Source of the DNA: Cypionkella sp. | GTDB taxonomy: Bacteria > Pseudomonadota > Alphaproteobacteria > Rhodobacterales > Rhodobacteraceae | DNA length: 36,789 nt | NCBI RefSeq assembly: GCF_030652235.1 | Contig: NZ_JAUSBA010000011.1 | Location: 1 to 36,789 of the forward strand | Reading direction: 5' to 3' | Shown here: positions 1 to 36,789 of the stretch, piece after piece | Numbering within the stretch: the stretch's first letter is position 1 | How the letters are laid out: every line of letters begins with the position of its first letter | Notes under the pieces: model-generated | Database searches by the model: none | What the model was told of the DNA's origin: nothing | What the model saw: the letters and a program-made list of their open reading frames with translations, nothing else | Made by a program: the position numbers and the translations under genes

Positions 1-752
1 GTCTCGACAAGAAGGCCACGAACCTCTCGGTGCTCGCAGCCATCGGTGTGCGCCGAGATGGTCAGAAGGTATTGCTTTCCATCATGAATATGGGCGGCGA
101 GAGCACGGCAGCGTGGCGTCAATTTCTCGATGATCTGGATAAGCGCGGGCTGAAACGACCCCCGTTCGTGATTGTTGACGGGGCACCAGGGCTCGAGGCG
201 GCACTGGTGGCGCTGTGGGGCGAGGACCTGCCGATCCAGCGCTGCACCGTTCACAAGCATCGCAACCTGCTGGCCCATGCCCCGAAACATATGCACGAGG
301 AGCTGGGCAACGACTATCGCGACATGATCTATGCCGCCACCGCAGCCGAGGTCGAAACGCGCCGCAAGGCTTTTGTGCGCAAATGGCGCCTGAAGTGCCG
401 CGCTGTTGCCGATAGCCTGGAAGAAGCCGGGGATCGCCTCTTCACCTTCACACGCCTTGATCCGTCGCAATGGAAAGCGGCTCGGACGACAAATGCCATA
501 GTGCGTCTGAACGAGGAATTCCGCCGTCGGATCACAACCCAAGCCGTGCTGCCCTGCGCCGAAACAGTGCCGATGCTCCTGTGGGCTCTGATCGCCGCCG
601 GCCAGATCACCATGCGCAAGGTCGACGGATGGCAAACCCTCGACAAAGCGATCGAGCCAATGACACTTGACCTCGCCGCCTGATCAGGCGCAAATCAAAC
701 CGCTCGGAGGACGGCGCAGGAGAATTTCCACCACTCTCGAGACACAACCGCG
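1..752 (+). mobile_element. IS256-family insertion sequence, 3' part
   Basis: The window opens inside an IS256-family element; its transposase gene runs off the left edge. About 20 to 70 bases after the stop codon lies a stretch containing GAATTTCCACCACTCTCGAG (733-752 region begins near 721), which resembles the terminal-repeat region of related elements from memory. The exact right end is not certain because the left inverted repeat is outside the window; 752 is an estimate. Confidence 0.5.
3..683 (+). CDS. IS256-family transposase, C-terminal part (5' end outside window)
   Basis: This is the C-terminal 226 or so residues of a DDE transposase that cuts and pastes its own element. The reading frame is open from base 3, so the true start lies before the window; IS256 transposases are usually about 400 residues. 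Family landmarks are VIVDGAPGLEAAL with a catalytic aspartate, the CTVHKHRNLL block (the C-x2-H region typical of the family), and NAIVRLNEEFRRR carrying the late acidic residue. The first catalytic aspartate would be upstream of the visible part. The visible frame is intact to its TGA stop, so the copy may be functional. It has no metabolic link to the neighbouring sugar genes and marks a mobile-DNA boundary of the island. Confidence 0.9.
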   Translation, partial: LDKKATNLSVLAAIGVRRDGQKVLLSIMNMGGESTAAWRQFLDDLDKRGLKRPPFVIVDGAPGLEAALVALWGEDLPIQRCTVHKHRNLLAHAPKHMHEELGNDYRDMIYAATAAEVETRRKAFVRKWRLKCRAVADSLEEAGDRLFTFTRLDPSQWKAARTTNAIVRLNEEFRRRITTQAVLPCAETVPMLLWALIAAGQITMRKVDGWQTLDKAIEPMTLDLAA

Positions 753-796
753 GCGGCTTTAGGCCGAGTGTAAGAGTACGAGCCGTTCATGATGCA

Positions 797-829
797 GTGT
801 CACAGGTTCAAATCCTGTCCCTACAATCA
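797..829 (+). other. tRNA 3'-end-like fragment (T arm plus acceptor strand)
   Basis: A perfect 5-bp T stem (ACAGG 802-806 with CCTGT 814-818) encloses the 7-nt loop TTCAAAT, followed by a 7-nt acceptor-like strand CCCTACA, an A and TCA. The matching 5' acceptor strand TGTAGGG and a convincing D or anticodon arm are not found upstream. It therefore looks like the 3' end of a tRNA, either a remnant left by element insertion or an attachment-site duplicate. A terminator follows about 30 bases downstream, as expected behind a tRNA gene. Chance resemblance remains possible. Confidence 0.4.
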
Positions 830-861
830 AAATATCTCGTGTTATCAGTTATTTGCAAAGT

Positions 862-880
862 GCCCCTCGGGGCGTTTTTT
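862..880 (+). terminator. Rho-independent terminator
   Basis: The sequence GCCC-CTCG-GGGC forms a short GC stem with a tetraloop and is followed directly by G and six T residues (875-880). It lies just after the tRNA-like fragment and probably ended that tRNA transcript. No protein gene in this orientation ends nearby. Confidence 0.7.
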
Positions 881-934
881 GCGTTGCGATATCGCCCGGA
901 AGCACTGTGGAAGCAAGAGGGCTCGAAAGTCTGA

Positions 935-969
935 GGGCCGATGCGCAGCCAGAGGCTGCGCATCGGCCC
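935..969. repeat. Perfect 16-bp inverted repeat (hairpin)
   Basis: GGGCCGATGCGCAGCC (935-950) and its exact reverse complement (954-969) are separated by the 3 bases AGA. The hairpin lies 124 bases downstream of the minus-strand regulator/binding-protein pair and could end that transcript. There is no clear T tract on either side (TTT only, on the minus strand). It could also be a protein-binding palindrome or a remnant of a mobile element. Confidence 0.75.
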
Positions 970-1093
970 ATAGCCGGCAGTCGGCGGCCGCCTTACCGAT
1001 GCAATGCGGCACGCCTAAGCGGCCCTTCATCGAGAGTGCGGCGTATTCGCCTCCAAGTACGTTAGCTTCGGGCGGTCATCTGGACGCGTGCAG

Positions 1094-2098
1094 TCACGGT
1101 GCCATGCCGAGCAGACGCAAAACCTCGCGCGGGGCGGGTTTTCTCCAGATGATCTGGAAACTGTCGGCCACATTGTCGCGGGCCACGGGAATTCCGGGCA
1201 AGGCGATCCAGGCAGGAACGGGTCGGCCCAACAAGGCAAGGACCGTGGTGCGGGCGGCGACCTCGCCCTGTTGAAACGGCTGCTGTGCTGCAACACTCAC
1301 AAAAGGTTTGCTTGCGGCCAAGGAAATGGCGACATCTTCGCCAAGATCGACGGTCGCCATCACAATCGAGCGGCCAGCGGCTTCCAGTCGGATGGATACC
1401 GCCGTGGCAGGCGTGTCCCAGACCACAAAGAAACCTGAAATCTCGGGATAATCCGCGATCATCCGCTGGGCCAGATCGGCCGCTGCGTCCACCGCGCCGA
1501 ACCGCAGTACATGCGTTCGCACGTCAGAGCGGTTCGCCTGCATCCAATTGATGAAAGCAACCTCCCGCCCGTTGGTGGCGAAGAAATCAGCGGCAAAGCC
1601 AAGAATGCCCACCGCCGCCCCTTGCGCCAGATGCGGCGAAAGCCCCGCTGCCGCCATCCTGCCAAGACCGAAATTATCCGATGAAACAAGCGAGGTGTAA
1701 TGGGTGCCGGGCAATAGGCCGGTCGGCACATTTTCTAGCAGCACTAGGCGGATGCCCGCCAGCGCAACCCGCCTGAAGGCCGCCACAACCTGTTCGTTTG
1801 CTACAGGCAAGGCCACAATCGCATCCGGTTTTGCCGCGATCAGCCGGTCCAGTTCGGCCACCTGCCGATCCGCTGAAAATCCGCAATCGACCACTTCGGT
1901 CACGACCACTCCACAATCCCCAAAGATGCCCAACATGCCGGAAATCTGCAACTTGGTCCAATCGCCATTCAGCGTGTGCAAAACAACGGCCACCCGCTTG
2001 CCTGCTGCTTTGGCCGCTGCGCAATCCTCTGGCAGAAGGCTTACTCTTTCGGGCGGAGCAGCGCGCTCACCATGGGGGCCCAGTCCAAATATGGTCAA
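1094..2098 (-). CDS. Leaderless RbsB-like sugar-binding protein, coupled to ROK regulator
   Basis: A 334-residue protein with the type-I periplasmic-binding fold used by ribose-type ABC importers. It aligns along nearly its whole length with the binding protein at 4565-5686. Shared landmarks include NDW/GDW-type ligand loops, DNVPAG versus ENVPTG, VSADNYG versus VSSDNFG, AADFF, and ATVDLGEDVAIS versus TTVDLGENVAIS. Unlike that paralogue its N terminus (MTIFGLGPHGERAAPP) has no hydrophobic signal peptide, so it should stay in the cytoplasm. Its start codon overlaps the stop of the upstream ROK gene as ATGA, meaning translational coupling. There is no DNA-binding domain and no membrane segment. 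The inferred role is a soluble sensor of the imported sugar that works with the ROK regulator; a decayed transporter component is the alternative, but the frame is intact. Confidence 0.85.
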   Translation of the reverse strand: MTIFGLGPHGERAAPPERVSLLPEDCAAAKAAGKRVAVVLHTLNGDWTKLQISGMLGIFGDCGVVVTEVVDCGFSADRQVAELDRLIAAKPDAIVALPVANEQVVAAFRRVALAGIRLVLLENVPTGLLPGTHYTSLVSSDNFGLGRMAAAGLSPHLAQGAAVGILGFAADFFATNGREVAFINWMQANRSDVRTHVLRFGAVDAAADLAQRMIADYPEISGFFVVWDTPATAVSIRLEAAGRSIVMATVDLGEDVAISLAASKPFVSVAAQQPFQQGEVAARTTVLALLGRPVPAWIALPGIPVARDNVADSFQIIWRKPAPREVLRLLGMAP

Positions 2099-3468
2099 GA
2101 TCCACTCCTCCCCTGCACTGATGGCGGCGCGGGCTCCGGTTGCGGCACCGCGGCCCCGTCTTCGTCCGCACGGAACGCGGCAAAATCGGGATGCAGGGTC
2201 GGTTTACCTTGAATGATCCAGTCTTTAAGGAAGGCCGGCGCAAAGATCGCCTCAGACGCCACGCGCGCCGCCCCCACTAACCCCGCCGAACTGCCCATCT
2301 GCGAACGGATTATGCGCAGATCGCGCGTGACCAGCGGGTGAGACGCGCCGTAAACCGCCTCACGGATCCCCGCCAGCAGGATGTCATTGGTTTGAACCAG
2401 CGTGCCCGACAGCACGATCATGTCAGGGTTCAGCGCATTGGCCAGCGTCGCCACAACCTGCCCGATCAGATGCCCCGACCTGGTCAGGATCGCCACGGCG
2501 GCGGGATCGCCGATCTGTGCTGCCTGAGACACTTCGATCGAGGTAATATCACCCCCGCGCCGCACTAGGTCGGCCAAAACCGGACTGCGACCGGAGTCGG
2601 CCGCGACACGCCCTTCGCGCTGGATCATGTCAGAGCCTGCCATCGCATCCAGCGTGCCAGTCAGCCCGTCCGAAATTACCGGAAGCGCGCCGATCAGGCC
2701 CGCCGCCCCCTGCGCACCGCGATAGAGCTGCCCGTCACACACGATCCCCGCGCCGATCCGACGTCCGACCTTGATAAATAGCATGGATCGCAGCCCTTGC
2801 CCCGCACCGGCGTGCAACTCTCCCATGGTCATGGTTTCCACGCTGGATCGCATCCAGATCGGCACGTCGAATTGGCGAGTAAGTGTCTCGACCAGCGGAA
2901 AGCCTTCCCAAGCCGGCAGAACGGGGGGGGTCGCCGTCATGAAGGCGCTATCCCCAACCGAGGGCACCGTACCGGGCACCGACAGCGATATGCCCCATGG
3001 TGCAGTGGTTGGGGTCTGACGCTCCAGACACCAATGAAACAAGGCCGCGAGCCGGCTTGCAAGTTCTGCGGCAGGGGCCGTCAGGTCGGCGGCCTCGTGG
3101 TGTTCGGTCAACAGGTTGCCCGACAGGTCTGATACGCCGACGCCGATGGCCGTCTGGTCCAGTGTCGCCACCAGCACCAGGCCGCGCCGGGCAGAAAAGC
3201 GCACAAGGCGCGGGGCTCGCCCGCCGGTGGCCAGCCCTAGTTCCGACTCGTCGACAAGGCCCAGATCCGAAAGCAACTGCAGCCGGTCCGCCACCACGGC
3301 ACGCCCCAACTCGCTTTCGCGCTCCAACGCCTGCCGGGTGGTTGCGCGTTCGCTGCGGATCAGGTTCAGGATTTCAACCAGAGAGGGCCCCGCTGTCTCG
3401 CTGTTGCGCGGACGACCTTTCCCACGTGTGCGGGTAGATTCGGCGGTTTCGGCAGTGTGCGGTAACAA
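2095..3468 (-). CDS. ROK-family transcriptional regulator with degenerate sugar site
   Basis: A repressor-type ROK protein: an N-terminal helix-turn-helix (about residues 31-73, ending in the wing TGGRAPRLVRF) precedes a ROK domain. A TTG start at 3468 is preferred because it is preceded by GAGGAG six bases upstream, and because the in-frame extension to GTG at 3609 runs through AT-rich sequence that looks like promoter. The TTG start gives 457 residues. Key family residues are missing. The ATP loop reads TLDQ instead of DxGxT, and the usual Asn-Asp sugar/catalytic pair is replaced by RSS (in IWMRSSVETM). The ExGH motif reads GAAGLIGALP, and the zinc motif CxCGxxGCxE is absent (GLTGTLDAMAGS). 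It should bind DNA but probably cannot sense a sugar in the usual way. It likely controls the divergent importer operon. Confidence 0.88.
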   Translation of the reverse strand: MLPHTAETAESTRTRGKGRPRNSETAGPSLVEILNLIRSERATTRQALERESELGRAVVADRLQLLSDLGLVDESELGLATGGRAPRLVRFSARRGLVLVATLDQTAIGVGVSDLSGNLLTEHHEAADLTAPAAELASRLAALFHWCLERQTPTTAPWGISLSVPGTVPSVGDSAFMTATPPVLPAWEGFPLVETLTRQFDVPIWMRSSVETMTMGELHAGAGQGLRSMLFIKVGRRIGAGIVCDGQLYRGAQGAAGLIGALPVISDGLTGTLDAMAGSDMIQREGRVAADSGRSPVLADLVRRGGDITSIEVSQAAQIGDPAAVAILTRSGHLIGQVVATLANALNPDMIVLSGTLVQTNDILLAGIREAVYGASHPLVTRDLRIIRSQMGSSAGLVGAARVASEAIFAPAFLKDWIIQGKPTLHPDFAAFRADEDGAAVPQPEPAPPSVQGRSGS

Positions 3469-3510
3469 AAGCGGCTCCTCTGCTCTGTATTCACACACAT
3501 AGTTGGGTAG

Positions 3511-3554
3511 ATTTTGGCGTTCAAGAAAATACTTTTGCGTTAAAACAGCAAAAG
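3511..3554. promoter_or_regulatory. Candidate operator: two AT-rich inverted repeats
   Basis: The AT-rich divergent intergenic region holds ATTTT (3511-3515) with AAAAT (3526-3530), then CTTTTGC (3532-3538) with GCAAAAG (3548-3554; 9-nt spacer). AT-rich palindromes are typical for ROK repressors such as NagC and Mlc, so this is a plausible ROK binding site between regulator and importer operon. This is inference only. Confidence 0.4.
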
Positions 3555-3579
3555 AATGGCAAGATCGGCATAAATATAA

Positions 3580-3608
3580 TTGACCTACACTGATTCTGGG
3601 CGTAATCA
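3580..3608 (+). promoter_or_regulatory. Possible promoter of the cluster 1 importer operon
   Basis: TTGACC (3580-3585) is followed after 17 bases by TAATCA (3603-3608), a fair -35/-10 pair on the plus strand. It lies about 80 bases before the first gene of the operon and just downstream of the candidate ROK operator. The -10 match is weak. Confidence 0.35.
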
Positions 3609-3689
3609 CACTCCAACGGCTTGAGGAGGTCGTGAGGAGGAGCGGTCAGGCGGACGAAGTCGCGCCAGACGCAAAGTGGGGGATTACTG

Positions 3690-4511
3690 ATGGCAGCGTG
3701 GAAGCTGGCGTATCACGCCAATTGCTGGGGAGAGCTTGGCGGAAACGCCGTGGGGGTCACCTCGATCACCGAACTCAGCTATCGGACCTTTGGGGCGATG
3801 GACCGCGCTTTTGCCGATATCGCGGCGGCTGGCTATGAAGGCGTCGAGCTGTTTGACGGCAACCTGCTGGATCACAGTGCTTCGGCGATGCGAACCCTTT
3901 TGGCCGACAACGGGCTTGCACTGGTTGCCGCCTATGCCGGTGGGAACTTCATCTTCGACGACATCCTGCCCGAGGAACTGGCCCGCGTGACCCGCGCCGC
4001 CGACCGTGCCGCCGAACTGGGTGCGCCGCATCTGGTGGTGGGCGGTGGCGCCAAACGCTTCGACGGAATACGCGAGACGGACTATCACAAGCTGGGCGCG
4101 GCGCTGGACCGGATCAAGGCGATTGCCGATGCCCGGGACCTGCGCGCACATTACCACCCGCATCTTTCCACCATTGTCGAGGGTCCGGCCGAGGTCGCCA
4201 AGATCTTCGATTTGACGACCATCGATTTTTGCCCCGACACGGCCCATTTGGCTGCTGCTGGCGGCGATCCTGCGCAACTGATCCGGGATCACGCGAAGCG
4301 TATCTCGTATGTGCATCTGAAAGGGTTTCAGAAAGAGCCTTTCGCCTTCACCCCGCTGGACAGGGGCGACGTGCCCACAGACCCCATTCTTCAGGCGATG
4401 AAAGACGTGGGATTTGCCGGTTGGGTTTGCACCGAACTTGACAGCTGGACCGACCCTGCCGAAGGGGCGCGGATCAGCATGGACTATCTGAACCGGGCCA
4501 TGGCGGGCTAA
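3690..4511 (+). CDS. IolE-like TIM-barrel sugar dehydratase/isomerase
   Basis: A 273-residue member of the AP-endonuclease-2/xylose-isomerase-like TIM-barrel superfamily, soluble and cytoplasmic. The N terminus LAYHANCWGE resembles inosose dehydratase (IolE) and relatives. The motif YHPHLSTIVEG (155-165) is close to the IolE-type metal and substrate loop, with Glu164 a likely metal ligand. Asp183 and His186 in CPDTAHL, His209 in VHLKG and Glu249 in CTELD complete the site. Enzymes with this loop remove water or a leaving group from keto-cyclitols and keto-sugars, so an elimination or isomerisation on a 3-keto sugar made by the neighbouring Gfo/Idh enzyme fits. It is the first gene of the operon, 53 bases before the binding-protein gene. 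The exact substrate is not readable from sequence. Confidence 0.82.
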   Translation: MAAWKLAYHANCWGELGGNAVGVTSITELSYRTFGAMDRAFADIAAAGYEGVELFDGNLLDHSASAMRTLLADNGLALVAAYAGGNFIFDDILPEELARVTRAADRAAELGAPHLVVGGGAKRFDGIRETDYHKLGAALDRIKAIADARDLRAHYHPHLSTIVEGPAEVAKIFDLTTIDFCPDTAHLAAAGGDPAQLIRDHAKRISYVHLKGFQKEPFAFTPLDRGDVPTDPILQAMKDVGFAGWVCTELDSWTDPAEGARISMDYLNRAMAG

Positions 4512-4564
4512 TCTGCCAGTCCATTATCGGGGGCAACCCCACATCTTCTCGGGAGGAAGAAATC

Positions 4565-5686
4565 ATGATTACCAGACGTGCCCTTATGGGCTCGGCCACC
4601 GCACTTGCGCTGGTCATGGGGATGAACGTCCCCGCCTTTGCCGACCCTGACACTGCGCTGGCTGCATTGCAGGAAACCGTACTGTCGAAAGGCCCGAATG
4701 GCGAAGACCCCTCGGCTCCTTCCACCGTCGTTCTGACCGACGAGGAACTGGCCAAGATCAAAGAGATGGGCGCCACCGCCGCAATCGTCATGCACTACGG
4801 TGGCAATGACTGGTCCCGCGCCCAGATCAACGGGCTGCAGACTCAGTTCACCGCCATGGGCATTGAGGTGATTGCCGTGACCGATGCGGGATTCAAACCC
4901 GAAAAGCAGGTCAGCGATCTTGAAACCATCATGGCGCAGGCGCCTGACGTCATCGTATCGATCCCCACGGATCCCACCGCGACCGCCGCCGCCTACCGGG
5001 CTGCAGGCGAAGCGGGAGCGAAGTTCGTATTCATGGATAACGTGCCCGCAGGCTTTGTTGCGGGCAAGGATTACGTCTCGGTTGTCTCTGCGGACAACTA
5101 TGGCAACGGCGTCGCCTCGGCACATCTGATGGCAAAAGCCCTGGGGCCGGATGGGGGGGATATCGGTCTGGTCTTTCATGCCGCTGATTTCTTCGTGACC
5201 AAGCAGCGCTATGATGCTTTTAAAGCCACCATTGCCAACGATTATCCGAACATCAAGATCGTGGACGAACAGGGCATCGGCGGACCAGATTTTTCAGGCG
5301 ATGCGGAAAAAGCTGCGGGAGCAATGCTGACGGCCAATCCGTCAATCAAGGGGATCTGGGCAGTTTGGGACGTGCCCGCCGAGGGGGTGATTGCCGCCGC
5401 GCGCGCCGCTGGTCGCGATGATTTGATCATCACCACGGTGGACCTTGGCGAAAACGTTGCGATCAGCATGGCGCAGGGCGGCTTCATCAAGGGCTTGGGC
5501 GCGCAGCGTCCGTATGATGCGGGCGTGGTCGAGGCCAAGCTCGCCGGCTATGCGCTGCTGGGCAAAGAGGCCCCGGCGTTCGTGGCCCTGCCCGCGCTTC
5601 CCGTCAGCAAAGAAAATTTGCTGGAGGCATGGACACAAGTCTATTCCACAGAAGCGACCGACAACATCAAGGCCATGATGCAGTGA
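4565..5686 (+). CDS. RbsB-type periplasmic sugar-binding protein
   Basis: A 373-residue substrate-binding protein of a ribose/galactose-type ABC importer. Residues 1-26 form a signal peptide ending in PAFA. It starts with MITRRALMGS, so a twin-arginine route is possible. The mature part is a type-I periplasmic-binding fold with the ligand-loop features GGNDWSRAQ, FMDNVPAG, SADNYG and TTVDLGENVA. A strong ribosome site GGGAGGA sits before the ATG. It delivers its sugar to the permease and ATPase encoded at 6953-9488. It is the exported counterpart of the leaderless protein at 1094-2098. A stable hairpin follows the stop codon and probably protects this message so that it is made in excess over the membrane parts. 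Confidence 0.92.
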   Translation: MITRRALMGSATALALVMGMNVPAFADPDTALAALQETVLSKGPNGEDPSAPSTVVLTDEELAKIKEMGATAAIVMHYGGNDWSRAQINGLQTQFTAMGIEVIAVTDAGFKPEKQVSDLETIMAQAPDVIVSIPTDPTATAAAYRAAGEAGAKFVFMDNVPAGFVAGKDYVSVVSADNYGNGVASAHLMAKALGPDGGDIGLVFHAADFFVTKQRYDAFKATIANDYPNIKIVDEQGIGGPDFSGDAEKAAGAMLTANPSIKGIWAVWDVPAEGVIAAARAAGRDDLIITTVDLGENVAISMAQGGFIKGLGAQRPYDAGVVEAKLAGYALLGKEAPAFVALPALPVSKENLLEAWTQVYSTEATDNIKAMMQ

Positions 5687-5693
5687 TCCCAAC

Positions 5694-5716
5694 CGCGCGG
5701 GGAGCATCCCCGCGCG
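5694..5716 (+). other. Intercistronic mRNA hairpin behind binding-protein gene
   Basis: A perfect 10-bp stem, CGCGCGGGGA and TCCCCGCGCG, closes a 3-nt GCA loop 8 bases after the binding-protein stop. There is no T tract, so it is more likely an mRNA 3'-end stabiliser or partial terminator than a full terminator, as known between binding-protein and permease genes of other sugar importers. Confidence 0.7.
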
Positions 5717-5789
5717 AAACCAGAGTCTTCGGCCAGGCAAACCGCTTGTCGCCCGCCAAAAGGCTCACCACCAGCCACGGAGACCGAAA

Positions 5790-6956
5790 ATGACCAAAGT
5801 GATGAATGTCGCCATGATCGGCGGCGGGTTCATGGGCAAGGCGCATGCCATGGCCTATGCCTCGATGCCGATGTTCTTCTGGCCCGCCCCAGCCATTCCG
5901 CACCGCAAGGTCGTGGTTGATATCACAGACGGGGCAGCCGAAGATGCCCGCCAACGGTTCGGTTTTGACGAGGCCAGCAGCGACTGGCGTTCCGTGGTAA
6001 ATCGTCCGGACATCGACGTAGTTGATATTTGCACCCCCAACAACGTCCATGCCGAAATTGCCATCGCCGCCGCAAAAGCGGGCAAGCACATTATTTGCGA
6101 AAAACCCCTCGCGCGCACGGTGGACGAGGCCCGCGCGATGACCGAGGCGGCGAAGGCCGCCGGCATCATCCACATGGTCGCCTTCAACTATCGCCGCACG
6201 CCCGCCGTGGCGCTGGCCAAGAAATTCATCGACGAAGGCCGCATCGGCAAAATCCTGAACTTCCGCGGCACCTATCTGCAGGACTGGTCAGCCGATGAGA
6301 ACGGCCCGCTATCCTGGCGGTTCCAGAAGAAGATTGCTGGCTCTGGCGCAGTTGGTGATATCGCTACGCATGTGGTCGATCTGGCGCATTATCTGGTGGG
6401 CCCCATTGCAGAGGTGATCGCGATGACAAAGACCTATGTGACAACCCGGCCGCTGCAGCAGGGCGGCGTGGACAAGCTGGGGGCGTCGGTGAAATCTGCG
6501 GGTGTCGAGCGCGCGCCGGTGGATGTGGATGACGAGGTGATCTCGATGCTGCGATTTGGCAACGGCGCTATCGGAAGCCTTGAGGCTACCCGCAACGCCT
6601 GGGGCCGCAACAACTTCATCACGCTGGAAATTCACGGCACCAAAGGGTCGATCCATTTCAACTATGAACGCCGCGACGAATTGCAAGTGATGTTCGCCGA
6701 CGATCCGGCAGATGCGCGCGGCTTCCGCACCATCTACACGGGTCCGGCGCATCCATATGGCGGCGGCCTGTGGCCGATCCCGGGTCTGGGCATCGGCTAT
6801 TCCGAGACGAAGATCGTGGAATGCTTTGACTTCTTCAGCGCCATAGCGTCGGGCAAGCAGCCGAGCCCGAATTTCGAAGACGGCTTGCTGACCGAACTGG
6901 TGGCCGACGCAATGCTGCGTTCGGGCGAAACCGGCAAGTGGGAAACGGTCGGATGA
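5790..6956 (+). CDS. Gfo/Idh/MocA dehydrogenase, levoglucosan-dehydrogenase-like
   Basis: A 388-residue NAD(P)-dependent sugar dehydrogenase. The Rossmann motif is IGGGFMGKAHA (10-20). The EKP motif (104-106) supplies the catalytic lysine, and GDIATHVVDLAHY (189-201) supplies the Asp190 and His194 pair. The stretch MPMFFWPAP near residue 27 and AFNYRRTPAVALAK near 131 match, from memory, the levoglucosan dehydrogenase (LgdA) subfamily, which oxidises the 3-hydroxyl of 1,6-anhydroglucose. That assignment is a strong resemblance, not a verified alignment. The stop overlaps the start of the importer ATPase gene by ATGA, so the enzyme is co-translated with its importer. A different 3-keto-forming sugar or cyclitol dehydrogenase is the main alternative. 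Confidence 0.85.
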   Translation: MTKVMNVAMIGGGFMGKAHAMAYASMPMFFWPAPAIPHRKVVVDITDGAAEDARQRFGFDEASSDWRSVVNRPDIDVVDICTPNNVHAEIAIAAAKAGKHIICEKPLARTVDEARAMTEAAKAAGIIHMVAFNYRRTPAVALAKKFIDEGRIGKILNFRGTYLQDWSADENGPLSWRFQKKIAGSGAVGDIATHVVDLAHYLVGPIAEVIAMTKTYVTTRPLQQGGVDKLGASVKSAGVERAPVDVDDEVISMLRFGNGAIGSLEATRNAWGRNNFITLEIHGTKGSIHFNYERRDELQVMFADDPADARGFRTIYTGPAHPYGGGLWPIPGLGIGYSETKIVECFDFFSAIASGKQPSPNFEDGLLTELVADAMLRSGETGKWETVG

Positions 6957-8542
6957 CCGCCCCGGCCCGTATAACCAATCCCGCTGTTCCGGCCGTTCGC
7001 ATGATGGGGATTTCGAAATCCTTCGGCGGTGTGCGTGCGTTGGACAACGTGGATTTGGAGGTGCTGCCCGGCGAGGTTCATGCGCTGCTGGGCGGCAACG
7101 GGGCCGGGAAGTCCACCATTCTAAAGGTGCTGAACGGGGTGCACATCCCGGATGAAGGCACGGTCGAGGTGGCAGGCCAAAGGCTTGCCGCCCCGACACC
7201 AGAGGCCGCCCGCGCGGCTGGGGTGGCGATGAACTTTCAGGAAATGTCGCTGATCCCTACGTTGACCGTGGCGCAGAATGTGTTTTTGACGCGCGAGGCC
7301 CGCGATGCGCGCGGCCTGATCGACGACGAAGATTCCATCCGCCGCGCCGCCGCGATCTTCAAGATGCTGGAGGTCGAGGTGAACCCCCACGCCTTGGTGG
7401 GTGATCTTGGTGCTGGGCAAAAGCAGTTGACGGAGATTGCCAAGGCCATCAGTCAGGACGCGCGCGTGCTGATCCTGGACGAACCTTCGACCGCGCTTGC
7501 GGTATCAGATGTGGAGCGATTGTTCGTCTTTTTGCGCAAGCTGACTGCCAAGGGCGTGGCGATCATCTATGTCAGCCACCGTATGGACGAGATTGCCCGG
7601 ATCGCCGACCGCGCCACCATCCTGCGCGATGGGCGGCATGTGATCACAGCGCCGATGGCGGACCTGCCCATCGATACGATGATCGAACATATCGTCGGCA
7701 AACGGTCCAAGGGATTGGCCGACGTGGTGCGCGGCGGTTCCTCACGGGGCGAGGCGCTGCTGGAGCTGAAAGATGTGACCGGGCCGCACAAGCCCGATAA
7801 CATCAGCTTTACCCTGCACCGGGGCGAAGTGCTGGGGCTTGCGGGGCTGCTTGGGTCGGGCCGGTCGGCGCTGGCGCGGGTGATCGCGGGGATCGAGCCT
7901 GCGGTGTCGGGTGAAATACATATCAAGGGCAAACCGGTGCAGATCCGCAGCCCCTCCGATGCGATTGCGCAAGGTGTCGCCCTCGTGCCCGAAGCCCGAG
8001 CCACGCAAGGCATCATCCCCGCCCATAGCGTTGCCGAAAACATGGTCATGGCGGTTCTTGGACGGATCACGAAACGCGGTCTGGTGGATCAGCCGCGCGC
8101 GACCGCAATCACCGACAGCATGATCCAGCGCCTTTCGGTCAAGACCGCCAACCGCGACAATGCGGTATCGACCCTGTCAGGCGGCAACCAGCAAAAAGTG
8201 GTGATCGGCAAATGGCTGGCCACCGACCCCGATATTTTGATCCTTGATGAACCCACCGCAGGCATCGACATCGGATCGAAATCCGAAATCATCCGGCTGG
8301 TGCGCGATCTTGCGGCGGCAGGCAAAGGGGTCTTGGTGATCTCATCCGAACTCTCGGAACTGCTCACTGCCTGCGACCGTATTCTGGTAATGGCCGATGG
8401 CCGCGCCCATCAGATGCTGGACCGCGCCGATCTGGACGATCCCGACGAGACCAACCCCGACCATGCCCTGCAAGCTGCCGAGCGGCGCTTGCAGATCGAG
8501 ATTCAGAAAGCTCTGACCGTGAAGGAGGCTCTCCATGGCTAA
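6953..8542 (+). CDS. RbsA/MglA-type sugar ABC importer ATPase
   Basis: A 529-residue double-ABC ATPase of ribose-type importers, acting on the cytoplasmic face of the membrane. The first domain has Walker A GGNGAGKST (47-55) and Walker B ILDEPSTAL. Its signature region is reduced to GAGQKQLTEIA. The second domain has the usual degenerate Walker A (LLGSGRSAL), the signature LSGGNQQKVV and Walker B ILDEPTAGID. The ATG at 6953 overlapping the previous stop is preferred to the in-frame GTG at 6938. It powers uptake together with the permease, whose gene it overlaps by 8 bases, and the binding protein at 4565-5686. Confidence 0.93.
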   Translation: MTAPARITNPAVPAVRMMGISKSFGGVRALDNVDLEVLPGEVHALLGGNGAGKSTILKVLNGVHIPDEGTVEVAGQRLAAPTPEAARAAGVAMNFQEMSLIPTLTVAQNVFLTREARDARGLIDDEDSIRRAAAIFKMLEVEVNPHALVGDLGAGQKQLTEIAKAISQDARVLILDEPSTALAVSDVERLFVFLRKLTAKGVAIIYVSHRMDEIARIADRATILRDGRHVITAPMADLPIDTMIEHIVGKRSKGLADVVRGGSSRGEALLELKDVTGPHKPDNISFTLHRGEVLGLAGLLGSGRSALARVIAGIEPAVSGEIHIKGKPVQIRSPSDAIAQGVALVPEARATQGIIPAHSVAENMVMAVLGRITKRGLVDQPRATAITDSMIQRLSVKTANRDNAVSTLSGGNQQKVVIGKWLATDPDILILDEPTAGIDIGSKSEIIRLVRDLAAAGKGVLVISSELSELLTACDRILVMADGRAHQMLDRADLDDPDETNPDHALQAAERRLQIEIQKALTVKEALHG

Positions 8543-9488
8543 TTCAGTAACGGCCCCTCGCGGGGCAATCTTCGCCAACTGGCGGCAGAACATCATCTAC
8601 ATCGGCTTTGTCGCGATCTTTCTGATCTTCGCGCTGACGCTAAACGACAAGGGGTTCCTTAATCCCAACAACCTGCTGAACATCGTGCGGCAGACGGCGA
8701 TGATTGCCGTGATGGCCATCGCGATGACCTTCGTTCTGTCAGCGGGCGAGATCGACCTGTCGGTGGGGGCCGTGGCCGGATTGGCGACCGTGACGGTTGC
8801 CATGGCGATCAATTTTGCGGGCCCTGTGGGCGGGGTCGCTGCCGGTATTGCGACCGGCCTTGCTGTCGGCATGTTCAACGGATGGCTGACCACGCGCATC
8901 GGCATTCCGTCATTTCTGACAACGCTTGCGATGATGGGCATCGCCAAGGGCGTGGCGATGTGGATTTCCGACACCGCTGCCGTGCCAATCCTTTCGCCGG
9001 GCTATTCCTGGCTGTTTGGCGGCGGGTCTGTTGGGCCGATCCCGGTGCTGTTGTTCTGGATTGCGGCACTGGGTGGAGTGGGGCATATCGTGCTGCGCCG
9101 CTCAGGCTTTGGCCGCCGGGTGTTGGCGACCGGTGGCGGGGAAACCGCTGCGCGCTATTCCGGCATCGATACTGCAAACATCAAGATGAAGGTGCTGGTC
9201 CTGTCGTCCTGTGCTGCCGCACTGGCCGGCATGCTTTACGCCGGACGACTGCAATCGGGCCGCTTTCAGTTGGGCGAAGGCGACGAGTTGTCCGTCATCG
9301 CGGCTGCGGTGCTGGGCGGCACCAGCCTGTTCGGCGGCAAGGGCACTGTGATCGGCACCATCGTGGGTGCCATGATGATCGGGCTGATCAACAACGGCCT
9401 GATCTTGTTCGGGCTGGAATTCAGCCAGCAGTTGATTGCGCGGGGGGGGATCATAATCCTTGCCGTCGCCCTTAGCCAAAAGCGGTGA
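8535..9488 (+). CDS. RbsC-type sugar ABC importer permease
   Basis: A 317-residue inner-membrane permease of the ribose/galactose importer family. Several hydrophobic segments start near residue 22 (IIYIGFVAIFLIFAL). Family landmarks are GEIDLSVGAVAGL, the GFGRRVLATGGGETAARYSGI cytoplasmic loop that contacts the ATPase, and AAVLGGTSLFGGKGT. The length is usual for the family. A GGAGG ribosome site lies inside the end of the upstream ATPase gene. One membrane protein gene suggests a homodimer, as in RbsC. The next gene starts two bases after its stop. Confidence 0.92.
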   Translation: MANSVTAPRGAIFANWRQNIIYIGFVAIFLIFALTLNDKGFLNPNNLLNIVRQTAMIAVMAIAMTFVLSAGEIDLSVGAVAGLATVTVAMAINFAGPVGGVAAGIATGLAVGMFNGWLTTRIGIPSFLTTLAMMGIAKGVAMWISDTAAVPILSPGYSWLFGGGSVGPIPVLLFWIAALGGVGHIVLRRSGFGRRVLATGGGETAARYSGIDTANIKMKVLVLSSCAAALAGMLYAGRLQSGRFQLGEGDELSVIAAAVLGGTSLFGGKGTVIGTIVGAMMIGLINNGLILFGLEFSQQLIARGGIIILAVALSQKR

Positions 9489-9489
9489 C

Positions 9490-9804
9490 ATGATGGAACA
9501 TGTCACCATCATCGGCACCGTCAAAGCAACGCCCGCGACACGCGACGAGCTTCTTGCACTCCTCGCGGCACAGGTTGCCCCGACCCGAAATGAGCCCGGC
9601 TGCATCAACTATGACTTCCATGTCGATGCGGCCGATCCCTGCTGCTTTGTCTTTTATGAGAACTGGCAGAGCCAAGCAGATCTGGACGCGCACTTGGCGA
9701 TGCCACACCTCGCGCCGTTGTTTTCTCAGCTCGGGCGGCTTTTGGCCGAGCCGGTTGATATTCGGTATCTGACGATGCTTTCGGATATGGCCTCACAGAA
9801 ATGA
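9490..9804 (+). CDS. Small ABM-fold protein (monooxygenase/mutarotase-like)
   Basis: A 104-residue protein of the antibiotic-biosynthesis-monooxygenase family (dimeric alpha-beta barrel; YgiN-like). Landmarks are ATRDELLALLAAQ, the turn NEPGCINYDFH, FVFYENWQSQADLDAHLAMPH, and a C-terminal strand. The start at 9490 or 9493 is chosen because it lies directly behind the permease stop; the frame extends further upstream only inside the permease gene. Proteins of this fold include quinol oxidases, but the related barrel of sugar mutarotases (RhaM, UxuM) also occurs in sugar operons. A role in anomer conversion or in handling a reactive keto intermediate is therefore possible. No catalytic residue decides between these. 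Confidence 0.8.
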   Translation: MMEHVTIIGTVKATPATRDELLALLAAQVAPTRNEPGCINYDFHVDAADPCCFVFYENWQSQADLDAHLAMPHLAPLFSQLGRLLAEPVDIRYLTMLSDMASQK

Positions 9805-9821
9805 TGCCGGTCAGGGGGCTC

Positions 9822-9877
9822 GCTGTCTGCCGCATTCAGGGCGCGCTGGGGTCCATGTGGTTTAGGCGGCAGTCAGC
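9822..9877. repeat. Imperfect 12-bp inverted repeat with 32-nt loop
   Basis: GCTGTCTGCCGC (9822-9833) pairs with GCGGCAGTCAGC (9866-9877) with one mismatch. It lies in the 133-base gap between the ABM gene and the second Gfo/Idh gene. It may be a weak transcript structure partly separating the two genes; no T tract follows. Confidence 0.4.
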
Positions 9878-9937
9878 CCTTGTTCAGGGGCCACAGTCAG
9901 AACATGCGGTAGTATGTGGATCGCGGGAGAGCTCTTA

Positions 9938-11062
9938 ATGTCCCTGAAACTCGGCATGGTGGGTGGTGGCAAAGGTGCCTTCATCGGCGGCGTGCATCGG
10001 ATTGCGGCGCGGCTGGACGGCCATTGGAACTTGGTCGCCGGGGCGTTTTCGTCTGACCCTGAACGGGCGGCGCAATCGGCGGCGGACCTGGGGATTGTGG
10101 CAGAGCGCAGCTACGACAGCTTTGCCGCGATGGCCAAAGCCGAGGCGGCGCGGCCAGACGGCATCGATGCCGTGGCAATCGTTACGCCCAATCACCTGCA
10201 TGTCCCGGTGGCTATGGCGTTTCTACGAGCTGGAATTCCTGTGATCTGCGACAAGCCGCTTGCCACAACCGTGGAAGACGCCGAGGCGCTGGTCAAGTTG
10301 GTGGCCGAGACCGGCCTGCCCTTTATCCTGACCCAGACATACACCGGCTATCCGATGGTCCGCGAGGCACGGGCCCTGGTTGCGGCGGGTAAGATCGGTC
10401 GCGTCCGTCATGTTCAGGTTGAGTATTTGCAGGACTGGCTGGCCATGCCGGTCGAAAGCTCGGGTAACAAGCAGGCTGCATGGCGCACCGACCCGGCGCA
10501 GTCCGGCCCCGGCGGGTGCATCGCCGATATCGGCACCCATGCCTTCAACCTTGCAACTTTCGTGACCGGTCTTGTTCCAAGTGCAGTGCTGGCCGATCTG
10601 ACTGCTTTCGGACCGGACCGGGCACTTGATGACAATGCCGCAATCCTGCTCAGGTTCGGGGGTGGTGCCAAGGGCATGATCTGGACGAGCCAGGTTGCGC
10701 CGGGAGTCAAGAACGGCCTTCGCATTCGCGTGGCTGGCGCGGCCGGAGGCCTTCTTTGGGATCAGGAACGACCCGACGATCTTGAGTTCACTCCTGTTGG
10801 CAAGCCAACGCGAACCCTGCGGCGTGGGGGCGACGGCGTTTTTACACCTTCTCGCCTTCCGGCAGGCCACCCAGAAGGCTATCTTGAGGCCTTTGCCACG
10901 CTTTATGCCGAAGCCGCCGGGCAAGTGCGTGAGTTTCGGAGCGGGGCAAAACCGAGCATCGATATCGCGCTGCCGACTGTGTCGGACGGATTGGCTGGCA
11001 TGCGTTTCATCACGGCTGCGGTGCGGTCAAGCGAAGAAGACGGGATTTGGGTTGGGCTCTGA
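9938..11062 (+). CDS. Gfo/Idh/MocA oxidoreductase, second enzyme of cluster 1
   Basis: A 374-residue NAD(P)-dependent oxidoreductase. The Rossmann motif is MVGGGKGAFIGGVHR (7-21). DKP (105-107) replaces the more common EKP and keeps the lysine, and GGCIADIGTHAFNLA (192-206) carries Asp197 and His201. It shares the YLQDW motif with the dehydrogenase at 5790-6956, which hints that both handle related substrates. The ATG at 9938 is chosen because GGGAGAG precedes it. In oxidation-elimination-hydration-reduction routes a second Gfo/Idh enzyme reduces the 3-keto sugar back, and that role would fit here as an inference. It lies 133 bases after the ABM gene and is probably the last gene of the operon. 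Confidence 0.85.
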   Translation: MSLKLGMVGGGKGAFIGGVHRIAARLDGHWNLVAGAFSSDPERAAQSAADLGIVAERSYDSFAAMAKAEAARPDGIDAVAIVTPNHLHVPVAMAFLRAGIPVICDKPLATTVEDAEALVKLVAETGLPFILTQTYTGYPMVREARALVAAGKIGRVRHVQVEYLQDWLAMPVESSGNKQAAWRTDPAQSGPGGCIADIGTHAFNLATFVTGLVPSAVLADLTAFGPDRALDDNAAILLRFGGGAKGMIWTSQVAPGVKNGLRIRVAGAAGGLLWDQERPDDLEFTPVGKPTRTLRRGGDGVFTPSRLPAGHPEGYLEAFATLYAEAAGQVREFRSGAKPSIDIALPTVSDGLAGMRFITAAVRSSEEDGIWVGL

Positions 11063-11614
11063 AGCCCGATCCAGAACGATTGTAGCCAGACCATTCTGTG
11101 AGGCCACCATCAAGATTCGTCAAAGTTCACGTCGTGCCAGATATCCTCGTTAGCATCGCACTCGCTCATATGGGGGACGATTGCCCATGAAAGGGTACGA
11201 ATGGCTATTTTGCGCTGATCGTTGAAAAGCGACTATGGTCAGTAAACGTCCGGTTCCCTGAAGGTTTTTCGACGTGGACCGCAGCGCGACCTATGCCGCC
11301 CAGAGATGGCGGTTCACGTTGACAAACCTCGGAAGGACGAAGCCGCGGGGGGCCGGGCGCAATCTATGGGTAAAGAGCGCTGACGCCAGGGGCTGGGACG
11401 ATGATCAGCGATGGTTGGAGGCGTGAAGGGCGGGCGCAATGTGAATTCTTGCAGAATAATGCCGATGCGCCTTTGGCTTGGGCAGATACGCCGGTGGCTG
11501 AACCAAGACAGAGCCTGGCCATTTCTGCGTGCTCGTGCAAGCGTGGGCAATCGCCAACGGTTCGGTGCCCACACGGGAACCGGTGCCGGATCGATCTGGA
11601 TGACGGGCGTTTCG
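11063..11614. other. Gene-free stretch between cluster 1 and IS91 element
   Basis: No convincing coding frame, strong terminator or RNA gene is seen in these 550 bases. The right part (from about 11300) probably belongs to the 3' non-coding flank of the IS91-type element, whose transposase ends at 11615. The element end itself could not be fixed. Confidence 0.5.
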
Positions 11615-12619
11615 TCATGCTGCCATCTCCCGAGGCGGTGCTCGTGATTGCGGCTTTTGCCCTCTGAGGAAGATTTCGATGATCCTCATCGGGCCACCGC
11701 AACATGGGCATGGCGCGCGCCGTGTGAGCGGGGTGGGTTCTGCCGCCGGTTCGGGTGCAGCGGCGGGGGCTGCCTCTGCGAGCAGGTTGCGGACCCGCGC
11801 GATGTTGACTTTGCGGGCGGCGCTGGCAAGCAGGCCGTAGTGCCGGATGCGGTGGAATCCATCCGGCAGGACATGAATCAGAAAGCGGCGGATGAACTCA
11901 TCGGTGGTCAGCCGCATGACCTTTTGGCAATCGCCGGTCTTGATGCGATGGTCCTTCCAGCGGAACGCGACCGTGTCGGCGTCGGCGCTAACCACGCGGG
12001 TGTTCGAGATCGCCACACGGTGGGTGTAACGGCTAAGATAGGCCAGAACCGCCTCGGGGCCGCCGAACGGAGGCTTGGCATAGACCACCCATTCCGACTT
12101 GCGGAACGGGGCCAGCCAGGCGGTAAATGTGCTCGCATCGGCCAATCCAGATCGGTCACCGAAGAAGATCAGGTGTCCGGCGTGGTGGAGGGCGAGCAGG
12201 CCTTCGAGGAACATGCGGCGAAAGAGCCGCGACAGGACCTGCACGGGCAGGAAGAACCCCCGTCGACAGGCGATCCAGCGGCCGCCATCTGGCGAGAGGC
12301 CACCGCTCGGGACGATCATGTGAATGTGGGGATGGTGGGTCAGGGCCGAACCCCAGCTGTGCAGCACCGCCGTAATCCCGACCTTTGCACCGAGCTGTTT
12401 GGGATCGGCGGCGATGGTCAATACCGTCTCGGCCCAAGCGCGGAACAGCAAGTCATAGACCGCCTTCTTGTTCCAATAGGCGATCTGCGCAATCTCGGCC
12501 GGCAGGGTGAAGACGACGTGGAAGTATTCGACCGGCAACAGGTCCTCAGCCCGCACAGCCAGGGGTTTGGTTCGCATCCTTTCTCTCCTTTTGATTTGCG
12601 ATGCCACGAGAGCATACAT
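11615..12619 (-). pseudogene. IS91-family transposase, N-terminally damaged
   Basis: A 334-residue open frame with the core of an IS91 Y2 transposase, a HUH-type rolling-circle enzyme. It contains LLPVEYFHVVFTLP, the metal-binding HHPHIHMIVPSGG block, and the paired tyrosines in AYLSRYTHR spaced Y-x3-Y as in IS91. A C-terminal CPCCGGPM zinc-type knuckle is also present. The N-terminal zinc-finger part that normally precedes (CxxxHCPKC) is not in frame: a TAA stop lies at about 12644-12646, and the upstream sequence shows only decayed traces up to about 12780. The copy is therefore probably inactive or works without its zinc finger. It abuts the IS3 remnant on its right. Confidence 0.8.
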
Positions 12620-12782
12620 TTGGGTGCGGGGCGGACCATCCCATTAGTGGCAGCGCGTCTGGACGAGATGGATCTGGCGTCCGGCAGCAACGGCAAATCG
12701 TAATGGCCGCCGTTGTGGCATTGATCCCGGGCAGCGGCCTGACGACGGCGGTCTGCGCGGCCTTGTAGGTGCGAGGGCCTCT

Positions 12783-13751
12783 GTGCATCGGCATCGCACG
12801 GCGCTGATCGCTCGGCCTCGCGCGACAAAACCTCGGCCACCTGTCTCACGCGCCTTGCGGACAAGTGAACGGGATCAGGTGCTTGCTCATCTGCGCACAC
12901 CCCGCTTCGCGGATCAGACCCCGATCGAGGTCTATGCCACCTTGCTTGATGAATGCGTCTATCTGTATTTCATCCGCACGATGTACCTCGATCCTTGCCG
13001 CCCATGGCGAGGTTGCGGAACGCCGCAGGCTGCGTCGCCACCCGGTCTATCAAAAGCCCGAGCTTCTGGCCGAAGGGCCAAATGAGGTGTGGTCCTGGGA
13101 CATCACCAAATTGATGGGGCCGGTGAAATGGTCTTACTGCTACCTCTATGTAATCCTCGACATCTTCAGCCGCCGGGTCGTTGGCGGGCGCATTGAGCAC
13201 GCGGAAAGTGCCATTCAATTCAAAGCACTCTTTAAAGACGCCATGGCAAAACATGCCGTCCCACCCGACCAGCTGACCCTGCATGCAGATCGCGGCGCCC
13301 CCCTCTCGTGATTTGCAGGCAAATCACTGCCGGGCAACGGATGAAGGCCAAGGCGACAGCCCTGATGCTTGCCGATCTCGGCGTGGTCAACTCGCACAGC
13401 AGGCCGCACACGTCGAACGACAACCCCTTCTCAGAGGCCCAGTTCAAGACCCTGAAATACCAGCCGGAGTTCCCCAAACGGTTCCAAACCATCGACGAGG
13501 CCCGCGCGTTCTGCCGTCGCTTCTTCGCCTAGTATAACGAGGACCATCATCACGCAGGCATCGGCCTGATGACGCCCGACCAGATCCACTTCGGGCAGGC
13601 CGACGCAATCCACGCCGCCCGCCAGACAGCGCTCGACGCCGCGTTTCTCAGAACCCCAGAGAGATTCGTCAGCCAGCGTCCCAAACCACCCCAAATCCCG
13701 ACTGCTGTCTGGATCAACCCGTCCAAGAAAACGGAGCCAGCCCAAGCCTAA
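12783..13751 (+). pseudogene. Decayed IS3-family transposase (OrfB)
   Basis: An IS3-type integrase-core transposase broken at three points. The first piece (to about 12990) reads through RTSERDQVLAHLRTPRFAD and YATLLDECVYL. It then shifts frame to LAAHGEVAERRRL, PNEVWSWDITKLMGP (catalytic aspartate), YVILDIFSRRVVGGRIEHA and LTLHADRGAP (second aspartate). A 38-base insertion at 13303-13340 breaks the frame again before MKAKATALMLADLGV and HTSNDNPFSEAQFKTLKY. Finally a TAG at 13530-13532 replaces the expected Trp in FFA-W-YNEDHHHAGIG. The last piece ends at 13751. OrfA and the left end are missing, lost at the junction with the IS91 element. Confidence 0.88.
13303..13340. repeat. 38-base palindromic insertion in the IS3 remnant
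   Basis: Between the codons for HADRGAP and MKAKAT the IS3 frame is interrupted by 38 extra bases. These include a perfect 9-bp inverted repeat GTGATTTGC (13308-13316) and GCAAATCAC (13319-13327) around AG. The insertion is judged against the expected continuous IS3 protein, recalled from family knowledge. It could be a small mobile palindrome or the scar of a larger excised element. Confidence 0.6.
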
Positions 13752-13753
13752 AC

Positions 13754-14104
13754 TCAAGAACCCGCTGTCTCAAAGTCGTTGACACGTTCCGAGAAGGTAG
13801 GACGCGAACGTGTCCGCTTCCTCTTCACGCTGCTTTTCCGCAGCTTTCCAAGCATTTGACTGGAGCGGCAGGCATTGGAAATCGCAGCTTCGGGCCAGTT
13901 GTCCGGCTGGGTAGTCTGCCTAACCCAGTCGGATACTTTGTTGCAGTTGCCGATGTTCTTCACCGACTCCCAGATCGTCGATGATAGCCCGTCCGTTGGG
14001 ACGGAAATCTCGAAGGCCGAGTCATAGTCGCTTGCGCCCCGGAATGGACCGCCGCACCGACTGCAGTGGGCCCTTGGGCCGCAGACTCGAGATAAGGCTT
14101 GAGA
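13754..14104 (-). pseudogene. Unrecognised open-frame remnant
   Basis: A frame of 117 codons is open on the minus strand, but its only usable start is GTG at 13963, in the middle. The upstream part without a start reads VCGPRAHCSRCGGPFRG, with closely spaced cysteines like a zinc knuckle, then FEISVPTDGLSSTIWESVKN. The downstream part is basic (RKSSVKRKRTRSRP) and runs into the IS3 end. This looks like the 3' remnant of a gene cut off by the IS element. Family unknown; chance openness is possible. Confidence 0.3.
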
Positions 14105-14166
14105 TCACGTATATGTTCAGTACCGGATGATCAGTTTTCCCCACTCCTGACGTCGGTTAGTCAAAT

Positions 14167-15180
14167 TCACAAGGCCACCCGCATTCCCGTCCTGGCGGAT
14201 TGCGCAAAGGCGTCAAGCACCACCATGTTCGCGACCGTATCCGCCGCCGCATAGGGCATAGGGCCGTTGCGCAGGACCGCATCGGCAAACGCCTCTATCA
14301 TCAACTGATATTGATCGACCGGCGGCAAGCGTTCCTCGCGCCGCGCTCCCGTGGCGTCCGACACGATAATCAATGCTTCGGAAACGCGGTCCGCCAGCCC
14401 CGGAATGATGCCGCGCGGCAGGTCAATCAAGCCAAGGCGACCGACAACCCGGTAAAACCCCTGGCTATTTCCCTTAAAAGAACAACTCACCACGGCCGAT
14501 CGCCCGCCCGAGAATTCTAGAATACCCGAGGCGGCGGTATCAACGCCGAAGTGCTCATCCATCGTCCATCGACCCAGCACCGCCAGCGGTTCCTCGGCAA
14601 ACACGCTGCGCGCGATGTGCACGACGTAGCATCCCATATCCAGCAACGCGCCGCCGCCGAGTTCAGGCGAGAACCGAACATTCACCGGATCGGCCGGGCT
14701 CATGATATCGACCGATAAATGCGCTTGAACCTCGACGACGTCGCCGATCTCGCCTGAGGCGATGATCTGGCGCACCCTCTCGTGCTGCGGATGAAATCGG
14801 TACATGAAGCCTTCCATCAAGGCGGTGCCGCAGGTTTCGCATTCCCTGACCACCGTGGCGGCCTCGTCGGCGGTCATCGCCAGTGGCTTTTCACACAGCA
14901 CGGCCTTGCCCGCCCTGGCCGCCGCAATCGTCCAGTCGGCATGTTCGCTGTTGGGCAGCGGGATATAGACGGCGTCAATGTCGGGGTCAGCGAGCAGTGC
15001 CGCATAGTCGTGGTAAAGCCGGGGGATACCCTCGTCTTTGGCCCAGCCTGCGAGCGCCGGAGCATTGCGCGAGGCGACTCCGGCAATCTCGGCGTTGTGG
15101 GCATTCCTGATCGCGGGGATCAGTGCCAGTTTGGCGATTCCTGCCGCCCCGAGTATTCCGATACGCAACCGATCTGCCAT
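14167..15180 (-). CDS. Gfo/Idh/MocA dehydrogenase, cluster 2
   Basis: A 337-residue NAD(P)-dependent oxidoreductase of the branch that includes glucose-fructose oxidoreductase, xylose dehydrogenase and dihydrodiol dehydrogenase. The Rossmann motif is GILGAAGIAK (8-17), EKP is at 97-99, EGFMYRFHPQ is near 123, and LLDMGCYVVHIAR (179-191) provides Asp181 and Tyr185. The ATG at 15180 is chosen because the Rossmann strand begins there; 18 further upstream codons are open but not typical. It is divergent from the LacI regulator, with a LacI-type operator between them. It probably oxidises or reduces the sugar taken up by the cluster 2 importer; substrate unknown. Confidence 0.85.
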   Translation of the reverse strand: MADRLRIGILGAAGIAKLALIPAIRNAHNAEIAGVASRNAPALAGWAKDEGIPRLYHDYAALLADPDIDAVYIPLPNSEHADWTIAAARAGKAVLCEKPLAMTADEAATVVRECETCGTALMEGFMYRFHPQHERVRQIIASGEIGDVVEVQAHLSVDIMSPADPVNVRFSPELGGGALLDMGCYVVHIARSVFAEEPLAVLGRWTMDEHFGVDTAASGILEFSGGRSAVVSCSFKGNSQGFYRVVGRLGLIDLPRGIIPGLADRVSEALIIVSDATGARREERLPPVDQYQLMIEAFADAVLRNGPMPYAAADTVANMVVLDAFAQSARTGMRVAL

Positions 15181-15246
15181 ACTTGTCCACCCATAATTTG
15201 GCCAAACACCGGTTTTCTGACCGGCTGCGCCCAAAAATCGCCCTTG

Positions 15247-15265
15247 TTAAACGATTACGTTAAAA
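15247..15265. promoter_or_regulatory. LacI-type operator between dehydrogenase and LacI gene
   Basis: TTAAACGATTACGTTAAAA has the inverted core AACG-ATTA-CGTT typical in style of LacI-family sites. Its core of 14 bases, read on the other strand as ACGTAATCGTTTAA, recurs exactly at 16530-16543 before the flavoprotein operon. It would let the LacI protein control its own gene and the divergent dehydrogenase. Confidence 0.7.
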
Positions 15266-15358
15266 TAGTTTGCGACATTGGTGGCTGTCAATGCCTATGT
15301 GCCAGATGCCAGTTTCGGCGGGACGACAGCTTTGGGCTGGTTGAAGTGGGTGATCTTT

Positions 15359-16360
15359 ATGGCGACAATCCGGGATGTGGCGGCAAGGGCCGGGGTGTCG
15401 GTGGCGACCGTGTCGCATGTGATGAACGAGTCGCGGTTTGTCACCGAGGACACTAAGCAACGCGTTCTGGCGGCGATTGCCGCGCTGAACTACCGGCGCG
15501 ATGGCATTGCCCGCAGCCTGCGGCGGAGCCAGACCGGCACGATCGGGGCGATTATCGCGGATATCACCAACCCGTTCTTTTCGGATCTGGTCAAGGGGAT
15601 CGAGGATACCATCCGTGGCTTTCCCGAAAAGCTGAACCTGATCCTGTGCAACACCGAAGAGGATGCGGCGCGCGAGTTGCTGTATCTGGACGTGCTTATG
15701 GAAAAGCGGATCGACGGGCTGATCCTTGCCCCTGCGGGGGGCAACGTCGCTTATCTGGAGGCGCTGGTGGCGCGTGGCTTTCCGCTGGTGTTTGTGGATC
15801 GGTCGTTGTCGTCTGTGACGGCGGATTCGGTGCTGGTCGACAACCTGGCCGCTGCGACCGCGCTGGTGGCGCACTTGATCGCGCGCGGGCACCGCCGGAT
15901 TGCGGTGCTCAAGGCAACCCTGCATGCCAGCTCGATCACCGAACGGGTCCAGGGGCATGCGGCGGCGATGGCGGCGGCGGGGCTGGATTTCGACGCAGGA
16001 ATGATCGTGGAAAGTGCCTCCAGCATCGATGCCGCCTTTGAGGGCGGGCGCGCGATCTTGGCTCTGGACCCGTTGCCTGATGCGGTGTTCTGCACCAATA
16101 ACTTCATGACTCTGGGTATGATGCGGGCGCTGAATGAACAGGGTTTGCGGTGTCCGCAAGACATGGCGATTGCCGGATTCGACGATTTCCAATGGGCCGA
16201 TGCGTTTCGCCCCCGTATGACCACGGTGGCGCAGTCTGGTTATGATCAGGGCTGCGCTGCGGCGCGCTTGCTGCGCGACCGGATCACCAAAGTTCAGACC
16301 GGACCTGCAGTTCATTTGGTGCACGGCACGGCGCTGAACATCCGGGAATCGTCGGGCTGA
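15359..16360 (+). CDS. LacI-family transcriptional regulator
   Basis: A 333-residue LacI-type repressor. The helix-turn-helix is at residues 4-25 (VAARAGVSVATVSHVMN), followed by the hinge ALNYRRDGIARSLRR. The type-I periplasmic-binding-like sensor domain runs from GTIGAIIADITNPFFSDL through VFCTNNFMTLG and IAGFDDFQWAD. The ATG at 15359 starts directly at the DNA-binding domain; an upstream extension is open but not typical. Identical operator cores on both sides of the gene suggest autoregulation, control of the divergent dehydrogenase, and control of the flavoprotein/importer operon. The inducer is likely the imported sugar or an early intermediate, which cannot be named from sequence. Confidence 0.92.
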   Translation: MATIRDVAARAGVSVATVSHVMNESRFVTEDTKQRVLAAIAALNYRRDGIARSLRRSQTGTIGAIIADITNPFFSDLVKGIEDTIRGFPEKLNLILCNTEEDAARELLYLDVLMEKRIDGLILAPAGGNVAYLEALVARGFPLVFVDRSLSSVTADSVLVDNLAAATALVAHLIARGHRRIAVLKATLHASSITERVQGHAAAMAAAGLDFDAGMIVESASSIDAAFEGGRAILALDPLPDAVFCTNNFMTLGMMRALNEQGLRCPQDMAIAGFDDFQWADAFRPRMTTVAQSGYDQGCAAARLLRDRITKVQTGPAVHLVHGTALNIRESSG

Positions 16361-16381
16361 TTCCACTCATTCGGGCCGGAG

Positions 16382-16401
16382 CGCAGGCGCAAATGCCTGC
16401 G
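16382..16401 (+). terminator. Weak terminator-like hairpin after LacI gene
   Basis: CGCAGGC (16382-16388) and GCCTGCG (16395-16401) form a perfect 7-bp stem around a 6-nt loop, 21 bases after the LacI stop. No proper T tract follows, so any termination would be partial. Confidence 0.45.
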
Positions 16402-16498
16402 TGTTGGTGCTGGTCGCGGATTCCTGGGCAGGCAGTGCAGCGAGATAATCTGATATTTCAAGAATTTGACCGGTGAACCCTCTGCGGATACTTGGGTC

Positions 16499-16544
16499 TT
16501 GACAGCCGAAAAAGTTTAGATAATCGTTTACGTAATCGTTTAAA
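16499..16544 (+). promoter_or_regulatory. Promoter and LacI-type operator of flavoprotein operon
   Basis: A consensus -35 TTGACA (16499-16504) is followed by TAATCG at 16521-16526 as the best -10 at 16 bases spacing. Two direct copies of TAATCGTTTA start at 16521 and 16533. The segment ACGTAATCGTTTAA (16530-16543) matches the reverse strand of the operator at 15247-15265. The operator overlaps the presumed -10, so a bound LacI protein would block the promoter. Confidence 0.65.
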
Positions 16545-16592
16545 TAGCGTTTTGCTTGGAAACGGGCGTGATTATGGGGAGCAATCAGCGAC

Positions 16593-18671
16593 ATGTCAGA
16601 CATCCAGCAAGCCAGGCCCCTGGCGCACCCGCATCTGCTGTCGGGCTTTTCAATTGCCGGTGTGACGCTGCGCAACCGGATGGTGTTCCAGCCGCATTTC
16701 ACGGCACTTGGTGCGCGCGACGGGCTCGCCTCGGATGATCTGCGCGCCTATCACGAAGAGCGGGCGCGCGGCGGGGTCGGGCTGATCGTGGTCGAGAGTC
16801 AGGCGGTTCATCCGTCGGGCAAGATGTCGCGCCGGTTCATCAGTGCATGGGATCCGGCGAGCATTCCTAATTTGCGACGGATCACCGATGCGGTGCATTT
16901 GCATGGGGCAAAGATCTTCGGCCAGTTGACGCATGGCGGCCACACATCGCTGGAAAATCCGCCGCATCTGATGTGGGCGCCGACCCAGATGCCAGAACCC
17001 TCCAGCCATCATTCGACCAAGGCGATGGATGCAGATGACATACGGGCCGTGATCGACGGCTTTGGCATTTCTGCCCGCAACCAGATCGCGGCGGGGTTTG
17101 ACGGGGTCGAGATCAAGATCGCGCACGATGGGCTGCTGCGCTCCTTTGCCTCGCCCTATTTTAATCGGCGGACCGATGGCTATGGTGGGTCGTTCGCCAA
17201 CCGAATGCGTCTGTCGATTGAGGTACTGGAGGTAACGCGGGCAGCAATCGGTGCGGCCCCTCTTGGCGTGCGTCTCTGCGTCGATGAGTTCACGCCGTTC
17301 GGCTATGACACCGAATATGGGCTGGAAATGGCAGCGGCGCTGGAGGCGACCGGACTGGTCGATTACTTCAACGCCGATGCGGGTTCATTTTCGAGCTACT
17401 GGATGGAAATCCCGCCTGCGGCAGTTGCAGGGGCAGAATTCCGCAAGATTAATATGGCCCTGAAAGCCGCCACGAAACTGCCGGTGGTGGCCTATGGCCG
17501 GATCACGCCGCAGGCCGGTGAGGCGATGCTGAAGGCTGGCGAGGCCGATCTTATCGGCTGGGCCCGCCAGTTGATCACCGACCCTGAAACTGCCAGCAAG
17601 TTGCGTTCCGGGCGTGGCGATCTGGTTCGGATGTGCGTGTCGTGCAACGATGGCTGCATTCACCAAGTCGGGCAGGAAAAAGGTATCCGCTGCATCCAGA
17701 ACCCCGGTGCGGGGCGTGAAGCCACGCATAGCGAGCGGCTGGTTGCGCTGGCAGAGGTGCAGCGCGACTTGGTCGTGGTTGGCGGTGGCCCGGCGGGGAT
17801 GAAAGTGGCTGAAATCGCGGCGCGGCGCGGCCACCGGGTAACGCTCCTGGAGCGCGGCAAGCGGTTGGGCGGGCTGGTCAATCTGGCGGCTTTACAGCCT
17901 GAACATGACTCGATCGCCGAGGTGACATCGTATCTGGAGGCGATGGTCGCCGAACTGGGCGTGACTGTCCGGCTCGGGGTTGCCGCCACGCCGGAGTTGT
18001 TGGCTGGCATGGGTGCGGATGTGGTTGTGCTGGCCACCGGCTCTGACCCCAATCTGCCCGGAACGGATACCGCCGATACTTCATTGGCGTTGTCACAGGG
18101 CCGTCAGATCCTGCCCGAGATCGAAGGGCTGGATGGGGCCAATGTGGTATCCTGTGACGCGGTTCTGTCGGGTGCGGTGCGGCTGTCCGGCCATGTCGTT
18201 GTGATTGACAATAATGGCCATTGGGAGGCGGCGGGTACGGCTGAATTCCTCGCCAATGATGGCTGCCGGGTGACGGTGATCGCCGGGCACATGGCTGTCG
18301 GCGAGTTGCTGGAGGCGGGCACGCGCACGCTGTTTTACCGTCGCGCCGCAATCAAGGGCATCACGCTGCGCGGCGGTACGTCCGTTGTTGCCGTGGCACC
18401 GGGGCAGGTGCGGGTGTCGGCGGTATTCAGCGGCGCGGATGCCAACGGCTGGGCTAAATACATCCTCATGCCTGGGGATGAGGAAGTGATCGAGGGCATC
18501 GACTGGGTGGTGCCGGTGATTGGCCGCCGGTCGCGCGAAGACCTGTATCTGCGGCTGAAGCAGGATCCGGCCTTTGCCGGGGTTCAGGTCGAACGGGTCG
18601 GCGATTGCGCCGTGCCGCGCCTGATCCAGAGCACGATCAACGAGGCCTATGAACTGGCACGCACCCTATGA
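16593..18671 (+). CDS. OYE/trimethylamine-dehydrogenase-type FMN, 4Fe-4S, FAD oxidoreductase
   Basis: A 692-residue flavoprotein with the three-part layout of 2,4-dienoyl-CoA reductase, trimethylamine dehydrogenase and DgcA/StcD-type N-demethylases. Residues 1-340 form an FMN TIM barrel (TLRNRMVFQPH, FGQLTHGGH, RTDGYGGSFANRMRLS, VVAYGRI). A 4Fe-4S motif Cx2Cx3Cx11C follows at Cys348, 351, 355 and 367. Next comes an NAD/FAD-type domain with VVVGGGPAGMKVAEIAA from residue 395. The usual HGAHGYLL active-site loop is altered to KIAHDGLLRSF. It is the first gene behind the LacI-controlled promoter and precedes an RbsABC-type importer. It may reduce or demethylate an imported compound; the reaction is not resolved by sequence. 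Confidence 0.88.
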   Translation: MSDIQQARPLAHPHLLSGFSIAGVTLRNRMVFQPHFTALGARDGLASDDLRAYHEERARGGVGLIVVESQAVHPSGKMSRRFISAWDPASIPNLRRITDAVHLHGAKIFGQLTHGGHTSLENPPHLMWAPTQMPEPSSHHSTKAMDADDIRAVIDGFGISARNQIAAGFDGVEIKIAHDGLLRSFASPYFNRRTDGYGGSFANRMRLSIEVLEVTRAAIGAAPLGVRLCVDEFTPFGYDTEYGLEMAAALEATGLVDYFNADAGSFSSYWMEIPPAAVAGAEFRKINMALKAATKLPVVAYGRITPQAGEAMLKAGEADLIGWARQLITDPETASKLRSGRGDLVRMCVSCNDGCIHQVGQEKGIRCIQNPGAGREATHSERLVALAEVQRDLVVVGGGPAGMKVAEIAARRGHRVTLLERGKRLGGLVNLAALQPEHDSIAEVTSYLEAMVAELGVTVRLGVAATPELLAGMGADVVVLATGSDPNLPGTDTADTSLALSQGRQILPEIEGLDGANVVSCDAVLSGAVRLSGHVVVIDNNGHWEAAGTAEFLANDGCRVTVIAGHMAVGELLEAGTRTLFYRRAAIKGITLRGGTSVVAVAPGQVRVSAVFSGADANGWAKYILMPGDEEVIEGIDWVVPVIGRRSREDLYLRLKQDPAFAGVQVERVGDCAVPRLIQSTINEAYELARTL

Positions 18672-18714
18672 AACATCGCCACTCTGCATCAGTTGCACTC
18701 AGGGTGCGCCGGTC

Positions 18715-20238
18715 ATGACCCAGCACCCAAGGAACGCAGCTAAAGAGACCCGCCTGACCGCGGGCACGCCGATTCTGTTTGTGGACCGGGTGTCGAAGAC
18801 TTTTCCCGGCGTCATCGCGCTGGATGATGTGAGCCTCAACGTACGGGCGGGCGAAGTGAATGCGCTGGTTGGCGAGAATGGCGCCGGAAAATCGACACTG
18901 ATTAAGCTGATGTCGGGCAATTACACGCCGGATGGCGGCGAAATCACCGTTGGCGGGCATCGGCTGGAAGCGACACCGGCTGACGCCCACCGGGCCGGAA
19001 TCGCTACCATCCACCAGGAATCGCATCTGGTGCCGAACATGACGGTGGCCGAGAACATCATGCTGGGTCATTGGCCTGCCCGCTATGGTATTATCAACGG
19101 GCGCGAACAGATGCGGGTGGCTCGGGCCGCGATTGCCCGAGTGGCGCCGGATTTGTCAGCCGACACTTTGGCGCACCGCCTGAGCCCAGCCGAAGGACAG
19201 TTGGTGGAGATTGCCCGCGCCATCTCGGAAAACTCCCGCGTGCTGATCATGGACGAGCCGACCACGTCGCTATCTGGCCGCGAGATCGACCAGTTGTTCG
19301 CGGTGGTGCGCGAGTTGAAAGCGCAAGGCATGGGCATCGTTTTCGTGTCGCATTGGTTGGAAGAGGTGTTCGCCATCGCTGACCGGGTAACTGTGCTGCG
19401 CGATGGGCGGCTGATCGGGTCGGAACCTGCCGCTGCCTTAGATCCCGGCAAGGTCATCCAGATGATGGTGGGGCGCGGGGTGGCGCAGGTGACGACGTCG
19501 GCTCATCCGCTGGGAGACACCGTGCTGAAGGTCAGCAACCTGACCCGGACTGGTGTGGTTGATGATGTGTCGCTGGCGGTGCGAGCGGGCGAGATCGTAA
19601 CGCTGGCCGGGCTCGTCGGGGCAGGGCGCACCGAACTTGCCAATTGCATCTTTGGCGTCGACCCCTACGAGGCGGGGGTGGTGGAGATGGCCGGTCAACG
19701 CCTGCGTCCCGGTAATCCGCGCGCCGCGATCGACGCCGGGATCGGGCTGGTGCCCGAGGACCGGCGCAATCAAGCGCTGATCACCAATTTGAGCGTGTCC
19801 ACCAACGCGACGCTGGCTGTGCTCGACCAAATCGCACCACATGGCGTGCTGTCGGCCAAGCGCGAGGCCGAGGCGTTGGCTGTGGCCACACAGTCCGTCA
19901 AGGTCAAGATGGCTTCGGCGGATGTGCCGATTTCTACCCTGTCGGGGGGCAATCAGCAAAAGGTGGTGCTGGGCCGCTGGTTGGCCCGCAACCCAAAGCT
20001 GCTGATCCTCGATGAGCCGACCAAAGGCATCGACATCGGATCAAAGGCCGAGATCAACGAAATCATCGTCCGTCTTGCACGTGAGGGCACAGCCATCTTG
20101 CTGATCAGCTCGGAAATGCCCGAGGTTCTGTCGCTGAGCGACCGGGTGCTGGTGATGCGCTCGGGTCGGATCGTCGGCGAAATCAAACGCGAAAATTTGA
20201 GCGCCGAGGTGGTGATCGCCTTGGCAACAAGCGGATGA
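18715..20238 (+). CDS. RbsA-type ABC importer ATPase, cluster 2
   Basis: A 507-residue double-ABC ATPase. Domain 1 has Walker A VGENGAGKST, signature LSPAEGQLVEIARAI and Walker B IMDEPTTSL. Domain 2 has the degenerate Walker A LVGAGRTEL, signature LSGGNQQKVVLGRW and Walker B ILDEPTKGID. The ATG at 18715 is preferred because homology to the family begins soon after it; an earlier in-frame start at 18649 would overlap the flavoprotein gene and add a cysteine-containing stretch unlike the family. It energises the importer formed with the next two genes and overlaps the permease start as ATGA. Confidence 0.92.
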   Translation: MTQHPRNAAKETRLTAGTPILFVDRVSKTFPGVIALDDVSLNVRAGEVNALVGENGAGKSTLIKLMSGNYTPDGGEITVGGHRLEATPADAHRAGIATIHQESHLVPNMTVAENIMLGHWPARYGIINGREQMRVARAAIARVAPDLSADTLAHRLSPAEGQLVEIARAISENSRVLIMDEPTTSLSGREIDQLFAVVRELKAQGMGIVFVSHWLEEVFAIADRVTVLRDGRLIGSEPAAALDPGKVIQMMVGRGVAQVTTSAHPLGDTVLKVSNLTRTGVVDDVSLAVRAGEIVTLAGLVGAGRTELANCIFGVDPYEAGVVEMAGQRLRPGNPRAAIDAGIGLVPEDRRNQALITNLSVSTNATLAVLDQIAPHGVLSAKREAEALAVATQSVKVKMASADVPISTLSGGNQQKVVLGRWLARNPKLLILDEPTKGIDIGSKAEINEIIVRLAREGTAILLISSEMPEVLSLSDRVLVMRSGRIVGEIKRENLSAEVVIALATSG

Positions 20239-21359
20239 CGGAGGATACTATGATGGGACAGAAAACACATGCGGAACAGCCGGAATCTGCCCGAACGGAG
20301 GGCAACAGCCGGGTATTGGATGCGATCCAGAGCCTTGGCCTGCTCGGGGTGATCCTAATTGGCGGCCTGCTGCTCAGCTTTGCCTCGCCGGTATTCTTTT
20401 CGCGGATTAACATTGAGAACCTGTTGTTCGCCTCGACCATCATCGCGGTGGTGGCAATGGGTCAAGCCTTCGTAATTCTGGTGGCGGGGATAGATCTGGC
20501 GGTGGGCGCGGTGCTCGCACTTGCTTCGGTGCTGGGGGTGGTGCTTGCGACCAAGGCGGGGCTGCCGGTAGGTCTGGCGGCGCTGCTGGCGCTGGCCGCC
20601 GGAACCGGGATCGGGCTGATCAACGGGCTGGCGGTCACTGTGCTGCGGCTGCCCGCGCTGATTGCCACACTTGCGATGATGAGCATTACGCGTGGTGTGG
20701 CCTATCTGATTTCCGACGGGCGTAACATCGCGCCGGTCCCCAGCGTTTATGTCGATATTCAGGGATCGCGGTTGTTCGGGGTGCCAATGGTGATCATCCT
20801 GACAGTTCTGCTTGGCGTGCTGGCGCATTTTGTGCTGACCCGGACCCGCTTTGGCCGCGAGATCTATGCCACCGGCGGCAATGCCGTGGCCGCAAGGCTG
20901 GCCGGTATCCGCACCAACCGGGTGATCGTGATTGCCTACATGATCTCGGGCTTTGCTGCGGCACTCGGCGGGTTGATGATCACCGCACGGCTGGAGGCGG
21001 GGGCCGCCACCGCAGGCTTCGGCTATGAACTGACGGTGATCTCTGCCGTGGTGATCGGCGGCGTCAGCCTGTTTGGTGGCGAAGGCCGGATCATGGGCGT
21101 GCTGCTTGGCGTGATCCTGCTGGGGCTGGTGCAGAACGCTGTCAACCTGCTGAACGTGCCGCCGAATTACGATTACGTGGTCAGTGGCGCGGTGATCGCC
21201 GCTGCGGCCACGCTGGATGTCTATCGTCGCAGGCTTGTCGAGTCGGGGCTGCGCCGCCGCACCATGACGATCCGGCGCGAAAAAGCGCAATCGCGTGATG
21301 CTGCCCAGACGCGTGATGCTGCCCAGAGCGCCCCACCGACCCGCACGGGCCAGACCTGA
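20235..21359 (+). CDS. RbsC-type ABC importer permease with unusual C-terminal tail
   Basis: A 374-residue inner-membrane permease. Hydrophobic segments begin at about residue 34 (LGLLGVILIGGLLLSFA). Landmarks are ILVAGIDLAVGAVLALAS, RFGREIYATGGNAVAARLAGI and ISAVVIGGVSLFGGEGR. The ATG at 20235 overlaps the previous stop; a second ATG at 20250 has GGAGG in front and may be the main start. The protein is about 40 to 50 residues longer than typical RbsC. The extra C terminus is basic and hydrophilic and contains a doubled RDAAQ unit encoded by an exact DNA repeat. It forms the channel for the cluster 2 importer. Confidence 0.92.
   Translation: MTEDTMMGQKTHAEQPESARTEGNSRVLDAIQSLGLLGVILIGGLLLSFASPVFFSRINIENLLFASTIIAVVAMGQAFVILVAGIDLAVGAVLALASVLGVVLATKAGLPVGLAALLALAAGTGIGLINGLAVTVLRLPALIATLAMMSITRGVAYLISDGRNIAPVPSVYVDIQGSRLFGVPMVIILTVLLGVLAHFVLTRTRFGREIYATGGNAVAARLAGIRTNRVIVIAYMISGFAAALGGLMITARLEAGAATAGFGYELTVISAVVIGGVSLFGGEGRIMGVLLGVILLGLVQNAVNLLNVPPNYDYVVSGAVIAAAATLDVYRRRLVESGLRRRTMTIRREKAQSRDAAQTRDAAQSAPPTRTGQT
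21292..21327 (+). repeat. Two tandem 18-base repeats in permease tail
   Basis: CGCGTGATGCTGCCCAGA occurs twice without a gap (21292-21309 and 21310-21327), encoding the repeated peptide RDAAQ with T or S between copies. It lies in the cytoplasmic tail of the permease after the last membrane segment. A recent duplication is likely. Confidence 0.85.
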
Positions 21360-21451
21360 GCAACCAACCCGAGCAACCCAAAATTCGCCGTTCACCCCCG
21401 CAAACCGCGAAACCAGACCTATGGCGGGACCACGATCTGATGGAGGAAACT

Positions 21452-22444
21452 ATGAAACTGAGAGCACTGACACGCCGGATGGTTCTGTCCGGTACGGCGG
21501 CGACGCTGCTGGGGCTGACCAGCCTTGGTGCCCCGGCCTTTGCGGCAGAGGGTGATGCCAATGGCAAGACTGTGGAATACATCACCTTTGGTCTGCAATA
21601 CGAATATCAGGTGGCGATGGTCGAGGGCATGAAAAAACGTGCCGAAGAAGCGGGCATCATCCTGAACGTCATCGACGGCAAGGGCGACCCCAATTTGCAG
21701 GTGACGCAGGCCCTGGATGCCGTCACCAAGCAGCCCGATGCCATCGTGATCAATCCGATTGACGCGACCCTGCTGGTGGCGGGCGTCAAGCGTGCCAACG
21801 AGGCCGGAATTCCGGTGTTCATCATGGAAAACACCCCGCCCGAGGGCGATTTCATCGGCTTTGTCGATTTCGACAATGTCGCCGGGGGCGCGCAGGGTGC
21901 GGATGCTCTGGGCGCGATGATCGGTGGCAAGGGCGCGGTGCTTGAAACCCGCGGCTCGGTCGGCTCGGCGCAGGCACAGGCCCGCAACAAGGGCTTCAAC
22001 GACCAGATGGCTGCGGCCTTTCCGGATGTCGAGGTGCGCTCGCTCAACACCGAATGGGCGGCGGACAATGCCAACAAGATGGTGCTGGATGCGTTCACGC
22101 AGGATCCCAACATCGTTGGCGTGTTCAGCCACAACGACGAAATGGTGCGCGGCGTCGTATCGGCGCTGCGCCAGATCGGCAAGCTGGTGCCTCCGGGCGA
22201 GCCGGGGCATGTGTTCATCGTCGGGCTGGACGGTACGCCGCTGGCGCTGGACCGGATCCGCAGCGGTGAACAGGACGCAACCGTGGCCCAAGACCCCTAT
22301 GCAATGGGCGGAGGTGGCATTCTTGACATGGTGATCGCCCATTTTGAGGGCCGCGCCTACGAGCCGAAACTGCAAACCAAACCCTATATCATCGACAAGT
22401 CGAACGTTGATGATGCCCGCAATTGGGGCAATCTGGGTAAGTGA
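21452..22444 (+). CDS. RbsB-type periplasmic binding protein, cluster 2
   Basis: A 330-residue substrate-binding protein. The signal peptide covers about residues 1-30 and ends in APAFAAE. It begins MKLRALTRRMVLSGTAA with twin arginines before the hydrophobic stretch, so Tat export is possible. The mature part has the ribose-binding layout: EYQVAMVEGMKKRAEEAG, VIDGKGDPNLQV, DAIVINPIDATLLV, FIMENTPPEG and FSHNDEMVRGV. The ATG at 21452 is preceded by GGAGGAA; a start 12 bases earlier would place that ribosome site inside the gene. It supplies the importer encoded immediately upstream and is the last gene before a strong hairpin. Confidence 0.92.
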   Translation: MKLRALTRRMVLSGTAATLLGLTSLGAPAFAAEGDANGKTVEYITFGLQYEYQVAMVEGMKKRAEEAGIILNVIDGKGDPNLQVTQALDAVTKQPDAIVINPIDATLLVAGVKRANEAGIPVFIMENTPPEGDFIGFVDFDNVAGGAQGADALGAMIGGKGAVLETRGSVGSAQAQARNKGFNDQMAAAFPDVEVRSLNTEWAADNANKMVLDAFTQDPNIVGVFSHNDEMVRGVVSALRQIGKLVPPGEPGHVFIVGLDGTPLALDRIRSGEQDATVAQDPYAMGGGGILDMVIAHFEGRAYEPKLQTKPYIIDKSNVDDARNWGNLGK

Positions 22445-22460
22445 TCGCGATGACATGAAC

Positions 22461-22495
22461 CTAAACGGCCCCTGTCGGATGACGGGGCTGTTTAG
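22461..22495 (+). terminator. Terminator hairpin after cluster 2 importer operon
   Basis: CTAAACGGCCCC (22461-22472) pairs with GGGGCTGTTTAG (22484-22495) over 12 bp with one G-T pair. The loop can extend the stem by GTC/GAC. It lies 17 bases after the binding-protein stop. The A-rich and T-rich stem base gives a bidirectional character, but no long T run follows. Confidence 0.72.
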
Positions 22496-22673
22496 GGACT
22501 GGTTCGGGCCGGTGAACGCATCTTGCTCCGGTTTGCGCCCGTGAGGCGTTCACGCCGTCAAAGCCTGCTGGCGACCCCAATACATGCCTGACGTTACCCC
22601 TGACCGAGCCGACTGCCGCGACAGGCAGGTTCGGCAAAGATCTGCGCATGTTGCAAAACTCAACCAAGGAGAC

Positions 22674-24086
22674 ATGATGATGAGACACTTCAATGTTCCG
22701 CCAACCGGTCGTGCTCGGGCATTCCGGCGTCTATGCTTCGGCACGACCCTGCTCTTGAGCGGTTTCTGTGCCGTCAATGCGCAGGCCCAGGACGGCAAGG
22801 CCTGGGCCGCCACCTGGACGGCGTCGCAGCAAGGCGTATTTGCAGAGCCTGCCCCGACGACCGTCGTCCCGGTCGGCGACTTCCGCCCCGAAGTGTTCTT
22901 TCCGCAGCCCAATGCGATCCGTTTCGCGCTGCCCGGCGGCAAGGCCACCGACCAGACCTTCCGCATGATGGTCCGCCCCGACATCTGGAGCGATACGGTC
23001 CGCATCCGCTTTTCCAATGTGTTCGGTACCGAACCGCTGGTGATCGGATCGGCTGCGGTCGGATTGCAGGAATATTCCGCCCATCTGGTGTCAGGCACCA
23101 GCGTCGGTGTGATGTTCGATGGCAAACCCTCCGTCACCATCGCCCCGGGTGAGCGGCTCTTCAGCGACCCGGTAGCACTGCCGTTCCATTCCGAGGCCGC
23201 CCTGCCGCTGCTGCGCGGCCGCAATCTGGCGGTCAGCTTTGCGGTAACCGGAACCAACGGATCGCTCAGCTACCACGATTCCGCCGAAGCCACCTCGTAC
23301 ATCTCGCTACCGGGATCCGGCGATGTGGTGGCCAATGACAGCGGTGCCGTGTTTCCCTTTACCACCACGTCCTGGTTCATCCTCGACGCGGTCGACGTGA
23401 TGGCCCCGGAAGGCACCAAGGTCGTCGTCGCGTTCGGCGATTCGATTGCCGACGGTACCCTCTCTACCCACAACGGCAACGACCGCTGGCCCGATTTCCT
23501 GTCGCACCGGCTCGACGAAAAATATGGCGACAGGGTCAGCGTCGTCACCCAGGCGATGAGCGGCAATGCCGTGGTGTCCGAAGCGATCGGCGAGCCGGCC
23601 ATCAAGCGCCTGCAGCGCGATGTGCTTGAGGTTTCCGGCGTGACCACCGTTATCTTGATGGAGGGGGTCAATGATATCGGCTCGGCGCAGAACGAACCCG
23701 AACCGGTGATTGAGGGCTACAAGGAGATTGCCACCAGGCTGAAAGCGGCAGGCATCACCGTCATCGCCGGCACCCTGACCCCCGGCCTGCGCCCGGACCA
23801 GGACTTTTCCAAGGCCACTCTCGGCAGCGTCTTCGGCCCGTTTTATGGCGGAACCCAGACCGACGCCTACCGCAAGCAGCTCAACGAATTCATCCGCTCC
23901 TCGGCCATCTTCGACGGCGTGATTGATTTCGAGGCCGCAGTGCTCGACCCGGCGACCGGCGCGATGATGGAAGTGTTCACGCCAAACAGCGACGGTGGCC
24001 CCGGCGACTGGCTGCATCCGAACCGGATCGGCCTGCAGGCGATGGGAGCGGCGATTGATCTTTCACTGCTGAACTTGGATAAATAG
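22674..24086 (+). CDS. Secreted SGNH/GDSL-family hydrolase
   Basis: A 470-residue esterase-type hydrolase, exported through a signal peptide (residues 1-38, ending AQAQ). All four SGNH blocks are visible: Ser257 in VAFGDSIADG, Gly297 in MSGNAV, Asn333 in EGVNDIG, and Asp445/His448 in DWLHPN. The roughly 200 residues between the signal peptide and block I form an extra N-terminal beta-rich domain seen in larger SGNH esterases. AAGGAG precedes ATG 22674; earlier in-frame starts are not typical. It lies 229 bases behind the importer operon and its terminator, so it may have its own promoter. It could deacylate a sugar or glycoside so that the importer can take it up, which is inference from position. 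Confidence 0.88.
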   Translation: MMMRHFNVPPTGRARAFRRLCFGTTLLLSGFCAVNAQAQDGKAWAATWTASQQGVFAEPAPTTVVPVGDFRPEVFFPQPNAIRFALPGGKATDQTFRMMVRPDIWSDTVRIRFSNVFGTEPLVIGSAAVGLQEYSAHLVSGTSVGVMFDGKPSVTIAPGERLFSDPVALPFHSEAALPLLRGRNLAVSFAVTGTNGSLSYHDSAEATSYISLPGSGDVVANDSGAVFPFTTTSWFILDAVDVMAPEGTKVVVAFGDSIADGTLSTHNGNDRWPDFLSHRLDEKYGDRVSVVTQAMSGNAVVSEAIGEPAIKRLQRDVLEVSGVTTVILMEGVNDIGSAQNEPEPVIEGYKEIATRLKAAGITVIAGTLTPGLRPDQDFSKATLGSVFGPFYGGTQTDAYRKQLNEFIRSSAIFDGVIDFEAAVLDPATGAMMEVFTPNSDGGPGDWLHPNRIGLQAMGAAIDLSLLNLDK

Positions 24087-24123
24087 CGCCGATCCGGAGA
24101 TCGGTACGTTCACAGTGATATGC

Positions 24124-24154
24124 CGTGGTGCCGCTCCGACAGAGCGGCACCATG
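24124..24154. terminator. 13-bp terminator-like hairpin between convergent genes
   Basis: TGGTGCCGCTC (24126-24136) pairs with GAGCGGCACCA (24142-24152) around CGACA, extendable by two pairs on each side (one G-T). It lies 38 bases after the SGNH gene and upstream of the converging minus-strand operon end. No T tract is seen, so efficiency is uncertain. Confidence 0.6.
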
Positions 24155-24523
24155 CCGCTTTCCACGACGTGTTTCATCTAGGATCGTGCCGGCCTGCCGC
24201 TTCGGCCCGCGCATTGCCAGAAACGTCGGATCTGCGTCCATCAGAAGCGACCGGTTGCGGCTCAGCGCCTGCTTGCGGGGCAGAGCCTGCCTGCTGCGGG
24301 GCAGCACCGGCGCATGCGGCTTGTCGCTGTTCTTGCGGTGGGTGGGCGTTCGATGCGCAAGGTTCGTTTCGCTTGGGGAATAACGGCCACAGTCACGCCA
24401 TCTGCGCGTCAGTCAGCCAGAAAGGATTGCTCCTGAAGTCCCCTGCCAGCCAGGTGAATTTAACCGCGCAAGACAGAAAACCTATTAACAATCAATGGGC
24501 TCTGACCCTTGCGACAAAGCCCT
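24155..24523. other. Gene-free convergent intergenic stretch
   Basis: No protein or RNA gene is supported here. There is a local cysteine/alanine-coding repetitive stretch at about 24255-24305 (GCCTGCTTGCGGGGCAGA and a close second copy). It looks like simple duplication rather than a gene. The minus-strand operon ends at 24524 without an evident terminator. Confidence 0.5.
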
Positions 24524-25534
24524 TCAGGCGGCGACGACTCGGCCCGAGGCATTGAAGAGATGATAGTGCTGCGCCTTGGGTGATACCGACAAGGTTGTGC
24601 CGGCTGCGACCTGTGCCGTGCCTGGCAGGCGAACGGTCATCAATTCTTCTTCCCCGATATCGAGATACGTGAAGCTGTCGGCACCTAGGCTTTCAGAGTG
24701 GACGGCGATGCCGGTCCAAGCCCCGCCGCCACCGCCGACGATCTCTAGGTGTTCGGGCCGGACGCCCACATAATGCGCGGGGAAAGCCGCAGCCTTGGCA
24801 CCAGTTAGGATGTTCATCTGCGGCGAGCCGATGAATTGCGCCACGAACAGCGAATGCGGCGCGTTGTAAAGATCCATCGGTCTGCCGACCTGCTGCACCT
24901 CGCCGTCCTTCAGGACGACGATGCGGTCGGCCATGGTCATGGCCTCGACCTGATCATGGGTGACGTAGATCATCGTCGTGTCGGGGAGTGACTCGCCAAG
25001 GCGCGAGATTTCGATCCGCATCTTCAGGCGCAGCGCCGCGTCGAGGTTCGAGAGCGGCTCATCGAACAGGAACACCTTCGGATTCCGCACAATCGCCCGC
25101 CCGATGGCGACGCGCTGGCGTTGGCCGCCCGACAGATCCTTGGGCTTTCGCGCGAGGTAGGGTGATAGATGGAGTGTCTCGGCGGCTGCGGCCACGGCGG
25201 CCTCGCGCTCGGCCCTCGGCATCTTGGCGATGCGCAGGGCGTAGGCCATGTTCTGTGCCACCGTCATGTGCGGATAAAGCGCGTAAGTTTGAAAGACCAT
25301 GGCGATGCCCCGCTCTGACGGCGGCGTGTCGTTCACCACCCGCCCATCAATGGCGATGGTCCCGGAGGTGACGGTCTCCAGCCCGGCGATGGACCGTAGC
25401 AGTGTTGACTTGCCGCAGCCCGAGGGCCCGACGAAGACGACGAACTCGCCGGATTTGATGTCCAGGTCGATGCCCTTGAGCACGTCCACAGACCCGAAGC
25501 TCTTGCGCAGGTTGGTGATTTTAATGTCGGACAT
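24524..25534 (-). CDS. UgpC/MalK-type sugar ABC importer ATPase
   Basis: A 336-residue ATPase of carbohydrate importers with a single ABC domain. Landmarks are Walker A VGPSGCGKST, Q-loop MVFQTYALYPHM, signature LSGGQRQRVAIGRA, Walker B VFLFDEPLSNLD and the H-loop VTHDQVEAMT. A C-terminal regulatory OB/TOBE-type domain includes YVGVRPEHLEI. It is somewhat shorter than MalK (about 370). It is the last gene of the minus-strand operon and dimerises beneath the MalF/MalG-type permeases at 26632-28304. The gap to the preceding dehydrogenase gene is 40 bases. Confidence 0.93.
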   Translation of the reverse strand: MSDIKITNLRKSFGSVDVLKGIDLDIKSGEFVVFVGPSGCGKSTLLRSIAGLETVTSGTIAIDGRVVNDTPPSERGIAMVFQTYALYPHMTVAQNMAYALRIAKMPRAEREAAVAAAAETLHLSPYLARKPKDLSGGQRQRVAIGRAIVRNPKVFLFDEPLSNLDAALRLKMRIEISRLGESLPDTTMIYVTHDQVEAMTMADRIVVLKDGEVQQVGRPMDLYNAPHSLFVAQFIGSPQMNILTGAKAAAFPAHYVGVRPEHLEIVGGGGGAWTGIAVHSESLGADSFTYLDIGEEELMTVRLPGTAQVAAGTTLSVSPKAQHYHLFNASGRVVAA

Positions 25535-25574
25535 CAGGGCTCCTTGGTGCTGGATGGGGGCGGGCTCGGGCGGA

Positions 25575-26606
25575 TCAGCGCACGAACACTGCCTTCTCGG
25601 TCTCGCGGGCGTCGAACATGCGGAAGGCGGTCTCGGCCTCCTCCAGCGCGAAGGTGTGGGTGGCCAGCCGCTCCAGATCGATGCGGTGCGTCTGGATCAG
25701 GTGAAGGATGTCGGCGTATTCGTCGATGCCGAAGTACCAGGACCCGAAGATGGTTACCTGTTTGCGGATCAGCTGTTCACTTGGCTTGATCGTGGTCGTG
25801 GCGGCCTCGCCCACCAGCGCCAGCTTCCCCATCGGGGCCAGAGCATCAAGTGCCATGTTGTGGGCGACGCTTTGGCCGGAGCAGTCAATGGCGCCCGTCA
25901 GCCCCTCGCCGCCGGAGAACTCCCTGATCTGGTCAGCCGCCGTAGGGGTGCTGGGGTCAAGCGCGAGGTCGGCCCCGAGCGATAGCGCAAAGGCCCGCCG
26001 TTCCTCGATGGGATCAAGTGCCACAACCCGACCACCCATCGCCTTGGCGGCGAGAATGCCGGCGGTCCCCATCGGCCCCATGCCCCAGATGCCAATGCGC
26101 GACAGCCCGTTCACCCCAAGCTTGCGCGAGGCCGAAAACAGCGTGCCAAATGCGTCCGTCGAGATCGCGGCCGCAAGGTGCGACATGCCCTTGGGGCTTT
26201 TCAGCAGATTGCGGGCCGGAACCTTGAGGAACTCGGCGTTGCCACCATCCATGGTGAAGCCCAGGCACTTCCACTTGGCGCAGAGATAGAAATGCCCCGT
26301 GCGGCAGTGGTGGCAGACGCCGCAGCCAACGCCCAGATACACCGCCACGTTGTCGCCTTCCACGAACTCGGTCACCGCTTCGCCGACCTGAACCACGATG
26401 CCCGCAGGCTCGTGGCCGCAGACGAACTGGTTCGAGTCGCCGCCTGAAATTACAGCGTTGCCATAGTAAAGGCTAAGATCGCTGCGGCAGATGCAAGAGG
26501 CCTTGATCTCGACCAGAACTTCGTCAGGGCCGATGCTGGGTACGGGCACGGCGCGAATTTCGACCTGCTTGTTGCCCGGCAGGAAGACGGCGGTCATCTT
26601 GGGCAT
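25575..26606 (-). CDS. Zinc-dependent medium-chain alcohol/polyol dehydrogenase
   Basis: A 343-residue medium-chain dehydrogenase of the sorbitol/threonine dehydrogenase type, cytoplasmic and NAD(P)-dependent. The catalytic zinc ligands are in CICRSDL (Cys38/Cys40) and GHEPAG (His65-Glu66). The structural zinc loop has Cys95, 98, 101 and 109 (GCGVCHHCRTGHFYLC). The Rossmann motif is IWGMGPMGTAG near residue 173. It stands between the permease and ATPase genes of the importer, so it most likely oxidises the imported polyol or sugar, or reduces a keto-sugar made by the epimerase at 29801-30625. The specific substrate is not evident. Confidence 0.88.
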   Translation of the reverse strand: MPKMTAVFLPGNKQVEIRAVPVPSIGPDEVLVEIKASCICRSDLSLYYGNAVISGGDSNQFVCGHEPAGIVVQVGEAVTEFVEGDNVAVYLGVGCGVCHHCRTGHFYLCAKWKCLGFTMDGGNAEFLKVPARNLLKSPKGMSHLAAAISTDAFGTLFSASRKLGVNGLSRIGIWGMGPMGTAGILAAKAMGGRVVALDPIEERRAFALSLGADLALDPSTPTAADQIREFSGGEGLTGAIDCSGQSVAHNMALDALAPMGKLALVGEAATTTIKPSEQLIRKQVTIFGSWYFGIDEYADILHLIQTHRIDLERLATHTFALEEAETAFRMFDARETEKAVFVR

Positions 26607-26631
26607 TGTAGGGCTCCTTGGTTAAAGGGGG

Positions 26632-27450
26632 TCACTTGACGGCTCCGGCCGAAAGGCCGCGCACGAACGAGCGCTGCATGGCCAGAAACAGCACAACGAG
26701 CGGGGCGAAGGCGATAAGTCCGGCAGCGGCGATCCCGCCATAGTCAACGCCGTAGCGTCCCTGCAGGCTCGCGGCGCCGACCGTGATGGTCTTGAGCGTC
26801 TCGGTCTGCAGCACAACCAGCGGCAGAAGATACTCTTGCCACGAAAACAGGAAAACGATGAGCGTAAGCGACATCAGGCCCGGCCGGGCCAGCGGCACCA
26901 CCACCGTCAAAAAGCCGTAGAGCGGCGTTGCGCCGTCCATTGTGGAGGCCTCAATCAGCTCGTCAGGCACTTCCTGCATCACGGTCCGCATCATGAAGAC
27001 CGCAAAGGGCATCAGCAGCGCGGCTTGGGGGAGGATCACGCCGAGATGGGTATCGATCAGCCCCATCGCCTGGAGATTTCCGTAGAGGGCAACGATGACT
27101 GACGGGGCGGGCACCACGAGCCCTGCGAGAAACAGCGCGAACAGCGCCTCGCGGCCGCGGAACTGCATCTTGGCGAAGGCGTAACCGGCCAGCGGCGCGG
27201 TCAGCAGCACCAGGATCGTCACCGCGGCCGATATCTTCAGCGAGTTCCAGAAGAAGGTCGAGAACCCGCTTTCGGTCCAGACGCGCACATAGTTTGCCGT
27301 CTCGATCGGCCAGGGCAGGCTGAGGGGCCCGTCGAACAGGTCGGACTCGCTGCGCATCGACGCCAGCAGCACGAGGTAGACCGGCGCCAGTGCGTAGAGG
27401 GCGAACAGTGCCAGGATGATCGTCTGGGAATGCTTGGTGATGCGGTTCAT
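26632..27450 (-). CDS. MalG-type carbohydrate ABC permease
   Basis: A 272-residue inner-membrane permease of the CUT1 importer family. The first membrane segment is IILALFALYALAPVYLVLLASM. The typical coupling loop EASTMDGATPLYGFLTVVVPLARPG contacts the ATPase. The ATG at 27450 overlaps the stop of the MalF-type gene as ATGA; the long upstream open stretch is a shadow of that gene. It forms a heterodimer with the MalF-type protein and works with the binding protein at 28453-29739. Confidence 0.93.
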   Translation of the reverse strand: MNRITKHSQTIILALFALYALAPVYLVLLASMRSESDLFDGPLSLPWPIETANYVRVWTESGFSTFFWNSLKISAAVTILVLLTAPLAGYAFAKMQFRGREALFALFLAGLVVPAPSVIVALYGNLQAMGLIDTHLGVILPQAALLMPFAVFMMRTVMQEVPDELIEASTMDGATPLYGFLTVVVPLARPGLMSLTLIVFLFSWQEYLLPLVVLQTETLKTITVGAASLQGRYGVDYGGIAAAGLIAFAPLVVLFLAMQRSFVRGLSAGAVK

Positions 27451-28304
27451 TTGGCCCTCAGCAGTCGGAAGGCAATCGCGCTGAGGCTCAGCACGATGAC
27501 CAGAAGGACGACAGACAAGACGGCGGCGTAGCCGAAATCGCCCACTAGGAAGAAGGTTTTGTAGACATGGGTGGTCAGCACTTCGGTGGCGTAGCCGGGG
27601 CCGCCTTGGGTGGTGACCCAGATCAGGTCGAAAAAGCGCATCGCCTCGATGGCGGCGTAGAGGCCGAGGAAAAGCGTGGAGTTGTTGAGGAGCGGCACGG
27701 TGATGTCGCGGAACTTCCGCCACCAGGGCGCGCCGTCAACCTCAGCCGCCTCATAAAGCGAGGGGTCGATGGACTGGATGGCGCCAAGGTAGATCACAAC
27801 GCAGAAGCCGAAGAACGTCCAGGCGCCGACCACGTTGAGCGACACCAGCGCCGTGCTCTCTTCGGCAAGCCAGGCACCGGCGAGGCTGCCGAGCCCCATC
27901 ATGTCGAGCCCGTAGTTGAGAAGTCCGAACAGCGGGTTATAGATCCAGCCCCAGATGATCCCGGCGACCACCAGCGGAATGGTGCGCGGGATGAAGTAGA
28001 TGGCGCTCATCACCTGGATGGTGCGCGGGCTTCGGTCGGCCAGAATCGCGGCAAGCAGCAGGCCCGCCAGCAGCGGAAAGGCCAGCGTCAGCACGACCCA
28101 GATGGCGTTGTGGCTGAGTGCCGCCCAGAAAACTGAGTCCGATCCCAGATGCGTATAGTTGGCCAGGCCGACGAACTCCTGCGCGATGCCATTGTCCCAA
28201 GAGAAAAACGAGTAGGCTACCACCTGCAAGATCGGCACGACCACGAAGGCCGCATAAAGCAGCAACGCCGGCAGAAGGAAGAGTATAGCAGGGCGCGAGG
28301 TCAT
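27447..28304 (-). CDS. MalF-type carbohydrate ABC permease
   Basis: A 285-residue inner-membrane permease of the CUT1 family. It starts with the hydrophobic segment ILFLLPALLLYAAFVVVPILQ and has the coupling loop EAAEVDGAPWWRKFRDITVPLL. The ATG at 28304 follows GGAAGG. The in-frame extension upstream is proline/arginine-rich, encoded by the G-rich repeat region, and is not part of the protein. It is separated from the binding-protein gene by 148 bases with a repeat block and a strong hairpin, so its expression is probably lower than that of the binding protein. Confidence 0.93.
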   Translation of the reverse strand: MTSRPAILFLLPALLLYAAFVVVPILQVVAYSFFSWDNGIAQEFVGLANYTHLGSDSVFWAALSHNAIWVVLTLAFPLLAGLLLAAILADRSPRTIQVMSAIYFIPRTIPLVVAGIIWGWIYNPLFGLLNYGLDMMGLGSLAGAWLAEESTALVSLNVVGAWTFFGFCVVIYLGAIQSIDPSLYEAAEVDGAPWWRKFRDITVPLLNNSTLFLGLYAAIEAMRFFDLIWVTTQGGPGYATEVLTTHVYKTFFLVGDFGYAAVLSVVLLVIVLSLSAIAFRLLRAK

Positions 28305-28330
28305 CGCAGGGCAACCTTCCAGATGAGCTA

Positions 28331-28418
28331 GGCGGGATGGATTGGCGGGGCGGGCAGGATAGACAGGCGAAATGGACGGGCAGGATGGACGGGCGAGGCG
28401 GGCGGAGTGGACAGGCGG
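28331..28418. repeat. G-rich degenerate tandem repeat block
   Basis: Irregular repeats built from GGCGGG, GGATGGAC and GGACAGGCGGGG-type units, about 13 to 22 bases each, fill most of the intercistronic gap between the binding-protein and MalF genes. The minus-strand transcript is C-rich here. Several GGG or GGGG runs on the plus strand could allow G-quadruplex formation in DNA. Confidence 0.65.
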
Positions 28419-28443
28419 GGCGGGCCGCACGGGGCGGCCCGCC
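28419..28443 (-). other. Intercistronic hairpin behind binding-protein gene
   Basis: GGCGGGCCG (28419-28427) and CGGCCCGCC (28435-28443) form a perfect all-GC 9-bp stem 9 bases after the binding-protein stop (minus strand). There is no T tract. It likely protects the upstream message or causes partial termination, lowering permease expression, as the hairpin at 5694-5716 may do in cluster 1. Confidence 0.7.
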
Positions 28444-28452
28444 TGATGTGGC

Positions 28453-29739
28453 TCAGGGGATCCAACGCTCGTTGTTTGCGCCAGCGGTGACCCACGCGGC
28501 CTGCATCGTCGTCAGGAACTCATCGGCCGTGACTTCACCACCGGCGAGGCGCTGCAACTCGGGGTAGAGAACCTGCGTCATGCTTTCGGGCAGGGTCGTG
28601 TGCAGGTCATAGAAGTTGGCATCGGGCGTAGCCAAGCCGCCGGTGAAGAACTCTTGCACCACGGGGTCAGCGCCCCACGCGGCCAGTTCCGCGGGCGTCG
28701 TGCCGATGGGCACGGTATAGCCCTTCTGCACCCAGACTTGCCTGCTTTCGGGCGAGACCAGGCAGTCGAGGTAGGCTGCGGCCGCATCGCGGACCGCGGG
28801 CGTCGCGGCGGCGGAAAGCTGCCACTGCGAGCCCTCTCCCCACATCGTCCCGGGCGCCACGCCCTCGGCAATGGGGGGCAGCATGAACACGCCCAAGTCA
28901 AATTTGGCGCCCCGGATCATGTCCTGCAGGACCCACGTGCCGGTGATGGTCATTGCCGCCCGGCCCGACAGGAACAGTGCATTGGCCTCGTCGTAACCGA
29001 CGCCGTTGAAGCCGCGCGGGAAGATGTCGGCCTTTGCCCAGTCCTGGAAGGTCTGCGCGGCCTGTACGAAGGCCGGGTTGGTCCATGGTTCGTCGCCGAA
29101 GAACACCTTTTCCTCAAGCTCGCGCCCGGCGGTCAGGCCCAGGATCAGGCTGAAGGTGTTGGTCGCGGGCCAGCGGTCGCGGTTGCCGAAGGCCACGGGG
29201 ATGATTTCGTCTGCCTTCAGCTTCTCCACCAGCGCCTGGAACTCGGCGTAAGTGGTGGGCACAGCGAGGCCATTCTCTTTGAAAAGGTCCTTGTTATAGT
29301 AGACCCCCATCAGGTCCTGCTCCATCGGCAGGCCATAAGTCTTGCCCTCGTAAGAGTTGCGGCCCTTGTAGAACGCGTTGACCTGATCCCAGCCGTACTG
29401 CGCGTAATAATCGTCAAGTGGCGCCAGCGCACCTACCCGGGCATAGCCCGACAAGACCGAAGCCGCGGGCCAAGTATAGGCCAGATCCGGCGTCTTGCCC
29501 GCCGATACGGCGAGGCGGTAGCTGTCGCGGATACCGATTGAGGGGGCGATGGTGCGCAGCACCTCGGCACCGTTCAGCGCGGGCTTGCAGGTGGCGATCA
29601 ACTCGTCCATCGCAGGGCCGGCGGCGGTGATGCCGCTTTGCGCGAACTGGTCCCACTGGGTCACCACGACGGTGTCCTGGGCTGTAGCCTGTGTGGCGAT
29701 GCAGAGCACGAGCGGCGCGCTCCAAGCGGTACGTTTCAT
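28453..29739 (-). CDS. Family-1 extracellular sugar-binding protein
   Basis: A 428-residue solute-binding protein of the CUT1 importer family (type-II fold, MalE/UgpB-like). A signal peptide covers residues 1-20 (ending ATAQ). The mature part has features of the family: VVTQWDQFAQSG, TPDLAYTWPAAS, GKTYGLPMEQDLMGVYYNKDLFKENGL, FLSGRAAMTITGTWVLQDM and MWGEGSQWQLSAAAT. The start is preceded by GGGAGGA. It captures the substrate for the MalF/MalG/ATPase complex encoded downstream. The SBP domain of the divergent regulator at 30904-32682 belongs to the same broad family, though the two are clearly different sequences. Confidence 0.93.
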   Translation of the reverse strand: MKRTAWSAPLVLCIATQATAQDTVVVTQWDQFAQSGITAAGPAMDELIATCKPALNGAEVLRTIAPSIGIRDSYRLAVSAGKTPDLAYTWPAASVLSGYARVGALAPLDDYYAQYGWDQVNAFYKGRNSYEGKTYGLPMEQDLMGVYYNKDLFKENGLAVPTTYAEFQALVEKLKADEIIPVAFGNRDRWPATNTFSLILGLTAGRELEEKVFFGDEPWTNPAFVQAAQTFQDWAKADIFPRGFNGVGYDEANALFLSGRAAMTITGTWVLQDMIRGAKFDLGVFMLPPIAEGVAPGTMWGEGSQWQLSAAATPAVRDAAAAYLDCLVSPESRQVWVQKGYTVPIGTTPAELAAWGADPVVQEFFTGGLATPDANFYDLHTTLPESMTQVLYPELQRLAGGEVTADEFLTTMQAAWVTAGANNERWIP

Positions 29740-29800
29740 TGTCGTTCCTCCCAGTTAGAAGTGACCCGCTGCCCCGGTCCGGGGGTTGACGGAAGATTGT

Positions 29801-30625
29801 TCAGAGAATGGATTTCACGTAGGCGAAGGCGCGCCGGGCCATGTCGTCGGGCTCGACGTTGCGGCGGTTGAAGCCGATTTCCATCGCGAGGTAGCCGTCG
29901 TAGCCGACATCACGCAGCGCCTGGATCAGCGACACATAGTCCACCACTCCGCTGCCTGGTGCGTCGCGGTTCACGTCGGAAAGGTGGACGTGCTTGAGCC
30001 GCTTGCCAAGCCGGTAGACATAGTCGCTCGGCACTTCGTTGCGGTAAAGCGTGTGGTAGGTGTCAAACATCGCGCCCACGTTCGGGCGGTCAACCGCGTC
30101 CATCAGGGCGATGACGTCATCGCAGGAGTCGATCAGGTTGCTGTCGGCCGATGTCGGCTCCACCGCGACGGTGATGCCAGACGCGGCGGCGTGGTCGGCG
30201 ACCTCGGCCAGCGCGGCTGTCGTCCATTCGAGCGCTTGCGGCCGCGCTGTCCCGAACACCTGCCAACCGGCGACATAAAGCAGCGTCGGCGAACCCCATT
30301 CAGCGCACAGGTCGGTGACCTTCTTGTACATGTCGATGGCGGCAGCGCGCTCGGGCGCGTCCGGGGAAGCGACGTTATAGCCAGCACCGCCACCAGGCGC
30401 GGGCAGCATGCTCGACACCTTGATCCCTTCGCCGTCAAGCACACGGCGTATTTCATGACGGCGCTCAGCGCTGAGATAATCAGGGAAGGCATGTGGAGCC
30501 GCTGCCCCGATCTCGATCCCGTCATATCCGATCCGGGCGAGGCGCTTGATGACCTCTTCCAGCGGATACGATGGCACCCAGACGGGAAAGCCGGAGTAGA
30601 CCCAAGTGTTGAATGCAAGTTTCAT
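29801..30625 (-). CDS. TIM-barrel sugar isomerase/epimerase (tagatose-3-epimerase-like)
   Basis: A 274-residue enzyme of the xylose-isomerase-like TIM-barrel superfamily. The expected metal ligands of ketose 3-epimerases are visible: Glu156 in VAVEPTS, Asp188 in MFDTYH, His214 in KHVHLSD and Glu249 in AMEIGF. The second ATG (30625) is chosen because GGGAGG lies five bases before it. It is the first gene of the cluster 3 operon, directly divergent from the fused HTH-SBP regulator. It likely interconverts a ketose or a keto-sugar with the zinc dehydrogenase. An IolE- or hydroxypyruvate-isomerase-like activity cannot be excluded. Confidence 0.85.
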   Translation of the reverse strand: MKLAFNTWVYSGFPVWVPSYPLEEVIKRLARIGYDGIEIGAAAPHAFPDYLSAERRHEIRRVLDGEGIKVSSMLPAPGGGAGYNVASPDAPERAAAIDMYKKVTDLCAEWGSPTLLYVAGWQVFGTARPQALEWTTAALAEVADHAAASGITVAVEPTSADSNLIDSCDDVIALMDAVDRPNVGAMFDTYHTLYRNEVPSDYVYRLGKRLKHVHLSDVNRDAPGSGVVDYVSLIQALRDVGYDGYLAMEIGFNRRNVEPDDMARRAFAYVKSIL

Positions 30626-30767
30626 CATGCCCTCCCAAGACATTCTTCGCGACAGACGAACCACCGACGTGGCGGATAGACCACGCCCGCCTTGGTGGAC
30701 CCCCGAGAATCACCCTCGGGCACAAGTGGACGATAGGCGGCGCAGCAACGGCCGGAACCAGCTAAGT

Positions 30768-30810
30768 TGTCCAATCTGGACATTGTATGGGTGGGCGTCC
30801 AAAACGGACA
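30768..30810. promoter_or_regulatory. Twin operator palindromes of cluster 3
   Basis: Two 15-base palindromes lie 28 bases apart centre to centre: TGTCCAATCTGGACA (30768-30782) and CGTCCAAAACGGACA (30796-30810). They share the pattern GTCCA-N4-GGACA. Between them the minus strand has TACAAT (30787-30782), a good -10 for the epimerase operon. They are the best candidates for binding sites of the divergent HTH-SBP regulator; the -35 is not clear. Confidence 0.65.
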
Positions 30811-30903
30811 TATGGACCGGGGCCCCTGCTTTCGGGTAGGACAAAAGCACCAAGCCGGTCGGACAGGCCGGGTCCCGTCGCCAAAGGTGTAAAGGGCGCC
30901 ACG

Positions 30904-32682
30904 ATGATCGAACCGAACAGATCAAGCCGCCGTCGCACTGCGGATGAACGACCAGAGGGCCCCTACGAGCGCGGCGACAGGCCGTCGGCCGACCAGAAGG
31001 CGATCCGCGACGAACAGGTTCGCTTCGTCGATTTCGTCGCCCACATCTATGATGAGGCCGAAACACTGCTTGGTCCCACCGGCAGCCAGCGTGAGATGCG
31101 CATGATCCTGCATCTGATTGCCAGCCATTTTGACGGCCATCTGGTGACGAGCTCTTCGCTCGCCGCTGCGTCGGGTCTGAGTTATGGGACGGCGCTTCGG
31201 ACCATTGAAGACCTGCTTGAGCGCGGATTGATTGTGCGGCGTGCCCGGACTGCCTCGGGGCGGTCGCAGTCGCTGCACCCCTCGGCGGGGCTGCTTGCAC
31301 GCTGGCGCCAATTTGCCTATCGCGGCGATGTGCTCATGCGCGGCACCCTGCGCAAGGAGGCTCCGCCGAGGCCACGCCGGACGGCGCCGCCGGCGGTGCT
31401 GCCCCCGCCGGCGGTTCTGGAAACCAAGCTGAGCCTTGGGCGCGGCCTGCGGGTCCTTGTCCATGCCGATCCCACGTTCATGGCGATGCTGAATCTCAAG
31501 CGGCAGTTCGAGATGATCATGGGAACCAGCATCGAAAGCCGGGCCCATTCCATCGACCGGTTGCGAGATGAATTGATCGTCAACGCGCAAAGGGCGGTGT
31601 CGCTGTATGACATCGTCGCCGTCGACCTGCCGTGGTTCGGAGAGATGGCCGAAGCGGGCCGCCTTCTGCCGCTCGATGCGCTGATCGCCGAATCCGGCTT
31701 TGATCAGTCCGACATCTATCCCGACGCGCTGGCCAGCTCGGCTTGGCAGGGCGTGCAGTTCGGCGTCCCCATCATGGTTTCCGGCGAGATCCTGGTCTAC
31801 CGCACCGACCTGTTGGCCGCCGCCGGGCTGGAGCCACCCCGAACGGTGGAACAGACGCTGGCCGTTGCGCGCGCGTTGCACAATCCCAGGGCAGGCCTTG
31901 CCGGCATCGGTTGGAACGGCGGTCGCGGAACCTCACTTGGCCACACTTTCATGATGATCATGAGCGCCTTCGGGCAGCCCATCATCGACCTGAGACCCAT
32001 ACCCGACGGCTTTGACGCCGAGCGCATCGCGCCCGAGAATATGCGGCCGATGTTCCAGTCAGACGCGGCACGACAAACGGCGGAGTATTTACTGGATCTT
32101 TTAGCCGTCTCGCCGCCCGGAATTCTGCAGATGACCTGGTACGACCGCGCCCGCACCTACGCGCAGGGGCGGGCGGCGATGGCGTATTCTCACTCAATCC
32201 TGGCACCGATCCACGAGACTGACCCTGCCTCGCCTGCGCACCGCACCACCGGTTACGCACCGCATCCGACCGGCCCCGGTGGACGGCCGATCGTGCCGAT
32301 GGGAGGCTATTCGCTGGCCATCCCGGCCAACATCGCGGCCAACCGCATTGGCGAGGTCTGGCGCGCATTGCAAACGTTCACCACCGCCTCGGCGGCGAAA
32401 CTCTACCTCGCCAACGGCAGCCTCGCCAGTCCCAGGACCAGCGTCAGCCGCGATCCCGAGGTGGCGGCCTTGTCGCCGCTGATCTCGGCCGTGGATGACA
32501 TGGCGCGGCGGGGGTATCTGCGGATGTGGCCACGCCCTCCGGTTCCCGGCATCGCCGACCTCATCGCCATCGCCGGCGAAGAGATCCACGACATGCTGGC
32601 CGGCACCAAGACCACCCGCGAGGCCCTGACGACAGCGCAGAACCGCGCCGAGTCGCTGCTGCAATTTCGTCGCACGCGATAG
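30904..32682 (+). CDS. Transcriptional regulator: winged HTH fused to ABC solute-binding domain
   Basis: A 592-residue protein with two parts. Residues about 40-128 form a MarR-like winged helix-turn-helix (LVTSSSLAAASGLSYGTALR, ERGLIVRRARTASGRS). Residues 155-172 are a proline-rich linker. From residue 180 to the end runs a complete family-1 solute-binding fold: LRVLVHADPTFMAMLNLKRQ, YDIVAVDLPWFGEMAEAGRL, VPIMVSGEILVYRTDLL, QGRAAMAYSHSI and VPMGGYSLAIP. There is no signal peptide or membrane segment, so the sugar-binding domain must act in the cytoplasm. The ATG at 30904 precedes the basic N terminus; 39 earlier codons are open but cross the operator. It is divergent from the importer operon and presumably represses or activates it according to the imported sugar. 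Confidence 0.88.
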   Translation: MIEPNRSSRRRTADERPEGPYERGDRPSADQKAIRDEQVRFVDFVAHIYDEAETLLGPTGSQREMRMILHLIASHFDGHLVTSSSLAAASGLSYGTALRTIEDLLERGLIVRRARTASGRSQSLHPSAGLLARWRQFAYRGDVLMRGTLRKEAPPRPRRTAPPAVLPPPAVLETKLSLGRGLRVLVHADPTFMAMLNLKRQFEMIMGTSIESRAHSIDRLRDELIVNAQRAVSLYDIVAVDLPWFGEMAEAGRLLPLDALIAESGFDQSDIYPDALASSAWQGVQFGVPIMVSGEILVYRTDLLAAAGLEPPRTVEQTLAVARALHNPRAGLAGIGWNGGRGTSLGHTFMMIMSAFGQPIIDLRPIPDGFDAERIAPENMRPMFQSDAARQTAEYLLDLLAVSPPGILQMTWYDRARTYAQGRAAMAYSHSILAPIHETDPASPAHRTTGYAPHPTGPGGRPIVPMGGYSLAIPANIAANRIGEVWRALQTFTTASAAKLYLANGSLASPRTSVSRDPEVAALSPLISAVDDMARRGYLRMWPRPPVPGIADLIAIAGEEIHDMLAGTKTTREALTTAQNRAESLLQFRRTR

Positions 32683-32826
32683 TGGACAGCACTTTGTCGC
32701 GTGGAAGCCGCCCGCCTCATCTGCTTCTGCAAGATCGAAACCGATCAGAAGGGGCAAAGTGTAGGTCGAAACAGCCGGAAATCGGTCCATGGTTCTGGGA
32801 TCACGTCGTTTGGGACCAGTCCTGAA

Positions 32827-33003
32827 ATGATCCGAATATTGTATAGCCGCGACCCGTTTTTCTTGAGGATTGCCGGGGACCTGCTCTCCGAACGCGGCAT
32901 CGAGATCAGCCACGAAGTTATGCGGCTCTGATGGAACAGGTTTGGCCCAATACTTGCCGACAAAATCCGCAAGAAACGCGCTTGCTTTGTTTCCAACTTT
33001 TCA
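32827..33003 (+). pseudogene. IS6-family transposase remnant, N-terminal part
   Basis: The frame reads DLLSERGIEISHEVMRL, then a TGA where the family has Trp, then WNRFGPILADKIRKKRA. This matches the N-terminal helix-turn-helix region of IS6-type (IS26-like) transposases, whose usual form is ERGI-xxS-HExVRxWWxRFGP. The catalytic domain is missing. The piece is thus a decayed fragment between the cluster 3 regulator and the integrase. The rest of the gap 32683-33061 shows no gene. Confidence 0.72.
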
Positions 33004-33061
33004 GGTCAACGCATTCTGGCCCAGAGAAGGTTCGACGTCAGTCGCCTTCCCTCCGGCAGAC

Positions 33062-34216
33062 CTAACCGAGCGCCTCGCGCAGCGATGTCGCCACAGAATT
33101 CGCTGCACTCCTGACTGGTTCTGCCGCGAGGTGGGCGTAGCGCGCCGTGGTCTGCACCTGCGTATGGCCAAGCAACTTGCCGATCATGGGCAGCACCTGG
33201 CCGGATGCGACAGCTGTCGATGCAAACGTGTGGCGCAGGTCGTGGATCCGGAGATACTTGATCCCGGCACGATTGCGGACGCGCTGCCAGAACGGCTGCA
33301 AGTCGCTGAGCGGCTTGCCGGGCAGGGTGCCGGTGATGACCCAAGGATTTCCGTCGATGCGCGGGGCGTCATGCAGGTATTCAACCGCGGGCGTGCCGAC
33401 ATGCATGACTTTCTTGCCGGTCTTGGAATCGGGCAGGCGAAGGGCGCACTCGTCAAAATCGACGTAGTTCCATTTCAGCGTCATGATTTCGCCGAGGCGG
33501 CACCCGGTCAGGATCAGCAGCCGCGCCGCCAAAATGGCGGATGACAGTTCGATGCGCTCGCTTTCCATTTCTCGCAGCACTTCGCCGATCCGGCGCAGCT
33601 CGGCGGCGCTAAGGAACCGTTCGCGTTTTTCCTCGGGGTACTTCCGGATGTGTTTGCGCGGGTTCGACCCGTCGGGCCGCAGCCCCCACATCTCGGCCAG
33701 TACGAACATCTTGGAAACCACCTCGATGCAGCGGTTTGCCTGATAGGGGATGTGCCGCAGATCATGGTGAAACTTCGCCACATCCGCGCGGGTGATTTCC
33801 GGTACAGCCAGACGCCCCAAGGCGGGCAGGATGAGGCGTCTGAGGTTGCCGCGATATTTCTTTGCCGTGCTCGCCTTCAGACGCACAGCGATATGCTCTT
33901 TGTCAAAACGGTCAGCCAGATCGTTGACCGTGGCGGCATTGCGTTTTGCCGCACGATCGGCTGCAGGATCTTCGCCGTTCTTGACGGCGGCGATGATGGT
34001 GATCGCCCGGGTGCGTGCCTGATCGCAGGTCAGGACCGTGCTGGGCCCGAGACTCATCCGCCGGGCACGCCGCCCGGCGCGGAACTGCACAACGAAGCTT
34101 TTTCGCCCGCTTGGCATCACGCGCAGCCCAAAGCCGGGGATGCCTTCGTCCCAGAGGAAGAATTCCGTTGCCTGCGGCTCGGTGGCGTCGATGGTGCGTT
34201 TGGTCAGTTTGGGCAT
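33062..34216 (-). CDS. Tyrosine recombinase/integrase (prophage- or island-type)
   Basis: A 384-residue site-specific recombinase. The N-terminal arm-binding domain of the DUF4102 type is residues 1-90 (KLTKRTIDATEP, LWDEGIPGFGLRVMPSGRKSF). A core-binding SAM-like domain spans about 95-190. The catalytic domain has Arg240 (TGCRLGE), His325 and Arg328 (HDLRHTF), His351 (LLGHTQ) and the nucleophile Tyr360 (TTARYAH). All active residues are present and the frame is intact. The ATG at 34216 is chosen because the arm domain starts there. Such integrases insert islands at tRNA genes; none is visible next to it, so the attachment site is not identified. Confidence 0.92.
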   Translation of the reverse strand: MPKLTKRTIDATEPQATEFFLWDEGIPGFGLRVMPSGRKSFVVQFRAGRRARRMSLGPSTVLTCDQARTRAITIIAAVKNGEDPAADRAAKRNAATVNDLADRFDKEHIAVRLKASTAKKYRGNLRRLILPALGRLAVPEITRADVAKFHHDLRHIPYQANRCIEVVSKMFVLAEMWGLRPDGSNPRKHIRKYPEEKRERFLSAAELRRIGEVLREMESERIELSSAILAARLLILTGCRLGEIMTLKWNYVDFDECALRLPDSKTGKKVMHVGTPAVEYLHDAPRIDGNPWVITGTLPGKPLSDLQPFWQRVRNRAGIKYLRIHDLRHTFASTAVASGQVLPMIGKLLGHTQVQTTARYAHLAAEPVRSAANSVATSLREALG

Positions 34217-34441
34217 GGGCGATCCTGCGCGATGATCGTGGTTGACCCCTACTGTGGGGATCATCTGGGAACAGTCAACGAACACATTGAAATTGCGCAA
34301 TAAAAGGAAAATCTGCGTAGGCATTGGGGCGGCTGAACTTGCTGGGAAGGACGCAATACCGGTCTTGGTGTCGAATCAGTGTCGGCGTTTCGCTCGCCTC
34401 TGACCGCTGCTAAGGTGGCTCAAAATTGATACGGATTTCCA

Positions 34442-35884
34442 ATGGCATCGAAGACAACCCTGAATGCAAAGAACCTCGAAACTCTGGGCGCAATGCGTCT
34501 GGCGGAACTGCTGATCGAAATCAGCACCGGCTCTGCGGTGGCGAAGCGGCGCTTGCGGCTGGAACTGGCCGGGGCGCAGAGCCCGAAAGAGGCGGGGCGC
34601 GAGGTGGCCAAACGACTGACCAGCATTGCGCGGGCGCGCAGTTTCGTGAACTGGCAGAACCGCAAGCCGCTGGTCACTGATCTGGAAATCCAGCTTCGGG
34701 CGATCCGCGAACAGATCGCACCGGCTGATGCGACCGAGGCGCTGGCGCTGACCTGGCGCTTCATGCAGGTTGCCACGCCCCTGTTCGACCGCTGCGACGA
34801 CAGCAGCGGCATCGTCATTGGTGTGTTTCACGATGCCTGCGCGCTGCTGGGCGAGATCGCACTTGCAGCCGGAACGCTTCCCGAGGCGCTGGCCGATGCA
34901 GTGATCGAGGCTTTGCGCGACAATGGCTACGGCCAATATGACGGCCTCATCGCCATCCTTAGCCCGGCACTGGGGGCCGAGGGGCTCGCCCATCTCAAGG
35001 CGCGGATCGAGGCGCTGGCGGCGACCCCGGTTCCCGTGCCGCCGAAGGGTCAATGGGAGGCGGTGGGCTATGGCAGCGGCGGCGCCACCTATGCGCATCA
35101 GATGGAAGAGCGCGCCCGGCAAAGCTTGGTGCGGATGGCGTTGAAGGACATTGCCGATGCCATGGGCGACGTGGATGCCTTCATCGCCCAATACGATCCC
35201 GCCACGCGCAAGGTGCCAAAGATCGCTGCCGAAATCGCAAACAGGTTGCTGGCCGCTGGCCGGGCAGGGGACGCGTTGGGGTTTCTGGATCGAGCCGAGT
35301 TCCGTGATCGCGCTTGGGTGCCCGAGGAATGGCAGGCTGCCCGGCTGGATGTGCTGGAAGCGCTCGGCCGGACGGACGAGGTGCAGTCGTTCCGCTTGGA
35401 GTGCTATCACCGCAGCCTCGCCGCGGATCATCTGCGCGCCTATCTGAAGCGCCTCGCGGATTTCGACGATGTCGAGGCCGAGGAGCTGGCGATGGCCCAT
35501 GCCGTTGCCTACCCTGAACCCCTTTCTGCGCTGCATTTCCTGATCCACTGGCCCGCACTCGACCGGGCAGCGCAGCTGGTGCAGCAACGGTTCGACGAGT
35601 TGGACGGTGATCGCTACGAAATCCTGACCCCGGCCGCCGAGGCCCTGTCGGCGCGCTATCCGCTGGCCGCCTCGCTGGCATTGCGGGCGATGATCGACTT
35701 CACGCTGAACGCCGGAAGATCGAGCCGCTATCAGCATGCAGCACGGCACCTTGCGGAGTGTGAAGCGCTGGCCAGCCAGATCGAGGACTTCGGGACGGCC
35801 GAACCTCATGCGAACTATGTCGCCCGCTTGCGCCGGGACCATGGCCGCAAGTCCGGCTTTTGGTCTCGGGTCGAAGGAAAATGA
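34442..35884 (+). CDS. DUF6880-like alpha-helical protein
   Basis: A 480-residue soluble protein, predicted almost entirely helical (LAELLIEIS, DALGFLDRAEF, LAMAHAVAYPEPLSALHFLIHW, YPLAASLALRAMIDF). It resembles from memory the alphaproteobacterial family DUF6880, often an uncharacterised TPR-like helical-repeat protein. No signal peptide, membrane segment or catalytic motif is apparent. No good ribosome site precedes ATG 34442. It is divergent from the integrase, with 225 bases between, and may be chromosomal backbone or island cargo. Function unknown. Confidence 0.75.
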   Translation: MASKTTLNAKNLETLGAMRLAELLIEISTGSAVAKRRLRLELAGAQSPKEAGREVAKRLTSIARARSFVNWQNRKPLVTDLEIQLRAIREQIAPADATEALALTWRFMQVATPLFDRCDDSSGIVIGVFHDACALLGEIALAAGTLPEALADAVIEALRDNGYGQYDGLIAILSPALGAEGLAHLKARIEALAATPVPVPPKGQWEAVGYGSGGATYAHQMEERARQSLVRMALKDIADAMGDVDAFIAQYDPATRKVPKIAAEIANRLLAAGRAGDALGFLDRAEFRDRAWVPEEWQAARLDVLEALGRTDEVQSFRLECYHRSLAADHLRAYLKRLADFDDVEAEELAMAHAVAYPEPLSALHFLIHWPALDRAAQLVQQRFDELDGDRYEILTPAAEALSARYPLAASLALRAMIDFTLNAGRSSRYQHAARHLAECEALASQIEDFGTAEPHANYVARLRRDHGRKSGFWSRVEGK

Positions 35885-36579
35885 TGTGGCCTGCCTCCCT
35901 GAACTAGGGCCACATGCGTGACGGCCGGCTCAGTGCGCTATTCCGGGCGTTAAGGGCGGTAAGCGGGCGTCCGCTACGGGCACGAGCTACTCATACCGAA
36001 ACGTTGGAAGCCGACATTCAGCCAACGCTGAAACTGGGATTTACTCTGCACTACCGCAGCGCAGCGAAGAGCCCTCACTGCCAATTCTTCACAATGCTGC
36101 TAAAGGGCACCTCTAAAAATTGTGTCCGTCCTGACGGCGGTGTAGGCATTGGGCCAGATTGAGATGGAGGCTGGTTGTCATTGCGCAGATGCTCGGAATG
36201 AAAAGCTGTCAAACGAACAGGCAGATGATGCCGCGAAGCGGCACGGATCGCGGCCGGAAGGCTGCACGGCAGACACAAAACCGCCCGCCAGCCCGCTTAT
36301 AGGCAGTCCCCTGCAAAATTCAAGCCGGTCGCACCGAGCTGCGGCGCCGAAAACGCGCAAAAATCGAGGTGCCCTAAAGTCGACGTCAGAGGAAATCCCA
36401 AAACCTGACAAAACCGGCAAAGTATTTGCCAAGGGTTTGTGCCCAAGCATGTTTTCGCATCTACGGTCCCCGATGCATTTTAGGCAGAAACGACCGTTTT
36501 GACCTTATTTCCATCTCTAGATCTTTTGTGCTACGGAACGGTAGCTTTGCATGATTGAAGGACCAATCTGATCACCTAG
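35885..36579. other. Gene-free stretch before IS5 element
   Basis: About 700 bases with only short, compositionally unconvincing frames (for example 35914-36162 and 36149-36502 on the plus strand). No RNA gene, terminator or strong repeat is seen. It may contain decayed sequence from earlier insertions. Confidence 0.5.
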
Positions 36580-36789
36580 GGGCTGTGGACATTTGGGGTT
36601 CCCATGGTCTGGATATTGTGATTCAAGCTTCCTTTTGAGGAGGCATGAATGCGGGCTGAGCGTTTTGTCATTTCTGACCGGAGCTGGCAGATACTCGAAC
36701 CCCTTTTGCCGGGCTCTTCGCGGTCGCGCGGGGTGACGGCGAAGGACAACCGGCTGTTTCTGGAAGCCGTGTTGTGGAAGGTCAGGGTT
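36580..36789 (+). mobile_element. IS5-family insertion sequence, left end
   Basis: A likely left terminus GGGCTGTGGACATTTGGGG begins directly after CTAG (36576-36579), a target of the kind used by the IS427 group of IS5 elements. The transposase start follows about 70 bases later and runs off the window. The right end is not visible, so the terminus is an estimate. Confidence 0.5.
36649..36789 (+). CDS. IS5-family transposase, N-terminal part (3' end outside window)
   Basis: The first 47 residues read MRAERFVISDRSWQILEPLL and then LPGSSRSRGVTAKDNRLFLEAVLWKVR. This is the typical N terminus of IS5/IS427-group transposases (the DUF4096-type domain, with the D-x2-W-xx-LEPLLP and NR-FLEAVLW blocks). 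TGAGGAGG precedes the start as ribosome site. The gene is open to the window edge, so its integrity cannot be judged. Confidence 0.85.
   Translation, partial: MRAERFVISDRSWQILEPLLPGSSRSRGVTAKDNRLFLEAVLWKVRV

What the first reader, a model, noticed from the sequence alone, without database searches (positions are those of the whole stretch)
1094..3468. ROK regulator without its sugar site, coupled to a leaderless binding protein: possible two-protein sugar sensor
Seen: the ROK protein lacks the DxG ATP loop, the Asn-Asp pair, the ExGH sugar motif and the zinc cysteines. The next gene, overlapping by ATGA, encodes a full RbsB-like binding protein with no signal peptide, paralogous to the exported binding protein of the same cluster. 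Known: ROK repressors normally sense sugars with exactly the missing residues. Inferred: sensing has moved to a separate cytoplasmic binding protein derived from the transporter's own binding protein, which then acts on the ROK repressor. I do not know of a described system of this kind.
Basis: partly seen in the sequence, partly recalled or inferred. Interest (0 to 1): 0.85.

Follow-up and report, generated by a model that had tools for sequence, protein, structure and literature searches.

The report
Repressor paired with cytoplasmic sugar-binding protein
In bacteria with genes for eating the wood-smoke sugar levoglucosan, a gene repressor that has lost its own sugar-binding residues is coupled to a sugar-binding protein that lacks its export signal, so the two probably work together as a sugar sensor inside the cell, an arrangement I found no description of.

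Summary
Window 2095-3468(-) is a ROK regulator without the Asn-Asp, ExGH and zinc motifs; 1094-2098(-) is an RbsB-type binding protein (SBP2) with no signal peptide. The overlap here is TTGA, not ATGA. The cluster is for levoglucosan: 5790-6956 passes NCBI's levoglucosan dehydrogenase cut-off. The pair is conserved: 80 of 80 fetched ROK relatives have SBP2 just downstream. Over 88 loci, Asn-Asp and ExGH are lost in all, SBP2 lacks a leader, and 85 keep a palindrome upstream of ROK. Of ten compared ROKs without SBP2, nine keep Asn-Asp, including that of an Arthrobacter levoglucosan cluster. SBP2 keeps its sugar pocket, is under purifying selection, and co-varies in rate with ROK more than with other cluster genes. 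Best reading: SBP2 is the ligand-sensing subunit of the ROK repressor. Contact, ligand and DNA release are inferred. The pairing arose once on the trees made here, and SBP2 does not appear to be a recent copy of the transporter's own binding protein. Nine literature searches listed no such system.

The parts
2095..3468 (-). ROK-type regulator (N-terminal helices that align with ROK-repressor HTH regions, plus degenerate ROK domain) without Asn-Asp, ExGH and zinc motifs; likely TTG start at 3468 after AGAGGAG; the open frame reaches 3609
   Evidence: AlphaFold2 model m86d597822efd mean pLDDT 86.3, best fold match ROK repressor Lmo0178 on operator, 5f7q
1094..2098 (-). SBP2: leaderless RbsB-type sugar-binding protein, TTG start with AGGAG at 2105-2109, TTGA overlap with the ROK stop
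   Evidence: AlphaFold2 model m93ccf0daca71 mean pLDDT 95.0, best matches ribose-binding proteins
3532..3554 (.). predicted operator CTTTTGC-n9-GCAAAAG between the divergent ROK-SBP2 and catabolic operons
   Evidence: at least 11 of 14 arm bases in 85 of 88 loci; the only site found in the window with up to 3 mismatches
3690..4511 (+). xylose-isomerase-like TIM barrel, LgdB1-like by size and place (my reading from the levoglucosan papers), first gene of the divergent operon
4565..5686 (+). SBP1: exported paralogous sugar-binding protein of the importer
5790..6956 (+). levoglucosan dehydrogenase (LgdA/LGDH)
   Evidence: NF052479 716.1 bits, cut-off 650
6938..8542 (+). sugar ABC importer ATPase
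8535..9488 (+). sugar ABC importer permease
9460..9804 (+). ABM-domain (monooxygenase-like) protein of the cluster; the frame starts upstream, inside the permease gene, so the true start may be later
9914..11062 (+). second Gfo/Idh/MocA dehydrogenase of the cluster

Best explanation
The pair is a two-protein cytoplasmic sugar sensor for levoglucosan catabolism. The ROK protein supplies DNA binding at the palindrome 3532-3554 and a scaffold but has lost its sugar site. SBP2, encoded in the same operon, binds imported levoglucosan (or an early intermediate such as 3-keto-levoglucosan) in its conserved cleft, closes, and through contact with ROK relieves repression of the divergent transport-catabolic operon and of its own operon. 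Shown here: conserved pairing, lack of a signal peptide, pocket conservation, motif loss, operator conservation and rate co-variation. Inferred: physical contact, identity of the ligand, that ROK represses from this palindrome, direction of the effect (induction by release), and that this is the main input to ROK.
For: SBP2 lies directly downstream of ROK in 80 of 80 ROK relatives fetched without SBP2 in the query; same strand in all 90 rows compared. N-terminal hydrophobicity: 86 of 88 SBP2 lie below the minimum (2.12) of 83 SBP1; medians 1.11 and 2.55. Asn-Asp absent in 88 of 88 and ExGH in 88 of 88 with SBP2, against Asn-Asp present in 9 of 10 compared ROKs without SBP2. The Arthrobacter agilis levoglucosan cluster has an intact-site ROK (NDAN, DIGH, CRCGKRGC) and no SBP2. 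Partly degraded ROKs occur in the deepest paired loci, L138 and L159/L168, where zinc cysteines and GH remain. SBP2 columns matching RbsB R141, N190, D191, D215 and Q235 are invariant (R, W, D, D, Q) in 88 of 88. Median dN/dS of 12 close pairs: SBP2 0.086, ROK 0.0855. Partial rate correlation ROK-SBP2 0.78 over 72 loci, the highest of the 21 gene pairs; ABC-permease 0.365, ROK-SBP1 0.05. Operator in 85 of 88. Precedent that a protein partner can bind a ROK regulator: Mlc/EIIB complex, PDB 3bp8, title.
Against: No interaction, ligand or regulation data. The paired ROKs are one clade, so gain of SBP2 and loss of the site is essentially one evolutionary event, not repeated independent ones. L153, an unpaired relative that falls next to the paired clade on a long branch, already has TSDN and NIGH, so decay of the site may have begun before SBP2 arrived. 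Rate correlation is not proof of contact: adjacent genes travel together, and isomerase-permease, with no known contact, also scores 0.57. ROK could still bind an effector in a rebuilt pocket; the replacing residues are conserved. Pocket residues are not all the same in SBP1 and SBP2 (N in SBP1 against S/G in SBP2 at position 45), so the ligand may differ. L159 has no clear copy of the palindrome (9 of 14).
Confidence: 0.68

Rival explanations
1. SBP2 is a cytoplasmic sugar reservoir, chaperone or delivery protein for the catabolic enzymes, and is only transcribed with ROK; ROK senses something itself in a remodelled pocket or is controlled by another protein.
For: The ROK fold is intact in the model and the altered residues are themselves conserved (RSSVETMTMGE), as a new pocket would be. 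No contact data exist.
Against: SBP2 is placed with ROK, not with the enzymes, in 80 of 80, and its rate co-varies with ROK (0.78) but not with the dehydrogenase (-0.14). Five plasmid records with a levoglucosan dehydrogenase of 65-72% identity (Deinococcus, two Klebsiella, Metabacillus, Arthrobacter) show no SBP2, only SBP1-like proteins (clusters of four of the five read).
Confidence: 0.2
2. ROK is controlled by sequestration at the importer or another membrane protein, as Mlc is by the glucose PTS (recalled), and SBP2 modulates the importer from inside.
For: Mlc/EIIB complex is solved (3bp8, title).
Against: Rate co-variation of ROK with permease is slightly negative (-0.27) and with SBP2 strongly positive. 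Many positions fixed in SBP1 are free in SBP2, so docking to this permease is unlikely.
Confidence: 0.08
3. SBP2 is exported (wrong start, or unusual signal) and is simply a second binding protein of the importer.
For: Same family as SBP1; longer frames exist in some loci because the frame runs back over the ROK gene. No dedicated signal-peptide program was available.
Against: 86 of 88 SBP2 have no N-terminal stretch as hydrophobic as the least hydrophobic SBP1 leader; the two exceptions (L103, L104) need a start inside ROK, and both have a start with 4-base overlap.
Confidence: 0.03
4. The pair is decaying: a dying repressor and a pseudogenised binding protein.
For: Motif loss in ROK.
Against: Median dN/dS about 0.086 for both genes; SBP2 open and aligned over at least 85% of its length in 88 of 88 and ROK in 86 of 88, the other two running off a contig end; conserved operator.
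Confidence: 0.01

Closest known systems
ROK transcriptional repressors (NagC, Mlc, XylR, Lmo0178)
   Same: Fold; a palindromic operator beside a sugar operon (that this is typical of ROK repressors is recalled)
   Different: The sugar site (Asn-Asp, ExGH) and, in 86 of 88, the zinc site are gone, and an SBP is the constant partner
Mlc-EIIB(Glc) complex (PDB 3bp8)
   Same: A ROK regulator bound by another protein of its sugar uptake route (title; rest recalled)
   Different: Partner there is a PTS domain; here it would be a leaderless ABC-type binding protein (no complex shown)
LacI family repressors
   Same: An SBP fold inside the cell reads the sugar and controls a DNA-binding module (recalled)
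   Different: There HTH and SBP fold are one chain; here they are two genes and the DNA-binding partner is a ROK protein
SBP plus sensor kinase systems (CuaD-CuaSR; XylFII-LytS and ChvE-VirA recalled)
   Same: A second, sensing binding protein beside the transporter's own; CuaD binds CuaS and reports cellobiose (PMC10384115 abstract)
   Different: Those binding proteins act outside the cytoplasm on a membrane kinase; SBP2 would act in the cytoplasm on a repressor
MecR2 (PDB 4ija)
   Same: ROK-like protein working through a protein partner rather than a sugar (recalled; fold match)
   Different: Unrelated pathway; partner is a repressor, not a sugar-binding protein (recalled)
Levoglucosan clusters of Bacillus smithii, Klebsiella and Arthrobacter
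   Same: Levoglucosan dehydrogenase, isomerase-like protein(s), ABC importer with binding protein (PMC7676230 figure legend; L139, L140)
   Different: LacI regulator (B. smithii legend; Klebsiella L139) or intact-site ROK (Arthrobacter L140), and no SBP2 seen in L139 or L140; one binding protein in the B. smithii legend

Membership tests
ROK family, transcriptional regulator branch | ROK domain by profile, and ROK-repressor fold | tested here: met
   PF00480 109.7 bits over cut-off 22.9; Foldseek best 5f7q, 1z6r (Mlc), 1z05
ROK family, transcriptional regulator branch | Signature motifs DxGxT, catalytic Asp, ExGH, CxCGxxGCx(E/D) (listed in PMC5458393, passages) | tested here: not met
   None of the four in the window protein
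ROK family, transcriptional regulator branch | N-terminal winged helix DNA-binding region | tested here: inconclusive
   Sequence aligns with Lmo0178 from residue 32 and Mlc from 43 and the model has helices at 26-68; no Pfam HTH hit
RbsB-like (Peripla_BP_4) sugar-binding proteins | Two-lobed SBP fold with a conserved ligand cleft | tested here: met
   72.9 bits; model pLDDT 95.0; top Foldseek match ribose-binding protein 7e7m, TM 0.73 by query and 0.85 by target length; R178, W227, D228, D251, Q272 invariant in 88 of 88
RbsB-like (Peripla_BP_4) sugar-binding proteins | Export to the periplasm | tested here: not met
   No signal peptide by start and hydrophobicity analysis over 88 loci; no dedicated predictor run
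Levoglucosan catabolic cluster | Levoglucosan dehydrogenase | tested here: met
   NF052479 716.1 bits, cut-off 650
Levoglucosan catabolic cluster | Growth on levoglucosan | not testable with these tools
   Shinella sumterensis MEC087, source of L073, is named as a levoglucosan degrader in PMC10066097 (passages); not known for this organism
LacI family | HTH and SBP fold in one chain | tested here: not met
   Two separate genes in the 88 loci
SBP-dependent sensor systems | SBP contacts the signalling partner | not testable with these tools
   Structure jobs take single proteins and both were used

The most novel reading that the evidence does not exclude
A trans-acting counterpart of LacI: one alphaproteobacterial lineage of ROK repressors handed its sugar recognition to a leaderless binding protein, so that the ROK domain now serves only as an adaptor that reads the open or closed state of a cytoplasmic SBP. 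The Mesorhizobium pair, beside a cluster with a GMC oxidoreductase and no levoglucosan dehydrogenase recognised in the fetched stretch, suggests that the module can be re-targeted to another sugar.
Probability: 0.55. Interest if true: 0.85.

Novelty: new variant of a known kind. Interest (0 to 1): 0.74.

Why it matters
ROK repressors and periplasmic binding proteins are both textbook families with separate roles. A conserved pair in which a binding protein has moved into the cytoplasm as the sensing subunit of a repressor would show a new way for a regulator to acquire or swap specificity, explain a class of ROK proteins that lack the known sugar-binding residues, and give a possible ligand-swappable biosensor part for levoglucosan, a sugar from burnt biomass. 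The graded series of relatives (intact site without SBP2, partly lost with SBP2, fully lost with SBP2) makes the handover directly testable.

Tried and rejected
Rejected: export of SBP2; pseudogene decay; descent of SBP2 from the window's SBP1 (SBP2 one clade, 100/98 and 100/99 support, outside SBP1; the trees are drawn with a midpoint root and some rows are long-branched, so the exact sister is unsure). Considered and dropped as evidence: DxG loss and zinc loss alone, since both occur elsewhere.

Literature. Nine searches, all in a library of open-licence papers: (20 of 103 listed; 12 of 12; 20 of 383; 13 of 13; 5 of 5; 10 of 11) looked for a cytoplasmic binding protein working with a ROK or other regulator, for binding proteins used in sensing, or for levoglucosan regulation; others (8 of 51; 3 of 3; 2 of 2) looked for ROK protein partners and motif loss. 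None of the listed titles and abstract starts describes such a system. PMC8938411 (passages) notes that the SBP scaffold has been co-opted for two-component regulation, chemotaxis and stress protection, and names no such repressor partner in those passages. Kazanov 2013 on ROK regulators is not held and was not read.

Led nowhere: Ochrobactrum CP061776 has SBP2 with only a C-terminal ROK stretch (20% of the query) and no other recognised cluster gene of ours in its annotation except a Gfo/Idh/MocA oxidoreductase; it was not among the 88 rows. The levoglucosan dehydrogenase family search over 398 genomes of the phylum gave only 2 over the cut-off, the own genome and G018. One search was meant to use the SBP2 alignment but used the ROK alignment A2; this left SBP2 out of the query.

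Many rows are close relatives, not independent. L168 (second copy of the L159 type) was seen later and is not in the 88. One search used the 72 of 88 loci with all seven genes. The ten ROKs without SBP2 were chosen: seven of the plasmid matches (picked by me, skipping near-copies), two class genomes and one distant ROK (L027). In one search several pairs have dS near or above 1, so those ratios are rough. The RbsB pocket residue numbers are recalled, not from a call.
Full report
What is there. The window is a whole contig (G000:C72, 36,789 bases). Its left part is a levoglucosan catabolic cluster: 5790-6956 scores 716.1 bits against NCBI's levoglucosan dehydrogenase (LGDH) model (cut-off 650), with a sugar ABC importer (6938-9488), an exported RbsB-type binding protein SBP1 (4565-5686), a TIM-barrel isomerase-like protein (3690-4511) and a second Gfo/Idh/MocA dehydrogenase (9914-11062). 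Divergent from these lie the ROK regulator (2095-3468, minus) and the binding protein SBP2 (1094-2098, minus). SBP2 starts with TTG after AGGAG, sharing TTGA with the ROK stop; the finding's ATGA is right for many relatives but not for this sequence.

Conservation. A scan of a collection of one genome per species with the ROK alignment alone returned 80 loci (the best 80 of 100 confirmed relatives), by their titles mostly Rhodobacterales and Rhizobiales; SBP2 directly follows ROK in 80 of 80. Other searches agree: 5 of 292 genomes of the order carry an SBP2 of 51% identity or more, and all 5 have ROK, SBP1 and LGDH beside it; in a search of 385 genomes of the class the three strongest ROK matches (the window's own among them) have SBP2, the next two (L160, L161) do not, and the sixth was not examined. 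Of 90 rows compared, 84 show LGDH; five of the six others end inside the cluster and the sixth is Mesorhizobium L138. Nine of nine plasmid records with LGDH of at least 80% identity also carry SBP2, while the five with LGDH of 65-72% (Deinococcus, two Klebsiella, Metabacillus, Arthrobacter) show only SBP1-like proteins (clusters of four of these five read).

No signal peptide. The start codon nearest the conserved GLGPHGE motif lies 4 codons before it in most loci; by that start the genes overlap by 4 bases in 40 of 90 rows and are 9-16 bases apart in 34 of the other 50. The most hydrophobic 8-residue stretch of the N-terminus has a median of 1.11 in 88 SBP2 against 2.55 (minimum 2.12) in 83 SBP1 of the same loci; 86 of 88 SBP2 lie below that minimum. 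The two at 2.51 (L103, L104) depend on a start far inside ROK, although both have a start with 4-base overlap. This is a crude measure; no signal-peptide program was available.

Loss of the sugar site. Aligned to intact relatives, the 88 ROKs with SBP2 have SS or similar in place of Asn-Asp in 88 of 88, no ExGH in 88 of 88 (three keep the GH: L138, L158, L159), and zinc cysteines in 2 of 88 (L138, L159). Ten ROKs without SBP2 (seven chosen from the plasmid matches, two class genomes, one distant) keep N-D in 9, a D/E-x-G-H/Y motif in 9 and zinc cysteines in 9. The most telling is the Arthrobacter agilis cluster with its own LGDH: ROK with NDAN, DIGH and CRCGKRGC, no SBP2. The exception is L153 (TSDN, NIGH, zinc intact, no SBP2), which joins next to the paired clade on a long branch: part of the loss may have preceded SBP2. 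In the ROK tree the paired proteins are one clade (100/99), and L138 with L159/L168, the forms that keep zinc and GH, make the first branch inside it; in the SBP2 trees the same loci are deep. This is a graded series, but a single origin.

SBP2 as a sugar binder. The model is confident (pLDDT 95.0) and matches ribose-binding proteins best. Columns that match RbsB R141, N190, D191, D215 and Q235 (numbers recalled) are invariant (R, W, D, D, Q) in 88 SBP2 and in 83 SBP1, as are H41, N123, D141 and F172; W47 is W in 84 of 88. Differences near the cleft exist (position 45 S/G against N, position 48 A/T/S against mostly S), so the ligand may be levoglucosan or a close intermediate. Many other positions fixed in SBP1 are free in SBP2, as expected if docking to the permease is no longer needed; SBP1 is also more conserved overall, so this is weak.

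Selection and co-variation. Median dN/dS over 12 close pairs is 0.086 for SBP2 and 0.0855 for ROK, 0.0485 for SBP1 and 0.032 for LGDH; several pairs have dS near or above 1. Over 72 loci with seven genes, the partial correlation of distances is 0.78 for ROK-SBP2 (half-samples 0.58-0.83), the largest of the 21 pairs; ABC-permease 0.365, isomerase-permease 0.57, ROK-SBP1 0.05, SBP2-LGDH -0.14. Isomerase-permease shows that a high value does not need contact, and adjacency and joint transfer could contribute; but the divergent isomerase gene, also next to ROK, shows 0.04 with ROK.

Operator. A palindrome CTTTTGC-n9-GCAAAAG lies at 3532-3554; at least 11 of 14 arm bases occur upstream of ROK in 85 of 88 loci (two of the other three have no upstream sequence, the third is L159 with 9), against 20 of 1760 shuffled upstreams. 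It is the only site found in the window with up to 3 mismatches.

Mechanism. The ROK protein most likely represses both operons from this site. Since it lacks the usual residues to read a sugar, and its constant partner is an intracellular sugar-binding protein, I propose that SBP2 in its ligand-bound state acts on ROK to release DNA. A ROK regulator bound by a protein partner is known (Mlc/EIIB, 3bp8, title), and second binding proteins used for sensing are known outside the cytoplasm (CuaD, abstract). The contact, ligand and sign are inference.

Origin. SBP2 does not look like a recent copy of SBP1. Its closest exported relatives found are binding proteins such as L168 11164-12327 (44% to the L159 SBP2; signal peptide visible) in the levoglucosan cluster of G1024, and one in Agrobacterium rubi.

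Novelty. Nine literature searches listed no cytoplasmic binding protein working with a ROK regulator (three of them aimed at precedents, and long hit lists were seen only in part). PMC10066097 notes ROK, LacI and other regulators and binding proteins near lgdA; the passages seen do not link them. I rate it a new variant of a known kind: SBP-fold sensing of a sugar by a repressor, here in two chains and with a ROK partner.

Noticed in passing
window 30787-32682 (+): A 631-residue protein with a winged-HTH-like stretch (MarR_2, 26.1 bits, just under its cut-off of 27) fused to an ABC-type SBP_bac_1 domain (74.8 bits), with no evident signal peptide: an in-cis counterpart of the ROK-SBP2 idea. 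112 plasmid records match it, 31 of them over at least 80% of its length; where the 30 listed rows are annotated they read extracellular solute-binding protein or the like.
   Followed up: partly
window 24524-29739 (-): Second ABC importer (ATPase with TOBE domain, two permeases, SBP_bac_8-type binding protein) near the HTH-SBP fusion, perhaps its target.
   Followed up: no
Agrobacterium CP039918 91292-93025 and Shinella CP132303 1153059-1154861: Relatives of the HTH-SBP fusion lie about 5 and 3 kb from the levoglucosan dehydrogenase in these plasmids.
   Followed up: no
L138 (Mesorhizobium sp. 131-2-5 plasmid) 181-9969: ROK plus leaderless SBP2 beside a cluster with a GMC oxidoreductase and a gluconate 2-dehydrogenase subunit 3 family gene, no levoglucosan dehydrogenase recognised in the fetched stretch (a Gfo/Idh/MocA gene is cut at its edge): possibly another sugar.
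   Followed up: partly
   Followed up: partly
window 3-683, 11615-12619, 33062-34324: Mutator-family transposase, Y2 transposase and phage-type integrase flank the clusters, suggesting a mobile neighbourhood.
   Followed up: no
L175 (Ochrobactrum CP061776): SBP2 with only a C-terminal ROK stretch on a plasmid typed as conjugative, most of the cluster missing: a relic.
   Followed up: partly
L153 (Agrobacterium CFBP6625 plasmid): ROK with degenerate Asn-Asp (TSDN) and NIGH but intact zinc motif, no SBP2; the binding protein next to it has a visible signal peptide.
   Followed up: partly
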